From a virus, in IMG/VR virus record IMGVR_UViG_3300020437_000005, positions 1-64,000 of that record: DNA of 64,000 nucleotides; one strand, 5' to 3'. Below the pieces are notes generated by a model, which was not told the origin of the DNA, searched no databases, and saw nothing but the letters and a program-made list of their open reading frames with translations. Of the stretch, positions 1 to 64,000 are shown one piece after another. Numbering within the stretch: the stretch's first letter is position 1; each line of letters opens with the position of its first letter. The position numbers were made by a program, and so were the translations under genes.

Positions 1-2
1 AT

Positions 3-2435
3 GTCGATAGTGATATCGCCAATAATGGCGGAGTTTGGGATGCCGGCGGCGAAACTTATATTTACGTGGCAATTGGAAATGGAGAAGTGGATATTACTAC
101 TCAATCAACTGCATCAGGAACAGTATCAGCATCTACAGGCAATACAATTACTCTGTCAGATGCATCTGGCACATGGTCAACTGGAATGAAGGTTCAGGGT
201 ACAGATTCTGACACTAAAGATAATCCAGATCCAATTAACCCATCTGAATTATCACTCACTTCTTCAGAACCAGCAACGACTCAAGGTTCAATTACAACTT
301 GGGGTAATGCTCAGTGGCAAATTGCAGAAGACTCTGGATTTACAACAAATCTTCAGTCTCTTACCTCTGCATTAACTTCTTCTGGAACTCAGACTGGTCC
401 AACTGGATTTACTCTGGATTACGATAAGAACTATTATGTACGTACTAAGTACGGTTCTTCCAATCCAGCAGGAATATTCTCTAACTGGTCAGTTGCAAAT
501 CTGTTTAAGACTAAGTCGGAACCACTTTATGCCGATGATTTGTTCAGTACTTATTTGTATACAGGAAACGGCAGTACACAAACAATTGCGAATGGAATTG
601 ATTTAGCGGGTGAAGGTGGATTAGTTTGGATTAAAAATAGAGAAAAGGGTGGTAGCCCCATGGCATGGGCATCAAATTATCTGTTTGATACAGGAAGAAA
701 CCCAGACAATTCTGGTAGTATGGAATACTTTATAACTAGCCGGACGAGTGGCAGTGGTCCTACTAATTCAGTAGTTGGATATGATTTTGGGGGTTGGGCG
801 TCAAACGGATTTTTACTTGGACAACCCTATTCTATGGGAGCAGATGCTTTAAATGGTTCTGGAGATAATTTTGTTTCTTGGACTTTCCGCAAACAACCAG
901 GATTTTTTGATATAGTAACTTATACTGGAACTGGCTCAGCACATGACATCGCTCATAATCTGGGCAGTGTTCCGGGGATGATCATTGTTAAACAAATAGA
1001 TACCGAAAGGCAATGGTTTGTTTACCATAGAGGCATGGGAGCACATAACAATATTAATCTAGATTCAGTTTATGGACGACAGGGTGGAAGTACTGTATGG
1101 AATGACACAGAGCCGACATCCACTCATTTCACAGTTGGAACAGGTCCTGGAGTCAATAACAATGGCGGGCAATATATTGCTTACATCTTCGCCCACGACG
1201 ATCAATCGTTCGGTGCAAATGGTGATGAAAGTATTATTAAGTGTGGCACTTATACGGGAGGTACTGATGGGAATGAGATTGATTTGGGATGGGAACCCCA
1301 ATTTATTTTACTGAAGGCCTATACTAACAATTCCCGCGATTGGATCATGGTAGACTCCATGCGTGGTTTGACTGCTGATGGCAATTATAAATGGCTTGAG
1401 CCCAGCACAACAGATCCTGAAGGATCTAATAATGCAATAGCACCTACTTCTACAGGATTTAAATTATTTGACACAGCTGCATTAAATCTTACTGGTGTCA
1501 GTTACATCTACATGGCAATCCGTCGTCCACATAAACCTGCAACTGTTGCGACTGATGTATTTACATCAATAGCAAACGTTCCTATTAGCACAGTTTTCTC
1601 AACTGGATTTGATGTAGATTTGGCTATTATGGCAGGTAGAGATGGAAGCATGAATTATTGGGGATCACGACTGCGAGGAAATGTCACATTCCACAATTCA
1701 ATTGACACGAATGATGAAGGTAATTACAATGGTTGGGACTTCGAACATAGCGATTCCTTCTATCAAGACCAAATGAGTGGCAATAATGTCGGTTGGTTCT
1801 TTAAACGTGCCGAAGGATTCTTTGATGTGGTGACTTATACGGGAGGGGTTACTAATCAATCCATTACTCATAATCTTGGTGTTAAGCCCGAATTTATTAT
1901 TACAAAGGCACTAAACACCAATGGCATTAACACGATTTGTTACCATTCATTCTTGACTGCCAACAATTTTATTAGACTTAATACAAATCAAGACCGAAGT
2001 ACAAGTGGAAGCCTTGCGTGGAATGAAACTGAACCAACTTCAACTCAGTTCACTTTGGGTAATTCTGCTTGGGATGGTACAAACTACAATGGAACCGACT
2101 ACGTAGCTTACCTCTTCGCTAGCCAACCCGGCATAAGTAAAGTTGGTAGCTTCACAGGCACAGGTGATAATATTGATATTGATTGTGGATTTGCTGCAGG
2201 TGCTCGCTTTGTCTTAATCAAGCGCACAGACAGCAATGGTGATTGGTATGCTTGGGATGCAGAGCGTGGCATCACAAGTGGCAATGACCCATACTTGAAG
2301 ATTAACACCGCAGATGCAGAAGTTACTAACACTGACTACATTGACCCATTCGATGCAGGATTTACAGTAACTTCATCAGCCCCTGATGAGCTCAATGTCA
2401 GTGGTGGCACCTACATCTTCCTTGCGATTGCATAA
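3..2435 (+). CDS. C-terminal part of a large modular tail-fibre-like protein (5' truncated)
   Basis: The frame is open from the first complete codon of the window, so the gene starts upstream and about 810 residues are visible. It contains at least two beta-rich modules, each with a Trp/Phe-rich lead-in, then GFFDIVTYTG or GFFDVVTYTG, then HNLGSVPGMIIVK or a variant, then YIAYIFA or YVAYLFA, closing with YIYMAI or YIFLAI. I associate this module with a family named DUF7483 in cyanophage annotations (name from memory). An interdomain stretch (GTDSDTKDNPD) is shared almost base for base with the 1793-residue protein at 30413. Likely role: a virion surface or receptor-contact protein. An internal GTG at 66 is not the true start. 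Confidence 0.85.
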   Translation, partial: VDSDIANNGGVWDAGGETYIYVAIGNGEVDITTQSTASGTVSASTGNTITLSDASGTWSTGMKVQGTDSDTKDNPDPINPSELSLTSSEPATTQGSITTWGNAQWQIAEDSGFTTNLQSLTSALTSSGTQTGPTGFTLDYDKNYYVRTKYGSSNPAGIFSNWSVANLFKTKSEPLYADDLFSTYLYTGNGSTQTIANGIDLAGEGGLVWIKNREKGGSPMAWASNYLFDTGRNPDNSGSMEYFITSRTSGSGPTNSVVGYDFGGWASNGFLLGQPYSMGADALNGSGDNFVSWTFRKQPGFFDIVTYTGTGSAHDIAHNLGSVPGMIIVKQIDTERQWFVYHRGMGAHNNINLDSVYGRQGGSTVWNDTEPTSTHFTVGTGPGVNNNGGQYIAYIFAHDDQSFGANGDESIIKCGTYTGGTDGNEIDLGWEPQFILLKAYTNNSRDWIMVDSMRGLTADGNYKWLEPSTTDPEGSNNAIAPTSTGFKLFDTAALNLTGVSYIYMAIRRPHKPATVATDVFTSIANVPISTVFSTGFDVDLAIMAGRDGSMNYWGSRLRGNVTFHNSIDTNDEGNYNGWDFEHSDSFYQDQMSGNNVGWFFKRAEGFFDVVTYTGGVTNQSITHNLGVKPEFIITKALNTNGINTICYHSFLTANNFIRLNTNQDRSTSGSLAWNETEPTSTQFTLGNSAWDGTNYNGTDYVAYLFASQPGISKVGSFTGTGDNIDIDCGFAAGARFVLIKRTDSNGDWYAWDAERGITSGNDPYLKINTADAEVTNTDYIDPFDAGFTVTSSAPDELNVSGGTYIFLAIA

Positions 2436-2447
2436 ACCTCTACCAAA

Positions 2448-2475
2448 TCCGACTTTTTATTTCAAAAAAGTCGGA
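2448..2475. terminator. Hairpin downstream of fibre gene, possible terminator
   Basis: An 11-bp perfect stem (TCCGACTTTTT paired with AAAAAGTCGGA) with a 6-base loop lies 13 bases after the stop of the first gene. The T-run is inside the stem rather than after it, so this is not a textbook intrinsic terminator on the + strand. Confidence 0.45.
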
Positions 2476-2518
2476 AAAATTTCTCCGGGAAAAAATAGGT
2501 CCCCAGACCTCTCATATT

Positions 2519-2525
2519 CTAAATA
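2519..2525 (+). promoter_or_regulatory. T4-type late promoter motif (CTAAATA)
   Basis: CTAAATA lies 39 bases before the start at 2565. It matches the -10-only late promoter of T4-type phages read by the phage sigma factor gp55. Confidence 0.55.
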
Positions 2526-2564
2526 ATACAAGGAAACAAAGTTAACCTATTACAGAAAAGAAAG

Positions 2565-4559
2565 ATGTCAAAACTCAGATCTGATGAACTCGTAAATATG
2601 GAAGGTGATGGAGCACCCAGTTTTCCGCAGGGCGCTACAACCATCGAGCCAACTGCAGATAATCAGGTAGCGACCAAGTTATACGTTGATAGTGTTTTAG
2701 CTGCTGCTAGTGGAAATTCGGTTTCAGCGACTGCTCCAACAAATCCTGCGCTTGGGTCTTTCTGGACTGATACTTCAGTTGCTCCAAGCATACTTAAAAC
2801 TTGGAATGGAAGTATGTGGATAGAATTTGCCGGAGAGGGCGTTCCATATACAGGTTTTCTTGGTTCTCCTGTAGAAGTTCTGACACCTCTTGATGGTGCT
2901 GGTGTTGGCGGCGCAATTAATTACACCGCTAGAACTGATGACATCGAATCATCGACTGCATATATGAAGAAGGGTGCTGTTAGTAAAGAAGAACTGGGAT
3001 TTAGTTCTAATCTGCCCGGACCCATGCCAGTTGTGGAAGGCCCCGATGGCCGCATTGTTGCCATGTGTCTTGAAAACGGTATTACCTATAGTGATGACAA
3101 AGGAAGAACTTGGACTAAAGCCGTTACCGCAGTGACTACAGCCTTTGGAGATCTAACTTATGATTCGGTCCACAATAAATACATCCTTGTTGGCGAATGG
3201 ACTGCAATGTATTCTTCGGACGGTGTAGCTTGGCAAACTGCTTCCACCTATCCAAATGTAAACAGAATGTACAGTGTTGCTTGTGATCCTGCTACAGGTA
3301 GGTGTGTAGCCTCAGGTGTTGCAAGTTCATCATCCACTTCTCCTCGCATTTATAGTGATGATGGTGGAGTAACATGGAGTTACTGCAATAAAACAAATCA
3401 AGACTCTAACTATGCTCAACAACGTCCTTATATTGCATTTGGTAATGGTCGTTGGGTGACTGCTGGTAATTGGTCGAGCGGCGGTGGCCGGTATGAGTGG
3501 TACGCTGAATATTCAACTGACGGTGTAAATTGGTATATGTCAAACGATGGCGATAGTCATGGATGTACGCCTTATGCTATAGTTTATGCTGAGGAAATGA
3601 ACCTGTTTGTTGTGCTCGGCGCTGTATATAATAACACATATATCCTAACCACTAGTGATGGTAATAGCTGGGCTACGCGCACAATTGCCACCACTGATGA
3701 GAACAAGCCGTACTCAAACGGACAAAAAAACCTCGTTTATGGTAATGGAGTATTCATGTACGGAACACCCAATTACTCTGGATATGGATTTATGGCTTCG
3801 ACGAATCTAGATAACTGGGAACGCCGCTATATTAATCAAGCAGCGCAACCAGGTGGAAACTCTCTAACACATAGAATTAGTGGTGGTACGTTCGTTAATA
3901 ACAGATACTATCTTACGGACCAATATACTGGATATTTGTTCATGACAGATCCAGATGAGCTAAATGACTATGGCACAATGATTGGCAATAATAATGTTAC
4001 AGGACCAGACACAATCTATACAGACATCACCTTCGTCAGTGATACTGTTTTCAACAATGCTGATGGATCAGTCGTAGACGAAGACTTTGCAGAAATATTC
4101 GATAGAAGTTTACAATACTTGGGATCTGGATCAAATAATATCATGTCCCCAGTTTCAATATCTGGCAGGACAATCACTGTATCTAATAATAATCATTCCT
4201 ACTCTGCTGGTCCGTATGGATTTGTAACCGCGAGTGATGTTACTCAATATGGACCTAGTCCTACTGATATTGTGTTTACATCGCAGAATGCTGGTACTGC
4301 ACCCGTAAGTGCTACTGATGCAACTGTAGCGTTCCGTAAGTGGACATTAGAGACCAGAGCAAGTTCTTCAGATCCTTGGACTTTAGTGACTGAATCAGAT
4401 GATTATGATATTGCTGCTAGTCAAGATGGTGCGACTCCTTGGTCAGCATCACCAACCTTGCAGCCAAACACGTCGTATCGAGTTAAGGTTTCTTATCATT
4501 CAGCTAACGCAGAAACAATTGAGTCCGTATATAGCACGTTTGAAACTGGACCTTCCTGA
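2565..4559 (+). CDS. Virion-associated protein with Asp-box (BNR-like) beta-propeller
   Basis: 664 residues. Residues 1-100 look like a virion-attachment region, with TADNQVATKLYVD, a motif common in phage fibre proteins. Residues ~150-470 carry Asp-box repeats: YSDDKGRTW, YSSDGVAW, YSDDGGVTW, YSTDGVNW, TTSDGNSW and ASTNLDNW. These are typical of sialidase-fold and related beta-propellers that bind glycans or cell-surface ligands. The C-terminal ~150 residues look like a fibronectin/Ig-type beta domain. No sialidase catalytic set is recognisable, so I infer binding rather than hydrolysis. A late promoter motif lies upstream and a strong terminator follows, so it may be a single-gene transcription unit. 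Confidence 0.85.
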   Translation: MSKLRSDELVNMEGDGAPSFPQGATTIEPTADNQVATKLYVDSVLAAASGNSVSATAPTNPALGSFWTDTSVAPSILKTWNGSMWIEFAGEGVPYTGFLGSPVEVLTPLDGAGVGGAINYTARTDDIESSTAYMKKGAVSKEELGFSSNLPGPMPVVEGPDGRIVAMCLENGITYSDDKGRTWTKAVTAVTTAFGDLTYDSVHNKYILVGEWTAMYSSDGVAWQTASTYPNVNRMYSVACDPATGRCVASGVASSSSTSPRIYSDDGGVTWSYCNKTNQDSNYAQQRPYIAFGNGRWVTAGNWSSGGGRYEWYAEYSTDGVNWYMSNDGDSHGCTPYAIVYAEEMNLFVVLGAVYNNTYILTTSDGNSWATRTIATTDENKPYSNGQKNLVYGNGVFMYGTPNYSGYGFMASTNLDNWERRYINQAAQPGGNSLTHRISGGTFVNNRYYLTDQYTGYLFMTDPDELNDYGTMIGNNNVTGPDTIYTDITFVSDTVFNNADGSVVDEDFAEIFDRSLQYLGSGSNNIMSPVSISGRTITVSNNNHSYSAGPYGFVTASDVTQYGPSPTDIVFTSQNAGTAPVSATDATVAFRKWTLETRASSSDPWTLVTESDDYDIAASQDGATPWSASPTLQPNTSYRVKVSYHSANAETIESVYSTFETGPS

Positions 4560-4587
4560 TAATTGTTCAATTTTATAATCAATTGAC

Positions 4588-4617
4588 AGACCTCCACAAT
4601 TGTGGGGGTCTTTTTTT
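4588..4617 (+). terminator. Intrinsic terminator
   Basis: A 10-bp stem (AGACCTCCAC paired with GTGGGGGTCT, one T-G pair) with an AATT tetraloop is followed by seven T. It closes the propeller gene and precedes the late motif of the next gene. Confidence 0.9.
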
Positions 4618-4623
4618 ATGTTG

Positions 4624-4630
4624 ATAAATA
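4624..4630 (+). promoter_or_regulatory. T4-type late promoter motif (ATAAATA)
   Basis: ATAAATA lies 21 bases before the start codon at 4652 and just after an intrinsic terminator, as expected for a new late transcript. Confidence 0.65.
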
Positions 4631-4651
4631 GTCAAAAGTATTTTTAGATAG

Positions 4652-4984
4652 ATGGCAGTACCAGTCGTCAATATAGTCATTGAACAAGGAGCGGACTATT
4701 CGTCTTCATTTACGATTACCAATCCCGATGGAAGTCCCTACACAATTTTTAATAACTCAGCTGCTGCTACATTAAAGAAGCACTCTGCATCAGAGACCTC
4801 ATATGCATTTACATCAGAAATTGATCCTGATGACGGTCAGATTCTATTGAGTATGAGCAATACGTTAACATCAACAATTCCGCCTGGAAGATATTTTTAT
4901 GATATTGTAATTACTAATATCAACGATGGTTATAAGAGTCGTGTAATTGAAGGAATGGCAATGGTTACTCCGGGTATAACCTAA
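4652..4984 (+). CDS. Small virion-type protein, unknown function
   Basis: 110 residues, starting MAVPVVNIVIEQGADYS. It is beta-rich (SSFTITNPDGSPY, then SEIDPDDGQILLSM, then PPGRYFYDIVI) and looks like the short baseplate- or fibre-associated Ig-like proteins found beside fibre genes in many tailed phages. There is no signal peptide, membrane segment or catalytic motif. The late promoter directly upstream and the fibre genes on both sides support a structural role; the precise function is unknown. Confidence 0.8.
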   Translation: MAVPVVNIVIEQGADYSSSFTITNPDGSPYTIFNNSAAATLKKHSASETSYAFTSEIDPDDGQILLSMSNTLTSTIPPGRYFYDIVITNINDGYKSRVIEGMAMVTPGIT

Positions 4985-4987
4985 ATA
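4981..4987 (+). promoter_or_regulatory. T4-type late promoter motif (CTAAATA)
   Basis: CTAAATA overlaps the stop of the preceding gene and lies 23 bases before the start at 5011. Confidence 0.6.
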
Positions 4988-5010
4988 CTTAAAAGACTTT
5001 CTTCCAAGAC

Positions 5011-5292
5011 ATGGCAGATTATCGAGTTAAAATGAATTCGTATAATGTGAGGTTGAACCAAAATCAACCTCACATCGCTGCACAACAAAGAAAAACTGGA
5101 CCTTCAGCTCTCTCAAACTTGTCTGATGTTGATGTTGAAGATTTGGATCAAAGTGATGATCATGTTTTGGCTTACGATGCGGATACTGGAAAATATAGAT
5201 TAGTATCTCCTGAAGAACTTGTAGCGACGGACCAAGTTGTTCAGATTGTTCAAAATAACTTGGACAGAGACATAGATGGGGGTCTATTCTAA
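5011..5292 (+). CDS. Small virion-type protein, unknown function
   Basis: 93 residues. The middle (LSNLSDVDVEDLDQSDDHVLAYD) matches a linker commonly seen in cyanophage tail-fibre proteins, where a phrase of the type LSDVDV...DGxVLxYD joins the virion-attachment part to distal repeats. Here it stands alone as a free small protein and may be an adaptor. The basic N terminus (MADYRVKMNSYNVRLNQ) is followed by an acidic centre. It has its own late promoter motif. Confidence 0.8.
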   Translation: MADYRVKMNSYNVRLNQNQPHIAAQQRKTGPSALSNLSDVDVEDLDQSDDHVLAYDADTGKYRLVSPEELVATDQVVQIVQNNLDRDIDGGLF

Positions 5293-5313
5293 AATATAGA
5301 TTTATTTTAAATG

Positions 5314-5320
5314 ATAAATA
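5314..5320 (+). promoter_or_regulatory. T4-type late promoter motif (ATAAATA)
   Basis: ATAAATA lies 25 bases before the start at 5346 and probably drives the pair of fibre genes 5346-9586 and the two short genes after it. Confidence 0.65.
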
Positions 5321-5345
5321 TATTTGATTCATGATTTGAGGACAT

Positions 5346-8276
5346 ATGACGGCACCGATTATTCAGTTTAAGAGGGGTGCTAAGATTAATCTTCCCGGTC
5401 TTCGGGCAGGTGAACCCGGTTTTACAACTGACAAATATGATCTTTATGTTGGTTTAAATTCAACTACAGAAAGTAATCAGTTTTTTGGTTCAGGTAGATA
5501 TTGGGAGAGAGAAGATGGAAACGAAGCTCTTGCTCTCCGATTAGTCGATAAAGACGGATCAAACAGCATCAATCTAAAAGGACCTGACAGTTTAACAGGA
5601 ATTACAACTTATACCTTCCCGGCAACTCCGGAGTCAAATAAGTTTCTAATCACAGACGATGATGGAAACCTTTCTTGGGGAGATGGTTTAGAAAGTCTGA
5701 ATATTTCTGGTATCATAACTGCAACTGGAGGATTTAATTTAGGAATTAGTTCTGCAGGAAATGCGGTCACAACAGGACCAGTCAAGGCACTAAATTTTGT
5801 TGGAGTAGGAAATACATTTGCATATAATCCAGACACCGATACGATTGACATCTCGATCGCTGGTGGTGGGGGAGGATCAGTTGGAAGTGGAGAAGATATT
5901 CCACTTGGTTCTCCAACAGATGGTTCATATAGTCCTGGTGCATTAGATACTCTTAACAGCACAACAACAGTTGTTGATAGTATTGATGACCTGAATGAAC
6001 TTGCATTGAATATGCTGAAGGGAACTGCGGTTTCTGAAGTTGATTTCGTTGCAGATAAAACAGCAGGTGGTTCTCCACTTAGTATTACTCTCACACCAAC
6101 ATTTGCTGGAAATGCAGATCGATTTGATGTTGACTGGGGTGATGGAGGTAATGTTGAACTAGATCTAACACTTGCACAACTTAATCATACATATAACGAA
6201 TCTGCGGGTGGTCTATTCTCAATCACTTTGAATGCAAAGAATGACAGTGGTACTGGTGCAGGAAGTGAATTTGCGGTAGCAAAAAACGATTATATTACGG
6301 TTTATACGCCAGATCCAGAGGTTAGATTTAATCTTTACCGTAATCCAACTGGTGGGTCATTACTCAGTGGAAATGATCTATATGTAGTTGAGGGTCAATC
6401 TTTATATCTTAAGAATACCACAACAAATACGACAGGTTTTGATGTTGATTACACAGTAACCTGGGGAGACGGAAATACTGATTCGGTTGCTGATGATGCA
6501 TCTGATGGTGGTGTTGGTGGATCAAGACTCGAACATACTTGGGTAGATGGAACAAATAGTGGTGCAGGATTTGATACTCTGATTGTTTCTCTCGATTCTC
6601 ATAACGGTTCCGATCCAAGTGTAATTCCAACTACAAAAGAAATCTCAATAAAGGTTTATGATGATTCTCCTTCTCAACCTGGTGGATTGTCTACGAAATC
6701 ACTGACAGATATCCCAAGCACAGGAAATTCTCCTAGACTTGCAAGTGGAGCAACAGATAATACTGGTGCAGCACTATTATCAGATGGTGATGTTGTCGAT
6801 CGTGTTGTAAGCGGGTCCGTTGAGTCATCGATGACCGATTCTTTTGCATATAATGCAGATTCTGGATCACTTACCGCAAATGTAAGTGGATCTGCAGATG
6901 GTTCTGTTACATTTACTTTTGCAGGTGATGAGTCTGGGACATATGATAGTCTGGTTGTCACAGAAGAGAGTGACTATCAATTATTAGACTCTAGCGGATC
7001 TTCAATCACATTCCAATCCAGTATTTACTATCCTGGACTATATAAAGGATTTAAGGCAAGAATCTCAAAATCGGTTTCTGATCTTGCAGTCGGTGCAAAT
7101 AGTTTTCAACTTCAACATAGTGAAACTGGAAATACAAATACTGTTTCATTTGTGAAAGATGATCTTACAACAGATCCAACCACAAACGTGGCTTCTGCAA
7201 CAGTCTCTGAAAATGTGAGTGGTGTTTATCGTTATATCTCTGGAGTTCCTTATTACGACTCCGGTTCACCAAGTTTAACATTATCTGGTGTAACTATTGA
7301 AGACTTGGTTGGTCAGTGTTATACTAATCAAAATGATATTGTAGAAGTCAATGACGGAGTTTCTACTACAGATTATAGTTACTCTGACATTGATGGATCT
7401 ACAACAATGTTGACAGGTGGTATTCCAAATGCAAATGTTGGAACTGCTGCACCATATGCAATCGGTGACCTAGTAGTTCCGATTACAACATCAAATGTGA
7501 GAACTGAGAGTCAAATCAAAGTTCGTGCAAAGAATGTGAATGGTGTTGGCAATTACAGCAGTGAGATTCCAACCAAGATTCAGATTCATACTTCAGAACA
7601 GTATGGTATCAGTGAGATTGCAATTCCTGTTGAGGATGTTCTTGGTAATGGATCACATACGGATGATGGAATCCGAATTTTTGATTTTAGTGGGGATGTA
7701 GATGACACTCCTGCATTTAATAATACAACAAATTTCTATATTAATAATCCTTATACCGAACTTCTTGATCCTGGTATTCAGGGAACTCAAGAGGCAATGA
7801 TTCGTGATGGTCAAATCCAACACGATACTTCAGATTACTCTACGGGATATCTTCCTTCTGGAGGTCCTGATCGCAGTGGCGACACTGGAACTCAATACTT
7901 TACGTTTGCATTCCGTCGTCAGGTAGTTGCAAACTTTGACATTAATATTGATAGTTCCGGTGTTTCTGGTCTCTGGATCGCACTGCCAGGAACTGCAATT
8001 GACACAACCAGTGGTCTGAATGGTTGGTTGAGATCTGATTCTGCATATTCTGGTGCTGGAGTTCCAGGAACAGAAACTGGTGGTAATGGTAGTAATGGTT
8101 GTGCATTTAACAACTCCGACTTGATTCTGCCAAATACTTCGTTAAGTGGTGGTTATACGATGACTCTAGGTGAAGAGAATATGAGTAACGCTACGGGCAA
8201 TGTTGTTCTTGTTCGTATCGCTTTAACATCTGGACAATCTATTTCATCGCTTAGCATTACGGAGGCATCAGTATAA
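5346..8276 (+). CDS. Tail-fibre-like protein with two PKD-like domains
   Basis: 976 residues. The N terminus MTAPIIQFKRGAKINLPGL then AGEPGFTTDKYDLYVG is the attachment-type start seen in many cyanophage fibre proteins and, in variant form, in the 547-residue protein at 9972. Two PKD-like beta domains follow: FDVDWGDGGN with LNHTYNES (residues ~258-300) and VTWGDGNTD with LEHTW (~370-420). PKD folds are extracellular spacers or glycan-binding modules. The distal half is Ser/Thr/Gly/Asp-rich and beta-type. The stop overlaps the next start by one base (TAATG), so the two fibre genes are translationally coupled and may form one fibre. Confidence 0.85.
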   Translation: MTAPIIQFKRGAKINLPGLRAGEPGFTTDKYDLYVGLNSTTESNQFFGSGRYWEREDGNEALALRLVDKDGSNSINLKGPDSLTGITTYTFPATPESNKFLITDDDGNLSWGDGLESLNISGIITATGGFNLGISSAGNAVTTGPVKALNFVGVGNTFAYNPDTDTIDISIAGGGGGSVGSGEDIPLGSPTDGSYSPGALDTLNSTTTVVDSIDDLNELALNMLKGTAVSEVDFVADKTAGGSPLSITLTPTFAGNADRFDVDWGDGGNVELDLTLAQLNHTYNESAGGLFSITLNAKNDSGTGAGSEFAVAKNDYITVYTPDPEVRFNLYRNPTGGSLLSGNDLYVVEGQSLYLKNTTTNTTGFDVDYTVTWGDGNTDSVADDASDGGVGGSRLEHTWVDGTNSGAGFDTLIVSLDSHNGSDPSVIPTTKEISIKVYDDSPSQPGGLSTKSLTDIPSTGNSPRLASGATDNTGAALLSDGDVVDRVVSGSVESSMTDSFAYNADSGSLTANVSGSADGSVTFTFAGDESGTYDSLVVTEESDYQLLDSSGSSITFQSSIYYPGLYKGFKARISKSVSDLAVGANSFQLQHSETGNTNTVSFVKDDLTTDPTTNVASATVSENVSGVYRYISGVPYYDSGSPSLTLSGVTIEDLVGQCYTNQNDIVEVNDGVSTTDYSYSDIDGSTTMLTGGIPNANVGTAAPYAIGDLVVPITTSNVRTESQIKVRAKNVNGVGNYSSEIPTKIQIHTSEQYGISEIAIPVEDVLGNGSHTDDGIRIFDFSGDVDDTPAFNNTTNFYINNPYTELLDPGIQGTQEAMIRDGQIQHDTSDYSTGYLPSGGPDRSGDTGTQYFTFAFRRQVVANFDINIDSSGVSGLWIALPGTAIDTTSGLNGWLRSDSAYSGAGVPGTETGGNGSNGCAFNNSDLILPNTSLSGGYTMTLGEENMSNATGNVVLVRIALTSGQSISSLSITEASV

Positions 8277-9586
8277 TGGCTATTCTAGAATCTCAAAAGG
8301 TTGATTATCTCTGGAAAAAGCTAGGATACGGCCGTACTAAAACAGATACAAATGCAAATAAAAAGGCATTTAACGAATCAATTCCAAGTCCTCTGTTGCT
8401 GCGTGGTGATAAGATTTGGGCACAATCAGATCTGATTCCCGCTACAATTCCTGCTGCAACACCATCAGGAGGAGTTGTCACTGTATATGCAGATCCAGTT
8501 GAGACTGTTCCTGATATAACTGCAGCGACTAATTGTACATGGAAAACAAATATAACGGACTGGATTCCTCCAGAGATTGGTTCTACCTATCTGGTTAAGG
8601 TTTATATTCATGATTCTGGTGATGCTGCAAATGCTATCGCAAATGGAACACAGGTTCTTGCTGCAGGTTCTGGTAACGATGACGAATGGTTCTTTGATTA
8701 TCAATCTGGTGTTCTATGTTTTGTTGGGGTCAATCTTCCATTTGGTATAGATTTCACAGGTAAGAGTGTTTATATTACCGGTGCGGTATATAGTGGAACC
8801 TTTGGTGTAGGGTCCAGTGGGGTATCTACATCTACCTTTGGTCCAACCGACTCTATTAACACTACTGGTATTATCACTGCAAGTTCATTTGTTGGTGATG
8901 GTTCTGGATTGACTGGAGTTATCACGGGTCTGACTGCTGGCGCAAATATTGAGATCGTTGAATCTGGAACAGGTAATTTCATTATCACCGCAACAAATGC
9001 AGATGGTTCTTCTGGTTTGGTGGAGGATACAACTCCCGAATTGGGTGGAGATCTCAACCTGAATGGACAGACCGTCTTCGGATTAGGTAATTTTGATGTT
9101 GCTGGCATCGTGACTGCCACAGCATTTAGTGGGAGTGGTGCAAGTCTAACCGGAATTGTTACATCAATTACTGCAGGTAGTAATATAAACATTGTAGAAT
9201 CTGATGGTGATGTCACCATCGAATTAGATACTGTTGATTTTGCAGTAGAAGATAGAACAATTGAACTTGGTATTGTTGACGGAAATGCTCCAACAACTAC
9301 AACAACCTGGGATCTTGGTGTTCTCTTCAACTATCATGATGGTACCGATGCCAAGAAATCTGCAGTTGCATGGGAACAGTCAAGAGAGAGATTTGTTTTC
9401 GCTCAGGATGCTGATGATGGTGGTGGAATCGGTGTTGACAATCCACAACTAACTTTCAATTCTTATGCTACAATTGAAGTTGGTTCTATTTGGGTTAATG
9501 ATTGTGCAGGACAGTCTGAACTGATTGCCTGTGACAATGGAGAAAGAACTCTAAATAATATCACTATCGACGCGGGATATTTTTAA
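8276..9586 (+). CDS. Tail-fibre-like protein, coupled to upstream fibre gene
   Basis: 436 residues. The N-terminal ~170 residues (SQKVDYLWKKLGYGRTKTD, then GDDEWFFDYQSGVLCFVG) look like the cyanophage fibre attachment domain. After that come two repeats of the form ITASSFVGDGSGLTGVITG and VTATAFSGSGASLTGIVTS, each followed by LTAGANIEIVE or ITAGSNINIVE. The same module occurs in the 547-residue protein. The last ~110 residues (GTDAKKSAVAWEQSRERFVF) form a different distal domain. Likely a distal subunit of the fibre started by the preceding gene. Confidence 0.85.
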   Translation: MAILESQKVDYLWKKLGYGRTKTDTNANKKAFNESIPSPLLLRGDKIWAQSDLIPATIPAATPSGGVVTVYADPVETVPDITAATNCTWKTNITDWIPPEIGSTYLVKVYIHDSGDAANAIANGTQVLAAGSGNDDEWFFDYQSGVLCFVGVNLPFGIDFTGKSVYITGAVYSGTFGVGSSGVSTSTFGPTDSINTTGIITASSFVGDGSGLTGVITGLTAGANIEIVESGTGNFIITATNADGSSGLVEDTTPELGGDLNLNGQTVFGLGNFDVAGIVTATAFSGSGASLTGIVTSITAGSNINIVESDGDVTIELDTVDFAVEDRTIELGIVDGNAPTTTTTWDLGVLFNYHDGTDAKKSAVAWEQSRERFVFAQDADDGGGIGVDNPQLTFNSYATIEVGSIWVNDCAGQSELIACDNGERTLNNITIDAGYF

Positions 9587-9589
9587 CGC

Positions 9590-9760
9590 ATGAATGAAAC
9601 AGAATACCAGGCCGTGATTTCTACATATCAACAAAAGGCCTTTGAACTTTTTAATCAAAATATTGTGTATCAGACTCAGATCAATACTCTTCAACAAGAG
9701 ATCGGCGCCTTAAGAAAGGAAATTGAACAACTCAGATTACCAGAACATCATCATGGATAA
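9590..9760 (+). CDS. Short coiled-coil protein
   Basis: 56 residues, starting MNETEYQAVISTYQQK, three bases after the preceding fibre gene. Most of the chain (INTLQQEIGALRKEIEQL) has heptad spacing of Ile/Leu and is predicted to be a parallel coiled coil. It ends with His-His-His-Gly. The position between fibre genes suggests a small oligomerisation or chaperone factor for the fibres. That role is inferred from context only. Confidence 0.7.
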   Translation: MNETEYQAVISTYQQKAFELFNQNIVYQTQINTLQQEIGALRKEIEQLRLPEHHHG

Positions 9761-9884
9761 TGATTTTTATTATGTAAAATACTTGCAGTTAGACTCTGAG
9801 TTAGAAATTGCTCGCGCAAGAATCAGAAATTTAGAGAAGGAAATTCAAGAACTCAAGACAAAAGTCTCATTATCGGAAAAGTAG
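9753..9884 (+). CDS. Short coiled-coil protein
   Basis: 43 residues (MDNDFYYVKYLQLDSELE...), overlapping the previous gene by 8 bases in another frame, an arrangement that supports real translational coupling. Residues ~13-40 (ARARIRNLEKEIQELKTK) form a clear heptad pattern. Together with the preceding 56-residue protein it makes a pair of tiny alpha-helical proteins inside a run of beta-rich fibre genes. Function unknown. Confidence 0.65.
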   Translation: MDNDFYYVKYLQLDSELEIARARIRNLEKEIQELKTKVSLSEK

Positions 9885-9899
9885 AGACTTGAAAAACTC

Positions 9900-9906
9900 A
9901 TAAATA
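9900..9906 (+). promoter_or_regulatory. T4-type late promoter motif (ATAAATA)
   Basis: ATAAATA lies 65 bases before the start at 9972, further than most copies here. Confidence 0.5.
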
Positions 9907-9971
9907 AATCAAAATCCAATATATATTGGTTTTTGAATTAAGAGTATATACTCATACATGGGGTTCTTTGA

Positions 9972-11615
9972 ATGACAGCACCGAATATTAGGTTTAAGCG
10001 TTCCGCTGTTGCAGGAAAGCGACCTACAAGCTCCCAGTTGCCTTTGGGTGAACTGGCTTTAAACACATATGATGGACAACTTTTTACTCAGGTAGATACC
10101 GGTGGAGTTGGAATTGGCACAACAGTAATCTCACTGACTCCTTGGAAAGAAATTTTCGGGACTGGTGCAGTCTTTTACGAACATAATGTAGGTATTGGAT
10201 CTAATAATCCGGCAGAAAAGTTGTCGGTTGAGGGAGACGCACGAGTTAGTAATGATCTCATTGTAGATGGGAGAATAAATGCTACCGGAGATTTATATAC
10301 TGATACAATAAGAAGATATACAGATAATAATACTAGCACAAAGATTACTTTAGAAAGCGACAAGATGCGCTTCTTTGTGACTAATGGGGTTACCCCAAAA
10401 CTTTCTATTCAAAGTGGTGTTACAGTCAATAGCAACTTAAATGTTGTTGGATTTTCAACTCTTGGAAGTACAGAAATTTCTGGAAACTTAGAAGTTGATG
10501 GTAGTGCTGAAATTGATGGACAGTTTCAGGTTGATGGTTTTGCAGATTTTCATGAAGATGTCCGAATTCTGGGCAAACTTGAGATTCTAAATGAGGTTGA
10601 AGTTGGTAGTATTATTGGTGACGGATCTGGATTATCTGGTATCGTTACTGGACTCACCGCCGGAAGTGGTATTTCAATCACTAATACGGGTGGAATTTAT
10701 GAGATTGCATCAACTGGTTCTGGATCTGGTATAGGTACGGGAATACTATCTGAAACTGATACCTTGGACAGTGTCACCGATAGGGGAAATCATACTACCA
10801 ATACAGTTACTGTAGGTGGACTCAATGTCTTTGGTATTAGTAGTTTCAATGATAAGGTCTATGTTCAGGGGCCTCTTCATGCAGGAAACACTTCGAGTGG
10901 ATCGGTTGGGACAATTAATCAGGTTTTAGTTTCAACTGGAATTGGTGTTACTTGGAAAAACATTGCGGGACTAACTAACCCACCACCAAATAGTGGAGCA
11001 ACAGAGGCAGGAGCATTTCGTGAAACTCATAAACATGTAGCTTTACCTCAACAGAGATACATTTTTGTAGATTATATGCCAAATTACCTTGACATTTTTG
11101 TCAATGGCGTCAAATTGGCAGATGGAGAATATACAGCAGACAACGGCAGTTCCATTTATTTTGCAGAGGAACTTTTTGGAGGAGATACTGTTGAAATACA
11201 TGCGTATAGTCCCATATCAAATTGGATTGAAAGTATTAATAATAAAGATCTGACGATATTAAGAGACAATTATTCATTCGTCGCAACACAATCCATGACA
11301 ACATACGACGTTACACATAACGATGGATTCATTGACATCTTTGTCAATGGTGTGAGATTAAATTCAACAGAATATAGTTCAGTTAATGATCAAACCATCG
11401 TTTTTAACGAGAGATTCTTTGGTGGGGAGAGAGTTGACATACATGTTTACAACCGATATTCATCTTTGATATCATCATCTTCGAAGATGATTGATACTCC
11501 ACCATCAAGTTCGAGTGATGTGGGTATACCAGGTCAGACAGCTTATGATGAAAACTATCTTTATGTTTGCACTGCTTCAAATACTTGGAAGAGAACCGTA
11601 TTGGAAGACTGGTAA
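9972..11615 (+). CDS. Tail-fibre-like protein with duplicated FVNGV module
   Basis: 547 residues. The N terminus MTAPNIRFKRSA is related to that of the 976-residue fibre protein. Residues ~70-85 carry NVGIGSNNPAEKLSVEGDA, the same phrase that opens the giant protein that follows. The middle repeats the GDGSGLSGIVTG / LTAGSGISI module. Two copies of a ~55-residue module follow: LDIFVNGVKLADGEY and IDIFVNGVRLNSTEY, each ending in a GGDTVEIHAY- or GGERVDIHVY-type strand. The C terminus (QTAYDENYLYVCTASNTWKR) is a known fibre tip phrase. Probably part of the same adhesin apparatus as the neighbours. Confidence 0.85.
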   Translation: MTAPNIRFKRSAVAGKRPTSSQLPLGELALNTYDGQLFTQVDTGGVGIGTTVISLTPWKEIFGTGAVFYEHNVGIGSNNPAEKLSVEGDARVSNDLIVDGRINATGDLYTDTIRRYTDNNTSTKITLESDKMRFFVTNGVTPKLSIQSGVTVNSNLNVVGFSTLGSTEISGNLEVDGSAEIDGQFQVDGFADFHEDVRILGKLEILNEVEVGSIIGDGSGLSGIVTGLTAGSGISITNTGGIYEIASTGSGSGIGTGILSETDTLDSVTDRGNHTTNTVTVGGLNVFGISSFNDKVYVQGPLHAGNTSSGSVGTINQVLVSTGIGVTWKNIAGLTNPPPNSGATEAGAFRETHKHVALPQQRYIFVDYMPNYLDIFVNGVKLADGEYTADNGSSIYFAEELFGGDTVEIHAYSPISNWIESINNKDLTILRDNYSFVATQSMTTYDVTHNDGFIDIFVNGVRLNSTEYSSVNDQTIVFNERFFGGERVDIHVYNRYSSLISSSSKMIDTPPSSSSDVGIPGQTAYDENYLYVCTASNTWKRTVLEDW

Positions 11616-11621
11616 ACATTT

Positions 11622-11628
11622 CTAAATA
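11622..11628 (+). promoter_or_regulatory. T4-type late promoter motif (CTAAATA)
   Basis: CTAAATA lies seven bases after the preceding stop and 103 bases before the giant gene, giving that gene an unusually long 5' leader. Confidence 0.55.
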
Positions 11629-11689
11629 AACATAGCGAGTCCTAGCACTTGGGGTGATATTTCCATGCGAAGACGGCTAAGTTGTTATT

Positions 11690-11701
11690 TTAAGATCTTA
11701 A
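11690..11701. repeat. 12-bp perfect palindrome in the leader of the giant gene
   Basis: TTAAGATCTTAA is self-complementary and lies 30 bases before the start at 11732, between the late motif and the ribosome-binding site AAGGAG. It could be a protein-binding site or a short RNA hairpin. No function can be assigned. Confidence 0.4.
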
Positions 11702-11731
11702 TTTAACCCCTAACAAGGAGAAAATAAACAC

Positions 11732-14700
11732 ATGGCATTTAATAGAGAACTTTCGCAATTTGCGAATTATCTCGTCCTGGATGCTGGCGGTAACTATATC
11801 GGTATTTCCACTGCGGAATCAGACGCAAATGTGGGTATCGGTTCTGCAACACCTGAGTCAAAACTGACTGTTGATGGTGACGCAAAAGTTAGCGGCATGA
11901 TGACTGCGACGGGAGGATTCAGCGGAGACCTATTTGGTACTGCTGATTTCGCAAAGCAAGCGCATAGTTTGACCACAGCAAGAAATATTTCACTTGCTGG
12001 TGACATTAACGGTACTGTTTCTTTTGACGGTACTGAAGATGTTACAATTCAAACTGTAATTCAAAACAATAGTATTGTCCTTGGCGACGATACCGAAGGT
12101 AATTATGTACAAGATATTTCTGCTGGTTCAGCAAATATCGAAGTCACTGGTTCCGGAACAGAGACTGCTTCCGTAACTATCGATCTGTCTGATACAACTG
12201 TATCTGCGGGTTCATATGGTTCAATCAGTGAAGTTCCTGTTCTGGAGATCGATCCAAAGGGTCGTATCACAAATGCATCTACAGTTACAGTTGCAACAGA
12301 TCTGAATATTGCTGGTGATACTGGTTCTGATGCAGTTGATCTGCTGAATGGAACTTTCTCAGTCACTGGTGGCACATATGTTGACACTGACGCTGCAAAT
12401 GATGGCGTTAACATCACTGTAAGAGGTACTTCACAGAACACTCCAGATTATCTGGTTGCTCGTGATGCTTCTGGTAACTTCTCTGCGGGTATGATTACCG
12501 CAGATCTGACAGGTAATCTGACTGGTACTGCACAGTTCGCGACTGATGCACACGGTCTGACAACCTCACATACATTCAAAGTTTCCGGAGATGGTACTGC
12601 TCCTGCTATTACATTTGATGGTACGCAAGATGTTGACCTGAACCTGACACTGGAGAATACTGGTGTTGCTTCTGGTGATTATGGTTCAACAACCACAATC
12701 CCAACATTCACAGTTGACTCAAAGGGTCGTCTGACTGCAGCAGCAAATGTTCAATTAGATACAACTCTGAATGTTTCTTCAGATTCTGGTGCAATCGCAA
12801 TCGATCAGCAGACTGAAACTCTGGCGATCGAAGGTGTTGATGGAGAAATCGACGGCGTTGCTTCTGGCAACAAAGTAGAACTGAGCCTGGTTGATACAGG
12901 AGTATCTGCTGGTGCATATGGCAACAAGACAACAATTCCTACATTCACAGTTGATGCGAAAGGTCGTATCACTGGTGCAGGAACAACTCACGTCTATACA
13001 ACTCTGAATGTTGCTTCTGATTCGGGCAACATTGCAATTGAACAACAGATTGAAACTCTGACAATCGAAGGTGCAAACGGACAGATTGATGGTGTTGCTT
13101 CAGGTAACGGCATTGAACTGAGTCTGGTTGATACTGGTGTAACTGCTGGAGATTATGGTTCAGGTTCTTTCGTTCCTGTAATCAGCGTTGATGCAAAAGG
13201 TCGCATTACATCTGCTTCAACAACTGAAATCGGTACCAACCTGAGTGTTGCTGCTGATTCTGGTTCAGAAACAGTTGATCTTCTGACCGATACTCTGACA
13301 GTAACTGGTGGAACTAACGTAACCACACAGCTTCTGAACGACGAAGTCACAGTCAATCTGGATGCAGACATTGCTCTGACAAGTATTGACCTGTCAGGAA
13401 CTCTGGATGTTGATGGAACATCAACTCTTGGCGTACTGGAAGCTGGTGCTTCTACATTGGCTTCTGCTGATGTAACTGGTGCTGCTTCAGTTGGAGGAAC
13501 ACTCGACGTAACTGGCGCTACAACCGTTGACGCATTTACTGCTGGTGCTTCTACAATTGCATCTGCTTCAATCACAGGCGCTGCTACAGTTGGAACAACT
13601 CTGGGCGTAACCGGAACTTCAACTCTGGGCGTGTTGGTTGCTGGTGCTTCAACACTGGATTCAGCTTCTGTCACTAACAATACCACCATCGGTGGCACAC
13701 TTGGTGTAACAGGAACTTCAACTCTTGGTGTACTGAATGCTGGTGCAACATCAGTTGATAGTCTGACTACAACTGGCATTGCTGCTGTTGGTACAAATCT
13801 GACTGTTGGTGGTACTGCAATCATCGATGGTACAACACAACTCAAATCTGGCGCACAACTTGATTCCACACTTTCTGTCGCAGGTGCAACCACACTTGCT
13901 TCTACACTGGGTGTATCTGGTGCAACTACACTCGCAGGTCTGACTGCTGGTGATTCTACTCTGGCATCCGCTAGTGTAACTGGTGCTGCTACAGTTGGCG
14001 CATCCCTAAACGTAAATGGCGCAACTTCACTTGCTGGATTAACTGCTGCTGCAACTTCAGTTGATTCTCTTGGAGTTGTTGGAGCTGCAACAGTTGGAAC
14101 AACTCTGGACGTAACCGGTAAGTCAACTCTTGGCGTACTTGAAACAACTGCAAATGCAAAGGTTGAGTCACTGGAAGTTACAAATGCTGCTGACCTCAAG
14201 TCAACTCTTGATGTAACTGGAGACACAACACTTGCTGGACTGACTGCTGGTGCTTCAACACTGGATTCAGCTACAATCACAAATGACGCCGTCATCGGTG
14301 GAGACGCAACTGCAACTTCATTCAAGACTGGTGCTCTTGGATCTGCAATTATCGTTAACAACGATTCAATTACTGGTCCTTCTTCAATCACTATTGATCC
14401 TGGTGCTGATCAAACTGGTGATGGTACTCTGTACGTTCTGGGTAACCTGCAAGTCAAGGGTACACAAACTGTTATTGATTCAACAGTCGTTTCTGTTGAA
14501 GATCTGAACATCGTTGTTGCTAAGAACGCTGCAAATGATGCTGCTGCTGATGGTGGTGGTTTCACTGTTGAGTCTGGCGATGGCAATAAGACCTTCCAAT
14601 ACGAAGGTGATGCACTTGAGCAGAACTTCGGTTCCTCTGAGAATCTGAATCTTGCTCTGGGTAAAGTTTATAAGATCAATAACGTCGAAATCCTGAGTGC

Positions 14701-17700
14701 AACTACTCTGGGTGGTTCTGTTATCAACTCTTCACTGACATCTGTCGGTACTCTGGTTGATCTGGATGTTGCTGGTGCAACTACACTTGGCGACACTCTT
14801 GATGTTGCTGGTGATACTACACTTGCTGGTCTGACTGCTGGTGCTTCTACATTAGCTTCTGCTACTGTAACTGGTGCTGCTACCGTTGGAACAACTCTGG
14901 GTGTAACTGGTGCTGCTACCGTTGGTGGAACTCTGGGTGTATCTGGTGCAACCACACTTGCTGGACTGACTGCTGGTTCTTCAACACTTGCATCTGCTGA
15001 TGTAACTGGTGACACTTCAGTTGGCGGCAACATTGTCGTTGATGGAACATCACAGGTTAAGTCTGCTGCACAGTTTGATTCTACAATCAACGTAACTGGC
15101 GCAACTACACTTGGTTCTACACTTGGTGTAACTGGTGCTACTACACTTGCTGGACTGACTGCTGGCGATTCAACACTGTCTTCTGCTGATGTTACTAACA
15201 ACGCAACTGTTGGTGGTACTTTAGGAGTAACTGGTGCAACTACACTTGCTGGTCTGACTGCGGGAACAACTTCAGTTGATTCTCTTGGTGTTGCTACAAA
15301 TGCAACTGTTGATGGTAACTTCGTTGTTGAAGGAACAGGAACAGTTGGCGGAGCATTCCATGCTCAAGGTTCTGCACAGTTTGACACAACTATTGACGTA
15401 ACTGGAGCTGCTACACTTGCTTCTACATTGGACGTTGCTGGTACATCAACTCTTGGCGTACTGACTGCTGGTGCATCTACATTCGCAACTGCTGATGTAA
15501 CTTCAAATGCAACAGTTGGTGGTACATTTGCTGTTACTGGAACATCTACACTGGCTGCTGTTAATGCTGCTGCAACTTCAGTAACTACATTGACAACAAG
15601 TGGTGCTGCTTCTGTTGGTACAAATCTGACTGTTGGTGGAACTGCAACTGTTGATGGTGCATTCCGCGCTAAGGATACTGCACAGTTTGATTCTAGCGTT
15701 GCTGTAACAGGAACTACAACTCTGAGTGATACTCTGGATGTTCTCGGTGCTACAACACTGACTAACACTCTGGATGTAACTGGTGCTTCTACCCTCTCAA
15801 CTGTTGATGTAACTGGTGCTGCTACCGTTGGTTCAACCCTGGACGTAACTGGTGCAACTACACTCACATCACTGACTGCTGGTGCTTCAACACTCGCATC
15901 TGCTGCTGTTACTAACAATGCAACTGTTGGTGGTTCACTGGGCGTAACTGGAGCAACAACTCTGAGTGATACTCTGGATGTATCTGGTGTAACTACACTT
16001 GCTGGTCTGACTGCTGGTGCAACTACACTTGCTTCCTCATCCGTAACAGGCAACTCTAATGTTGGTGGAAACTTCGGTGTCGTTGGTCACACTGCGCTTG
16101 ATACTGTAACTGCTGGTATTTCCACAGTTTCTACAATCGACATAACTGGTGCTGCTGCTGTAGGTGCAAACCTGACTGTTGCTGGTACTTCAACCGTTGA
16201 TGGCGTATTTACTGCAAATGCTGCTGCACAGTTTAATACAACCGCAGACGTAACTGGCGATCTAACTGTTGGCGGAGCAACTGCTCTGACATCAACTCTG
16301 GACGTAACTGGTGCTACTACACTTACAGGTCTTCTGACCGCTAATGGTGGTGCTGTTATCTCAGCTGCTCAGATCAATGGAATCATGGCAGTTAGTGGTG
16401 CAGCTGCACTGAATGGTCCAGTTTCTACTGGAGATACTCTGGACGTAACTGGTGCTGCTACACTTGATAGCACTCTGGATGTAACTGGCAACACAACACT
16501 TTCTACACTTAATGTAACTGGCCTTGCAACTCTTGATTCTTCACTCGATCTGACTGGAGACCTTACAATCAATGGTACTAAGTTCAGTATTGCTGCTGCA
16601 ACTGGTAACGCAACCGTTGGTGGTAGTATTAATGCTGACGATACCGTTACTGCTCCAGAATTTAGTGGAGAACTGAGTGGTGCTGCTGTTTCTACAAGTG
16701 CTGATGGTCTGGTTAACACCGGAATCACAACTGTTACAAACACAATTGAAGTTAAGTCTGATGATGGTTCTGTTGCTGGAATCGACCTGTTCGATGATGT
16801 CAACAATACCTACTATTCAAGACTGCAGTCTGCAACTAATGCTCAGTTGACGGATAACGTTGAAGTTACAATGCCTACCGTCAGTGGTAACATGCTGGTT
16901 GGTGATGCAAATATCTCCAACAGTGTTAACACCTCTGGTATCATTACTGCAACTTCATTCGTTGGTCCTCTGACTGGCAATGCTGATACAGTAACTGCAC
17001 TGCAAACTGCAAGAGAGTTCAGCATCATTGGTGATGTAGACGCACCTGCAGTATCTTTCGATGCAACTGGTAACGTTGTTCTGAACACAACTCTTGATTC
17101 AACTGGTGTAACTGCTGGTGACTATGGTTCATCTACACAGATTCCAACATTCACTGTTGATGAGAAAGGTCGTCTGACTGCTGCAGGTGGTGTAGATATC
17201 TCTACCGACCTGAATATCGATGCTGATGCTGGTTCAGTAGATATCAATCTTCTGACCGAGACTCTGTCAATCACTGGTTCCACATACGTCAATACTTCAG
17301 TTGATACTAACGAAGTTATTGTCAACGTTGAAGCTGGTTCTGCAAACGTAGTCAGCACACTGGTTGCAAGAGATGCATCTGGTAACTTCGCTGCTGGCGA
17401 AATCACTGCAACTCGCTTTATCGGTCTTGCCGATCGCGCAACTCAGTTAGAGAACACCCGTACATTTGCTGCTTCTGGCGATGCAACTGCACCTGCTGTT
17501 GACTTCAACGGAACACAGAGTCCTGTTCTGAACTTGACTCTGAACAATGTTAATACTAACGTTGGAACATTTGGTTCACCAAGTCAGATTGCACAGGTCA
17601 CAGTTAATGCTAAGGGTCTTGTAACTGGCGTAACTAACGTTGCTATCTCCACTTCACTGTCAATCGGCGACGGTTCAGGATCTGGTTCCGTTGAACTGAT

Positions 17701-20700
17701 GGATGGTAATCTGAGCCTTCTGGGTAGTGATTATATTGAAACTTCAGTTTCTGGAACTGACTTCACAATCTCCCTGAAAGGAGATTCTGCGAATGTTGCA
17801 GATAAGGCTGTCGTAAGAGATGAAAATGGCAACTTCGCTGCTGGAACAATTACTGCTGACCTGACTGGTAGAGCACTGATTGCAACAACTGCTGACGAAC
17901 TTGAGACCACAAGAAACATCTCAATTGATGGTCCTGTCGTAGGTAATGTTGACTTCAATGGTGGTTCTGATGTTACTATCAGTGTAACTCAACAACCAGA
18001 TTCCGTTGAACTGAGAACACACACAACTGGCGACTATGTTGAGTCTGTTGCTGATTCTGGTCTGAGCGATATCACAATTGCTGGTAACGGCGAAGGTGGT
18101 GCTGTACAGGTTGGTCTGACAACAACTGGCGTAAGTGCTGGAACATATGGTGCAACTGGTTCACTGCCTATCTTCACTGTAGATAGCAGAGGTCGTATCA
18201 CATCCGCAACAACAACTTCAGTTTCTACTGAACTCTCAATCACTGGTGACAGTGGTAGCGATTCTGTTGATCTGCTGAACGATACACTCGACTTCGAAGG
18301 TGATTCAAACCTGACAACTGAAGTTACCGATAACAAGGTTTCTGTTTCACTGAATCAGAACGTTGCTGTATCCGGTAACATGGATGCTGCTTCATTCAGA
18401 ACAGGTAACGAAGGCGATTCCATCATCGTTACAGGAACATCCATTACTGGTCCTTCTTCAATCACAATCGATCCTGCCGGTATCGGCGACAATACAGGCG
18501 AACTGTATGTCATGGGCGATCTGATTGTTAAGGGTACAACTACAACCGTTAACTCCGTTGAGTTGGCTGTTGCTGATAAGAACATCACTCTGGCAGACGG
18601 TGCTACAAGCAACGCTGTTGCAAATGGTGGTGGTCTTACAATCGAGGCTGGTGCTGATGGCGCTAAGACCTTCCAATTCGAAGAGATTGGTCTGAACTTC
18701 GGTTCATCCGAGAACATGAATCTTGCTGTAAGTAAGGTTTATAAGATTGACAATACTTCAGTTCTGAGTGCTACAACACTGGGTACTGCCGTTGTTAACT
18801 CTTCCCTGGAAGTTGTTGGAACAATCAACACTGGTGTATGGCAGGGCACTGCAATCAATGATGACTACATTGACTTCATTGATAATGCAAACAAGGTCAA
18901 GATTTCTGCTCTTGACATCGATGCTGTTGCTGAAATCGGCACACCAATCGCTGATGGCGATCTGATGATCATCGACGATGGTGCTGATGGAACTAACCGC
19001 AGCATGACAGTTGATCGTATGCCTGTTTATACCTTCAGTAAGGTATCTGGAGACATTCTGATCGATTCTACTGGTGTCGCAACAATCCAGCCAAACTCTG
19101 TTGATCTTGCAACAGATACAACTGGTAACTATGTTGCTACAATTACCGCTACAAACATTGATGTTACCAACTCCGGTACAGAAGATGCTGCTGTAACCCT
19201 GGATCTTTCCGATACAACAGTAACTGCTGGTTCATACGGTTCTACAACTGCAATTCCTACATTTACAGTTGACGAGAAAGGTCGTCTGACCGCAGCTGGT
19301 ACAGTTCAAGTTGACACAACACTGGATGTTTCATCTGATGTTGGTTCAATTGATATTGATCAACAGACTGAAACTCTGGCAATCGAAGGTGTTGACGGAG
19401 AAATCAGCGGTACTGCAACTGGAACCAAGGTTGAGCTTGGACTGGTTGACACTGGTGTTGCTGCTGGATCTTATGGTTCTGCAACTGCAATCCCAACATT
19501 CACAGTTGATGCAAAGGGTCGCCTGAGCGAGTCTTCAACTGTTGCAATCGGAACTGCTATGACCCTTGCTGGTGATACAGGTTCTGAAGTCATTGAGTTC
19601 CTCAATGATACTATGACAATTGCTGGTGATACTCACGTATCAACAGACGCTTCTAATGATGTGTTGACAATCAGCGTTGACGCAACAAGTGCTGCTACAC
19701 CAAGTACAATGGTTGCTCGTGATGCAGACGGTAGTTTCTCTGCCCATGTAATCACTGCCAATGTATTTGATGGAGACCTCAATTCCACCGGTATTTCAAC
19801 ATTCTCAAATGATCTTCAGATCGGTAAGAGACTGATTGACGCTGGCGGTAGTAGTGGTGGAGAAAAACAGACCATTGGTGTTAACACGACAACTGGTTAT
19901 CTTGAGTGGCAAGATCTGACTGACATTCTTCCACAAACAAGAACAACTCAATCACAAGTCGCAGCTGAAGGCGATACACAATTCTTCTTCGATTATAATG
20001 CAAACTTCCTTGACGTATTCGTTAATGGTGTTAAGTTAAACCTCAACGAGTATACAGCAACCGACGAGACTTCAATCACACTCGTAGAACCTCTGTTCGA
20101 AGGTGATGTTGTTGAATTCCACTCATATGCTGTTGCTGGTGGTGGACTTGGTGTTGTTGAATTCATGGGAGACCTGAAAGATGTAACACTTGGTGCTCTT
20201 GCACAGAATGATGTTCTGGTCTACAACGGTGCAGGATTCGTTAACCAACAGTCTATAAGTCTGTCTGGTGGTATTACAGGTGCAAGCATTGATGCTGGCT
20301 CCGCTACTATTACTGGTGCAATTTCTGCAGATTCTGCTGCAATCACTGGTAACATTTCTGTTGGAAGTCTGACCCTGAACGGTAATGCTGCTGTTTCCGG
20401 TTCAATCATTCCATCTGCAACCAATACATACGATCTGGGTTCACCTGATAGAACTTGGAGAGATCTTTATCTTGCCGATGCTTCACTGTATATCGACGGT
20501 CAGAAGGTTCTGCATTCCGATAACGATACAATCGTTGTTTCTGCTGATCCTAACCAGAACCTGTCTGTTCAGACAACTGGAACTGGTGATATCGAACTTT
20601 CACCTGCATCTGATGTTGGTGGATCAGGAAGCGTACAACTGAAGGGTAATCTGGTTGTTAATACTGGATTTGAGATCACATCTACTGCTGGTGCTGTTAA

Positions 20701-23700
20701 GTTCAATAGCAACCTTGCTGCAGATGTTATCGAGTCTAAGACTGATGATACAAACCTCACACTGCGTGGTAACGGTGCTGGCGCTGTTGCTGTTAACGAT
20801 GACCTGACCGTTATCGGAGACATCACTGCACAGAATCTGACTGCAGATATCGATGCTTCTAACATCACATCTGGTACAGTCTCTACTGCACGTTTGGGTG
20901 CTGGAACTGCTGATGGTACTACATTCCTGAGTGGAGATGGTACTTGGAAGGAAGTTGATTCAACCGCACTGAAGGATGAAAACGGACAAATCAAGGCACA
21001 GGCATCTGCTGCTGGTCTCACTGTTAGTGGAACTCTTGCTGCTGATACTCTTGTCGGCGATCTGGATGTTGCTAACCTCTCCGGTATTGTTGATCCTGCA
21101 AACCTGGGTACAGGAACTGCAGATGCAACTACATTCCTCAGAGGCGACGGTTCATATGCTGTTGTTGATTCCACCAAACTGATTGACAGTCTGGGTGCTG
21201 ATAGAATCAATGCAACAACATCTGGCGTAACTGTTACAGGCACTGCAACTGCGGATTCATTCGTAACTGCTGGTGGTCTGGAAATGACCGGTGCTAAGTT
21301 GTCTGGTCCTGCTGAGATCGTTCTCGATCCTGCTGGTGACGATGACGTTGCTGGAACACTGAGAATCAAGGGTGATCTGATCGTTGATGGTACAACCACA
21401 ACAATCAACACTGCAACATTAGATGTAACCGATGCAAACATCACAGTCGCTAAGGGTGCAACTCTTGCTTCTGCTGTTGATGGTGCTGGTCTTACAATCG
21501 ATGGTGCAAACGCAACATTCGTATATGACTTTGCTAACTCTGCACTGAAGTCAAGTGAGAACATCAACATTGCTGCTGGTAAGGTTTATCAGGTTAACGG
21601 CAACGAAGTTCTGACTGCAACTACAGTTCTTGGTAAGTCAATGCCTACAGGTGATGTTGTTGGTTCATCCGACGCACAGACCCTGACAGCTAAGACAATC
21701 AGTGGTTCTACAAACGCATTGACCAATATTGCTAATGCTTCACTGGTTAACTCAACAGTTTCCTTCGGTGGTATCGAACTCGCACTGGGTGCATCTGATG
21801 CAACTCCTGCTTTCGATCTTGCTGACGCAACAAACCTGCCTACCACAGCACTGACTGGTACAATCACCAATGCACAACTTGCTGGTGCGATTGCTAACGA
21901 TAAACTGGCTAATCAGTCCGTTTCCTTCGGTGGTATCTCACTGAATCTTGGCGAGACCGATGCAACTCCTGCATTCGATCTGGTTGATGCAACTGGTTAC
22001 AAGACTGAGTCACTGGTTGGCACAATTGCTAACGCACAACTCGCAGGTTCTATTCCTAACGATAAACTTGCAAACAGCACAATTTCTGGACATGCACTGG
22101 GTACATCACTCAGCACATTGTCAATGTCCACTGATACACACCTCTCTGGTAGTGCAACCTATAATGGTTCTGGCGCTGCAACATTCGAGGTTAGTATTGA
22201 TGCAACCGCAACCAACACTGCAAGCACAGTTGTTGCACGCGATGCAAACGGAAACTTCGCTGCTGGTACAATTACTGCAGACCTGGCTGGTAATGCACTT
22301 ACCGCTGATCATGCAGACGATGCTGATGAAGCAATCAACTCACAGAATGTAAGAATTGATGGCGCTGCTGATGCAGACGCTACACACTACCTGATGATGT
22401 CCTCTACCGCATCCGGTCAATCCCGTGCGAAGAGTGATGGCAACCTCGTCTACAATCCATCCTCAAATACCCTGTCTACAGGTGCATTTGTTGGTAATCT
22501 GACAGGTAACGTAACAGGTAATGCTGATACAGCAACACTTGCTGCTGATTCCTCACTGCTCGGTGGAGAGTCTAAGGCATACTACGCAACCGCTGCTGAT
22601 TTGTCTGCTCTGACAACAACAGTTGGCATCGTAACATTCTCCGGTGCATATGGAGATCTCACTGGCGTTCCTACCAGCATCTCAGAGTTTGCTAATGATG
22701 CAAACTACTTGACATCTGCTGATCTCATCAGTAGTGCAAGTGAGGCTGCAACAATTGACGTTCAGTCCGATAACATCACTGATACTGAGAGATTCCTGAC
22801 ATTCGTACAAAACGGAACAGGATTCCAGAACGTTGCTACAGATTCCGATCTGAAGTACAACCCTGCTCTTAACAGACTGACCGCTGACTTGTTCAGAGGT
22901 GCTGTTGAAGGTGACGTAACTGGTGACCTGACTGGTAATGCTGATACAGCAACAACTGCAACTAACCTTGCAAATGCTGCTAACATCAACGCTGGTCTGA
23001 TCAATCAGGACAGAATCCCTGCAACACTGAATAAGGATATCAGTGGAACTGCTGCTGAAGCAACTAGACTGGGTGGACAACTTCCTTCCTACTATGCTGT
23101 TGCTGCAGATCTGAATGCCGAGACCGCCGCAAGAACATCTGCTGTTTCTGATGAAGAAACTGCAAGAATTTCTGCAGATGGTGTACTGGATGGTAAGATC
23201 GATGATGAGATTGCAAACAGAACTGCTGCGATTTCCGCAGAAGTAACTGCAAGAAATAATGCAATCACAAATGCAGTCGATGCTGCTACAGCACTGTATG
23301 AAGCGGCTGACACTACACTCCAGACCAACATTGATAATGAGGCATCAACTCGTGCCAACGCTGATACTGCTCTGTCTGGTAGATTGGATACCCTTGAGGC
23401 TGATCCAACAACTGCAACTGCATTGAGTACAGAAACAATTGCTAGAACAAATGCTGACACAGCATTGTCTGCAAGACTTGATACTCTTGAAGCTGATCCA
23501 ACATCTGCAACTGCTCTGAGTTCTGAGTCTGCTGCTAGAACAAATGCTGACACAGCATTGTCTGCAAGACTTGATACTCTTGAAGCTGATCCAACAACCG
23601 CAGCTGCTCTGAGTTCAGAAGCATCAACCCGTGCAAATGCTGACACTGCTCTGTCCGGTAGACTTGATACATTAGAAGCTGATCCTACAACTGGTGCTGC

Positions 23701-26700
23701 TCTGACTGCAGAAACTAATGCTAGAATCTCTGCTGATGCCCTCAAGTATGATAAGGCAGGTGGTAACATCTCTGGTGAGGTAACAATCGCCACAGATAAG
23801 ATCGTTCTGAGTGCAAATGGTGACGCATCCTTCGCAGGAAACGTTAGCGTTGGTACCACAGCGACTGCAGACGTACATCTTGCGAACAAGAAGTATGTTG
23901 ATGACAGAATTGCTTCTGTCGTTGATAATGCTCCAGAAGCTCTGAACACACTGTCAGAAATTGCAACAGCAATGTCTGATGGAAACGACGTTGCAACATC
24001 ACTGGTTACTCAGATTTCTGATGAATCGACTGCAAGAGCAAATGCTGATGCTGATGAAGCAACTGCAAGAACAAATGCTGACGATGCACTGTCCGGTAGA
24101 TTGGATACCCTTGAGGCTGATCCAACTACAGGCGCTGCTCTGACTGCCGAGGCAACCGCCCGTGCAGATGCAGATTCTGCTGAAGCTATAGCTCGTGCTA
24201 ATGCTGACAACGCTCTGTCTGGAAGACTTGATACTCTGGAAGCAGATCCTACTACAGGTGCTGCCCTGAGTGCTGAGGCAACCACAAGACTGAACGCTGA
24301 TAACGCTCTGTCTAGTAGACTGGATACTCTTGAAGCTGATCCAACAACCGCAACTGCTCTGAGTTCAGAAGCATCAACCCGTGCAAATGCTGATACAGCA
24401 CTTTCTGGCAGACTGGATGCACTGGAAGTTGATCCTACAACTGCAACTGCGCTTTCCTCAGAAGCAACTACTCGCGCAAATGCTGATATAGCATTGTCCG
24501 GTAGACTGGATACTCTGGAGTCTGATCCAACAACCGCAACTGCACTTACCAACGCAATTGATGCTGAGGTAATCGCAAGAGATGCTGCAATCGCTACTGC
24601 GAAGAGTGAACTCCAAGCAGAAATCGATCAAGACATCGCTGCAATCCCTGCATTCGATGATTCACATCTGATGCCTAAGTCCGGTAACACAACTGTTACA
24701 GGCGAACTCACCGCTAACAAGTTTATCGGTGCTGTTGATGGTGAAGTTGGTGGCGCTGGTTCCACACCTGCACCTGTAACTGGTACAACTATTACTGCTA
24801 ACACCAAGTTTGTTGGTGCCCTGGAAGGTAATGCTGATACCGCTACATTGGCTGCAACTGCAACCTATGCAATCAACGCTGGAATCGCAACAACTGCTGA
24901 TCGTCTGACAACTGCTGTCAACGTTGGTGGTGTACTGTTCGATGGTTCTGCTCCAATCAACCTCCCTGGTGTAAACATCGCTGGTAATCAGAATACCTCC
25001 GGTAATGCTGCTACAGCATCTGCCTTGGCATCTGTAATCAACGTCGGTGGTGTTGCATTTGATGGTGGTTCATCAATCGACCTGCCAGGTGTAAACCTCC
25101 CAGGTACTCAGGATACTTCAGGTAACGCTGCAACTGCAACATTCGCAACTAATGCAAGTGCTTCGACAACTGCAACCAAACTTGCTGTTCCTGTCAACAT
25201 TGGTGGCGTATCATTCGATGGTTCTGCATCAATCACTCTGCCAGGTGTTAATGCAACAGGTAATCAGAATACAACAGGTAATGCTGATTCTGCTACTGTT
25301 CTCGCAACTGCAAGAACAATCGGTGGTGTATCCTTCGACGGATCTGCATCAATCGATCTGCCTGGTGTAAACGTTGCTGGTAACCAGAATACATCTGGAA
25401 ATGCTGCAACTGCAACAAAACTGCAAAATGGACGTACACTCGGTGGAGTCTACTTTGATGGAACTTATTCAATCGATCTGCCTGGTGTAAGTATCGCTGG
25501 TACCCAAGATACATCTGGTAACGCTGCTACAGCAACCAATGCATCCCAACTCGATGGAAACACTGGTGCATACTATCTGAACTATGCAAACTTCACTAAC
25601 GTACCTGCTCTGGTCGATAGTTTGGGTCAAGGAACTCTCGTAGTTTCTGATCTTGCTAACGATGCAGGATATGCAACCACTTCATTCGTCACAACTCAGA
25701 TTAACAACATCGATAATCTTGAGACTGCTGGCGGTTCAATGTCCGGATTCCTGTCACTGCACGCTGATCCAGCTCTGGATCTGCACGCTGCGACAAAGCG
25801 TTATGTTGACAACCAAGATGACCTGCTGGTCAGCAAGTCTGGTGCCGTCATGACCGGTGATCTGGTACTGAATGGTGCTCCTAGCGTAGACAATCAGGCT
25901 GCTACTAAGAAGTACACTGATGACAACATCGCAACAAGACTGCCTCTCGCAGGTGGTACACTGACAGGATCCCTGGTACTCGCAGGTGCTCCTAACGCTG
26001 ACTTCCACGCGGCCAATAAGGGCTACGTTGATAGTGCAATTGCTGCAAGTAGTGCAGGTACAGGCAACTTCGCTGGTATCGTCACTGCAACAACATTTGC
26101 AACTGGCGATCTCGGACAGTCAATCATCGTCTCTGGAACATCCATTACTGGACCTTCCTCAATCACAATCGATCCTTCAGGAATCGGTGATAACACTGGC
26201 GATGTTTACATTCTGGGTAACCTTGAAGTCAAGGGTACAACAACCACAATCAACTCAACTTCCGTTGAGATTGACGACGTTAACCTCACACTCGCAGGCA
26301 ATGCAGCAAATGCTTCACAGGCAGATGGTGCTGGTCTGACAGTTGCTGGTGCTAACGCAACCTTCACATACGATTCTTCTGACGACAGATGGGTCGCTAA
26401 CAAGGCAATGCAAGCATCCGAATTCGTTGGTAACGTAACTGGTAACGTAACTGGTGATGTAACTGGTGCTAGTGTAATCTCTGGCACAAACGTCACAAGT
26501 ACAACTGCTGAACTGGGTCCTCTGAAGGTTGGTACGGGTACGACATATACTTCCGACGTTGTTGTCGAAGGTACAATGCGTGTCACAGGTCAACTGGACA
26601 TCGGTACTGGAACGATCACCATCAATCCAGAAACTGACGAGATCGATCTGAACGGTACTGTCATGACCAAGGCTGGTGATGGCGAGATCGAATTTAAGGA

Positions 26701-28420
26701 TCGTCTGGGTAACAGAAAGAGAGTTAAGACAGTTGCTACTTCTCTTCTCACTAATGATGATGACGTAACTTCTAAGAAGTTCGTTGACGATCAAATCGCT
26801 GCTGTTAATGCTGCCAAACTGAGTAAGGATGGTGGTACACTGACTGGTGATCTGATTCTTAATGGTATGCCTACTCAGGACAACCAAGCTTCAACCAAGA
26901 AGTACGTTGATGACGTTGCACAAGGTAAGGCGGATGTTTCATTCGTCAATACTCAACTGGCTGATAAGGCAGATACAACCTACGTCAATGCACAAGTTGC
27001 GACTAAGGTTGATGCTGAACATGTTGCTGCACAAATTGCTGCCATTGATAACTCCGGTCTCCTCGCGAAGACTGGTGGAACAATGACAGGAACACTGACA
27101 CTTGCCAGTGATCCTCAGACTAACATGGAGGCTGCAACCAAGCAGTATGTTGACAGTGCAACACCTGATATGTCCAGTCGCCTTGAGGTAACTGGTGGAA
27201 CAATGTCTGGCGACATTGTTATGAGTCAACCAGTCACAACGACTGATTATACAGCAACTCGTGAGGTTGCGGGTGGCCAGAACTTGGGATGGATCACCGT
27301 ATTTAGTGGTCAAGGAACTCTTACACAAATCACCTTCCAAAAACCTGGCTCCTACGTATTTGCATCTGCTATTGAGGTTGATGGTCTCCCTGTAACAGGT
27401 GGTACTGTTACATCCGACAGTGGATGGTTAGCATCTACCAGAGAAGGCGAGAAGTTGAAAGATGGCATAACTTACACTTATGCGGTTCCAGGTGCTGCCG
27501 ATGGTATAATTACATTTGTACCTGAAGCACCAATTTCTGTCACATCAGAAGTTCGCGTCCGTGTCAATGGTTATTCCAATACAGCTCATTTAAATGATGG
27601 TAAGATTAGTACAGCAGTTGCAACAATTCAATCTGCTGGTAGTGGTGATACTACAACTATTGGTGTTGATGGTACTGCTACTTTCGGTGGAAACGTAACT
27701 GCTGCAACTCTGCCAACTGACGCGGCTCATCTGGCTAACAAGTCATATGTTGACGCTCAGGTTGCAAGTGCTTCACCTGATCTGTCAAGTCGTCTCGCGA
27801 CAACTGGCGGAACAATGACAGGCGATCTGGATATGGGATCTAACAAGATTACATATTCTAACCTCTATATGACCGAGGCAGATCTGCCAAGCGCATCTAC
27901 ATATCACGGTATGTTCGCGCACGTCCACACAACCGGTGCGGCTTATTACTCACATGCTGGTCAGTGGATCAAACTGCAGAATGAAGGTGCAAGAGTCATT
28001 CTTCCTTCCGGAAGTAATGGAACTCCTGAACTGTCATTTGCTGCTGATCCAGATACAGGGTTCAGATGCCCATCAGATGGTGAAGTATCTGTAGTCTGTA
28101 ATGGTGCTCAGGCTGCGAAGATTAATAGCGCAGGTGTTGAAGCACAAAACTTCAACGCAACATCTGACATCACACTCAAGCAGGACATTTCCATCATCGA
28201 CAACGCGATGGAAATGATCCAGAACCTTGAGGGTATCAACTGGAATTGGAAGAACAACGGCAAGGCAGCAATGGGCGTTTCCGCTCAGAATGTCGAGCAA
28301 GTTGCTCCACAACTGGTTGGTCAAGGTGAGTACAAGTCCGTTAACTATAACGGTCTGGTCGGTATCTTGATCGAGGCTGTCAAGTCTCTGAAGGAAGAAA
28401 TCGACGAACTCAAGAAGTGA
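11732..28420 (+). CDS. Giant 5562-residue repetitive fibre protein with C-terminal S74-type chaperone
   Basis: One uninterrupted frame of 16.7 kb, with AAGGAG upstream of ATG. The N terminus (MAFNRELSQFANYLVLD, then NVGIGSATPESKLTVDG) is fibre-type. Residues ~550-1610 are a 33-residue tandem repeat of the form LDVTGATTLAGLTAG / ASTLASADVTGAATVGGT. Elsewhere there are repeats containing YGSxxxIPTFTVDxKGR, four copies of a TGPSSITIDP module, nine 31-residue LDTLEADPTT coiled-coil-like repeats (~3868-4300), and five GGVxFDGSASIxLPGV repeats (~4396-4608). The last ~110 residues are a peptidase S74/endosialidase-type intramolecular chaperone with SDITLK (Ser5478, Lys5483), the spacing of the known self-cleaving Ser-Lys pair. 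Such domains trimerise fibres and are then cut off. Leu codons are mostly CTG, unlike the baseplate genes. Confidence 0.92.
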   Translation: MAFNRELSQFANYLVLDAGGNYIGISTAESDANVGIGSATPESKLTVDGDAKVSGMMTATGGFSGDLFGTADFAKQAHSLTTARNISLAGDINGTVSFDGTEDVTIQTVIQNNSIVLGDDTEGNYVQDISAGSANIEVTGSGTETASVTIDLSDTTVSAGSYGSISEVPVLEIDPKGRITNASTVTVATDLNIAGDTGSDAVDLLNGTFSVTGGTYVDTDAANDGVNITVRGTSQNTPDYLVARDASGNFSAGMITADLTGNLTGTAQFATDAHGLTTSHTFKVSGDGTAPAITFDGTQDVDLNLTLENTGVASGDYGSTTTIPTFTVDSKGRLTAAANVQLDTTLNVSSDSGAIAIDQQTETLAIEGVDGEIDGVASGNKVELSLVDTGVSAGAYGNKTTIPTFTVDAKGRITGAGTTHVYTTLNVASDSGNIAIEQQIETLTIEGANGQIDGVASGNGIELSLVDTGVTAGDYGSGSFVPVISVDAKGRITSASTTEIGTNLSVAADSGSETVDLLTDTLTVTGGTNVTTQLLNDEVTVNLDADIALTSIDLSGTLDVDGTSTLGVLEAGASTLASADVTGAASVGGTLDVTGATTVDAFTAGASTIASASITGAATVGTTLGVTGTSTLGVLVAGASTLDSASVTNNTTIGGTLGVTGTSTLGVLNAGATSVDSLTTTGIAAVGTNLTVGGTAIIDGTTQLKSGAQLDSTLSVAGATTLASTLGVSGATTLAGLTAGDSTLASASVTGAATVGASLNVNGATSLAGLTAAATSVDSLGVVGAATVGTTLDVTGKSTLGVLETTANAKVESLEVTNAADLKSTLDVTGDTTLAGLTAGASTLDSATITNDAVIGGDATATSFKTGALGSAIIVNNDSITGPSSITIDPGADQTGDGTLYVLGNLQVKGTQTVIDSTVVSVEDLNIVVAKNAANDAAADGGGFTVESGDGNKTFQYEGDALEQNFGSSENLNLALGKVYKINNVEILSATTLGGSVINSSLTSVGTLVDLDVAGATTLGDTLDVAGDTTLAGLTAGASTLASATVTGAATVGTTLGVTGAATVGGTLGVSGATTLAGLTAGSSTLASADVTGDTSVGGNIVVDGTSQVKSAAQFDSTINVTGATTLGSTLGVTGATTLAGLTAGDSTLSSADVTNNATVGGTLGVTGATTLAGLTAGTTSVDSLGVATNATVDGNFVVEGTGTVGGAFHAQGSAQFDTTIDVTGAATLASTLDVAGTSTLGVLTAGASTFATADVTSNATVGGTFAVTGTSTLAAVNAAATSVTTLTTSGAASVGTNLTVGGTATVDGAFRAKDTAQFDSSVAVTGTTTLSDTLDVLGATTLTNTLDVTGASTLSTVDVTGAATVGSTLDVTGATTLTSLTAGASTLASAAVTNNATVGGSLGVTGATTLSDTLDVSGVTTLAGLTAGATTLASSSVTGNSNVGGNFGVVGHTALDTVTAGISTVSTIDITGAAAVGANLTVAGTSTVDGVFTANAAAQFNTTADVTGDLTVGGATALTSTLDVTGATTLTGLLTANGGAVISAAQINGIMAVSGAAALNGPVSTGDTLDVTGAATLDSTLDVTGNTTLSTLNVTGLATLDSSLDLTGDLTINGTKFSIAAATGNATVGGSINADDTVTAPEFSGELSGAAVSTSADGLVNTGITTVTNTIEVKSDDGSVAGIDLFDDVNNTYYSRLQSATNAQLTDNVEVTMPTVSGNMLVGDANISNSVNTSGIITATSFVGPLTGNADTVTALQTAREFSIIGDVDAPAVSFDATGNVVLNTTLDSTGVTAGDYGSSTQIPTFTVDEKGRLTAAGGVDISTDLNIDADAGSVDINLLTETLSITGSTYVNTSVDTNEVIVNVEAGSANVVSTLVARDASGNFAAGEITATRFIGLADRATQLENTRTFAASGDATAPAVDFNGTQSPVLNLTLNNVNTNVGTFGSPSQIAQVTVNAKGLVTGVTNVAISTSLSIGDGSGSGSVELMDGNLSLLGSDYIETSVSGTDFTISLKGDSANVADKAVVRDENGNFAAGTITADLTGRALIATTADELETTRNISIDGPVVGNVDFNGGSDVTISVTQQPDSVELRTHTTGDYVESVADSGLSDITIAGNGEGGAVQVGLTTTGVSAGTYGATGSLPIFTVDSRGRITSATTTSVSTELSITGDSGSDSVDLLNDTLDFEGDSNLTTEVTDNKVSVSLNQNVAVSGNMDAASFRTGNEGDSIIVTGTSITGPSSITIDPAGIGDNTGELYVMGDLIVKGTTTTVNSVELAVADKNITLADGATSNAVANGGGLTIEAGADGAKTFQFEEIGLNFGSSENMNLAVSKVYKIDNTSVLSATTLGTAVVNSSLEVVGTINTGVWQGTAINDDYIDFIDNANKVKISALDIDAVAEIGTPIADGDLMIIDDGADGTNRSMTVDRMPVYTFSKVSGDILIDSTGVATIQPNSVDLATDTTGNYVATITATNIDVTNSGTEDAAVTLDLSDTTVTAGSYGSTTAIPTFTVDEKGRLTAAGTVQVDTTLDVSSDVGSIDIDQQTETLAIEGVDGEISGTATGTKVELGLVDTGVAAGSYGSATAIPTFTVDAKGRLSESSTVAIGTAMTLAGDTGSEVIEFLNDTMTIAGDTHVSTDASNDVLTISVDATSAATPSTMVARDADGSFSAHVITANVFDGDLNSTGISTFSNDLQIGKRLIDAGGSSGGEKQTIGVNTTTGYLEWQDLTDILPQTRTTQSQVAAEGDTQFFFDYNANFLDVFVNGVKLNLNEYTATDETSITLVEPLFEGDVVEFHSYAVAGGGLGVVEFMGDLKDVTLGALAQNDVLVYNGAGFVNQQSISLSGGITGASIDAGSATITGAISADSAAITGNISVGSLTLNGNAAVSGSIIPSATNTYDLGSPDRTWRDLYLADASLYIDGQKVLHSDNDTIVVSADPNQNLSVQTTGTGDIELSPASDVGGSGSVQLKGNLVVNTGFEITSTAGAVKFNSNLAADVIESKTDDTNLTLRGNGAGAVAVNDDLTVIGDITAQNLTADIDASNITSGTVSTARLGAGTADGTTFLSGDGTWKEVDSTALKDENGQIKAQASAAGLTVSGTLAADTLVGDLDVANLSGIVDPANLGTGTADATTFLRGDGSYAVVDSTKLIDSLGADRINATTSGVTVTGTATADSFVTAGGLEMTGAKLSGPAEIVLDPAGDDDVAGTLRIKGDLIVDGTTTTINTATLDVTDANITVAKGATLASAVDGAGLTIDGANATFVYDFANSALKSSENINIAAGKVYQVNGNEVLTATTVLGKSMPTGDVVGSSDAQTLTAKTISGSTNALTNIANASLVNSTVSFGGIELALGASDATPAFDLADATNLPTTALTGTITNAQLAGAIANDKLANQSVSFGGISLNLGETDATPAFDLVDATGYKTESLVGTIANAQLAGSIPNDKLANSTISGHALGTSLSTLSMSTDTHLSGSATYNGSGAATFEVSIDATATNTASTVVARDANGNFAAGTITADLAGNALTADHADDADEAINSQNVRIDGAADADATHYLMMSSTASGQSRAKSDGNLVYNPSSNTLSTGAFVGNLTGNVTGNADTATLAADSSLLGGESKAYYATAADLSALTTTVGIVTFSGAYGDLTGVPTSISEFANDANYLTSADLISSASEAATIDVQSDNITDTERFLTFVQNGTGFQNVATDSDLKYNPALNRLTADLFRGAVEGDVTGDLTGNADTATTATNLANAANINAGLINQDRIPATLNKDISGTAAEATRLGGQLPSYYAVAADLNAETAARTSAVSDEETARISADGVLDGKIDDEIANRTAAISAEVTARNNAITNAVDAATALYEAADTTLQTNIDNEASTRANADTALSGRLDTLEADPTTATALSTETIARTNADTALSARLDTLEADPTSATALSSESAARTNADTALSARLDTLEADPTTAAALSSEASTRANADTALSGRLDTLEADPTTGAALTAETNARISADALKYDKAGGNISGEVTIATDKIVLSANGDASFAGNVSVGTTATADVHLANKKYVDDRIASVVDNAPEALNTLSEIATAMSDGNDVATSLVTQISDESTARANADADEATARTNADDALSGRLDTLEADPTTGAALTAEATARADADSAEAIARANADNALSGRLDTLEADPTTGAALSAEATTRLNADNALSSRLDTLEADPTTATALSSEASTRANADTALSGRLDALEVDPTTATALSSEATTRANADIALSGRLDTLESDPTTATALTNAIDAEVIARDAAIATAKSELQAEIDQDIAAIPAFDDSHLMPKSGNTTVTGELTANKFIGAVDGEVGGAGSTPAPVTGTTITANTKFVGALEGNADTATLAATATYAINAGIATTADRLTTAVNVGGVLFDGSAPINLPGVNIAGNQNTSGNAATASALASVINVGGVAFDGGSSIDLPGVNLPGTQDTSGNAATATFATNASASTTATKLAVPVNIGGVSFDGSASITLPGVNATGNQNTTGNADSATVLATARTIGGVSFDGSASIDLPGVNVAGNQNTSGNAATATKLQNGRTLGGVYFDGTYSIDLPGVSIAGTQDTSGNAATATNASQLDGNTGAYYLNYANFTNVPALVDSLGQGTLVVSDLANDAGYATTSFVTTQINNIDNLETAGGSMSGFLSLHADPALDLHAATKRYVDNQDDLLVSKSGAVMTGDLVLNGAPSVDNQAATKKYTDDNIATRLPLAGGTLTGSLVLAGAPNADFHAANKGYVDSAIAASSAGTGNFAGIVTATTFATGDLGQSIIVSGTSITGPSSITIDPSGIGDNTGDVYILGNLEVKGTTTTINSTSVEIDDVNLTLAGNAANASQADGAGLTVAGANATFTYDSSDDRWVANKAMQASEFVGNVTGNVTGDVTGASVISGTNVTSTTAELGPLKVGTGTTYTSDVVVEGTMRVTGQLDIGTGTITINPETDEIDLNGTVMTKAGDGEIEFKDRLGNRKRVKTVATSLLTNDDDVTSKKFVDDQIAAVNAAKLSKDGGTLTGDLILNGMPTQDNQASTKKYVDDVAQGKADVSFVNTQLADKADTTYVNAQVATKVDAEHVAAQIAAIDNSGLLAKTGGTMTGTLTLASDPQTNMEAATKQYVDSATPDMSSRLEVTGGTMSGDIVMSQPVTTTDYTATREVAGGQNLGWITVFSGQGTLTQITFQKPGSYVFASAIEVDGLPVTGGTVTSDSGWLASTREGEKLKDGITYTYAVPGAADGIITFVPEAPISVTSEVRVRVNGYSNTAHLNDGKISTAVATIQSAGSGDTTTIGVDGTATFGGNVTAATLPTDAAHLANKSYVDAQVASASPDLSSRLATTGGTMTGDLDMGSNKITYSNLYMTEADLPSASTYHGMFAHVHTTGAAYYSHAGQWIKLQNEGARVILPSGSNGTPELSFAADPDTGFRCPSDGEVSVVCNGAQAAKINSAGVEAQNFNATSDITLKQDISIIDNAMEMIQNLEGINWNWKNNGKAAMGVSAQNVEQVAPQLVGQGEYKSVNYNGLVGILIEAVKSLKEEIDELKK
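13390..16560 (+). repeat. 33-residue tandem repeat region in giant gene
   Basis: About 1 kb of protein (residues ~553-1610) built from degenerate 99-bp units, broken once by a unique module at 14321-14756. The protein-level pattern VTGATTLAGLTAG is strict, while the DNA uses alternating synonymous codons (ACA/ACT, TCA/TCT, GCA/GCT). Confidence 0.85.
14321..14756 (+). repeat. TGPSSITIDP module, copy A
   Basis: Encodes residues ~864-1008 of the giant protein: SITGPSSITIDPG, LQVKGTQTVIDS, then NLNLALGKVYKIN and a final VINSSLTSVGTL. The same ordered module recurs as copies B, C and D. Confidence 0.75.
18391..18825 (+). repeat. TGPSSITIDP module, copy B
   Basis: Residues ~2220-2364: SITGPSSITIDPAGIG, LIVKGTTTTVNS, NMNLAVSKVYKID, VVNSSLEVVGTI. 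Closest in length and order to copy A. Confidence 0.75.
21258..21632 (+). repeat. TGPSSITIDP module, copy C (diverged)
   Basis: Residues ~3176-3300: LSGPAEIVLDPAG, LIVDGTTTTINT, NINIAAGKVYQVN. The start is diverged and the terminal SSL-GT segment is missing. Confidence 0.7.
23335..24640 (+). repeat. Nine 31-residue coiled-coil-like repeats
   Basis: Two blocks (four and five units) of LSGRLDTLEADPTT then ATALSSEASTRANADTA, separated by a unique stretch at about 23740-24010. The 93-bp unit and the heptad-like Leu spacing suggest an alpha-helical stalk within an otherwise beta-type fibre. Confidence 0.75.
24917..25557 (+). repeat. Five GGVxFDGSA/LPGV repeats
   Basis: Residues ~4396-4608. Each unit of ~40 residues has the form NVGGVxFDGSASIxLPGVN then GNQNTSGNAATA, a motif widespread in phage tail fibres. 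Confidence 0.8.
26092..26433 (+). repeat. TGPSSITIDP module, copy D
   Basis: Residues ~4787-4900: SITGPSSITIDPSGIG, LEVKGTTTTINS, then ADGAGLTVAGANATFTYD. The first half is nearly identical to copy B; the second half is closer to copy C. Confidence 0.75.
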
Positions 28421-28448
28421 TTCTTGATCTCATCTGAATAACTTTATG

Positions 28449-28473
28449 GGGGGACGAAAGTCCCCCTTTTTTT
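28449..28473 (+). terminator. Intrinsic terminator after giant gene
   Basis: A perfect 7-bp stem GGGGGAC / GTCCCCC with a GAAA tetraloop is followed by seven T, 28 bases after the giant gene's stop. Confidence 0.95.
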
Positions 28474-28477
28474 ATGA

Positions 28478-28484
28478 ATAAATA
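28478..28484 (+). promoter_or_regulatory. T4-type late promoter motif (ATAAATA)
   Basis: ATAAATA lies directly after the terminator and 21 bases before the start at 28506. Confidence 0.65.
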
Positions 28485-28505
28485 ATCAATAAAGTTCTAA
28501 TCATA

Positions 28506-28859
28506 ATGTCTCAAACAAGAGTACAACTTATTGGTGATTCATTTGATAATGGTGCAAACTTTGCTGGAGTTGTTACCGCTACAGATTTTAAGAAATCTGA
28601 CGGTTCTACTATCGAATCTGGCGGAGGTGGAGTTGGAATTGCTCTATCATCTCATCCACAATCTGCATTAAAGCATGTATTTAAGACACCAAAAATCCTA
28701 GAAGTTCCTCCATCAGCATTTGAAACTATTGAATCTGACGAAGAGCATGGATACATTGCGTTCACTCTTGCAAAAGATATTCATGTTGGTCCAAATGCAA
28801 TTCTCACAATTGCGGATGATACTGTTATGAGAACAAATACACTTGGTATTTTTACATAA
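28506..28859 (+). CDS. Small virion-type protein, unknown function
   Basis: 117 residues. The start MSQTRVQLIGDSFDNGANFAG leads into VVTATDFKKSDGSTI, a phrase shared with the 95-residue protein at 29568 and reminiscent of the fibre proteins' VTATxF modules. The C-terminal half (GYIAFTLAKDIHVGPNAILTIADD) is a beta domain, also echoed in the 95-residue protein. The two look like paralogues. Probably a virion decoration or fibre accessory protein expressed late. Confidence 0.8.
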   Translation: MSQTRVQLIGDSFDNGANFAGVVTATDFKKSDGSTIESGGGGVGIALSSHPQSALKHVFKTPKILEVPPSAFETIESDEEHGYIAFTLAKDIHVGPNAILTIADDTVMRTNTLGIFT

Positions 28860-28862
28860 ATA
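28856..28862 (+). promoter_or_regulatory. T4-type late promoter motif (ATAAATA)
   Basis: ATAAATA overlaps the preceding stop codon and lies 23 bases before the start at 28886. A good ribosome-binding site (AAGGAG) lies between them. Confidence 0.65.
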
Positions 28863-28885
28863 GAATATAAGGAGTTTTCATACTA

Positions 28886-29527
28886 ATGTCAGAAATTAGA
28901 GTTAATAAAATAGTTGACGAACCAGGTACAGGTGCTGTTGAACTGAAAGAAGGTGCAACACTTCCTGCCGGTAAGACTCTGAGTGGAGATGGTGACATCA
29001 ACATCACTGGAAATGCTACGATTGGGGGACTCTTAACATATGAAGATGTCACCAATATTGATGCTGTTGGGTTGATTACCGCAAGAAGTGGTATTCAAGT
29101 TCTTGCGGGCATTTCAACATTTAGGGGAGCTCACTTTGATGGAGGAAACTTAATCAAAGAAACATTTAACTTCTCTGCATTAGATTTCAATACTGACAAT
29201 CAAATCGACTTAGATACTGGAATGGTTGATTATCGTAGCAATACATTAGGATCAACTACATCACTCAATTTGTATTGTGCAATGGGTGTGAATAATAAAA
29301 TGTCTGCCGGAGAGGCAATCACAGTCAATGCAATTACTGCTGTAGATAATGCAAGTTATTACATTGATGGTCTCACGATTGATGGTGGGTCCGCAGAAAC
29401 AATTAACTGGGTTAACGGTGCTCCAACTGATGGTGGATCGAGTGGCGTTGACATTTATACATTCACTATTTTGAAGACTGGAGATGCTGAATTTCTAGTC
29501 ATTGGCAATCAGACAAAAACGTCGTAA
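28886..29527 (+). CDS. Virion-type protein, paralogue of 29901 gene
   Basis: 213 residues. The N terminus MSEIRVNKIVDEPGTGAVEL then GATLPAGKTLSGDGDINITG is a common tail-fibre adaptor phrase. The C-terminal ~130 residues (NQIDLDTGMVDY, NKMSAGEAITV, IDGGSAETINWVNG, SSGVDIYTFTILKTGD) align in order with the C-terminal part of the 164-residue protein downstream, so the two share a beta domain on different N termini. This suggests duplication followed by module exchange. Function beyond virion association is unknown. Confidence 0.8.
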   Translation: MSEIRVNKIVDEPGTGAVELKEGATLPAGKTLSGDGDINITGNATIGGLLTYEDVTNIDAVGLITARSGIQVLAGISTFRGAHFDGGNLIKETFNFSALDFNTDNQIDLDTGMVDYRSNTLGSTTSLNLYCAMGVNNKMSAGEAITVNAITAVDNASYYIDGLTIDGGSAETINWVNGAPTDGGSSGVDIYTFTILKTGDAEFLVIGNQTKTS

Positions 29528-29529
29528 GA

Positions 29530-29536
29530 CTAAATA
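29530..29536 (+). promoter_or_regulatory. T4-type late promoter motif (CTAAATA)
   Basis: CTAAATA lies three bases after the preceding stop and 31 bases before the start at 29568. Confidence 0.6.
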
Positions 29537-29567
29537 ACTTAAGGAAACCCCCTACACATTCAGAAAT

Positions 29568-29855
29568 ATGTCGTTCAAAATTTCCGATGAAGTAATCATT
29601 GATGCAAGTCGAAATCTTGCTAATGTTGGAATCATCACTGCAACAGATTTTAGAAAAGCAGATGGATCTTCCATTGGTGGTGGTCTTGCGAATGATGATG
29701 TTAGTGAAGGATATATTATCACCAATCCAAAGGTTCTTAACTCAAGTGTAACTCTTCCAGCAGGTACCAATAGTGCTCTCTATGGACCAGAAGTTACCAT
29801 TGGAGAGTCCACGGTCATCACACTCGATGATGATGCTTCTTTAATTATTACCTGA
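29568..29855 (+). CDS. Small virion-type protein, paralogue of 28506 gene
   Basis: 95 residues. The segment NVGIITATDFRKADGSSIGGG parallels VVTATDFKKSDGSTI of the 117-residue protein, and both end in a similar beta region with a T(I/V)-D-D-D-type tail. It lacks the longer middle of its paralogue. The context is a run of late structural genes. Function unknown. Confidence 0.8.
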   Translation: MSFKISDEVIIDASRNLANVGIITATDFRKADGSSIGGGLANDDVSEGYIITNPKVLNSSVTLPAGTNSALYGPEVTIGESTVITLDDDASLIIT

Positions 29856-29900
29856 TTCAACACCCACTCTCACTCATCCACTAATAAAAGGAATATAAAA

Positions 29901-30395
29901 ATGTCACAGTTAAATGTAAATTTAATTAAGAATAAAGCCGGTAATGGTGGTCCAACACTTGAAGCACTGACTGTTACGAATGACTCAGTTCTTTCTGGCG
30001 TTCGTTTTACTGCTGGTCAACTTTGTGAGAGTGTTAATATTGTTGCGGGAACGCTTGGTTCTGCTTCTGACATCGATCTTTCCAATGGAATGATTCATTA
30101 TTTCACGACACAAGAAGCTGCGCAAGCAATTCCAAACTTATCAGTATCTGGTAAGAGTGTGAATCAAATCATGGCAGTTGGAGAAGCAATCTCAGTTGTC
30201 ATCATGGTAACAGCGTCAACATCTGGGTATATGTCATCAATGACAATCGACGGCGCATCAGTTACACCGATGTGGAGTGGCGGTATTGCTCCATCAGAAG
30301 GTGGTGCATCAGGTATCGATGTTTATACACTGCAAGTAATCAAGACAGCGGACAGCACATATACAGTTCTCGCAAATTCATCCAACTTCGCTTGA
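29901..30395 (+). CDS. Virion-type protein, paralogue of 28886 gene
   Basis: 164 residues, starting MSQLNVNLIKNKAGNGGPTL. From about residue 50 it matches the 213-residue protein: SDIDLSNGMIHY, NQIMAVGEAISV, SSMTIDGASVTPMWSGG, ASGIDVYTLQVIKTAD. Start supported by AAAGGA upstream. There is no clear late motif of its own, so it may be read with the preceding gene. The next fibre gene begins 17 bases after its stop. Confidence 0.8.
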   Translation: MSQLNVNLIKNKAGNGGPTLEALTVTNDSVLSGVRFTAGQLCESVNIVAGTLGSASDIDLSNGMIHYFTTQEAAQAIPNLSVSGKSVNQIMAVGEAISVVIMVTASTSGYMSSMTIDGASVTPMWSGGIAPSEGGASGIDVYTLQVIKTADSTYTVLANSSNFA

Positions 30396-30412
30396 TATAG
30401 GAGATAAAAAAC

Positions 30413-33400
30413 ATGTTCGATAATAAATGGCAAAAGAAAGAAATGCCACTGGTTAGTCTCATTGGAATGGGTGGTGGTATTGCATCACCTGCTTTTTTAG
30501 CTTCTATCGTTCTGAATATACTCAAACCAACAGTATTCTCTCCTGCAGATGATACCGGAGTTCCTGATTTTGATTATAATGCAGAATCAAGTGCGATTAC
30601 AAATGTTGGCACCGGTAGTATTACTTTAACTGGTACAAGCGGATCCTTTATTCCTGGTTCTTACATAAAAGATGCAAACTCTACAATCATACCTTCTGAT
30701 ATTGCATCAGTAGATGGATCTACAATTAGTTTTTCATCTGCAGTAGATTTAACAAGTATTACTGCTCCTCTGGAGATGGTTGATGCTAGTGGTAATATAA
30801 TAACACCTACAACATCTAATGTAACCACAACGACACCTATCGCTGGATCTAGTTTAGTTACAAACTATACGTTTACATATCCCAATGGCACTAGCGTTGG
30901 CTCGCCCAAACTTATTAATTCTGCAGCTAATATGCATCCTAGCAATAGTATGCCATTAGGGGATCGCATGTTGTGGATTAAAACAAATAATAATAGCAAT
31001 AATGCTATCAGTGATAGTGTAGTTCTTAATGGACGGACTTTATTTACAGATGCTGCTGATAACTCCAATTTGTTTAGTGGTGGCGTAGAGTTTGGGGAAG
31101 GATTTACTCGGTTACCCTACGATATTGCATCCCTAGGAACTGAAGTAGGGAACGGAAAAGCCTACGCTACGGAAATTGGTGTATCGCCCGGCTTATTGGA
31201 TATTGTGACTTGGAACGGTACGGGCACAGCCAGCACCGATCGTCGCATTCCACACTCATTGGGCAGTGTTCCTGGAATGATTATCGTAAAAAGAGTTGAT
31301 GGTAACCAAGACTGGTATGTTTTCCATACTTACAAAGGGGTTCAGTATTATGCAAATCTCAACAATAGTAATAGATGGGAGTGGACTCCTGCGGCGACAC
31401 CCGCGTGGGGATCAGCTCCCACAACAACAGATTTTGGAATAAACGAAAATACTTTAAGTACCCAAACTGGTGAGTATGTTGCTTATGTCTTTGCCGAAGA
31501 TACTCCTGGTAAAGTAAAGTGTGGTACGTATACTGGCAACGGTCACGATAATTTTGTAAACGACATAGGTTTCGCACCCCATTTTGTACTTATTAAAGAA
31601 GCTCATAACAGTGGCGGAATAACAAATAATGGTCGTAACTGGCTTGCCGCAAATACTTTTATGATGGGTGAGCAAAGATTCTGGAGACCTGCTGATGCTA
31701 CTCATTTAGATGGTAGTAATTCCGAATATATTAATAACAATTCCACTGGCATTCACGTTAAAGGTAGTGATACCCATATAAACCAAGCCGGAAGCACATA
31801 TATCTATTTGGCTGTTGCGGGAAATGACGCAAATGGTCTTCCAGTTCTGTCTCCAGACACAACTCAACTTACATTCCAAGATAATACCAATCTTGATCAA
31901 TTAACATCTGGAATGACGATTAGTTCAGATATTCCACAAACATTAGTATCTACATTTAGTGTAGATACTTATACTGGCAATAGTAGCACACAGGCAATCA
32001 ATAATGGAATTGATTTAGCAGGTCAAGGTGGATTAGTTTGGTTAAAAAAACGAAGTGCTGATGGCAATCATTGGTTATTTGACACAGAGAGGGGAGCTAA
32101 CTCAAGATTGCTCACCAATACGTCTGGTGATGCCTTTACAGCCGTAGAAGGTCTTTCATTTAATAGTGACGGTTTTACTGTTAATAATGACAACTCGATT
32201 AATGCTAGTGGTGCAGACCATGTTATGTGGAGCTTCCGCAAAGCGCCGGGGTTCTTTGACATTGTGACTTGGTCGGGTGATGGATCTGGAACACGAAATA
32301 TAAGCCACTCCCTTGGAAGCTCACCTGCAGTAATGATTTGGAAGAAACTAAATACTAGTTCAGATTGGTCTGTATACCACAAAGACGCGGGAACTGGATA
32401 TAATCTCTATCTAAATACAACCGATTCTAGATTAGACACTTCATTGTGGGGCACTGGACCAACGACTACAAATTTCCCTGCTCATCCAGCTTTTAACCTT
32501 ACTGGTGAAGAGTATGTAGCCTACCTGTTTGCAGATAATCCTTCTAATGAAATCAAGTGTGGAAGTTATACAGGATCAGGCGTAGGTACGTCAGTTAATG
32601 TTGGTTTTAGACCCCATTGGGTACTTATTAAGTCTTCTACTTATGATGAAACTAATTGGGTAATTGCTGATTCATCACGTCCTGGTGAATTGATCTGGCC
32701 CAATAAATGGGACGCAGGTTATCCAATGACTGTTAGTTTCAGTGATTCGGGATTTAGTTTAGATAGTAATAGTTCATATTTGAATTCATCTGGATACACT
32801 TATACTTATGTGGCAATCGGAAGTCCGACTGGTTTGTCAGGTGCTCCAACTGCAAAACTGACAGCTGATGCGGATCCTTCGACCAATACAGCTATCATTG
32901 ATGCAAGCTCCTGGACTACTGGTTATTCTGTAACTGGCCCAGCTTTCATTGCAACCGCATCAGGATTTGACGAAGATACAATAAACCTAACTCTCACGGA
33001 CACTACAGTATCAAAAGTATCTGATGGAAGTTTAGTAGGAGTAACAATTGATCAAGCTTTGACTATTGGTGAGACAGTTCAAGCTGATACTGCTGTTACT
33101 GGTACAGTTACTGCTCCGGTGTTTACTACGACTCTTTGGAGTGGTACAGGTTCAGCTCACGAAATTGTGACAGGAATTGATAATACAGCAAATACTTTAA
33201 TTTGGACTAAATCTAGAAATTACTCAAATAGTCACAGGTTATATACTCCTGCTGTAGATAACATTATCGGGAATCCAAGCATTTTGTTTTCCAACGTTAG
33301 TAACAGTGTTGGATCATATGGGGTTGGAGACTTTAGTGGATTTACTGCAAATGGTTTTACAGTTTCTGCTGATTCAAACGCCAATACTGGCCCCATGAAC

Positions 33401-35794
33401 TCCACAAACCTTAATTATGTTGCCTGGAACTTCCGTGCAGCACCCGGATTTTTGGACATTGTGACTTATACCTCTCAAAGTGGTGTCAGTGCAATTGATC
33501 ACAACCTAGGTTCAGTTCCTGGATGTATAATAGTTAAAAAACTGAATGGTGGTACTTCTTGGCAGGTCTATCATAAAGATTTAGATTCTGGTAAACTTCT
33601 AGAATTGGACGGATATCAGGATCAAGCCACTCGCAATGGTTTCCCATCAGCACCCACTTCTACTCAGTTTTTTATTGATCCAATTTCTCATAACACTTTC
33701 GGAAATGTAGGCGATCAATTTGTCGCTTATCTCTTCGCAGAGGATACACCTGGTCTGATTAAGTGTGGCCTATACACTGGCAATGGTAGCAGTTCACAAA
33801 CAATTAATCTTGGATTTGAAACAGGATTATTGATAACAAAACCTAAAAACCTAGATCAAGGTTGGATGATTATAGATTCAGAAAGAAAAACTGATTCGGG
33901 TACTCATAATGCATTCTCACAACCTAATGAACTTAGCCCAGATAATTCCTTTAATGAGTTTCATTCATTAACAAGTACTGGATTTACAGCAGGTAGTTCG
34001 GCCAACGCAAGTAATAGACAAACCATCTACATCGCTATTGCAAAAAATCCAGAAATGGATATTACATCAGACATTTATGCATCAGGAACAGTATCATCAT
34101 CTTCAGGTAATACGATTGCTCTGTCAAATACAACTGGTACATGGTCAACCGGAATGAAGATTCAGGGTACAGATTCTGACACTAAAGATAATCCAGATGC
34201 AATAAGAGCCGAGAATATTGTATTGACATCTTCTGCACCGTCTGCAGAAAAACCTGTTAGCACTTGGGGCAATGCAATATGGGAGATTGCGACTGATGAG
34301 AACTTCACACAAAATGTACAGACCGCAACCACTGCACTTTCAGCAACTGGTACACAAGCAGGTCCAAGTTTCGTCTTTGAAAGAGAAACTGGATATTATA
34401 CTAGAACTAAGTACACCGCACTGGGTCAAGAATCCGAGTGGTCTGATGTTACTTATTTTGTAACTAGAGCACTTTATGTTGATTCATTCTGGATTGATTT
34501 ATTTAACACTAATGGATGGGACTATGAATATGCAGAAGGTATAGACAGTGATGATAATGGAAATATATACGTTATATCAATTAGATATAGTGCTGGTGGC
34601 AGTGGATACAAGGGAATGTCATTGGTTAAATTAGATTCAAATGGTGTTATCAAATGGCAAAAGTATATGACATATAATATTCCAGGCGATAGAACTTACC
34701 CACTTGAAAGTAGAACTGTTTCCGTTACCCCAGATGGATCTGAAATATTTGTAACAGCACAGGGTGATTTGGGAATGCTTGTCTCCAAATTTAATTCTGA
34801 TGGAATTCTTCAATGGAGCAAAAAGTTGGGTGTATCAAATTCAAATAATTACTCATATGGAACTACTTTAACATCTTCTGGTGAATTGGTAATGTTTGGT
34901 AAAGACGACCAAAATTCTGGGTCACATACATTTGTAACTCAAATTTCTAGTAATGGATCACAAACTTTTTATTCATCAATTGGAAGAACAAGTGGTGATA
35001 CAACAACGTTGGCTTTTGAATGTGAACCTTTTACAGACAGTGATGATAATATCCACTTTGTTATCAACTCTTGGAATGGATCGAAGCGCACACCTGGCGT
35101 TGTAAAGTATAATTCATCTGGCGTATTACAAAGTGTCAGTGACTTCAACAGCAGTGTTGATAATAGTATTGCTGATGAAGACCATTTCGGCGATATAGCT
35201 GTTGACGGTTCTGGTAATAAATACATTACTTATAGACGTGATGTATCTGGGATGAGAAGTGGTTTACTTAAATTAAATTCTTCTGACGAAATTCAGTGGC
35301 AAAGTGAAATTAGTAGTAACAACCCACATTATCCACTGCAGGTTAATATTGATTCTTCTGGAAATATAGTCAGCGCCTTCCAGGATAGAAGAACTAATAG
35401 TGGTATTATTATTACCAAACATACATCAGATGGAACACTGGTGTGGAAGAGATCATTTAGACATTCCAATACAGAAATCAATCCTAATGCTGAAGTAAGA
35501 CTCAATAGAAATGATAATATCATACTCTATTCTTACACTTATGGTGATGTAAAAACTATTGTATGTCAACTTCCTTCAACTGGAGGTTTGACGGGCACTT
35601 ATAATACTTCTTATGGTAATTTTATTTGGGAAGATGCGACTCATGTTACTGTGTCTAGTTCCACCGCATATTTCAAAAATGGATCCTCTATCTATAGTGC
35701 CAAGAGCACATCTATGTCCATGTCATCCTTCACAAATACAGATGTAGGAAGTAATATTCTTTCTGCAAATAAAACTGACATACCAACTCCTTGA
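30413..35794 (+). CDS. 1793-residue modular tail-fibre protein with C-terminal beta-propeller
   Basis: The ATG follows a GATATAGGAG site. The N terminus (MFDNKWQKKEMPL, then GMGGGIASPAFLAS) is a fibre attachment type. At least three modules follow like those of the left-edge gene: GLLDIVTWNG with HSLGSVPGMIIVK, GFFDIVTWSG with HSLGSSPAVMIWKK, and GFLDIVTYTS with HNLGSVPGCIIVKK. At residues ~1220-1350 comes the shared GTDSDTKDNPD linker domain. Residues ~1360-1770 form a propeller-like array of LVKLDSNGVIKWQKY, VSKFNSDGILQWSKK, VVKYNSSGVLQS, LLKLNSSDEIQWQS and ITKHTSDGTLVWKR blades, like SBBP/PQQ-type surface propellers. Probably the receptor-binding tip. Confidence 0.88.
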   Translation: MFDNKWQKKEMPLVSLIGMGGGIASPAFLASIVLNILKPTVFSPADDTGVPDFDYNAESSAITNVGTGSITLTGTSGSFIPGSYIKDANSTIIPSDIASVDGSTISFSSAVDLTSITAPLEMVDASGNIITPTTSNVTTTTPIAGSSLVTNYTFTYPNGTSVGSPKLINSAANMHPSNSMPLGDRMLWIKTNNNSNNAISDSVVLNGRTLFTDAADNSNLFSGGVEFGEGFTRLPYDIASLGTEVGNGKAYATEIGVSPGLLDIVTWNGTGTASTDRRIPHSLGSVPGMIIVKRVDGNQDWYVFHTYKGVQYYANLNNSNRWEWTPAATPAWGSAPTTTDFGINENTLSTQTGEYVAYVFAEDTPGKVKCGTYTGNGHDNFVNDIGFAPHFVLIKEAHNSGGITNNGRNWLAANTFMMGEQRFWRPADATHLDGSNSEYINNNSTGIHVKGSDTHINQAGSTYIYLAVAGNDANGLPVLSPDTTQLTFQDNTNLDQLTSGMTISSDIPQTLVSTFSVDTYTGNSSTQAINNGIDLAGQGGLVWLKKRSADGNHWLFDTERGANSRLLTNTSGDAFTAVEGLSFNSDGFTVNNDNSINASGADHVMWSFRKAPGFFDIVTWSGDGSGTRNISHSLGSSPAVMIWKKLNTSSDWSVYHKDAGTGYNLYLNTTDSRLDTSLWGTGPTTTNFPAHPAFNLTGEEYVAYLFADNPSNEIKCGSYTGSGVGTSVNVGFRPHWVLIKSSTYDETNWVIADSSRPGELIWPNKWDAGYPMTVSFSDSGFSLDSNSSYLNSSGYTYTYVAIGSPTGLSGAPTAKLTADADPSTNTAIIDASSWTTGYSVTGPAFIATASGFDEDTINLTLTDTTVSKVSDGSLVGVTIDQALTIGETVQADTAVTGTVTAPVFTTTLWSGTGSAHEIVTGIDNTANTLIWTKSRNYSNSHRLYTPAVDNIIGNPSILFSNVSNSVGSYGVGDFSGFTANGFTVSADSNANTGPMNSTNLNYVAWNFRAAPGFLDIVTYTSQSGVSAIDHNLGSVPGCIIVKKLNGGTSWQVYHKDLDSGKLLELDGYQDQATRNGFPSAPTSTQFFIDPISHNTFGNVGDQFVAYLFAEDTPGLIKCGLYTGNGSSSQTINLGFETGLLITKPKNLDQGWMIIDSERKTDSGTHNAFSQPNELSPDNSFNEFHSLTSTGFTAGSSANASNRQTIYIAIAKNPEMDITSDIYASGTVSSSSGNTIALSNTTGTWSTGMKIQGTDSDTKDNPDAIRAENIVLTSSAPSAEKPVSTWGNAIWEIATDENFTQNVQTATTALSATGTQAGPSFVFERETGYYTRTKYTALGQESEWSDVTYFVTRALYVDSFWIDLFNTNGWDYEYAEGIDSDDNGNIYVISIRYSAGGSGYKGMSLVKLDSNGVIKWQKYMTYNIPGDRTYPLESRTVSVTPDGSEIFVTAQGDLGMLVSKFNSDGILQWSKKLGVSNSNNYSYGTTLTSSGELVMFGKDDQNSGSHTFVTQISSNGSQTFYSSIGRTSGDTTTLAFECEPFTDSDDNIHFVINSWNGSKRTPGVVKYNSSGVLQSVSDFNSSVDNSIADEDHFGDIAVDGSGNKYITYRRDVSGMRSGLLKLNSSDEIQWQSEISSNNPHYPLQVNIDSSGNIVSAFQDRRTNSGIIITKHTSDGTLVWKRSFRHSNTEINPNAEVRLNRNDNIILYSYTYGDVKTIVCQLPSTGGLTGTYNTSYGNFIWEDATHVTVSSSTAYFKNGSSIYSAKSTSMSMSSFTNTDVGSNILSANKTDIPTP

Positions 35795-35835
35795 TCTATA
35801 TTATTACATAAAAACCACCCAAAAAAGTGGCACAC

Positions 35836-35865
35836 AAGACCTCTACCAGTTCTGGTGGGGGTCTT
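35836..35865 (+). terminator. Hairpin terminator after fibre gene
   Basis: A stem of 13 pairs (two of them T-G) with a 4-base loop, starting AAGACCTCTACCA and ending GGGGTCTT. It uses the same AGACCTC...GGGGGTCT frame as the terminator at 4588. The T-run after it is short. Confidence 0.75.
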
Positions 35866-35893
35866 ATTATATCTGGACATAAACGACACGTCA

Positions 35894-35992
35894 ATGACCG
35901 CCACTGAGAAACTGATCTTTATTGCCTCATTTGTATGGATGCTCAACTGGGGTACAAGAGTCACCTCTGTTGCAATTCAAGCACTCTCTTGA
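35894..35992 (+). CDS. 32-residue putative membrane peptide
   Basis: MTATEKLIFIASFVWMLNWG followed by TRVTSVAIQALS. The central ~18 residues are hydrophobic and could span a membrane once. The stop overlaps the -35 box of the host-type promoter at 35989. There is no strong ribosome-binding site, so reality rests on position, length and composition. Very small membrane peptides are common in cyanophage genomes, but no function is known for this one. Confidence 0.5.
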   Translation: MTATEKLIFIASFVWMLNWGTRVTSVAIQALS

Positions 35993-36017
35993 CACCCCTT
36001 TACTTTCCTGATACAAT
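35989..36017 (+). promoter_or_regulatory. Consensus sigma-70 promoter
   Basis: TTGACA, 17-base spacer, TACAAT. The predicted start of transcription is near 36024, upstream of the ATG at 36044. It marks the switch from the late fibre block to the small-gene block. Confidence 0.85.
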
Positions 36018-36043
36018 AACCTTTGTGGAGGTTCAATGACATT

Positions 36044-36241
36044 ATGGCTAAAACTGAGATTCTCTTTGTAAAACCAAAGTCCCGTAAAGCTAAGAATCGA
36101 TTTGCTAATGAGATGTGTTCTTTACATGGATGTCGTGTAGAGAAACGTGAGAGTGGTAAAATCTTTCTTGCATCTATTAGTGGTAAATACTTCTTTTGGA
36201 TGAATGAAAGTGCTGACGATCATTGGGATCTTGTCAAATGA
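36044..36241 (+). CDS. Small protein, unknown function
   Basis: 65 residues, MAKTEILFVKPKSRKAKNRF, with a basic N-terminal half and C-terminal SGKYFFWMNESADDHWDLVK. An upstream in-frame GTG at 36023 sits at the predicted transcription start, so ATG 36044, preceded by GGAGG, is chosen. As the first gene behind a consensus host promoter it is probably expressed early. No domain recognised. Confidence 0.8.
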   Translation: MAKTEILFVKPKSRKAKNRFANEMCSLHGCRVEKRESGKIFLASISGKYFFWMNESADDHWDLVK

Positions 36242-36278
36242 TTTTCCATCCAAAATGTAAACCCAAAAATAGAAACAA

Positions 36279-36476
36279 ATGAAAGATCAGTACCCCATTG
36301 AAGACAATGAATCAAAACAAGAGAAATGGAATCGTGGACTTGATTTGTTCATTGAATCAGTTCTGAAACCAGACCCTGCACTACGTCAATGTGCTCATAA
36401 TCAACGATGTTATCATGAATTAATGGATGTAAGGGCTGATGTCCTTGAATATCTTAAATCTAAACGTTGGTATTAA
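36279..36476 (+). CDS. Small protein, unknown function
   Basis: 65 residues, MKDQYPIEDNESKQEKWNRG then LDLFIESVLKPDPALRQCAHNQRC. Mostly helical, with two Cys and a Trp-Tyr C terminus. It lies 37 bases after the previous gene and likely shares its promoter. No recognisable domain. Confidence 0.75.
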   Translation: MKDQYPIEDNESKQEKWNRGLDLFIESVLKPDPALRQCAHNQRCYHELMDVRADVLEYLKSKRWY

Positions 36477-36489
36477 TTCACAATTTCAC

Positions 36490-36648
36490 ATGAATTTATC
36501 ACTTCAAGAAGTGGATCATCTTATTAAGTCATTGGAAACAATGTCTCAACATGATGTGGCGAGAGCAAGAGAAATGATTGCACCTGGTGTGACAAATCAT
36601 TCACAACTGATTCAAAGACTTAAAGATTATCGTTTTCGTTTGACCTGA
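36490..36648 (+). CDS. Small protein, unknown function
   Basis: 52 residues from ATG 36490: MNLSLQEVDHLIKSLETMSQ, then ARAREMIAPGVTNHSQLIQRLKDYR. A longer frame from 36439 would overlap the previous gene by 38 bases and add residues with no shared character, so the inner ATG is preferred. Predicted helical. The next gene begins 2 bases after its stop. Confidence 0.7.
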   Translation: MNLSLQEVDHLIKSLETMSQHDVARAREMIAPGVTNHSQLIQRLKDYRFRLT

Positions 36649-36649
36649 C

Positions 36650-37111
36650 ATGAAGGAATTTGATTATGAACTCGATTACAAAACACTTGACTTCACAGAT
36701 GCAGAAACTCGCAAACTTTATCGCATTGGAAGGGGAGAACAAGGAGTGTTATTGGTACGGCCTTACACTAACGACATTTGCGCTCATTGGAGGTTTGTAG
36801 ATGAGACTACCGCTCGCAAATCTTCTGCTAAGATATACTCCATGTTCTGTGAGTATAGAGACGCTGGAGACTTCATTGGTATGGACATGGCACGGAAATT
36901 CCTTGAAATGGGTTTTACACGCGCCCGCAGGTATGCAAATCATTCTAGTGGAAAAAAGTATTCTAAAGACGGTACCATTAGACCCCAGGAGACAGATGCA
37001 CTACACAATATCAAGGCGAAGGCTGCAAGAATCTTCAAAGAAGTAAGAGATAAAGCAGCATATGACTCTCAGTATCAACAAATGCGTAAACAATGGAGGT
37101 CCGCAGAATGA
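36650..37111 (+). CDS. DUF4385 family protein
   Basis: 153 residues. It matches my memory of the DUF4385 family across its length: FDYELDYKTLDF, LYRIGRGEQGVLLVRPYT, then HWRFVDETTARKSS and GDFIGMDMARKFLEMGFTRARR. The family occurs in bacteria and many cyanophages; its biochemical role is unknown. The highly conserved basic segment GFTRARRYANH with Gly-Lys residues could contact nucleic acid, which is inference. The stop overlaps the next start (ATGA). Confidence 0.88.
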   Translation: MKEFDYELDYKTLDFTDAETRKLYRIGRGEQGVLLVRPYTNDICAHWRFVDETTARKSSAKIYSMFCEYRDAGDFIGMDMARKFLEMGFTRARRYANHSSGKKYSKDGTIRPQETDALHNIKAKAARIFKEVRDKAAYDSQYQQMRKQWRSAE

Positions 37112-37338
37112 CTAAGTTAATCAAACCATCAGACTCACGATATTTCAAACAAACATCAGATGAACCTTATGATCGACACACCTATGAGTTAATTCTTCCC
37201 ACAGGTAGAACATTAGTCTTTCAAGATTATGAGCATCTTCGTGCAGTATGGTTCGAAGCTGCAAGAAACTGGTCAGGTTGTATTGTAAATGTGTTAGGCG
37301 ATGTTAAAGATGATGAGACCAAACCTTCTCAATCCTAG
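37108..37338 (+). CDS. Small protein, unknown function
   Basis: 76 residues from the ATG that overlaps the DUF4385 stop (ATGA). Sequence features: MTKLIKPSDSRYFKQTSDEP, then ELILPTGRTLVFQDYEHLRAVWFE, a compact alpha/beta pattern. The five extra upstream codons of the open frame lie inside the DUF4385 gene and are unlikely to be used. Translational coupling to DUF4385 suggests joint expression. Function unknown. Confidence 0.75.
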   Translation: MTKLIKPSDSRYFKQTSDEPYDRHTYELILPTGRTLVFQDYEHLRAVWFEAARNWSGCIVNVLGDVKDDETKPSQS

Positions 37339-37345
37339 AGGATCT

Positions 37346-37537
37346 ATGAAATTTCCACATGCATCATTTCCATGGCGATTAGAATGTTCTAATTCAGACA
37401 TAATCTGCCATTTTCAGTGCGAAGATCATTTACAAAAACATATAGATAGGTATAATTTAAAGCCAAGAAATATTAAAGTAGAGAATTGTGATGGAAAACC
37501 CTTTATCTTACGTAAAAAATACAAGAGAAAAGTTTGA
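37346..37537 (+). CDS. Small protein, unknown function
   Basis: 63 residues from ATG 37346 (MKFPHASFPWRLECSNSD), preceded by AGAGGA. It contains three Cys and a His cluster (CHFQCEDHLQKHIDRY), possibly a metal site, and ends in a basic tail (LRKKYKRKV). The last 47 bases overlap the next gene in another frame. Confidence 0.7.
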   Translation: MKFPHASFPWRLECSNSDIICHFQCEDHLQKHIDRYNLKPRNIKVENCDGKPFILRKKYKRKV

Positions 37538-37670
37538 TAGATTTCATCAAGTTATTGTAACTGAGGTACAGGTACAGTTTGATGATGAAGAACCTGCATG
37601 GATTCCTTTCTCCACTTTATTGGGTATTCAGAAGTTGGTAAATAGTAATAGAATGAGCAATACCTTATGA
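37491..37670 (+). CDS. Small protein, unknown function
   Basis: 59 residues from ATG 37491 (MENPLSYVKNTREKFDRFHQ). An adjacent GTG at 37488 is an alternative. It starts inside the preceding gene and its stop overlaps the next start (ATGA), so it is embedded in a tightly coupled operon. EVQVQFDDEEPAWIPFSTLLG suggests a small beta-hairpin fold. No family recognised. Confidence 0.7.
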   Translation: MENPLSYVKNTREKFDRFHQVIVTEVQVQFDDEEPAWIPFSTLLGIQKLVNSNRMSNTL

Positions 37671-37888
37671 TTAAGTTTATTCAGAGATTCTTTGACCCTA
37701 GTGTAAAGATTGATGATGGAAGTTTGATAGATTTGATTTTAGAATTGGAAGACCGTGTAGAATACTTAGAAAGAGAAAATGATTCTCTCTCTGCATCTCT
37801 AACTGAGTTGGAAGATAGACTTGATCAACGTATTGACAGAATACAACCAGTCATTTACCACATCAAAGGAGGAGAAAAAAATGTATGA
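37667..37888 (+). CDS. Small coiled-coil protein
   Basis: 73 residues. Residues ~22-58 (LILELEDRVEYLERENDSL then TELEDRLDQRIDRI) follow a clear heptad pattern and predict a coiled coil. The N terminus MIKFIQRFFDPSV could be a membrane- or partner-binding helix. Starts by ATGA overlap. The tail contains GGAGG that serves as ribosome-binding site for the next gene. Confidence 0.75.
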   Translation: MIKFIQRFFDPSVKIDDGSLIDLILELEDRVEYLERENDSLSASLTELEDRLDQRIDRIQPVIYHIKGGEKNV

Positions 37889-38096
37889 TGATTTAGATGG
37901 ATTTGAGAGAGCATTATCATTTTTTGGTAATCGAGTAGAAATAATTTGTGCAATGGAACTTGGTGGTAGAATTACTGCTGAGGATGCATATCAACAAATC
38001 AAAGATGAACTCAAGGGATTGAAAAAAATTCGTAAGAAAGTTAGAAACGACAGTGACTATGGTTTCGAGTGGACACCTCTGGTAGACCGGGACTGA
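37881..38096 (+). CDS. Small protein, unknown function
   Basis: 71 residues from ATG 37881, directly behind a strong site AAAGGAGGAG, which decides this start over the longer frame from 37821. The sequence MYDDLDGFERALSFFGNRVE, then GGRITAEDAYQQIKDELKGLKK, is mostly helical. It overlaps the previous gene by 8 bases. This phrase recurs in cyanophage genomes as I recall them, without known function. Confidence 0.8.
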   Translation: MYDDLDGFERALSFFGNRVEIICAMELGGRITAEDAYQQIKDELKGLKKIRKKVRNDSDYGFEWTPLVDRD

Positions 38097-38123
38097 ACCA
38101 CATTAAGTAGTGTCATAGGGGCC

Positions 38124-38152
38124 TTTACAAAACAGATCAACTCATGTATGAT
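38124..38152 (+). promoter_or_regulatory. Sigma-70-type promoter
   Basis: TTTACA, 17-base spacer, TATGAT. Transcription would start near 38159, just before the ATG at 38176 of the secreted protein gene, and after a longer alternative start at 38152, which is therefore excluded. Confidence 0.7.
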
Positions 38153-38175
38153 TGGTTCATGAACAAAAATCAACG

Positions 38176-38721
38176 ATGAAACTCTCAACATTCATTCTTC
38201 CTGTTCTTCTTACCACAGCATCATTTTCTGGAGTTGCTGCTCAAGCGGAGTATCAGGTATTTCATGAACAACACTGCTACGAGAATGTAGAGCGGTATGT
38301 TCCTGGATACTACAAAGCTAATGGTCATTATGTGAGTGCAAAGGTAAAGAATAAGCGTCGTAAAGTTGGATGTGATCAAGCACAGACTGCTCCTGGAAGT
38401 GCTGCTCCCGCAAGTTATGGCGGTTCTTTTTATGGATCTTTTGGGAATGGTAATATTGCACATGGTTATCACCAACCACACTACCCTCAGCAGCAAACCA
38501 ACTATTATCAACAACAATATCCACAACAACAGCAACAACCGATTGTTATCAATCAACCACAGAATCAGTGCAATGGTAAACTCCTGCGCATGGGTATAGG
38601 TGCTCTCGGTGGTGGTTTTGCTGGTCGTTATGCTGTTGGTGGTAAAAAATCTAAAAATACTATTCTAGGCACAGTTCTGGGTGCTGGTGCAGGTAGTCTC
38701 ATTGGTCGTGCTACTTGCTGA
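38176..38721 (+). CDS. Secreted glycine-zipper protein
   Basis: 181 residues. Residues 1-~23 (MKLSTFILPVLLTTASF...AQA) are a classical signal peptide with an AxA-type cleavage site. A mature domain with Cys residues follows (HCYENVERYVPGYY), then a Tyr/Gln/Pro-rich linker with repeated YPQQQ. The C-terminal region GIGALGGGFAGRYAVGG and ILGTVLGAGAGSLIGRATC is a glycine zipper of the 2TM type found in outer-membrane and envelope proteins such as the 17-kDa antigen/SlyB group. It probably inserts in or lines the host envelope during infection. It has its own sigma-70 promoter. Confidence 0.85.
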   Translation: MKLSTFILPVLLTTASFSGVAAQAEYQVFHEQHCYENVERYVPGYYKANGHYVSAKVKNKRRKVGCDQAQTAPGSAAPASYGGSFYGSFGNGNIAHGYHQPHYPQQQTNYYQQQYPQQQQQPIVINQPQNQCNGKLLRMGIGALGGGFAGRYAVGGKKSKNTILGTVLGAGAGSLIGRATC

Positions 38722-38981
38722 TGATGAAGTGTAGAACTTGTAAACATTGGACTCCGGGCAAATTTGGATTGGGATCTTGTACTGGAATCTTTCCAAGTTT
38801 TACTATGATCAGCAAACCACCTAAAACTGATCATAAACGTGGAACAGTGCAGAAACAATCTAAGTTAATTCGTGTGCGTGATGGCATTGGTGGACTTGGT
38901 ACTTATCAACCATGTCCGTCATCTGTTGTCTCCACTTCATCTGACTGGGGTTGCAAAAATTGGACGAGGAAAAAAATATGA
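38721..38981 (+). CDS. Cys-rich small protein, possible zinc ribbon
   Basis: 86 residues from the ATG overlapping the preceding stop (TGATG). It starts MMKCRTCKHWTPGKFGLGSC, with further Cys in YQPCPSS and DWGCKNW. The CxxC plus later Cys spacing suggests metal binding. Such CKxCxHW starts are common in small phage and bacterial proteins of unknown role. The stop overlaps the next start (ATGA). Confidence 0.75.
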   Translation: MMKCRTCKHWTPGKFGLGSCTGIFPSFTMISKPPKTDHKRGTVQKQSKLIRVRDGIGGLGTYQPCPSSVVSTSSDWGCKNWTRKKI

Positions 38982-39166
38982 TAGACAGATCTTTTCTTGA
39001 AAAAATACCACATGAGTTAAAAGAGGCTCTTGCGGAAGATTGCGAGGATTATCTTCTACATAGAAATATACCATTGCACTCTCATTCCTATGACAACATC
39101 ATCATCCAGGCAATCAAAGAGGGATATCAAGCTAACAAGTTTGATAGACCAATCCGTTTCGATTGA
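38978..39166 (+). CDS. Small protein, unknown function
   Basis: 62 residues from the ATGA overlap: MIDRSFLEKIPHELKEALAE, then DCEDYLLHRNIPLHSHSYDNII. Acidic and predicted helical. The start is decided by the stop/start overlap rather than the longer frame from 38951. Function unknown. Confidence 0.7.
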   Translation: MIDRSFLEKIPHELKEALAEDCEDYLLHRNIPLHSHSYDNIIIQAIKEGYQANKFDRPIRFD

Positions 39167-39248
39167 ATTTTGGTCACAAGTTGCTAAGGAATCTGAACAA
39201 CTTGGAATTGATGTAGATTATTTCCTTGTGGAGTTTTATACATCATGA
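39141..39248 (+). CDS. Very small protein, start uncertain
   Basis: The frame ending at 39248 carries SIEFWSQVAKESEQLGIDVD then YFLVEFY, which looks like a genuine small cyanophage protein. It must overlap the end of the previous gene. No ATG fits well. A TTG at 39141 would give 35 residues; an ATG at 39090 would give 52 with an unlikely N terminus. Its stop overlaps the next start (ATGA), which supports the frame. Confidence 0.4.
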   Translation: MIDQSVSIEFWSQVAKESEQLGIDVDYFLVEFYTS

Positions 39249-39424
39249 CTGACCACGATAGATTGGTGAGCGCCATTCTTCGTGTGGATGAAATCGCTTC
39301 CCTGCTCCCAGATAATAACTGTCAACAGTTTTTATACTTTAAGTTATTATCAATCAAAACTGAACTTGAAAGTCAACTCAATCAGTTGACAAGAAAACAA
39401 AATCAATCTAAAATCAAGGAGTAA
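39245..39424 (+). CDS. Small helical protein, unknown function
   Basis: 59 residues: MTDHDRLVSAILRVDEIASL, then QQFLYFKLLSIKTELESQLNQL. Helical with a coiled-coil-like C-terminal half. It starts in an ATGA overlap and ends ...SKIKE with AAGGAG in its last codons, which serves the next gene. Confidence 0.7.
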   Translation: MTDHDRLVSAILRVDEIASLLPDNNCQQFLYFKLLSIKTELESQLNQLTRKQNQSKIKE

Positions 39425-39434
39425 TTTACTTAGA

Positions 39435-39677
39435 ATGATGACTCAGAAGTTTTTCTACATCGTGAATCACTTTGTCCCTTTTCCAACATCAGAATACGGT
39501 GGTATTTGGAATGTGGTAGCAGAGAACGATGACGAATGTTTTGACTTAATTGTTGAGCGAGATGAAGGATTTAATGAAGGGCATTACAATCGTCTTCGTG
39601 AAAATATCATGAAGGCACCAACATATGCACTGTCAGAAAATCTTGATTCTGAAATCGTAGAGGAGTTTACGACATGA
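39435..39677 (+). CDS. Small protein, unknown function
   Basis: 80 residues, with ATG-ATG at 39435/39438 behind AAGGAG. The sequence FFYIVNHFVPFPTSEYGG, IWNVVAENDDECFDLIVE resembles a conserved small protein of marine cyanophages, as I recall. The later half is acidic. The stop overlaps the next start (ATGA). No function known. Confidence 0.8.
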   Translation: MMTQKFFYIVNHFVPFPTSEYGGIWNVVAENDDECFDLIVERDEGFNEGHYNRLRENIMKAPTYALSENLDSEIVEEFTT

Positions 39678-39988
39678 TTGGCAAACTTGATCCTGAAGAA
39701 AATGTAATGGATTTTGATCTGATTACTACAAATCGAAGAGCAAAAGCTATTATTAGAAACATAACAGAAAAACTTACAAAGCAAATTGCAGAGTTAAATT
39801 GGGAGTGCTATGATGACGTTGTTGTTGAGGTTGGGGGTCGCTCTGTTAGTGGTATTGATGTGGGCGAAGATTACAATCCCAAGTGGTCATCACCCAAAGG
39901 AACCATCAAGAACAATAAAGACGCATTTATCGTAATCAAAAATAGAACTAGAACTCCATTTACACCATCAAAACCAAATGAAACCTGA
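39674..39988 (+). CDS. Small protein, unknown function
   Basis: 104 residues from the ATGA overlap. An N-terminal acidic helix (MIGKLDPEENVMDFDLITT) leads to RAKAIIRNITEKLTKQIAEL, a central beta segment DVVVEVGGRSVSGIDV, and a basic C terminus (KNRTRTPFTPSKPNET). It overlaps the next gene by 11 bases. No family recognised. Confidence 0.7.
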   Translation: MIGKLDPEENVMDFDLITTNRRAKAIIRNITEKLTKQIAELNWECYDDVVVEVGGRSVSGIDVGEDYNPKWSSPKGTIKNNKDAFIVIKNRTRTPFTPSKPNET

Positions 39989-40211
39989 TGCAACCATCTC
40001 TTGGGATCAACATCTCAAAAGAGGAAACGTGTGGAGATGTGAATTAGAACTTTCCATGCAAGACACACCAGGAGATGAACCGTACATATACACTGTGGAG
40101 GTTTATGTAGTGTCACCCACACAAGCACTTGCACAGTATATTGTGACTACAATGTATCCAGAATTTGAATCCTTCTTGATCGATGATGAACCTTGTCGAA
40201 CTACCCCATGA
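39978..40211 (+). CDS. Small protein, unknown function
   Basis: 77 residues: MKPDATISWDQHLKRGNVWR, CELELSMQDTPGDEP, then VEVYVVSPTQALAQYIVTTMYPE, a compact beta-alpha pattern. It overlaps its neighbours on both sides by 11 and 26 bases, in keeping with the coupled layout here. No domain recognised. Confidence 0.7.
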   Translation: MKPDATISWDQHLKRGNVWRCELELSMQDTPGDEPYIYTVEVYVVSPTQALAQYIVTTMYPEFESFLIDDEPCRTTP

Positions 40212-40506
40212 TTTCCCCCATCAACCCCCAAAAGGATATAGTTATGAAGCAACCAATTTCAAAACGAATGTGGTTGCTATTTGGTTACGGGATCATCGCA
40301 AGTATTCTTACACTTCTGATGATGTTAGGACTATTTGGGGATTCGTCAAGACAAAACGAGGAAGGAAGGGAAGCATTACGACGACTTATCATGCCCCCAT
40401 CAACTCAAATAAAGTAGGAGATGTGGTAGACATTAACAATACTCGTAACTACACTGCGATGCAACTCAATCTCAATCCGTTAGAAAGTGTTATCTACAAT
40501 GTATAA
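40186..40506 (+). CDS. Small protein, unknown function
   Basis: 106 residues from the second of two tandem ATG codons: MNLVELPHDFPHQPPKGYSY, then WGFVKTKRGRKGS, TYHAPINSNKVGDVVDI. The HDFPHQPPKGYSYE start and the IWGF...TYHAPINS core are ones I associate with a protein shared by many marine T4-like phages. A hydrophobic frame (40246-40417) runs inside it but is probably a shadow. Overlaps the next gene by 8 bases. Confidence 0.8.
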   Translation: MNLVELPHDFPHQPPKGYSYEATNFKTNVVAIWLRDHRKYSYTSDDVRTIWGFVKTKRGRKGSITTTYHAPINSNKVGDVVDINNTRNYTAMQLNLNPLESVIYNV

Positions 40507-40747
40507 ACCAGCCCTAGATGATTACGTCATTTGGAAAGGAAACAATGTTGAAGGTTGGGTTTACTATATTGATAGTGATGATGAATATCTCACTATTGAG
40601 ATAGCAGTCACAGATAAACTTCCACATCAACTTGATGCTGGAACATATCATAGAAAAAATCATGTATTAATTGTCTGCCAAGGTTATTATTGGCATGAGT
40701 TAGAATTCATCAAATCAAGATCACACACCAAATCATTTGAGGACTAA
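40499..40747 (+). CDS. Small beta-rich protein, unknown function
   Basis: 82 residues from ATG 40499 (MYKPALDDYVIWKGNNVEGW), overlapping the previous stop region. A GTG four codons upstream is an alternative. The pattern DDYVIWKG-EGWVYYID then YLTIEIAV and NHVLIVCQGYYWHEL suggests a small SH3-like barrel, which is inference from strand spacing. Two bases separate it from the next gene. Confidence 0.75.
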   Translation: MYKPALDDYVIWKGNNVEGWVYYIDSDDEYLTIEIAVTDKLPHQLDAGTYHRKNHVLIVCQGYYWHELEFIKSRSHTKSFED

Positions 40748-40749
40748 TT

Positions 40750-40977
40750 ATGTCACATCGTCGAGAGTCAAAACAGCAGCGTCGTGCTAATACTATGGAG
40801 AAACGTCGTAAGATGGATCAAGTAGCATCACAAATGATTCAAGAACGTATCGAACGTCGTCTTGCAATTATTGAGGACATCAAACAAAAGATTGCAATGA
40901 TTGAAGAACAAGAATCTGCTCCAACAGTTGATGCTACCGAAGAAGAGGTTCCAGTAAGTGAAGTTGAGGTTGTATAA
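40750..40977 (+). CDS. Basic helical protein with acidic tail
   Basis: 75 residues. The first half is very basic and helical (SHRRESKQQRRANTMEKRRK), followed by a coiled-coil-like IEDIKQKIAMIEEQ and an acidic C terminus (ATEEEVPVSEVEVV). The strong charge split suggests nucleic-acid or protein binding; no family is recognised. The first copy of the 37-bp element starts 12 bases after its stop. Confidence 0.75.
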   Translation: MSHRRESKQQRRANTMEKRRKMDQVASQMIQERIERRLAIIEDIKQKIAMIEEQESAPTVDATEEEVPVSEVEVV

Positions 40978-40989
40978 TCTGATTGAATA

Positions 40990-41026
40990 AAAGTTACTCA
41001 CCTCCTGATTGTCTTATTACTGTAAT
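40990..41026 (+). promoter_or_regulatory. 37-bp repeated intergenic element, copy 1
   Basis: AAAGTTACTCACCTCC, then TGATTGTCTTATTACTGTAAT. It lies between a stop at 40977 and the start at 41037. This is the most diverged 3' half of the set. Confidence 0.85.
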
Positions 41027-41036
41027 CACACATCAC

Positions 41037-41174
41037 ATGAATTCTTATCTGACCGAACAACAAGTTGAAGAACTGGTAAACTTTGACCACATTGAAAAAG
41101 ATCTTGCTGATCTTATCGAAGATGAGGAAAAGTTTGACATCAAAGACTATCTCAACTCCAACATTGACTACTAA
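41037..41174 (+). CDS. Small acidic protein, unknown function
   Basis: 45 residues from ATG 41037: MNSYLTEQQVEELVNFDHIE, then KDLADLIEDEEKFDIKDYL. The longer frame from 40983 would run through the conserved 37-bp element and is rejected. Very acidic and predicted to be all-helical. One base before the next ATG. Confidence 0.7.
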   Translation: MNSYLTEQQVEELVNFDHIEKDLADLIEDEEKFDIKDYLNSNIDY

Positions 41175-41175
41175 A

Positions 41176-41397
41176 ATGAATTTTCCTACCGAAACTGTCA
41201 ACGTGTTACCACATCTGAATGAACTGAAAGAAACTTGGCGTCGTCAAGACTTTCGATTCACAAAAGATCAACAACTTCAATATGATATGCTACTGCAAGC
41301 ACGTCGTGAACGAGTTAGTTTCTTTTATGAAGCAGATCGTGTGTTCAAAGGTCCACGTATTGTAAAGGAGAAGGTTGAACAACAAGAAGAGGAGTGA
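41176..41397 (+). CDS. Small protein, unknown function
   Basis: 73 residues: MNFPTETVNVLPHLNELKET, WRRQDFRFTKDQQLQYDMLLQARRE, ending in EKVEQQEEE. The ATG sits one base after the preceding stop; a longer overlapping frame from 41083 is unlikely. Its final codons contain a sigma-70 promoter reading onward (41375-41403). Helical; function unknown. Confidence 0.75.
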   Translation: MNFPTETVNVLPHLNELKETWRRQDFRFTKDQQLQYDMLLQARRERVSFFYEADRVFKGPRIVKEKVEQQEEE

Positions 41398-41403
41398 TAT
41401 AAT
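41375..41403 (+). promoter_or_regulatory. Consensus sigma-70 promoter inside gene end
   Basis: TTGAAC, 17-base spacer, TATAAT. Predicted transcription start near 41410, within a short intergenic stretch that ends in a strong terminator. Confidence 0.8.
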
Positions 41404-41494
41404 ATAAACACCGGGGTTTCCACTACTCTGACCTAGAAGCAGAGACCATGAAGTGGTGTAAAAGAAGAACTTACGTTGATGCAACACCCACTCC

Positions 41495-41530
41495 AATCTC
41501 CTACTATTCTAAATAGTAGGAGATTTTTTT
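41495..41530 (+). terminator. Strong intrinsic terminator
   Basis: A perfect 13-bp stem AATCTCCTACTAT / ATAGTAGGAGATT with a 5-base loop TCTAA, followed by a T-run. It ends the short transcript from the 41375 promoter. Its loop and right arm contain CTAAATA. Confidence 0.93.
41509..41515 (+). promoter_or_regulatory. T4-type late promoter motif inside terminator hairpin
   Basis: CTAAATA spans the loop of the terminator and lies 24 bases before the ATG at 41540, the same distance as at structural genes. It would allow late transcription of the basic head-type protein while the hairpin stops upstream transcripts. Confidence 0.5.
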
Positions 41531-41539
41531 GTAGACAGA

Positions 41540-42187
41540 ATGAAGACGTTCGTGCAGTTTATGACTGAAGTATATGACAAGGATGTCATGGGTTCTTCAC
41601 AAATTCGTAAAACTGGTGGCGAAACTATTGGTAAAGATCGTAAACAACCAGCATCAATGACTCGCAGAATGAAGGCAGTTGGCGGTGGTAAGATGGAACC
41701 TGTTAAATCACCAGCAAGACGTAAAGATGCTGGACAACAGAAACCAAAATCACAAACACAACAACAACCAACAAAAGAAAGAGGCAGTGCCGAAGTTAAA
41801 CAATCATATGCGGATAAGGTAAAGGCAGAGAGAAAGAAAGCAGCACAAGCAAGAGCGGCAGCGAGAAAGTCTGGTGGTGAGGTGAAGAAAGACACCACAT
41901 CATCAAAAGAAAAAGAGTCTGCAGCAACAAAGTTATTGTCGAAGAAGTCAACCACAGTCAAGAAAGAACCATCGAGAACTAATCGTAAATGGAAACATGA
42001 GAGCGGTGGTGGTATGACAAGGAAGGAAAGAGATTCAGCAAGAAACAAAGAAAAGGGTGCTGCACTGAAAGCAAAGAAGGCAGAATTGATCAAGGGATTT
42101 ACAGATACTCATGGAAGAGCACCGAAGGGAGCAGAGAGAACTAGACTGCTGGGATTAGCACATAAGGCAGCAAAATCTGGATCATAA
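41540..42187 (+). CDS. Very basic protein with T4-like capsid-targeting N terminus (candidate internal head protein)
   Basis: 215 residues, extremely rich in Lys, Arg, Ala, Ser and Gln with almost no hydrophobic core. The N terminus MKTFVQFMTEVYD closely resembles the capsid-targeting sequence of T4 internal proteins (MKTYQEFIAEA), including a Met-Thr-Glu that fits the gp21 prohead-protease cleavage rule of hydrophobic-x-Glu. The C-terminal ~35 residues (IKGFTDTHGRAPKGAERTRL) look folded. Inferred role: packaged with the DNA, trimmed, and injected into the host. The alternative is a non-packaged DNA-binding protein; MKTF.xFM starts are common in cyanophage proteins. A late motif and strong terminator precede it. 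Confidence 0.8.
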   Translation: MKTFVQFMTEVYDKDVMGSSQIRKTGGETIGKDRKQPASMTRRMKAVGGGKMEPVKSPARRKDAGQQKPKSQTQQQPTKERGSAEVKQSYADKVKAERKKAAQARAAARKSGGEVKKDTTSSKEKESAATKLLSKKSTTVKKEPSRTNRKWKHESGGGMTRKERDSARNKEKGAALKAKKAELIKGFTDTHGRAPKGAERTRLLGLAHKAAKSGS

Positions 42188-42223
42188 AAGTTACTCACCT
42201 CTTGATCGTCTTAGTTGTACGAA
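42187..42223 (+). promoter_or_regulatory. 37-bp repeated intergenic element, copy 2
   Basis: AAAGTTACTCACCTC, then TTGATCGTCTTAGTTGTACGAA. It starts on the last base of the preceding stop codon. A separate sigma-70 promoter follows it. Confidence 0.85.
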
Positions 42224-42238
42224 CATCCTGAGAGGGTC

Positions 42239-42267
42239 TTGTAAGGCGCTCTAAGGTGTGTTATACT
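42239..42267 (+). promoter_or_regulatory. Sigma-70-type promoter of helicase gene
   Basis: TTGTAA, 17-base spacer, TATACT. Predicted start near 42274, so a GTG at 42258 inside the promoter cannot serve as start; GTG 42294 can. Confidence 0.7.
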
Positions 42268-42293
42268 GTCCACAGGTATTCATCCCCTATTTC

Positions 42294-43487
42294 GTGACTG
42301 TTACCCTTCGACCGCATCAGCAACGTGTTCTGGACCGTCTTGCAGCATATGATAAGGGTCAAGTCATTGTCCCCACAGGTGGTGGTAAAACCATCTGCAT
42401 GATTCAGGATACTATCAATCAACAGAACAACAGTCAGTCTGGTATTACCACTGTTGTTGTTGCTCCTCGTATTCTTCTTGCTGAACAACTGTGCAGTGAG
42501 TTTATGGAACTTGTTGATGGTTCTTACACTCACATCATGCACGTTCATAGTGGCGAGACACATCACTTCAGTACAACTAATCCAGAAAAGATTGCACTGT
42601 TTGCCAACTGTGCTCGTACTGCTGGTGAGAACCTGATTATCTTCACCACATATAATTCTCTTGATCGTATTCGTCAGGCAGATATTGAAGTCAACGACAT
42701 ATACTTTGACGAGGCACACAACAGTGTCAAGCGTAACTTCTTCCCTGCAACTGAACACTTCAGCAATGAATCTGATCGTTGTTACTTCTTCACTGCGACA
42801 CCAAAGCACAGTCTGACTGTATCTAAACCTGGCATGAATGATGGTTCTGTCTATGGTCAGGTGCTGGTCAATGTTCCTGCTCCTGAGTTGGTTGAGGGTG
42901 GATACATTCTTCCTCCCAAAGTTGTAGTCAAGCAGTTGCCTATGATCAAAGGTCGTAAGGTCGTATTTGCTGATGACTGTGACAATCTATTGGAGACGAT
43001 TGATGACAATAATATCAGCAAGACTCTGATCTGTGCTCGTACAACTCAACAGATCATCAACCTTATCTCTCAGTCACAGTTCTGTACTGAACTCGCTCAA
43101 CGCGGTTATTCTTGGATGACAATTACATCCAAGACTGGTGCAATCGTTGATGGTGAGAAGGTTGACCGTGAAAAGTTCTTTGATACACTGAACTCTTGGG
43201 GTCGTGATCCTGATAAGAAGTTTGTCTGCATCCATCATAGTATCCTGTCTGAGGGTATCAATGTCAATGGGTTGGAGGCAGTTGTGTTTATGCGCAACAT
43301 GGACTACATTGGTATTAGTCAGTCAATCGGTCGTGTGATACGTCTGGGAGGCGATCAGAAGACGTTTGGACTGGTTTGTGTACCAACTTACGATGCTGTT
43401 GGTATTTCCACCGCTCGCAAGGTTCAGGCAGTTGTTGATGTTGTGTTCAATCAAGGTCAACCTGCTATCTCTGAGATTCGCCGCTAA
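42294..43487 (+). CDS. SF2 DEAH-type helicase, UvsW-like
   Basis: 397 residues from GTG 42294 (MTVTLRPHQQRVLDRL). Motif Ia/Walker A is VPTGGGKT (residues 26-33), motif II DEAH at 139-142, motif III FTATP at 166-170, and motif VI QSIGRVIR near 343-350. The complete SF2 set supports an active ATP-dependent translocase. T4 UvsW remodels recombination and replication-fork intermediates and ends origin-dependent replication. This protein is much shorter than T4 UvsW (587 residues) and lacks its N-terminal domain, so it may be a minimal UvsW or a distinct helicase. The start is chosen because the upstream GTG lies within the promoter. Confidence 0.88.
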   Translation: MTVTLRPHQQRVLDRLAAYDKGQVIVPTGGGKTICMIQDTINQQNNSQSGITTVVVAPRILLAEQLCSEFMELVDGSYTHIMHVHSGETHHFSTTNPEKIALFANCARTAGENLIIFTTYNSLDRIRQADIEVNDIYFDEAHNSVKRNFFPATEHFSNESDRCYFFTATPKHSLTVSKPGMNDGSVYGQVLVNVPAPELVEGGYILPPKVVVKQLPMIKGRKVVFADDCDNLLETIDDNNISKTLICARTTQQIINLISQSQFCTELAQRGYSWMTITSKTGAIVDGEKVDREKFFDTLNSWGRDPDKKFVCIHHSILSEGINVNGLEAVVFMRNMDYIGISQSIGRVIRLGGDQKTFGLVCVPTYDAVGISTARKVQAVVDVVFNQGQPAISEIRR

Positions 43488-43489
43488 TT

Positions 43490-43526
43490 AAAGTTACTCA
43501 CCTCTTGATTGTATCAATAGTGTGAG
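43490..43526 (+). promoter_or_regulatory. 37-bp repeated intergenic element, copy 3
   Basis: AAAGTTACTCACCTC, then TTGATTGTATCAATAGTGTGAG. Two bases after the helicase stop and 32 bases before the next ATG. Confidence 0.88.
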
Positions 43527-43558
43527 GCACACATCTCACAAAGTTTTTTTTTTCCTTT

Positions 43559-44164
43559 ATGTCTAAATCAATCATCACAATGCAAGGTGCGATTGATCGC
43601 ATGAATAAGATCAAAGCATCAAGTTCAAAAAAGATTGAAGTGTATGCAAAGCGTTGCTACATTGATTTCATGAATCCTGAGATTATCAGTTGGTGGAACG
43701 ATGAGAGCAAAGACACAAATGTTGGTCGCGCTATCACTCGTCCTTTCTATGATCTGGTTCACTCCTGTTCTATTCCAACTGGACTGATTACAGAGTCTGC
43801 ATTTAAGTCTGAAAAGAAAACCAAAGATCACTGCTTCCGCCCACAATTTGTCTATCGGTTTATGTTAGACAATCACGAACAATTTGAAGACTTTTCTGTC
43901 TTTCGTGAGTGGTTTGTTATGTGCTGTTCAACTATTCTCGTCACTCCAAACGAAAATGATCGTTTGAGTAGTGAAGGAACCAAGAATCATGGTGGCGAAT
44001 ATGTTATCATGAGTCCTACAGATAAACAGTATGTTCGTGCAAATCTTGACCTCTTCACTCATAGCAATGAGCGTAGTTGGGCAAAGCGTAGTCTGACTCC
44101 AGCATCGAATGTTATCAATGCTCCCAGCGCACTTCTGGAGTATGAAAAGGTCTTCATCTCTTGA
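43559..44164 (+). CDS. 201-residue protein, unknown function
   Basis: MSKSIITMQGAIDRMNKIKA. The central part (ARAITRPF-like, then CSIPTGLITESAF, TKDHCFRPQFVYRFML, FREWFVMCCSTILVT) is well structured with conserved-looking Asp, His, Cys and Arg. I recall a related phrase (GLITExAFxxxxKTxDHxxxPQ) in other cyanophage proteins but no function. The KTKDHCFRPQ segment could be an active site of a small nuclease or other enzyme; that is a guess. Single-gene unit behind element copy 3. Confidence 0.8.
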   Translation: MSKSIITMQGAIDRMNKIKASSSKKIEVYAKRCYIDFMNPEIISWWNDESKDTNVGRAITRPFYDLVHSCSIPTGLITESAFKSEKKTKDHCFRPQFVYRFMLDNHEQFEDFSVFREWFVMCCSTILVTPNENDRLSSEGTKNHGGEYVIMSPTDKQYVRANLDLFTHSNERSWAKRSLTPASNVINAPSALLEYEKVFIS

Positions 44165-44169
44165 CTCTA

Positions 44170-44206
44170 AATGTTACTCACCTCTTAATCGTATTAGTAG
44201 TATGAA
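44170..44206 (+). promoter_or_regulatory. 37-bp repeated intergenic element, copy 4
   Basis: AATGTTACTCACCTC, then TTAATCGTATTAGTAGTATGAA. The ATG of the next gene (44202) lies inside the element, five bases before its 3' end. Confidence 0.85.
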
Positions 44207-45101
44207 GAACACTCATCTACAACATCCAGAGGACGCCATTCTCACTGGTGATCTCTCTGTTCTCGATTGGTTCGCTGCACCAGACAGTCACATCAGCACG
44301 AAAATGGATGGTGCTCCTGCTATTGTCTGGGGCACTAATCCTGCAACTGGTAACAAGTTTGTGGGAACAAAATCTGTCTTCAACAAAGTCAAAATCAAAA
44401 TCAATGAAACGCATACTGACATTGATCGGAATCATTCTGGGTCTGTTGCTGACATACTACACCATTGCCTTGATTACCTTCCTGATGTCGGTGGGATTAT
44501 TCAAGGTGATTTTATTGGGTTTGGTGGTAGTGATACTTTTTGCCCCAATACGATTACTTACACGTTCCCTGAGGTAATTCGAGAGAACATCATCATTGCT
44601 CCTCACACATATTACACTGCTGATAAAGATCTGCGTGATGCTGTTGCTCATCCCTTAAAGTTCAGAATCACTGATACGATGTATTGTAAGATCGTGCAAC
44701 CTGAGGTCAAGTTGCATCCCTACCGTGAGGATTTGTATGATATGAGTTTGTTTGCCAAGCAAATGTCCACACTATGTGAGTTTGTGGATGACAAGCAAGC
44801 AACAAAAATCAAAAAATCCATCAACGACTGCATCCGTGATGGTTATGAGGTGGACGAGAATGAAATTGCACAAAAAAACGATTGTGACATCAATCTCATT
44901 CGATTGTGGAAGTTGGTTGCAACTATGAAGGACGATCTCTTCTGGTATATCACCGAAGACGATCTGATTGACTGTAAGATTGGTGATGAAGAGTCTATGC
45001 ACGAAGGTTATGTTATCAGCAACCAATATGGTGTGTTCAAAGTTGTTGACCGACCTACATTTTCTCGTGCAAACTTCACCATTCAGAAAAGTTGGTCCTG
45101 A
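44202..45101 (+). CDS. Ligase-like covalent nucleotidyltransferase family protein
   Basis: 299 residues from ATG 44202 (MKNTHLQHPEDAILTGDLSV); a longer frame from 44109 runs through the previous gene and is rejected. Motifs in order match the DNA/RNA ligase and capping-enzyme fold: KMDG at residues 34-37 (motif I, Lys34 as the nucleotidyl lysine), IQGDFIGFG near 102 (motif III-like), EGYVI at 268-272 (motif IV), and FKVV with Lys280 (motif V). Related cyanophage proteins carry a DUF6267 label, as I recall. Substrate unknown; it could seal RNA or DNA, or use the fold for another transfer. No separate OB domain is obvious. Confidence 0.75.
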   Translation: MKNTHLQHPEDAILTGDLSVLDWFAAPDSHISTKMDGAPAIVWGTNPATGNKFVGTKSVFNKVKIKINETHTDIDRNHSGSVADILHHCLDYLPDVGGIIQGDFIGFGGSDTFCPNTITYTFPEVIRENIIIAPHTYYTADKDLRDAVAHPLKFRITDTMYCKIVQPEVKLHPYREDLYDMSLFAKQMSTLCEFVDDKQATKIKKSINDCIRDGYEVDENEIAQKNDCDINLIRLWKLVATMKDDLFWYITEDDLIDCKIGDEESMHEGYVISNQYGVFKVVDRPTFSRANFTIQKSWS

Positions 45102-45102
45102 G

Positions 45103-45139
45103 AAAGTTACTCACCTTTCGATTGTACCAGTAGTGTAAG
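45103..45139 (+). promoter_or_regulatory. 37-bp repeated intergenic element, copy 5
   Basis: AAAGTTACTCACCTT, then TCGATTGTACCAGTAGTGTAAG. One base after the preceding stop, 14 bases before the next ATG. Confidence 0.88.
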
Positions 45140-45153
45140 AACGGAGGAAACTG

Positions 45154-45486
45154 ATGCTATTTGTATCAGGAAAATCACAACACACAAAACTCACATTCAA
45201 GGTCTACGATTTCTTCCGTGAGTTGTATGATGTCAAGTCAGATGTTGAGGTGTTTCACACTGATCTGACTGATGACAATGCCTTCGGTTTTACCGAGGAG
45301 AATGGTGATGAACAATTCATTCAGATTCACAATGATCTGAGTGAGAAAGATTTTACCATCACATTGCTGCACGAACTTGTGCATGTGATGCAGAACGAAA
45401 ATGGTATCACTGATGATAAGATACGAGAAGAAGAGGCATATATGTTTGAGGACATTCTTTACAATCAGTACCTGCAATCTGTCTGA
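45154..45486 (+). CDS. Small HExxH zinc metallopeptidase-like protein
   Basis: 110 residues, with GGAGG before the ATG. The segment LLHELVHVMQ holds HExxH (His73, Glu74, His77), and DDKIREEEAY with Glu92-94 follows 15-17 residues later, a plausible third zinc ligand as in gluzincin- or SprT-like minimal peptidases. The N-terminal ~60 residues (KLTFKVYDFFRELYDV, then FIQIHNDLSEKDF) form the expected beta-sheet preceding the active helix. No signal peptide, so it acts in the cytoplasm or in the virion. Target unknown. Confidence 0.75.
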   Translation: MLFVSGKSQHTKLTFKVYDFFRELYDVKSDVEVFHTDLTDDNAFGFTEENGDEQFIQIHNDLSEKDFTITLLHELVHVMQNENGITDDKIREEEAYMFEDILYNQYLQSV

Positions 45487-45490
45487 CCCC

Positions 45491-45527
45491 AAAGTTACTC
45501 ACCTCTTGATCGTACCAGTAGTGTAAG
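45491..45527 (+). promoter_or_regulatory. 37-bp repeated intergenic element, copy 6
   Basis: AAAGTTACTCACCTC, then TTGATCGTACCAGTAGTGTAAG, close to the consensus. The similarity with copy 9 continues through GCACTCAACCA up to the next gene. Confidence 0.9.
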
Positions 45528-45537
45528 CACTCAACCA

Positions 45538-45876
45538 ATGCAAGTTACTCAAACCAAACCCCAATTCCTGACCGAAGCACTCATCGAAGTGCTCAACAAT
45601 CAGTGGAAAGTCGATGCGATCGAATCCGGTCATTCTGTTTATACTCAACTTGAGTATGAAGTTGGTCGCAAGTACATCAAAGTTTGGTCATATCTTGTTA
45701 GTGATGGTGAGAAAATGAGAGGTCGTTCTTGCTGGATGTTCGTTGACAAGAACACTGGCGAATGTTACAAACCAGCATCATACAAAGCACCTGCTAAGTA
45801 TGTCCGCTATCTGATCACTCAGTTAGCAGATAATCCTCACATTTGTGATGCCTATGGTTCGTTCTTGTATCTCTGA
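45538..45876 (+). CDS. Conserved small cyanophage protein, unknown function
   Basis: 112 residues. The core YEVGRKYIKVWSYL, then SCWMFVDKNTGECYKPASYKAPAKYVRYL resembles a protein family widespread in marine T4-like and other cyanophages (GRKYxK...FVDKxTGDxYKPASWKAPA), with no known function. First gene of a four-gene cluster behind element copy 6. No Shine-Dalgarno sequence is visible; the ATG follows CAACCA. Confidence 0.85.
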   Translation: MQVTQTKPQFLTEALIEVLNNQWKVDAIESGHSVYTQLEYEVGRKYIKVWSYLVSDGEKMRGRSCWMFVDKNTGECYKPASYKAPAKYVRYLITQLADNPHICDAYGSFLYL

Positions 45877-45929
45877 TTATGTTCTCTGACACCAATCGTC
45901 AACTCCGCAAACTTTCTATCTACAAACCC

Positions 45930-46139
45930 ATGCAATTCCAAGTCACACAAATTGAGTTTGATTTCACTGACGATGTGTTTCCTGATGAAGCACTGCCAGT
46001 AGAAGAACAAGAACTTATTGTTGCAGAAACTTGTAATACTATCTGGGAGGCATGTGATGAGGATGATCTCATCGAGGAGATCACATCTGCATCAGGTTGG
46101 TGCATCAAATCCGTTGATTATGTTCACGTTCTTAACTGA
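45930..46139 (+). CDS. Conserved small acidic cyanophage protein
   Basis: 69 residues from ATG 45930: MQFQVTQIEFDFTDD, then EEQELIVAETCNTIWEACDEDDLIEE, ITSASGWCIKSVDYVHVL. I recall a family starting MQFQVTxIEFDF in cyanophages, which favours this start over ATG 45879 (17 residues longer). Very acidic with three Cys. Function unknown. Confidence 0.78.
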   Translation: MQFQVTQIEFDFTDDVFPDEALPVEEQELIVAETCNTIWEACDEDDLIEEITSASGWCIKSVDYVHVLN

Positions 46140-46144
46140 AACTC

Positions 46145-46312
46145 ATGATTACTTCCAAAGCACAAATGCTCCGCATTATGAAACAATGCGATGGAGCAGA
46201 CACTCTCACTCGTGAACAAAAGTTTCAAGTTTTCTGCAATGTTTGCGATAACATGCTCAAATCTGGTAAAATGTCCAAAGCAACACACAAACGATTCACG
46301 GAGATCTGGTGA
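46145..46312 (+). CDS. Small protein, unknown function
   Basis: 55 residues: MITSKAQMLRIMKQCDGADT, LTREQKFQVFCNVCDNMLKSG, KMSKATHKRFTEIW. Basic and helical, with three Cys. Its stop overlaps the next ATG (TGATG), so the two are coupled. Five bases separate it from the preceding gene. Confidence 0.75.
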   Translation: MITSKAQMLRIMKQCDGADTLTREQKFQVFCNVCDNMLKSGKMSKATHKRFTEIW

Positions 46313-46521
46313 TGACTAAAGACGTTACAAACTCACCAAAAGATTGGGAGGATTTCTGGTACTCACCCGAGAAATATGGTTCTTGGGAGTATTACAACTC
46401 CGAGAGTGAGGGACGTGACGTTCCTGAGATTGATCCTGAAATCTTACGCTATGTCGATTATGTTTTGGGCAATTCTCCTTATCCACCATCATTTAAGAGA
46501 AACTCAAAACTCTCAGAATGA
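46312..46521 (+). CDS. Small acidic protein, unknown function
   Basis: 69 residues: MTKDVTNSPKDWEDFWYSPEK, then YGSWEYYNSESEGRDVPEIDPEIL. Rich in Trp, Tyr and acidic residues. The ATG overlaps the previous stop; an adjacent in-frame GTG at 46309 is the alternative. Last gene of its cluster, 9 bases before element copy 7. Confidence 0.75.
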   Translation: MTKDVTNSPKDWEDFWYSPEKYGSWEYYNSESEGRDVPEIDPEILRYVDYVLGNSPYPPSFKRNSKLSE

Positions 46522-46530
46522 CAGGTTTTC

Positions 46531-46567
46531 AAAGTTACTCACCTCTTGATTGTCCTATTAGTGTAAG
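46531..46567 (+). promoter_or_regulatory. 37-bp repeated intergenic element, copy 7
   Basis: AAAGTTACTCACCTC, then TTGATTGTCCTATTAGTGTAAG. 29 bases before the next ATG. Confidence 0.88.
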
Positions 46568-46596
46568 CACCACACCAAACCAATTCTTTTCTCATC

Positions 46597-46803
46597 ATGA
46601 CCAAGTTTCGTGAGTTTGCAACAGAAGCAATGTATTTTTGTGCTTGTTTCGGTACACTCTCTCTTGTGACTTTGTTCTGCACAGTCAACATGAATACGAG
46701 TTCCTCTATCATGAATCCTGTTGATGTTGAAACTGTATCAAATCCTTCTGATACTTCACCTGCTCGTGTTGACTATCTGACCAACATTCAAGAGGGTAAC
46801 TGA
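46597..46803 (+). CDS. Small putative membrane protein
   Basis: 68 residues. The N terminus MTKFREFATEAMYFCACFGT leads into LSLVTLFCTVNM, one hydrophobic segment (residues ~11-30) preceded by few charges, so a signal anchor or single membrane helix is likely. The remaining part is polar (NPVDVETVSNPSDTSPARVD). It begins a five-gene cluster and stops just before the next ATG. Confidence 0.72.
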   Translation: MTKFREFATEAMYFCACFGTLSLVTLFCTVNMNTSSSIMNPVDVETVSNPSDTSPARVDYLTNIQEGN

Positions 46804-46980
46804 ATGAAACCCTATCCGCTTGGAATTGACAACCCCATTCTGATTAAGCAGGTGTGGGGTTCTACTGACTGGGCATTGTATTGGAGAAAAGATCACATTA
46901 AGATCGCCACATTTTCTAATCAATTCACTGCCTACGACATGCGCCGTTCTATTCTTCGTGCTCTTGGTTACGATGCTTGA
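46804..46980 (+). CDS. Small protein, unknown function
   Basis: 58 residues: MKPYPLGIDNPILIKQVWGS, TDWALYWRKDHIKIATFSNQF. Contiguous with the preceding stop. Mixed alpha/beta and basic. It overlaps the next gene by 8 bases in another frame. No family recognised. Confidence 0.72.
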   Translation: MKPYPLGIDNPILIKQVWGSTDWALYWRKDHIKIATFSNQFTAYDMRRSILRALGYDA

Positions 46981-47137
46981 TCTCATTCTTGCCTACGAAT
47001 CTGGTGAACTTGACAATGACCAGATTGTTGAATTGTTCCAACAGATCTATGACAACAAAGCATACCTTTGGTTGCAAGGTCATTACGATCGCACACTTGC
47101 TCATCTAATTGACTCCGGTCTCATTCACATTGATTGA
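46973..47137 (+). CDS. Conserved small phage protein (ExGELDxDQ / LQGHYxRT type)
   Basis: 54 residues: MLDLILAYESGELDNDQIVE, LFQQIYDNKAYLWLQGHYDR, TLAHLIDSGLIHID. I know this pattern (YExGEL...LFQxLIDxGxxWxLQGxYxRxAxxLI) as a very common small protein in phages of diverse hosts, often near DNA metabolism genes. Function not established. It starts inside the preceding gene, which supports coupling. Confidence 0.85.
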   Translation: MLDLILAYESGELDNDQIVELFQQIYDNKAYLWLQGHYDRTLAHLIDSGLIHID

Positions 47138-47146
47138 CACAAACTC

Positions 47147-47335
47147 ATGAACTACGATGTTGACGAACGCCAAACCTCCATTGATAACATGGAGGACACA
47201 TTATTTGAAAAGATGAAGTTTGCCTTTATTCGTGAGAATGTGGGTGATGCTGAAGCGATCAAGAATGAGTGGGTTGTTGATGAAGACGACGAACCGGATA
47301 ATTTTCTCTTTGTTCCCAATCTTACACTAGACTGA
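47147..47335 (+). CDS. Small acidic protein, unknown function
   Basis: 62 residues: MNYDVDERQTSIDNMEDTLF, EKMKFAFIRENVGDAEAIKN, then EDDEPDNFLFVPNLTLD. Strongly acidic. The stop overlaps the next ATG by one base (TGATG). Function unknown. Confidence 0.75.
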   Translation: MNYDVDERQTSIDNMEDTLFEKMKFAFIRENVGDAEAIKNEWVVDEDDEPDNFLFVPNLTLD

Positions 47336-47529
47336 TGACACAACTCGACTTTGATCGTTCGATGATGGAACTTAAACTGCGTAAACAGACTCTACTGGAT
47401 GAGATCGCGCAGATCAATGCTTCTATAGAGTTTCTTCAAGAACAGAAGAATAACATCGTAGGTGAACAACAGGAGAGGACAGAAGAGATCTATAATGATA
47501 TACTGGGAGATGAGTATTTCTCAGAATAA
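47335..47529 (+). CDS. Small coiled-coil protein
   Basis: 64 residues. Most of the chain (MELKLRKQTLLDEIAQINAS then IEFLQEQKNNIVGEQQERTEE) has heptad Leu/Ile spacing and should form a coiled coil. Last gene of the cluster. A GC-rich stretch followed by seven T comes after it, but I could not draw a stable hairpin there. Confidence 0.75.
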   Translation: MTQLDFDRSMMELKLRKQTLLDEIAQINASIEFLQEQKNNIVGEQQERTEEIYNDILGDEYFSE

Positions 47530-47592
47530 TAACATAACTCTCCGAGAGTTTCCGAGATTCGAGCGACGCGAGCGCCGATTTTTTTCATTCTC

Positions 47593-47629
47593 AAAGTTAC
47601 TCACCTTCTGATTGTACCAGTTGTATGAG
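47593..47629 (+). promoter_or_regulatory. 37-bp repeated intergenic element, copy 8
   Basis: AAAGTTACTCACCTT, then CTGATTGTACCAGTTGTATGAG. An ATG (47625) lies inside it, as in copy 4. This copy sits furthest (63 bases) from the preceding stop. Confidence 0.87.
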
Positions 47630-47852
47630 AATCACTTCCACCATGGTCCCTGTCCCTGACGACATCCGCGCCGCTGCCGTTCTTGAACAGATCAAAGATT
47701 GCAAGGTTGAAGATCCCTTTGGCAACCGATACAGCATTGTCGATGTTAAGTGCTTCAACGGTAAAGTGCGATCCATTGGTCTCAAAGGCGCTGATGGTGT
47801 TGTTATGTACGCCTCGAAGAATGTCTTTCTTGAAATGACATCTATTGCTTAA
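47625..47852 (+). CDS. Small protein, unknown function
   Basis: 75 residues from ATG 47625, or 69 from ATG 47643 (MVPVPDDIRAAAVLEQIKDC). The inner ATG is attractive because the outer one lies inside element copy 8 and would be lost if that element is a promoter. The chain continues DPFGNRYSIVDVKCFNGKVRSI, a compact alpha/beta pattern. No family recognised. Confidence 0.75.
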   Translation: MRITSTMVPVPDDIRAAAVLEQIKDCKVEDPFGNRYSIVDVKCFNGKVRSIGLKGADGVVMYASKNVFLEMTSIA

Positions 47853-47855
47853 TTC

Positions 47856-48038
47856 ATGAAACTTCGTAAAATTCACATGAAAACGATTCTGATTGTGTTA
47901 GTTGGTGTGCTGGTTTGGACGAACAACGATGCACGCACATTCACTGCAAAAGCACTCTATCGTGCTGCTGAGTTTGTATCACCCGAACCTGAATCTCGTT
48001 CGATCGGTGAAACAATCGATGAAATCTTCTCTCGTTAA
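47856..48038 (+). CDS. Small protein with N-terminal signal anchor
   Basis: 60 residues. MKLRKIHMKTILIVLVGVLV has a basic start and a ~15-residue hydrophobic stretch: a signal anchor or cleavable signal peptide. An inner ATG at 47877 (MKTILIVLVGVLVW) would still encode it. The rest (TFTAKALYRAAEFVSPEPES) is polar. Likely membrane-attached. Function unknown. Confidence 0.7.
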   Translation: MKLRKIHMKTILIVLVGVLVWTNNDARTFTAKALYRAAEFVSPEPESRSIGETIDEIFSR

Positions 48039-48046
48039 TTGACATC

Positions 48047-48247
48047 ATGCAAGAAACTAAGTTCAATCTCTATGGCGAACATATCCGTCCTAATGGTCAT
48101 CAACAGTGGGACATTCTGAGTTACATTGCTGAGACAAGAGAGGATGCGATTGCTGCATGTAGGAAGAACAATCCTTACTTTCACATTATCACAATTCAGG
48201 TAGATGATACATCACCTGAAGTCGTGAGGTTGCAATCTCTGATTTGA
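48047..48247 (+). CDS. Small protein, unknown function
   Basis: 66 residues: MQETKFNLYGEHIRPNGHQQ, WDILSYIAETREDAIAACRK, then FHIITIQVDD. The alternation of strands and one helix (TREDAIAACRKNN) suggests a small ferredoxin-like fold, which is inference only. Its stop codon TGA shares its last base with element copy 9. Confidence 0.72.
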   Translation: MQETKFNLYGEHIRPNGHQQWDILSYIAETREDAIAACRKNNPYFHIITIQVDDTSPEVVRLQSLI

Positions 48248-48283
48248 AAGTTACTCACCTCCTGATCGTACCAGTAGTGTAAG
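48247..48283 (+). promoter_or_regulatory. 37-bp repeated intergenic element, copy 9
   Basis: AAAGTTACTCACCTCC, then TGATCGTACCAGTAGTGTAAG. Nine bases before the next ATG, the shortest gap of the set apart from the overlapping copies. Confidence 0.9.
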
Positions 48284-48292
48284 CACTCAACC

Positions 48293-48454
48293 ATGACAGA
48301 CCAAACCTACTCCGAAATCCTCAAAGTTTGGAACGACGAAACTCCTGACGATTTTGCAATCTTCAGTGAACTCTACTACCAAATGTTCGGTGGAGAGTTT
48401 GACATTCCTTACATCACACAGTCTACCACTTCTGCATTTTTCCCCTACGATTGA
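48293..48454 (+). CDS. Small acidic protein, unknown function
   Basis: 53 residues: MTDQTYSEILKVWNDETPDD, FAIFSELYYQMFGGEFDIPY. Acidic, aromatic-rich and helical in the first half. No Shine-Dalgarno site precedes it (CAACCATG), as with other genes directly behind the repeated element. Confidence 0.7.
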   Translation: MTDQTYSEILKVWNDETPDDFAIFSELYYQMFGGEFDIPYITQSTTSAFFPYD

Positions 48455-48472
48455 TCAACAGGAGTTAGTTTG

Positions 48473-48646
48473 ATGACTTATTCTGAACTTTTGGTGCAAC
48501 TGCTTCAACTTAATACAGAACAGTTGAGGCAAGACGTTACAGTCTATGATTCTGACACTGATGAACACTATCCTATGAAGGAGTTTGTGTATGCAACTGA
48601 TGCACAAAATGTTCTAGACACTGACCACCCTATTCTTTCTTTCTGA
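48473..48646 (+). CDS. Small protein, unknown function
   Basis: 57 residues: MTYSELLVQLLQLNTEQLRQ, DVTVYDSDTDEHYPMKEFVY. The pattern ELLxQLxxLxxEQLxxDVTVYDxxxDEHY is familiar from small phage proteins of unknown function. An AGGAG-like site (CAGGAGTT) lies 11 bases upstream. Four bases before the next gene. Confidence 0.75.
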   Translation: MTYSELLVQLLQLNTEQLRQDVTVYDSDTDEHYPMKEFVYATDAQNVLDTDHPILSF

Positions 48647-48649
48647 ACC

Positions 48650-49060
48650 ATGTCTACCAACGCAAGAATCGCAATTCAACTGTCAGACAAACCCGGTTAC
48701 TATGTCTCTGTTTATCATCACTGGGATGGTTATCCGCAGTGGTTGGGTAAGACTCTCGGACAACACTTTGACTCTCGTAAGTTAGCATCCGATCTGATTG
48801 ATGGTGGAGACATGTCATGCTGCTGGTCAGATACAGACTGGAACATGAAGAAACTCCCAACCAATCGTCCTCTCTATTATTCTGAGCGTGGTGAGGATTG
48901 CCCTCCTCAACTTGCAACCACTACAGACGATTTGTTCGAGCAATGTGAGAACTGTGGTGCAGAGTATGTTTACATCTACACTCCAGATCACGGTTGGGTA
49001 TCACACAGTGTCTATGATTATACTTCTGGCAAATTTCAATCAGCAACTCTCTCTAACTAA
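48650..49060 (+). CDS. Conserved phage protein with HWDGYP motif
   Basis: 136 residues. The N-terminal half, ARIAIQLSDKPGYYVSVYHH then WDGYPQWLGKTL and LIDGGDMSCCWSDT, matches a family seen in phages and some bacteria (...YxSxYxHWDGYPxxxGxxL...), function unknown. The C-terminal part has CENCGAEY, a possible half zinc knuckle, then YIYTPDHGWV. Likely a cytoplasmic protein. It is the longest gene in its cluster. Confidence 0.82.
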   Translation: MSTNARIAIQLSDKPGYYVSVYHHWDGYPQWLGKTLGQHFDSRKLASDLIDGGDMSCCWSDTDWNMKKLPTNRPLYYSERGEDCPPQLATTTDDLFEQCENCGAEYVYIYTPDHGWVSHSVYDYTSGKFQSATLSN

Positions 49061-49069
49061 CATTCAATC

Positions 49070-49291
49070 ATGACAACTTCCACTTTTCTCACTAACATGA
49101 ACGACGAGCAACTTGACAAACTCAAAGACAACTATGCCTACCTGATTGTGGATGGTATGGATATGGATTCTCTCATTACTTTCGCTGTCGAAACTGTTGC
49201 TCACAATTTAGAAACCTGGACAGAGGAAGAAATCAAGGAAGAGATTCTCGATCATTATGGTGAAGAAACTCTGAATGATCTTCTATCCTAA
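49070..49291 (+). CDS. Small acidic protein, unknown function
   Basis: 73 residues: MTTSTFLTNMNDEQLDKLKD, NYAYLIVDGMDMDSLITFAV, ETVAHNLETWTEEEIKEEIL. All-helical and strongly acidic. Last gene before the 343-base gene-free regulatory stretch. No family recognised. Confidence 0.75.
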   Translation: MTTSTFLTNMNDEQLDKLKDNYAYLIVDGMDMDSLITFAVETVAHNLETWTEEEIKEEILDHYGEETLNDLLS

Positions 49292-49354
49292 AATCACACA
49301 AATTTAAGTATAATCACTCACAAAAATGATTCAAAATCAATTAAAAATGGTTTA

Positions 49355-49361
49355 ATAAATA
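49355..49361 (+). promoter_or_regulatory. Late-type motif (ATAAATA) in gene-free stretch
   Basis: ATAAATA with no gene within 270 bases downstream. Possibly fortuitous in AT-rich sequence. Confidence 0.25.
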
Positions 49362-49396
49362 TACTTTCGTTTTCTATCTCTCTTGTTACTTGACAG

Positions 49397-49432
49397 TTAC
49401 TCCGTGGTTGTTTGACAGTATCTGCGGAGTAA
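49397..49432. repeat. 8-bp inverted repeat with 20-base spacer
   Basis: TTACTCCG at 49397 and CGGAGTAA at 49425. The left arm directly follows one TTGACA box and the spacer contains another, so it could be an operator or an RNA stem. Confidence 0.5.
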
Positions 49433-49557
49433 TTGCACTGATAAATGTACGAACTTATAGTGATCTTGGACCTCATTCTATCACCACTCCGCGAAAATGT
49501 CAAGTCCCCCGCAATCAGAAATCCCACACAAAACACTTCGTAATATAAGGAGGACTC

Positions 49558-49564
49558 ATAAATA
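49558..49564 (+). promoter_or_regulatory. T4-type late promoter motif (ATAAATA)
   Basis: ATAAATA lies 70 bases before the start at 49635 and just before a sigma-70 promoter for the same gene. Confidence 0.35.
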
Positions 49565-49576
49565 GTCTGCGGTAGA

Positions 49577-49605
49577 TTGACAGATTCTCTCTGACGATCT
49601 ATAAT
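49577..49605 (+). promoter_or_regulatory. Perfect sigma-70 promoter
   Basis: TTGACA, 17-base spacer, TATAAT: both hexamers match the consensus exactly. Transcription should start near 49612, giving a leader of about 23 bases to the gene at 49635. Confidence 0.92.
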
Positions 49606-49634
49606 AACAAAGTAACACTCCCACCCTTCCAACC

Positions 49635-49808
49635 ATGCCTGCTATCTATCACCAAGCACAGAAGAGTAAGTATCGCATCACCCTGGAAATCGAAGCAATG
49701 AGTGACTTCGACCCGCATAATATCAACTGGGATCGATTGTTTAAGTTGGAAGGTTCGGAGAATTGTGATGCTTATATAGAGGACCTGAGTACACCTGACC
49801 GTTGGTAA
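49635..49808 (+). CDS. Small protein, unknown function
   Basis: 57 residues: MPAIYHQAQKSKYRITLEIE, AMSDFDPHNINWDRLFKLEG, SENCDAYIEDLSTPDRW. This is the first gene behind a perfect host promoter and so probably among the earliest and most strongly expressed. The YRITLEIEAMSDFDPHNINW phrase is reminiscent of small cyanophage proteins; no function known. Confidence 0.75.
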   Translation: MPAIYHQAQKSKYRITLEIEAMSDFDPHNINWDRLFKLEGSENCDAYIEDLSTPDRW

Positions 49809-49821
49809 TCGCAGTCGCTTT

Positions 49822-49858
49822 AAAGTTACTCACCTCTTGATCGTACCAGTGGTGTAAG
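49822..49858 (+). promoter_or_regulatory. 37-bp repeated intergenic element, copy 10
   Basis: AAAGTTACTCACCTC, then TTGATCGTACCAGTGGTGTAAG. 22 bases before the next ATG. Confidence 0.9.
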
Positions 49859-49880
49859 AAACCAACAGAAACAAACAAAC

Positions 49881-50054
49881 ATGCTCACCCGATCTGATCT
49901 TCTCACCGTTCGCGACTACTTCTCCGGAGATGAGTGGGACCTGATTGATGCTGCTCTCAGTGAGTATCAGGACCATTTTGACACTGATGAAGATGCAATC
50001 GTGTTCAACACATTGCAATCGAAACTCGCAGGATTGTTCCGTATTGTAGACTGA
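49881..50054 (+). CDS. Small acidic protein, unknown function
   Basis: 57 residues: MLTRSDLLTVRDYFSGDEWD, LIDAALSEYQDHFDTDEDAI, then LQSKLAGLFRIVD. Acidic and helical. It stands behind element copy 10 and is followed 42 bases later by the next gene. No domain recognised. Confidence 0.72.
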   Translation: MLTRSDLLTVRDYFSGDEWDLIDAALSEYQDHFDTDEDAIVFNTLQSKLAGLFRIVD

Positions 50055-50096
50055 GAATCGGTACTCTAAGTAACACTCAACTATCACTCTCACATC

Positions 50097-50411
50097 ATGC
50101 GTAAGATCGAAACTCTGATGAACAAAGCAATCGCGGACGGCAAAGATTGGTCGCTCGATAACACTAGAGTCGAGTCCTACGGTGACATCGCCCACGTCTA
50201 TCTTTACGGCAAACTTATCTCAAGAATCGGCGAAGGTTGGATACAATTATTCGACGGAGGTAAGCAATCGAAGACCACCAAATCTCGCCTGAATGCTGTA
50301 CTCGAAGCGAATGGATTGCCGGGTGAACGTGTCTTTCAACGCAATCGTCAGTGGTTCGTTAACTACAACGGACATCCAATTCCTTTCTTCTCAGGTATGC
50401 GTATGAATTGA
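50097..50411 (+). CDS. Conserved small phage protein (MRKIE... KTTKSRLNA type)
   Basis: 104 residues: MRKIETLMNKAIADGKDWSL, VYLYGKLISRIGEGWIQLFDGG, KQSKTTKSRLNAVLEANGLPG, RQWFVNYNGHPIPFFSGMRM. This is a pattern I have seen in many phages and some bacterial mobile elements (...VxLHGNxIA...DGGWxTxTTKSRLNAxL...). Function not established. No Shine-Dalgarno sequence is visible. Confidence 0.85.
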   Translation: MRKIETLMNKAIADGKDWSLDNTRVESYGDIAHVYLYGKLISRIGEGWIQLFDGGKQSKTTKSRLNAVLEANGLPGERVFQRNRQWFVNYNGHPIPFFSGMRMN

Positions 50412-50424
50412 TAAAGTATCGGTA

Positions 50425-50462
50425 ACCTGGGCACGTTAGCGTTGCATCGGTAAGTCCCAGGT
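50425..50462 (+). terminator. Hairpin after 50097 gene, possible terminator or RNA element
   Basis: ACCTGGG (50425) pairs perfectly with CCCAGGT (50456) around a 24-base loop; only a weak T-rich tail follows. It may be an attenuator or a stabilising 3' structure. Confidence 0.5.
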
Positions 50463-50495
50463 CTTCATTCTTCACTAACACTTTTCTCTTTTATT

Positions 50496-50630
50496 ATGTC
50501 TCGCTCAACTGCACTCGGTCTTCTCAACATCGGCGCTGACGGTAATGAAATCCTTGCCATTCTCGATGTTATCGCTGAGATCGAATCCGAGAAGGTTATC
50601 GACGAAATCGCAGATCTCCTGTTTAATTGA
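50496..50630 (+). CDS. Small conserved phage protein
   Basis: 44 residues: MSRSTALGLLNIGADGNEIL, AILDVIAEIESEKVIDEIAD, LLFN. The GNEILAILDxI phrase is familiar from a small phage protein family of unknown function. Two predicted helices. Four bases before the next gene. Confidence 0.75.
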   Translation: MSRSTALGLLNIGADGNEILAILDVIAEIESEKVIDEIADLLFN

Positions 50631-50634
50631 TACG

Positions 50635-50823
50635 ATGATCACCAACGTCGCTACAGCGTCCCGTCTAGATCTTGAGATCGCTGACACTCGGGGACAGATC
50701 AAGTACACACGTTTGAAACCACAATCACCTCGTCGTTCGTTGTTAGTCTTGACACAAACTAAGGGTCTCCGAACTAACACGAATCGAGGTAAGATTAACG
50801 ACAAACACGCTACATCGATCTGA
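50635..50823 (+). CDS. Small basic protein, unknown function
   Basis: 62 residues from ATG 50635 (MITNVATASRLDLEIADTRG), since a longer frame from 50545 lies within the preceding gene. Basic C-terminal half: KYTRLKPQSPRRSLLVLTQT, then RTNTNRGKINDKHATSI. Probably disordered or nucleic-acid binding, from composition only. A strong promoter follows its stop. Confidence 0.55.
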   Translation: MITNVATASRLDLEIADTRGQIKYTRLKPQSPRRSLLVLTQTKGLRTNTNRGKINDKHATSI

Positions 50824-50833
50824 CACGATTGCA

Positions 50834-50859
50834 GAGGGGTTGACAACACTCAATCCCTC
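50834..50859. repeat. 10-bp inverted repeat over a promoter -35 box
   Basis: GAGGGGTTGA pairs with TCAATCCCTC across a 6-base spacer (nine Watson-Crick pairs and one G-T). It covers TTGACA of the promoter at 50840, an arrangement typical of repressor operators. Confidence 0.6.
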
Positions 50860-50868
50860 TGATATACT
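50840..50868 (+). promoter_or_regulatory. Consensus sigma-70 promoter with overlapping palindrome
   Basis: TTGACA, 17-base spacer, TATACT. Transcription would start near 50875, giving a ~140-base leader before the gene at 51017. That leader contains GTTGGG and CCCAAC arms and a long A-run. Confidence 0.85.
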
Positions 50869-51016
50869 GACAGTAGGTATCGCAGTGTTGGGCGTTTATC
50901 GTCGTTCGTTGATGCGTCGCGTGTATATAAAAAAACCCAACTTCCCTAACCTACAACGGACCGAATTCGAGAGGTATATATAATTCAACTTTTGTTTTGA
51001 TGCGGAGAAAAAAATT

Positions 51017-51202
51017 TTGCCCAGAAAAATTTCGCCCCAAAAGGTTTATCACATATACGCAAAGAATGAGTGTTTATACAAGAATCTAACAGAAGGACAA
51101 TTTAAGAAGACATGGATAACCCTCAATGGTATGGTCGGAATCATGAAAACCGATTATGTGGTTGAGGATTTGTCATATGAGGAGATAATAGTATCTGATT
51201 GA
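51017..51202 (+). CDS. Small conserved cyanophage protein, TTG start
   Basis: 61 residues: MPRKISPQKVYHIYAKNECL, YKNLTEGQFKKTWITLNGMV, GIMKTDYVVEDLSYEEI. Related sequences (HIYAKxxCxxxxLxExEFxxTWxxLNxMVGxxKTDY) are common in marine cyanophages, function unknown. No ATG is in frame upstream of the conserved part. TTG 51017, nine bases after GGAG, is the best start. Its end overlaps a perfect sigma-70 promoter for the next gene. Confidence 0.8.
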   Translation: MPRKISPQKVYHIYAKNECLYKNLTEGQFKKTWITLNGMVGIMKTDYVVEDLSYEEIIVSD

Positions 51203-51227
51203 CAGTGCATATATAAACTGTTATAAT
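51199..51227 (+). promoter_or_regulatory. Perfect sigma-70 promoter
   Basis: TTGACA, 17-base spacer, TATAAT, with its -35 box overlapping the preceding stop. It reads into the glycosyltransferase-like gene at 51251. Confidence 0.92.
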
Positions 51228-51250
51228 TGATATGAAGTTAATTCAAACTT

Positions 51251-52027
51251 ATGGCTAAAGGATTTACTGTTAAGGCAAATGCCCCCACAGCGCCTAAAGA
51301 GGAAGAGTGGGACTATGACGCGATTAAAGAGCGTATGAAAGGGAAGACGATTGTATTCTGTCTTCCAGGAAGAGGATGTTCGTATACCTTTCTAAAAAAC
51401 TTTGTACAGATGTGTTTTGATCTGGTACAGAATGGAATGGCTATTCAGATCAGTCAAGACTATTCATCCATGGTGAACTTCGCACGTTGTAAGTGTTTAG
51501 GTGCAAATGTTCTCCGTGGTCCTAATCAAGCACCATGGGACGGTAAACTGCAGTATGACTATCAACTGTGGATTGACAGTGATATTGTCTTTAACTCTCA
51601 GAAGTTCTGGCAACTTTGTGATCTTGCAGTTCCTGCTGAAGGTGAAGAACGTGATATCACCGCTGGTTGGTATTGCACAGAAGACGGTCAAACATCTTCT
51701 GTTGCACACTGGTTGGACGAAGAAGACTTCCGTGGTAATGGTGGTGTCATGAATCATGAAACACTGGAAACCATGGCAAATCGTCAGAAACCATTCACTG
51801 TAGATTACACAGGCTTTGGATGGGTCATGATTAAGAATGGCGTATTTGAGAATGACAAAATGGTTTATCCATGGTTTGCGCCTAAAATGCAGGTATTTGA
51901 AAGTGGTGAAGTTCAAGACATGTGCGGCGAGGATGTCTCATTCTGTCTAGATGCAAAAGAAGCAGGTTATGAAATCTGGTGCGACCCACGCATTCGTGTC
52001 GGTCATGAAAAGACTCGTGTAATTTGA
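51251..52027 (+). CDS. GT-A-type glycosyltransferase-like protein
   Basis: 258 residues. KTIVFCLPGRGCSYTFLKNF begins a nucleotide-sugar-binding Rossmann-like region. LWIDSDIVF carries a DxD motif (Asp109-Ser-Asp111), the metal/NDP-sugar site of GT-A enzymes. CGEDVSFCLDAKEAGYEIWC and RVGHEK (residues ~225-255) match the acceptor- and metal-side motifs of such enzymes (E/D-D and a late His). Related proteins are frequent in T4-like cyanophages. Substrate unknown: phage DNA, host surface glycans or a virion protein are all possible. It has its own perfect host promoter, suggesting early action in the host. Confidence 0.82.
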   Translation: MAKGFTVKANAPTAPKEEEWDYDAIKERMKGKTIVFCLPGRGCSYTFLKNFVQMCFDLVQNGMAIQISQDYSSMVNFARCKCLGANVLRGPNQAPWDGKLQYDYQLWIDSDIVFNSQKFWQLCDLAVPAEGEERDITAGWYCTEDGQTSSVAHWLDEEDFRGNGGVMNHETLETMANRQKPFTVDYTGFGWVMIKNGVFENDKMVYPWFAPKMQVFESGEVQDMCGEDVSFCLDAKEAGYEIWCDPRIRVGHEKTRVI

Positions 52028-52038
52028 GGTAAAGACTT

Positions 52039-52179
52039 ATGGCAATGCGTTCAAAGACCGGAGATCTGATTGTTCCAACTCCGAAAAACACTCGTCAAGG
52101 GACGGGCAAACATACCAAATATGCCGCAACGTCTCGTAATAAAGCGCGAAAGCGTTACCGTGGCCAGGGAAGAGGTTAA
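52039..52179 (+). CDS. Small basic conserved cyanophage protein
   Basis: 46 residues: MAMRSKTGDLIVPTPKNTRQ, GTGKHTKYAATSRNKARKRY, RGQGRG. Extremely basic. I recall near-identical proteins (MAMRSKTGDLIVPTPK...TSRNKARKRYRGQGR) in many marine T4-like phages, always small and without known function. It is likely to bind nucleic acid or ribosomes. It follows the glycosyltransferase by 11 bases. Confidence 0.85.
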   Translation: MAMRSKTGDLIVPTPKNTRQGTGKHTKYAATSRNKARKRYRGQGRG

Positions 52180-52182
52180 ATA
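52176..52182 (+). promoter_or_regulatory. T4-type late promoter motif (TTAAATA)
   Basis: TTAAATA overlaps the stop of the small basic gene and lies 26 bases before the start at 52209. It marks the return to late genes. Confidence 0.5.
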
Positions 52183-52208
52183 AGAGAAGAGTTTATAAAA
52201 TTTAATAT

Positions 52209-52865
52209 ATGTCTTGTTTAATCTCTAACTTACCTTCAGAAGAAGTATGGGTCCGAAAAGAGTATCTTACGGATCATCAGAGTGGACACGGACAATTTGT
52301 AAAGGGCGTTTGGGTATCTGTTAAGTCGATACCTGGACGCGCTTTTTATTTTGAGACATATTTGCCAGAGTATGCTGCGATGTATGATAAATTACCAATC
52401 GCCGCGTTTCTCTCGGAACCAAAGACACCAGATCCAGATATGGATCTTCCAAACTTACAATTCTGGAATTGCATGGACTACGGTGTAGTGACCGTAGATA
52501 AGAAGTTTATAGGTTCTATGGACTTTGAGTGCTACACAAGAGATCATGGACCTCAGAGGGGATCCTACGTATGTACCATAGACAATTATCATCATGATCC
52601 AGACTACGTTGACTATGCAACAAGTGAAAATCCTGCAGAACATAAATCACACAATCTAATTCAACTAGATAATGGTCAGTTTTGTTTATATCCAAATAAT
52701 AGACTAAGAATATATGACAATAGTTTAACTCCGAAGACTCCAAAAACTCCAGACTTCAAAGTGTCTACCATAGAATATCAAGTTGAACGTGGATATGATC
52801 GTTTAGGAATGGGTAATGAAGAAGAATATTTCTGGAAAACTTCGAAAGAGAGAGAAAATAAATAG
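52209..52865 (+). CDS. Conserved cyanophage protein, unknown function
   Basis: 218 residues: MSCLISNLPSEEVWVRKEYL, TDHQSGHGQFVKGVWVSVKS, IPGRAFYFETYLPEYAAMYDKLP. This is one of the most conserved proteins of marine T4-like cyanophages, in my recollection, and it usually lies just upstream of the baseplate genes, as here. Mixed alpha/beta with several conserved Trp, His and Cys (FWNCMDYG, TRDHGPQRGSYVC). No established function. Confidence 0.88.
   Translation: MSCLISNLPSEEVWVRKEYLTDHQSGHGQFVKGVWVSVKSIPGRAFYFETYLPEYAAMYDKLPIAAFLSEPKTPDPDMDLPNLQFWNCMDYGVVTVDKKFIGSMDFECYTRDHGPQRGSYVCTIDNYHHDPDYVDYATSENPAEHKSHNLIQLDNGQFCLYPNNRLRIYDNSLTPKTPKTPDFKVSTIEYQVERGYDRLGMGNEEEYFWKTSKERENK
52858..52864 (+). 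promoter_or_regulatory. T4-type late promoter motif (ATAAATA)
   Basis: ATAAATA at the end of the preceding gene, 59 bases before the start at 52924. The resulting leader contains a perfect hairpin. Confidence 0.5.
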
Positions 52866-52893
52866 TTTACTGGGATAGAACCCCTAAAAAAGT

Positions 52894-52913
52894 TCTGATT
52901 TGTTCAAATCAGA
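52894..52913 (+). promoter_or_regulatory. Perfect hairpin abutting ribosome-binding site
   Basis: TCTGATTTG paired with CAAATCAGA around a TT loop (9 bp). Its right arm runs into AGAGGA, the likely ribosome-binding site for ATG 52924, so folding could limit initiation. Confidence 0.55.
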
Positions 52914-52923
52914 GGAAAATCTC

Positions 52924-53058
52924 ATGGCTAACTCTCCTGTAGATAAGAGTAAAGATTTCATCAAGTCTGGCATGACACTAATTACAGAACTTGCAAGCGA
53001 TAAACATTTAAAGAAGTCAAAAAAAGTTGATAAAACTAAGATAAATAAGTCAGAATAA
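52924..53058 (+). CDS. Small basic cyanophage protein
   Basis: 44 residues: MANSPVDKSKDFIKSGMTLI, TELASDKHLKKSKKVDKTKI, NKSE. Basic, Lys-rich C terminus. A small gene at this place (directly before gp25) is usual in marine T4-like phages, in my recollection. Function unknown. The late motif of gp25 lies inside its last codons. Confidence 0.72.
   Translation: MANSPVDKSKDFIKSGMTLITELASDKHLKKSKKVDKTKINKSE
53041..53047 (+). promoter_or_regulatory. T4-type late promoter motif (ATAAATA)
   Basis: ATAAATA lies 20 bases before gp25 and within the end of the preceding gene. Confidence 0.6.
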
Positions 53059-53067
53059 TAATATTTC

Positions 53068-53469
53068 ATGCCTCTAGAAAGGGTAAGTCAAGGTTTTAAA
53101 GACATAAGCATGTCGTTTCAGAGTAACCCTCTGAACAAAGATCTTCTTGCCATCAAAAATGAGAACGCAATTGCAAGGTCAATCAAGAATATAGTTTTCA
53201 CAGAACCCGGAGAAAAGTTTTTTAATCCAGATTTCGGGTCTAAACTCTATTCGATTCTATTCGAGAATATTGATGACATCTCAGCAATTAAAATTAAAGA
53301 CCAAATTGAACAATCTATAAGAAACTTTGAACCCAGAGTTAATTTAATTGAAGTCGAAGTGTTCCCAGATTTTGACAATAACGGTTTTGATGTGAAAATC
53401 ATTTATAGAATCATAGGAGTTGACATTGCTCCACAAGAATTACAGTTTATCTTGCAACCAACCAGGTAA
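53068..53469 (+). CDS. 25: Baseplate wedge subunit gp25
   Basis: 133 residues, almost the same length as T4 gp25 (132). It contains the GPW/gp25 family core: IVFTEPGEKFFNPDFGSKLY, then LFENIDDISAIKIKDQIEQSI and FEPRVNLIEVEVFPD. In T4, gp25 sits at the inner baseplate wedge and helps start sheath polymerisation and the hub-wedge contact; related proteins occur in contractile tails and type VI secretion. Followed by gp6 after two bases. Confidence 0.95.
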   Translation: MPLERVSQGFKDISMSFQSNPLNKDLLAIKNENAIARSIKNIVFTEPGEKFFNPDFGSKLYSILFENIDDISAIKIKDQIEQSIRNFEPRVNLIEVEVFPDFDNNGFDVKIIYRIIGVDIAPQELQFILQPTR

Positions 53470-53471
53470 AA

Positions 53472-55514
53472 ATGCCATTAGTTAACTTTTCAAACCTGGA
53501 TTTTAATCAGGTAAAGACATCTTTAAAAGATTATTTAAAGTCAAATTCAAATTTTACTGATTATGACTTTGAAGGATCAAATCTTTCGTCTATTCTTGAC
53601 GTATTAGCGTACAATACATACATTACTTCATATAATGCTAATATGGTTGCGAATGAAGTTTTCATTGATAGCGCAACTTTGAGGGAAAATGTTGTATCTT
53701 TGGCAAAAAATATTGGATATTTACCAAGATCTAGAAAATCTGCAAGTGCTGTAATAAGTTTTTTCGTAGATACAACAAATATTTCTCCACCACCCGCTTC
53801 AATTACCCTTAGAAAAGGTCCGATAGTAGCATCTTCGTCAAAATTTGGAGGAAGCTCTTTTGTTTTTTCAATAATTGAAGATATAACGGTGCCAGTTTTT
53901 GATGGAATCGCATCTTTTAATGATGTAATCATTCATGAAGGAGTCCTCTTAACTTCAAATTTTACATTTACATCAAGAAATCCAAATCAAAAGTTTATTT
54001 TACCAAATTCTGGTATAGATACGGACCTGATTAATGTTGCAGTAAAGAGTAATGAACAATCTACATCCAGAGTTAAGTACACGTTAAAGGATAATTTGCT
54101 GGAAATTGATTCAGATTCAAAGATTTTCTTCTTACAGGAGATTGAAGGTGAAAGATATGAGATTTTCTTTGGTGATGGCATCTTTGGGCACTCTTTAGAA
54201 GAAGGTAATTTTATAACAATTGACTATATTTCTTCAAATGGAGACAGTGCTAATGGTGTCAGTCAATTTTCATTCTCTGGAAGACTCTCATATAATAGAA
54301 ATGGTGTAGAATATACGGTAACAACGGGTATTTCTCTCGTAACTACCATTTCTCCATCCTCTGGAGGACAAAATATTGAAAGTGTGGAGTCGATTCGTAA
54401 GTTTGCACCAAAAATATACGCGACTCAGAACAGGGCTGTCACTTCTGATGACTATGAAACTCTAATTCCATCAAAAATTTACCCAGAAACAGAGTCAATT
54501 TCGGTTTTTGGTGGAGAAGAAGTAGTTCCTCCACAATACGGTAAGGTTTTTATCAGTATAAAACCAAGAACAGGTGATTTTTTATCAAATTTAGCAAAAG
54601 AAAACATAAAACTCAAATTAAAGAAGTATGCGGTTGCTGGAATTGTCCCAGAAATCTTAGATTTGAAGTATCTTTATGTCGAAATCAACTCAAAAGTCTA
54701 TTACAACTCAAATTTAGCTCCAAATGCATCTTATGTGTCAAGCATTGTTCAAAATAATGCAAATAAATATGCAGAATCGACAGAATTGAACAAATATGGT
54801 GCTAGATTGAAATATAGTAAGTTTTTAAAGATAATAGATGACAGTCATGAGTCGATAACATCAAATATTACGACTGTAAATATCAGAAGAGACCTTAGAG
54901 TCGCTCTCAATACGATTGCAGAGTACTCAATTGGCTTTGGTAATGAATTTTACGTTAAATTTTCGGAAGGATTCAATATTAAAACATCTTGTTTTAGAAT
55001 TAATGGATTTGCGGAAGATGTTTACATATCAGACCTCCCAAATTTTGATCGAAAAACAGGATCTCTGTTTCTTTTTACTGTGCCAACAGAAAATTCCCAA
55101 AATCCGACCATTGTAAAGAGAAATATTGGTAAAATTGATTATGTGAGAGGTGTGATAACAATAAATCCAATTAATATAGTATCTGGAAAAATCAAGGATG
55201 GTCAAACTATTGTTGAAATATCAGCTTGTCCCAAATCTAATGATGTTGTTGGATTACAGGACCTTTATTTGCAACTAGATATTAATAATAGTAACTTCGA
55301 AACCATTATTGACGATATTTCTTCAGGTTTGGACCCATCCGCCTCCAGTTACATTGTATCTTCAAGTTATCCTGATGGAAATCTTGTTAGACCTGGAGGA
55401 AAATCCAATATAACCAATACAAATACACAGGGAGGAAATATATCTCAGACAAACCAAACAATTTCGAATGTAACAATAAATACCGGATCAAGATCTTCCG
55501 GATCATCATATTAA
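53472..55514 (+). CDS. 6: Baseplate wedge subunit gp6 (baseplate J-like)
   Basis: 680 residues, close to T4 gp6 (660). Early signatures: FDFNQVKTSLKDYLKSNS-like start (LDFNQVKTSLKDYL), then FEGSNLSSILDVLAYNTYIT and NEVFIDSATLRENVVSLAKN, typical of gp6/gpJ-type wedge proteins that form the dimeric ring of the T4 baseplate. The central DNLLEIDSDSKIFFLQEIEG and YEIFFGDGIFG segments are family-typical. The C-terminal ~80 residues are Asn/Ser/Thr-rich and low in complexity, probably disordered. Leu is mainly TTA/CTT/CTC, unlike the giant fibre gene. Confidence 0.95.
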   Translation: MPLVNFSNLDFNQVKTSLKDYLKSNSNFTDYDFEGSNLSSILDVLAYNTYITSYNANMVANEVFIDSATLRENVVSLAKNIGYLPRSRKSASAVISFFVDTTNISPPPASITLRKGPIVASSSKFGGSSFVFSIIEDITVPVFDGIASFNDVIIHEGVLLTSNFTFTSRNPNQKFILPNSGIDTDLINVAVKSNEQSTSRVKYTLKDNLLEIDSDSKIFFLQEIEGERYEIFFGDGIFGHSLEEGNFITIDYISSNGDSANGVSQFSFSGRLSYNRNGVEYTVTTGISLVTTISPSSGGQNIESVESIRKFAPKIYATQNRAVTSDDYETLIPSKIYPETESISVFGGEEVVPPQYGKVFISIKPRTGDFLSNLAKENIKLKLKKYAVAGIVPEILDLKYLYVEINSKVYYNSNLAPNASYVSSIVQNNANKYAESTELNKYGARLKYSKFLKIIDDSHESITSNITTVNIRRDLRVALNTIAEYSIGFGNEFYVKFSEGFNIKTSCFRINGFAEDVYISDLPNFDRKTGSLFLFTVPTENSQNPTIVKRNIGKIDYVRGVITINPINIVSGKIKDGQTIVEISACPKSNDVVGLQDLYLQLDINNSNFETIIDDISSGLDPSASSYIVSSSYPDGNLVRPGGKSNITNTNTQGGNISQTNQTISNVTINTGSRSSGSSY

Positions 55515-55533
55515 AGACGGATAGATAAAAAAT

Positions 55534-58500
55534 ATGTCAGAAAAAAGAATCCAATTTAATAATATTGTTCATAATCAGTTACCAACCTATGTTAGGAACG
55601 ATTTCCCCCTAATATCGGAGTTTTTGAAGCAGTATTATATTGCTCAAGAATATCAAGGAGCACCAATCGATTTAATTCAAAATATTGACAAATATATCAA
55701 ACTTGACAATATTACGAATCTGTCTTATTCAGCAAAATTAGCATCTAACATTGATTTTGATGATACAATCATCACCGTAGATGCTACAGAATCATATACT
55801 GGAACAAATCAGTTTCCAGATTCGTATGGCCTCTTAAAAATTGGAAATGAGATCATAACATATACCGGAAAAACTGATTTTTCATTTACTGGGTGTATTA
55901 GAGGATTTAGTGGGGTAGAATCGTATAGAGGAGAGGTAAATCCTGAAGAACTTGTATTTAAATCTACAGAGGCTTCTTCTCACGAGTCTGGATCGGAAAT
56001 CGTAAACTTAAGTTGCCTTTTTCTCAAAGAATTTTTGACAAAAACAAAAATACAACTTATTCCAGGACTAGAAAATAGAGAATTTACTCAAAATCTTAAT
56101 GAAAACATTTTCATCAAAAATGCAAAGGATTTTTATCTAAGTAAGGGAACTGATAGGGGTTTTGAGGTCTTATTTAAATCATTATACAATGAAGAGGTAA
56201 AAATTATTAGGCCATCAGAGTTTTTGTCAACTCCATCAAATGCCCAGTATAAAATAACAGATAACCTTATTGTCGAACCCATAGAGGGTAATCCAAATGA
56301 CTTAAAAGATAGAACTTTATATCAAGGTAGTTATGGGAAAAATATAAATTATGCATATGCTCCTATTACTGACGTTGAGGAAGTAAGAGTTGGTGTTGGA
56401 GAAACTTATTACAAACTCAAGTTAGATGCTGGATATAATAGAGATATTGGTGTTAGAGGTGCTATATACGGCGAATTTTCAGTATATCCTAAGACTCAAG
56501 TAATAGATCGAGTATCTTCCGGATCAACTGTTATAACCGTTGATTCCACTGTTGGGTTTGATTGTCCTGGAGAATTGTACTTAACGTATGATGATGAGTC
56601 TATTGGAATAGTTTCATATACATCAAAATCTTTAAATCAATTTTTTAACTGTACAAATGTATCTGGGACTATTTTAGATAAATCTGTAGTCGGAATAAAT
56701 ACGTTTGCTTGTGCGTCATTTGATGATCAAGAAATTAAAGTTAGAATAAATTCTGTTTTAAATGAGATAAATTTTTCAGACAATTCAAGATATTATAAAA
56801 GCGGAGACGTTGCTCAAATAAAAACACTTGGCGCATCAGTTGATAACGCACTAACAAAAAATTGGTTTTACAATGTATCACCAATATATAAGGTAAAAAA
56901 TATTGTCCTTGTAGATAGTTCTGACAATACATACAGAGTTAATCTGAATGTCGATCATTACTTTAAATTAGGAGATATTGGAACAATTACTTCAAATGAT
57001 GGTATATCAAAGTATTCATCTATTATTGATATTCCATCATCTAAATCTATTGTTATTAAAGGACAAGGAAATCTTTCTTTAACCAAGAGATATACGTTTA
57101 AAAGAAATTTATTAAAGTTATCTTCTAGTTTTTTCCCAGAATCTTCTTTCTATACTACAAATGTACAAAATGTATATCAGTCGAAAGTCGATAGAGATGA
57201 GTATATTATTGCATCACCATCAATTCCTCACTATGAATCCCAACCTATAGAAACTTCAGATAGATCTGTTACATTTTCTGGAGTATTTTTTGGTGAGGAA
57301 TTAAAAATTTCTTCAGGAAAAGACCATGGATTTTATACTGGAGATGCTGTTTACTATGTACCAGAAAAGATAATAACTACAACAACTGATGATGATGGCC
57401 AAGAAGTAACAAATACTGCAATTTCTTCATCACTTTTTAATGAAGATTCTGGTGGCGAGGGATTATATTTTGTAAAAAGAATTTCTTCAACAACAATAAA
57501 ACTCTCTAGGAGTAGGACAAATATCTATAAATCAGAATTCATATCTATAGATTCTCCATTAACTGTAAGGAATAATAGTATAAAGCCATTCAAACTAAAA
57601 TCAAAAACTTTAGAATCACAAAAAATATTCAGAAAAATATTAAAACCAACAAATAATGGATCCGTATTTAAAACCGATCCTGGATTTACTGGTATTTTAA
57701 TTAATGGTGTAGAAATATTAAACTATAAGTCCAACGATTTTATTAATTATGGTAAAATCAATACTATTGATATTTTATCGTCGGGATTTGACTATGATGT
57801 CATTAACCCCCCTCCAGTAAAGATAGAAGACCCTGTAGGAGTGGGTGCTGAAGGATTTGTCTCTTTATCAGGATCTCTGAGGGAAATTAGAATTTTAGAT
57901 TCTGGTTTTGATTATGAGGAGATCCCAAAAATAAGTATAACTGGTGGAAATGGTGAAGGTGCAAAAGCTTTTGCTAATATGAAATTAATTAATCATTCAT
58001 TATCATTTGATTCACAGTCTCAAGTTAATGTAGATATTTCATCATCCACTATTGGATTTTCTACATATCATAAATTTAGAAACTCTGAGAAAGTAATTTA
58101 TACTACAAATAATCAAAATCCTATTGGTGGTTTAGTACCAAATGAATCATACTTTGTATCAGTTCAAGATAATTTTTCCGTAAAACTTCACAAAAATCTT
58201 GAAGATGCTATTTCTGGAATTAATGCATTGTCCCTTCTTTCATTTGGTGTAGGAATTCATGAGTTAAAGTCGTTTAATAAAAAATCGGTAGTAGAATCTA
58301 TCAACATAGTTTCTCCGGGATCTAAGTATCAGAATAAAAAAAGATCTATAGAGCCTGTTGGAATCAATACTTCATTGAATACTATTAATATTAAAAATCA
58401 TGACTATGATACTGGAGAAATAGTCAAATATACATGTGAAGGAAATGCCGTTGGTGGGCTATCCATTGATACTGAGTATTATCTAACGAAAGTAGACGAT

Positions 58501-61500
58501 GACTCATTCAAGTTGTCGAGGATAAACACTGAGTTGAAATCTGAGAGAGAAGATTATTTTTATAGAACTGGTCAATATGAAAATTTAACAAGTTCTGGCA
58601 TAGGAACACATGTTTTCAATTATCAAGATATTTCTGTAAAGTTAGTAGGGAAAGTCGGAATATCTCCCATCAATAATGAAACTTTCGAGGCCAAGATTGA
58701 ACCAATTTTCCGAGGAGAAGTAACATCATTATACTTATCAAATGGTGGAGTTGGTTATGGATCGTCTGAGGTCATAAACTTTGAGAGACCCCCAGAAATA
58801 AGATTAGAATCTGGATATGGGGCTCAAGTTAAACCTATTATAAGAAATGGGAGTATAGTACAGATTATAATACTGAATTCTGGTAAAAATTATACTCACT
58901 CGCCAGATTTGAATATCGTTGGTAGTGGTGTTGGTGCTGTTTTAGTGCCCATTATAGTAGATGGGAAATTATCATCTATAAAGATAAACTCGGGTGGATT
59001 TGGATATGATCAAGAAACATTTATAAACATTTTATCTTCTGGTCAAGGAGCAAGTTTTAAACCAGTACTACAATCTTGGAGAATAAATCTTTTCGAGAAA
59101 AACTTTTCAAGAGTATCTGATGACGATGGTTACATCACTGAAGGTGTGAATAAAAATCTAGGACTTCAATATTCTCACATATATGCCCCTAGAAAATTGA
59201 GGGAATCCGTATTTTCAGTTGATCAAGATGGAAAAATTTTATATGGCAAAAAAGATTTAAAACGTGTCAATAGTTTAGAAGTAAAGTCAACGGATCACTC
59301 ACCAATTATTGGATGGGCTTATGATGGAAATCCAATTTATGGTCCTTATGGATTTGCAACAAAATCTGGTGGAATTGTTCTTCAAATGAAATCTGGATAT
59401 GATATTGATTTAAAAGAATCAAGACCCCCAATATCTTTGTTCCCAGAAGGATTTTTTGTAGAAGACTATTCTTATCGTTATGTTGCAGGTGAAGATATTC
59501 TTGATGAAAATAATGGAAGATTTTGTGTCACTCCAGATTTTCCTGAAGGAACGTATGCCTATTTTGCAACTATTAACGATAGTTCTATAGATTCTTCTGG
59601 ACCATTTGCAAAATACAGAAGACCTACTTTCCCATACTTAATTGGAAATAATTATAATGACAACCCAATCGATTTTAATTTTCAGAGCGAATCGAATCAA
59701 GATTATATTGATATAAATGATGAGAATTGGTGTAGGATTATAAATCCATACAATTTAATTGAAGACGATATTCAATATGATTATCTTTACATACCAGAAA
59801 ATTTATCACAAAAATCAACTATAAATTTCACATCTAATGGAAGCATAGATTCTATAGGAATTACCAGTGCAGGAGATTTTTATCAAATCGGAGATTCGGT
59901 CTCGTTTGAGGATAAAAGTATATCTGGGAACAGAGTGTCTGCAAAGATCTCAAGAGTTGGCGGCAAACAAGTAAACAATATTAGTGTAGCTACGAGTAGT
60001 ATTGGAAATGTTGAAATATACCCATCATCAATACGAGGAGAGTACGTATTATACACTCCGAGTCCACATGAGTTTAAGAATAACGATGTCATTACAATTT
60101 CTGGAATATCCACGACAACAACTAAAATTGAGGGGACATATAAAGCAAACGTAAAGAATAATCTTTTATTCTTGGTCGGATCTGGGGAAAATATTGAAGG
60201 AATCGAATCATCAACATCAACAGGATTAGTAACATACCTTAATGTTTCTGGAGATCTGACATATCCAAATATTAGAGAAAATGATATTCTTAGCATCGGA
60301 TCTGAAAAGGTCAAAGTCTTGAATATTGATCGAAAACTATCAAGAATAAGAGTCTTAAGAGGTATTGATGACACCGTTGGATCTTCACATCCACCATTTG
60401 AAGAAATTTTAGAAGTTTCTAAAAAAATAATCATAAAATCAAAATCAAACGAGGGAGTTGATTATAAACTCAATAAAGAGTTATATTTTGATCCAAACGA
60501 ATCAATTGATTTGGGTACAAACTCAATATACATAGAAGATCATAATCTTAATACAGGGGATGTATTAACGTACTCTTCAAATACTGGAAGTCCAATAGTA
60601 GTTTCTAGAGAAGAAAACCTCTCTTCCCCAACTCCCCTTTTAGACCAACAGGAAGTTTTTGTTGCAAAAATAAACAAAGACTTTATTGGCATTTCTACAG
60701 TTAGAGTTGGTCGAGATCTTTCTGATACTTTTGTTGGTATCGCAGAAACTCATAGGGATTCCAGAACTCTATATTTCTCTGGAATTGGAACAGGAGTTTA
60801 TCATAGTTTTTCTACAAATTATAAAGTCAATACAGGAAAAATTGCAAGAAATATTGTTACAGTAGCTACTGCTCAGACGCATGGATTAATGGATGGCCAT
60901 GATGTTTTTATTGACGTTAATCCATCAACACCAACAACATTCTCTGTTAAGTATAATGATTATAATAGAAGAGTTATTATAAATCCCAAAGAATTTTCTT
61001 CTGAGGATGTCAATATAAATGATGATACTATAACCATAACAAGTCATGGATTCTCTACCGGAGAAAAGGTAATATACACCTCAACATCTCCTTCGCAAGG
61101 TCTCGAAGATAATGGTATTTACTATGTCATATCTGTGGACGATAATATTTTTAAATTAGCATCTAGTTATGAAAATTCTAAAAATATTAATCCAGTGGCT
61201 ATTAGAATATTAGAAGCATCTCCTGGATCAATCAATCCAATAAATCCACAAATAAAAGTATATAAAAATTCTACAGCAATTTTTGACTTATCTGACAGTT
61301 CATTATCATATTCAAATCTTTCAGCATTATATCCAGCTTTTGAGTTTAATGTATACTCCGATAATAGTTTTACAAAAAAATGGAATAAAGTCGAAAGTGG
61401 GACATCATTTAATATTAAAAAAATAGGATCGATAGGAGTCACTACAGACGCTAGAGTTATTTTGACTGTGAACGATCAAATCCCAGAGACTCTATATTAT

Positions 61501-64000
61501 AAATTAGATCCGGTATTCGAAAGTAATCTTCCAGAAGAAAAACAAAGTGTGGTCATAGACTTAGAAGTTACTTCTGGATCTGAAATAAAATCAGTATCTA
61601 GTCAATATAACGGTCAACATGTAATTTCTATTAAATCACCAACAGAGTTCACTTATACTCTCGATAAAACTCCAGAAAGAGTATCTTATGCGTCTTCAAT
61701 ATCAAATATTTCATATACAACAACATGTACTGATGCCTATGGTCCAATATCTGAGATAGATATAAAAAATTCTGGAGGCAACTATAGTTCTTTACCGGGG
61801 ATATCTACAATAACTTCAGCATTTGGAGTTGATGCTGTTATTGAAGCTTCTAGTAAAACAATTGGTAAAATTAAAAAGATATCAATTGACAATATTGGAT
61901 ATAACTTCCCTTCAGATAAAACACTGAGTCCGTCTGTAATGATGCCTCAGATAGTTAAAATTGATCCCCTGTATTCTATAGAATCTATAGGAATTTCTTC
62001 TGTTGGCAAGGGATATGTTAGCTCACCAGATCTAATTGTTTTAGATAATAGAACAAATACTGTAGTCTCAGACTTGGATCTTAAGTATTCTTTGGGAGAT
62101 TCTGAAGTATCAATTCTTAAAAATACTAATGGAATAAGTAACCTAATTCCAACAATAATTCCAACAAAGAATAGTAATGGTGTAGGAATTAGTTCATTAT
62201 CATACAATCTCAATAATAAAGATGTAACGGTAACATTATCATCAGGATTCAGTGATACAAATTCCTTCCCATTTAAAGTAAATGATAAGGTTCTAATTGA
62301 AAATGTCAGTATTGGTGTTGGGTCTACCGAAAGAGGATATAATTCAGAAAATTACAACTATCAGTTGTTTACCATCACTTCTACAGACGAGAATATTGGT
62401 GGTATAGGAACAGTAACTTATAGTATGTCAGAATTTTTTGAGGGAACCAATGATACCCCAGGATTATTTGATGATATTAATTCTGTAGGAAGAATTATAC
62501 CACAAAAACACTTCCCCACCTTCAATATAGTATTGAAAAATAATCAGTATTTTACTGACGAATCTGTAAGATCGGATTCAGCAACTGGACTTATAAATGG
62601 GTGGGATCCTAAAACAGGTATTCTGAGGATCTCATCAAAAGAAAACTTTGTTGTTGGAGAAATTATTGAGGGAGTAACATCGAAAACTAAAGGGATTGCA
62701 AAAAATGTAGAATATCCATATTCATACTTCAATTTAAAAAGTACCTCAACAGTGGTTGATGGTTTGCAAGTAAAATCCGGATTTTTGAATGAAAATACCC
62801 AAAGAATTCAAGATGGTGATTACTATCAAAAGTTCTCATACTCTTTAAAATCTAGAATTGATTATGATACTTGGAATGATCCTGTTTCGATATTGAATCA
62901 TAGTGTTGGATATAAGAAATTCTCAGATTATCAACTGGAATCTTCTCCAGATAATAAAACTTCTTTGGTCGTTGGACTTTCAACAGATTTAACATCATAT
63001 GAAACTATTAATGATTTGGTAGGAGTAGCCAATCTAAATTGTGTTTATGATTTTGATTTGGTGAAGGAAAATTCTTTAACCATAAATTCAAATACAATAT
63101 CTAATGAAGTTATCTTTGCAAATAGAATTATTACAGACTTTTCAGAATCTGTTGGAAATAGAGTTCTTTCAGTTGATGATGTAAGTAGCACTTTCAACAG
63201 TAAACCAAGACCAACAACATTTAGCATCATTGATAAGTTTGATTCTAGAGAAAAGAGAGCACGCAAATATATTACATATGTCAAGGATAGGAGATTTACT
63301 CAACAAAGACAATTAATGATTATCGATCTTATTAATGATCGATCATTTGGATATATGAATCAATATGGAAAGGTTGGGACATCTTACGATCAAGGATTCT
63401 TCGATTTTACTATGTCCGGAAACGAAGGTCAGGTACAATTCTTTCCCACAAAGTTCTCCATCAATGATTATGATATTACTAACATATCATACAATCTGGA
63501 TGATAACTTACTCGGCGCTGGAAATACTGTTATTGGACAATCTATTATAGAAACCAGTAGTACTGCTATTTCTTATGGACATTCATCAAGGATTGTTGGT
63601 ATTGATAGTGGATATAAATCCGCAAAAGTCCTTGTTCAAATATCACCAAACTCATATGAGGGAGATGAATTTGAATTTACTCAACTCAATATTGTTCACA
63701 ATGGAAGCGAGGTTTCTATTTTAGAATATGGCCAATTGACTACAAGTTCCAGTCCTCATGCAACATCTGGATTTGGTACTTATTTTGCATACTTGAGTGA
63801 ATCGAGTTTAAATGTAGATTTTATTCCAAATGCTGTTGGTGTCGGATCTACTGGAGTAATTAATACAATTACTGTGGGACTTGCCAACTCAACTTCAAAT
63901 CAATCAGAATCGGTAGATATGAAGCACTCTAGAATAGAATCTAGGATAACAACAATCCCATCTTCTATCTTGCCAGAAGAAAACGTAATATCAGAATATC
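55534..64000 (+). CDS. Very large baseplate-associated protein (gp7 position), 3' truncated by window
   Basis: The frame is open for 2822 codons and still open at the window edge. It starts MSEKRIQFNNIVHNQLPTYV, an arrangement I associate with the large structural protein next to gp6 in marine T4-like phages, in the position of T4 gp7. It consists of many beta modules of the type SGFDYxxxP then GGNGEGAKA or GSGVGA. At residues ~1255-1345 it contains a YHYH-like domain (HSPIIGWAYDGNPIYGPYG, then EGTYAYFATI), and the distal part carries YITYVKDRRFTQQRQLMIID. Expected role: a bridge in the outer wedge that may contact fibres. It is far longer than T4 gp7 (1032 residues), so identity with gp7 is by position. 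Confidence 0.85.
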   Translation, partial: MSEKRIQFNNIVHNQLPTYVRNDFPLISEFLKQYYIAQEYQGAPIDLIQNIDKYIKLDNITNLSYSAKLASNIDFDDTIITVDATESYTGTNQFPDSYGLLKIGNEIITYTGKTDFSFTGCIRGFSGVESYRGEVNPEELVFKSTEASSHESGSEIVNLSCLFLKEFLTKTKIQLIPGLENREFTQNLNENIFIKNAKDFYLSKGTDRGFEVLFKSLYNEEVKIIRPSEFLSTPSNAQYKITDNLIVEPIEGNPNDLKDRTLYQGSYGKNINYAYAPITDVEEVRVGVGETYYKLKLDAGYNRDIGVRGAIYGEFSVYPKTQVIDRVSSGSTVITVDSTVGFDCPGELYLTYDDESIGIVSYTSKSLNQFFNCTNVSGTILDKSVVGINTFACASFDDQEIKVRINSVLNEINFSDNSRYYKSGDVAQIKTLGASVDNALTKNWFYNVSPIYKVKNIVLVDSSDNTYRVNLNVDHYFKLGDIGTITSNDGISKYSSIIDIPSSKSIVIKGQGNLSLTKRYTFKRNLLKLSSSFFPESSFYTTNVQNVYQSKVDRDEYIIASPSIPHYESQPIETSDRSVTFSGVFFGEELKISSGKDHGFYTGDAVYYVPEKIITTTTDDDGQEVTNTAISSSLFNEDSGGEGLYFVKRISSTTIKLSRSRTNIYKSEFISIDSPLTVRNNSIKPFKLKSKTLESQKIFRKILKPTNNGSVFKTDPGFTGILINGVEILNYKSNDFINYGKINTIDILSSGFDYDVINPPPVKIEDPVGVGAEGFVSLSGSLREIRILDSGFDYEEIPKISITGGNGEGAKAFANMKLINHSLSFDSQSQVNVDISSSTIGFSTYHKFRNSEKVIYTTNNQNPIGGLVPNESYFVSVQDNFSVKLHKNLEDAISGINALSLLSFGVGIHELKSFNKKSVVESINIVSPGSKYQNKKRSIEPVGINTSLNTINIKNHDYDTGEIVKYTCEGNAVGGLSIDTEYYLTKVDDDSFKLSRINTELKSEREDYFYRTGQYENLTSSGIGTHVFNYQDISVKLVGKVGISPINNETFEAKIEPIFRGEVTSLYLSNGGVGYGSSEVINFERPPEIRLESGYGAQVKPIIRNGSIVQIIILNSGKNYTHSPDLNIVGSGVGAVLVPIIVDGKLSSIKINSGGFGYDQETFINILSSGQGASFKPVLQSWRINLFEKNFSRVSDDDGYITEGVNKNLGLQYSHIYAPRKLRESVFSVDQDGKILYGKKDLKRVNSLEVKSTDHSPIIGWAYDGNPIYGPYGFATKSGGIVLQMKSGYDIDLKESRPPISLFPEGFFVEDYSYRYVAGEDILDENNGRFCVTPDFPEGTYAYFATINDSSIDSSGPFAKYRRPTFPYLIGNNYNDNPIDFNFQSESNQDYIDINDENWCRIINPYNLIEDDIQYDYLYIPENLSQKSTINFTSNGSIDSIGITSAGDFYQIGDSVSFEDKSISGNRVSAKISRVGGKQVNNISVATSSIGNVEIYPSSIRGEYVLYTPSPHEFKNNDVITISGISTTTTKIEGTYKANVKNNLLFLVGSGENIEGIESSTSTGLVTYLNVSGDLTYPNIRENDILSIGSEKVKVLNIDRKLSRIRVLRGIDDTVGSSHPPFEEILEVSKKIIIKSKSNEGVDYKLNKELYFDPNESIDLGTNSIYIEDHNLNTGDVLTYSSNTGSPIVVSREENLSSPTPLLDQQEVFVAKINKDFIGISTVRVGRDLSDTFVGIAETHRDSRTLYFSGIGTGVYHSFSTNYKVNTGKIARNIVTVATAQTHGLMDGHDVFIDVNPSTPTTFSVKYNDYNRRVIINPKEFSSEDVNINDDTITITSHGFSTGEKVIYTSTSPSQGLEDNGIYYVISVDDNIFKLASSYENSKNINPVAIRILEASPGSINPINPQIKVYKNSTAIFDLSDSSLSYSNLSALYPAFEFNVYSDNSFTKKWNKVESGTSFNIKKIGSIGVTTDARVILTVNDQIPETLYYKLDPVFESNLPEEKQSVVIDLEVTSGSEIKSVSSQYNGQHVISIKSPTEFTYTLDKTPERVSYASSISNISYTTTCTDAYGPISEIDIKNSGGNYSSLPGISTITSAFGVDAVIEASSKTIGKIKKISIDNIGYNFPSDKTLSPSVMMPQIVKIDPLYSIESIGISSVGKGYVSSPDLIVLDNRTNTVVSDLDLKYSLGDSEVSILKNTNGISNLIPTIIPTKNSNGVGISSLSYNLNNKDVTVTLSSGFSDTNSFPFKVNDKVLIENVSIGVGSTERGYNSENYNYQLFTITSTDENIGGIGTVTYSMSEFFEGTNDTPGLFDDINSVGRIIPQKHFPTFNIVLKNNQYFTDESVRSDSATGLINGWDPKTGILRISSKENFVVGEIIEGVTSKTKGIAKNVEYPYSYFNLKSTSTVVDGLQVKSGFLNENTQRIQDGDYYQKFSYSLKSRIDYDTWNDPVSILNHSVGYKKFSDYQLESSPDNKTSLVVGLSTDLTSYETINDLVGVANLNCVYDFDLVKENSLTINSNTISNEVIFANRIITDFSESVGNRVLSVDDVSSTFNSKPRPTTFSIIDKFDSREKRARKYITYVKDRRFTQQRQLMIIDLINDRSFGYMNQYGKVGTSYDQGFFDFTMSGNEGQVQFFPTKFSINDYDITNISYNLDDNLLGAGNTVIGQSIIETSSTAISYGHSSRIVGIDSGYKSAKVLVQISPNSYEGDEFEFTQLNIVHNGSEVSILEYGQLTTSSSPHATSGFGTYFAYLSESSLNVDFIPNAVGVGSTGVINTITVGLANSTSNQSESVDMKHSRIESRITTIPSSILPEENVISEY

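What the first reader, a model, noticed from the sequence alone, without database searches (positions are those of the whole stretch)
40990..49858. Ten copies of one 37-bp intergenic element head ten gene units
Copies start at 40990, 42187, 43490, 44170, 45103, 45491, 46531, 47593, 48247 and 49822. All ten share GTTACTCACCT, and most continue to the consensus TTGATCGTACCAG with a TAGTGTAAG-type end. They lie only between genes, usually 0-15 bases after a stop and 9-33 bases before the next ATG; copies 4 and 8 contain an ATG, and a separate promoter follows copy 2. TTACTC and TAGTGT/TAGTAT/TTGTAT are 18 bases apart, so the element may be a promoter with weak hexamers plus a conserved activator site, perhaps a phage middle promoter that is not MotA-type. 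The genes behind it (helicase, ligase-like, zincin and many small proteins) would form one regulon. Identical heads could also act as recombination sites for cassette exchange, as proposed for promoter stem-loops in T4 phages.
Basis: partly seen in the sequence, partly recalled or inferred. Interest (0 to 1): 0.78.

Follow-up and report, generated by a model that had tools for sequence, protein, structure and literature searches.

The report
Cyanophage promoter family with phage-specific box
The ten repeats are real and are most likely start signals for reading a block of small genes in a virus of marine cyanobacteria; hundreds of related viruses carry the same signal, but each virus has its own private 8-letter "address", changed in step in all its copies, which points to an unknown viral protein that reads it.

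Summary
Observation confirmed: ten copies, one strand, none elsewhere in the 82-kb record. They belong to a large, phage-only element family (>1,700 copies in >250 uncultured contigs, plus SynMITS9220M01, S-SM2, S-B43), always on the gene strand, in one 10-20 kb cluster of small genes. The element is bipartite: the 3' module (YAAASTGTCCYNRTAGTRTRA) is constant; the 5' box (GTTACTCACC here) is nearly uniform within a phage but differs between phages (34 boxes in one scan). A relative 89-94% identical to the window has the same C->G change in all nine copies while keeping copy-specific 3' differences, so the box behaves like a code read by one phage-specific factor. Best model: a promoter starting at the conserved purine of TAGT|R, giving leaderless mRNAs or leaders of at least 14 nt. 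Start site and factor are inferred. Syn9 and ten other checked cyanophages lack it.

The parts
40990..41026 (+). element copy 1; predicted start purine 41022; heads small gene 41037-41174
   Evidence: ortholog in L149 carries the AGCT box
42187..42223 (+). element copy 2; upstream of the helicase gene (42258-43487), with a separate sigma-70-like promoter at 42239-42267 between
43490..43526 (+). element copy 3; heads gene 43559-44164; whole unit replaced in relative L149
44170..44206 (+). element copy 4, ATG inside (44202): start codon of DUF6267 gene 44202-45101
   Evidence: same start in many relatives and in SynMITS9220M01
45103..45139 (+). element copy 5; heads M78/DUF6782-like metallopeptidase gene 45154-45486
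45491..45527 (+). element copy 6; heads DUF7717 gene 45538-45876 and following small genes
46531..46567 (+). element copy 7; heads gene 46597-46803 and following small genes
47593..47629 (+). element copy 8, ATG inside (47625): gene 47625-47852
48247..48283 (+). element copy 9; heads gene 48293-48454 and following small genes
   Evidence: ortholog in L005
49822..49858 (+). element copy 10; heads gene 49881-50054
   Evidence: ortholog in L005

Best explanation
Each copy is a phage promoter for the unit behind it. Its 3' module (idx 15-35, YAAASTGTCCYNRTAGTRTRA) is the constant part where RNA polymerase melts DNA and starts RNA at the invariant purine of TAGT|R (idx 32). Its 5' box (idx 3-12, GTTACTCACC in this phage) is a specificity code read by a phage-encoded factor that differs between phages. 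Where the start purine is the A of ATG the mRNA is leaderless; otherwise it has a leader of at least 14 nt, A/C-rich and mostly without Shine-Dalgarno. The copies together form one regulon, the small-gene (probable host-takeover) cluster before gp25. Shown: sequence, distribution, strand, frame use, coordinated box switching. Inferred: promoter function, start site, the existence of the factor and the timing.
For: Only on the gene strand: 0 of 95 contigs and 0 of 200 independent loci have both strands; 0 hits in 1.19 Mb shuffled. Confined to one cluster: 36.3-50.0 kb of 190 kb in SynMITS9220M01, 42.7-58.5 kb of 191 kb in S-SM2, single 12-17 kb blocks in 222-, 112-, 98- and 92-kb contigs. Box uniform within and different between phages: Fst 0.83-1.0 at idx 4-11, about 0 in flanks; 34 boxes in an unbiased scan, on average 87% of copies in a locus sharing one. 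Natural experiment: L149, 89-94% identical to the window, has GTTACTCAGCT in all nine copies, while copy-specific 3' ends are kept, which whole-element conversion would not do. Start-codon histogram: 311 at idx 32, 13 at 33-45, 339 at 46-56 of 749; replicated 392/16/294 of 844. GTG at idx 32 is open in only 17%. Terminators (dG -12 to -15.5 kcal/mol) up to 35 nt upstream of 15/311 ATG-containing copies, and DUF6267 has no later usable Met. Purine at idx 32 in 99-100%. No RNA structure (z +0.37).
Against: No transcript data. No sequence in the right place resembles a sigma-70 -10 if the start is idx 32 (idx 20-25 is TGTCCY). No cognate factor found: no sigma region 4 in element-bearing phages, no box-restricted protein family in the cluster, and the candidates tested occur in phages without the element. 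Terminator examples come mostly from one gene (DUF6267), and tandem units could be reached by read-through. Some G-rich boxes are not uniform within a contig.
Confidence: 0.62

Rival explanations
1. One reading: host sigma-70 RNA polymerase uses TAGTRT as a -10, the box at -35 binds a phage activator, and RNA starts 5-8 nt downstream (idx 38-42). ATG-containing copies rely on read-through from upstream promoters.
For: Box and TAGTRT are spaced like -35 and -10 in all phages; T, A and the final T of TAGTRT are highly conserved; sigma-70 recognition would explain why this part is the same in all phages.
Against: About 40% of copies would cut the start codon off their own transcript, yet that ATG is in frame in 94-95%. 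If read-through sufficed, ATGs at idx 33-45 should be as common as at 32. Terminators abut some of these copies. The hexamers do not score as sigma-70.
Confidence: 0.22
2. The element acts in RNA: a processing or translation-initiation site in long early transcripts, cut or bound by a phage-specific protein that reads the box.
For: Strand-specific, next to start codons, phage-specific code with fixed spacing to the ATG; a cut at idx 31/32 would give the same start-codon histogram.
Against: No structure (z +0.37), no Rfam match above gathering. Terminators just upstream would keep some elements out of the RNA. Start codons at a variable 46-56+ distance do not fit a direct ribosome site.
Confidence: 0.1
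3. Repeats are recombination sites or homologous ends for exchange of gene cassettes; uniformity comes from gene conversion.
For: One unit between helicase and DUF6267 differs completely between window and L149, with one boundary exactly at an element; the same gene families sit behind different boxes.
Against: All nine boxes differ by the same C->G in L149 without transfer of neighbouring copy-specific bases; conservation is sharp at the start purine and start codon, which recombination does not need.
Confidence: 0.05

Closest known systems
Syn9 early-gene regulatory element (Doron et al. 2016, PMID 26623542; abstract known from memory, paper not held)
   Same: Repeated intergenic element in the same small-gene cluster of a T4-like cyanophage, reported as a non-T4 early control element.
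   Different: Syn9 has no copy of this family; its iterated motif in that cluster is TCGTGTATTCTATAAGAGTCAAAGG, shared in part with Bellamy, S-SCSM1 and Sf-CH8. That this is Doron's element is my inference.
T7-group single-subunit RNA polymerase promoters
   Same: About ten or more copies per genome with a constant initiation part and a phage-specific recognition part that co-evolves with its reader (general knowledge).
   Different: Longer (about 36 bp), -4..-1 is TAGT, start not G-rich; no phage-type RNA polymerase found, though the search had no positive control.
T4 middle (MotA/AsiA) promoters
   Same: A phage activator box in the place of the -35 with a -10-like block downstream.
   Different: No MotA box; no MotA domains found; marine T4-like cyanophages are reported to lack T4-like middle promoters and motA/asiA (PMC5780444).
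PeSL promoter-terminator cassettes of T4-like phages (Arbiol 2010; Comeau 2014, cited in PMC4503421)
   Same: Some copies directly follow an intrinsic terminator and bound an exchanged unit.
   Different: No sigma-70 early promoter; only about 2% of copies have a terminator just upstream.
phiKZ nvRNAP TATG promoters
   Same: Start site at a TATG (PMC5312081).
   Different: phiKZ motif is only TATG and read by a phage multisubunit polymerase; here a 36-bp element with a variable box, and in kyanoviruses no such polymerase is known to me.
Halovirus HF2 intergenic repeats that carry promoters (PMC8707807)
   Same: Iterated intergenic repeats before genes, cloned in front of a reporter and found to carry promoters (title and abstract).
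   Different: Archaeal virus with AT-rich motifs; no specificity switching is mentioned in the abstract.

Membership tests
Bacterial sigma-70 promoter | TTGACA, 16-18 nt, TATAAT-like hexamers | tested here: not met
   None of the ten copies is among 23 scan hits (20.8 expected in shuffles)
T4 middle promoter | MotA box (TTTGCTT-like) about 12 nt before TATAAT | tested here: not met
   Boxes are GTTACTCACC, ACTGNNGCC, GGGGGGAC etc.
T4 middle promoter | phage encodes MotA | tested here: inconclusive
   No PF09114/PF09158 match in eight element-bearing records, without a phage positive control
T4 late promoter | TATAAATA -10 in front of structural genes | tested here: not met
   Constant block is TAGTRT; copies confined to the small-gene cluster
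Syn9-type early element | same sequence motif as in Syn9 | tested here: not met
   No copies in Syn9, nor in regions of Bellamy, S-SKS1, S-SRM01, P-SSM2, S-T4, S-SCSM1, S-CAM7, Sf-CH8, S-MbCM25, S-N03 (whole genome for Syn9 only)
Syn9-type early element | drives early transcription | not testable with these tools
   Same genomic cluster, no expression data
Promoter read by alternative sigma factor | phage encodes a sigma with region 4 | tested here: not met
   No Sigma70_r4 in M01, S-SM2, S-B43 or four long contigs; S-N03 is a positive hit in the same search; region 2 matches at the gp55 late factor
T7-type promoter | phage encodes single-subunit RNA polymerase | tested here: inconclusive
   No PF00940 match in eight records; no control rang
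PeSL | stem-loop terminator joined to a sigma-70 early promoter | tested here: not met
   18 of 747 copies have a terminator close upstream; no sigma-70 promoter
Structured RNA element | conserved fold or Rfam family | tested here: not met
   Mean fold z +0.37; no Rfam match above gathering
Leaderless-mRNA promoter | transcript starts at the A of AUG | not testable with these tools
   Indirect support only: start-codon histogram, AUG-only use, terminators

The most novel reading that the evidence does not exclude
A superfamily of cyanophage promoters in which a constant start module is combined with a rapidly switching 8-bp address, more than 34 versions among related phages, each read by a matching, still unknown phage-encoded specificity factor and producing many leaderless mRNAs; switching would keep co-infecting phages, or host repressors, from using or blocking each other's takeover genes.
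Probability: 0.35. Interest if true: 0.85.

Novelty: new variant of a known kind. Interest (0 to 1): 0.7.

Why it matters
T4-like cyanophages are among the most abundant ocean viruses, lack MotA/AsiA, and how they direct RNA polymerase to their takeover genes is largely open. This family gives a sequence-defined regulon of about 8-16 promoters per phage, a predicted start base, and sets of near-identical phages that differ in one code letter, so that the reader of the code can be sought by genetics and biochemistry. A promoter family whose specificity half has been replaced in concert dozens of times, as T7-type promoters do with their polymerase, would be a fresh case of regulator-site co-evolution. 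The 3' module is also a handy marker for annotating small phage genes and their true start codons.

Tried and rejected
Complementarity of GTTACTCACC to the conserved 16S rRNA stretch GGTGAGTAAC, and identity of CACCTCC to the anti-Shine-Dalgarno: noticed from memory, rejected because most boxes in the family lack either. Similarity of CTATAG to T7/SP6 promoters: not kept, TATAG is not conserved. Trans factor search: proteins shared by M01, S-SM2 and S-B43 but not Syn9 gave a 258-aa glycosyltransferase-like protein (window 51251-52027) and M01_041; both occur widely in phages without the element. Co-variation of cluster proteins with box type in 136 sources: no family stands out. Sigma factor with region 4: none. 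Host origin: three scattered matches in 257 Gb of bacterial genomes, chance. RNA structure and Rfam: negative. Literature: Doron 2016 not held; no held paper found that describes this element. Short-query BLAST of the window version found only one weak isolate hit; the generalised consensus found SynMITS9220M01, the S-B43 group and S-SM2.

Full report
Observation. The whole 82-kb IMG/VR record has the same ten, none reversed. They lie between genes in the 8.9-kb stretch of small genes that precedes the gp25/gp6 genes, with a helicase, a DUF6267 protein and an M78-like metallopeptidase among the genes they head (gp25 and gp6 by homology to SynMITS9220M01). Small corrections to the spacing claims are in the observation check.

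It is one member of a large family. A weight matrix found 445 hits in 95 contigs, never on both strands of one contig and none in 1.19 Mb of shuffled sequence. Complete isolate genomes confirm a single cluster: 12 copies in SynMITS9220M01, all + strand, 36.3-50.0 kb; 11 in S-SM2, 42.7-58.5 kb; 8 in S-B43, all on one strand but in two blocks of that record. Four long uncultured contigs show one single block each. Bacterial genomes hold only three scattered matches in 257 Gb.

The element is bipartite. S-SM2 carries AAGGGGGGTCGCCTAAAGCGTCCCTATAGTATGAGCA: same right half, different left box. Upstream of the DUF6267 gene of 80 phages the right half is constant in most and the left box takes many forms, and each contig uses one box in its copies. 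An unbiased scan by the right half gave 200 further loci, 1,028 elements, no locus with both strands, and 34 boxes among 158 loci with at least three copies. Between-phage differentiation per position is 0.83-1.0 at idx 4-11, 0.8-0.96 at idx 20-22, low over TAGTRTRA because it is the same everywhere, and about zero in the flanks.

Coordinated switching. Contig L149 is 89-94% identical to the window in DNA over about 12 kb. All nine of its copies read GTTACTCAGCT where all window copies read GTTACTCACCT, while copy-specific features of the right half, such as TTACTGTAAT in copy 1, are kept. Independent drift cannot do this, and conversion would need very short tracts in nine places. Selection by one common reader is the simplest explanation. 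The same gene families stand behind different boxes, so the box belongs to the phage and not to the gene.

Where transcription starts. In copies ending TAGTATG, the frame from that ATG is open for 50 or more codons in 95% (154 copies) and 94% (407 copies, second set), against 24-32% when the triplet is GTA or ATA, and 17% when it is GTG. So the internal AUG, and only AUG, is a start codon. Start codons over 749 elements fall at idx 32 (311), almost never at 33-45 (13), and again at 46-56 (339); in the second set 392, 16 and 294 of 844. Read-through transcription would allow ATGs at 33-45 as well as at 32, so position 32 is special. In 15 of 311 such copies an intrinsic terminator ends within 35 nt upstream, e.g. 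GAGAGAGGGGCAACCCTCTCTTTTTTT in L187, dG -15.5 kcal/mol, and DUF6267 has no other usable start before its KMDG motif. Idx 32 is a purine in 99-100%, after an almost invariant T. The simplest reading is initiation at idx 32, with leaderless mRNAs in about 40% of copies and leaders of at least 14 nt, A/C-rich and nearly free of Shine-Dalgarno, in the rest. This is inference; starts at 27-31 are not excluded.

What reads it. No copy looks like a sigma-70 promoter. No sigma region 4 protein is present in element-bearing phages, while S-N03, in whose cluster the element was not found, has one; the region 2 matches are the gp55 late factor. MotA and phage-type RNA polymerase domains were not found, without good positive controls. 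Protein candidates from the phyletic pattern and the co-variation test failed. The factor is therefore unidentified and could be virion-delivered or made from another promoter.

Comparison with the known. Syn9 and regions of ten other cyanophages lack this family. Several of them share another iterated motif, CTATAAGAGTCAAAGG, in the same cluster, which may be the novel early element of Doron et al. 2016; I know that abstract from memory and could not read the paper. PMC5780444 states that marine T4-like cyanophages lack T4-like middle promoters and motA/asiA. The closest working analogy is the T7 group, where a constant start region is combined with a polymerase-specific recognition region. 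I therefore file it as a new variant of a known kind, iterated phage promoters, with two unusual traits: the switching box and the start codon built into the start site.

Noticed in passing
window 41375-41526 +: TTGAAC-17-TATAAT (with TG) promoter-like site followed about 90 nt later by a 14-bp hairpin and T run: looks like a small non-coding RNA gene between two element-headed units.
   Followed up: no
window 49577-49605 +: Perfect 12/12 sigma-70 consensus promoter before gene 49635-49808, with a divergent 11/12 one at 49503-49475; contrasts with the non-sigma elements around it.
   Followed up: no
MT162466 (S-N03), 39012-39776 -; L236 2690-3454: This cyanophage, in whose cluster the element was not found, encodes a sigma-70-family protein with regions 2 and 4 in the equivalent small-gene cluster and has its own iterated TGCCATACTA / AAGCAAAGGA motifs.
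   Followed up: partly
L143-L146 (Syn9), L227, L232, L234: Syn9, Bellamy, S-SCSM1 and Sf-CH8 share an iterated (CTATA)AGAGTCAAAGG; S-CAM7 has TCCATAGAG (16 copies), P-SSM2 AACTGGCACAC, S-SRM01 TCTCGACGAG: each lineage seems to have its own early-cluster element.
   Followed up: partly
window 43489-44170 versus L149 3685-6969: One whole unit is replaced between two phages about 90% identical elsewhere, with the right boundary exactly at an element.
   Followed up: partly
window 11732-28420 and 55514-64000: A 5,562-aa open frame, and about 8 kb with no listed long ORF at the right end, probably a giant gene running off the window.
   Followed up: no
MN018232 (S-B43) 54-56 kb and 201-209 kb: Elements and cluster genes lie in two distant blocks, suggesting a rearranged or misassembled genome record.
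   Followed up: no
window 44202-45101: DUF6267 protein has an N-terminal KMDG like the adenylation motif of ligases; family function unknown.
   Followed up: no
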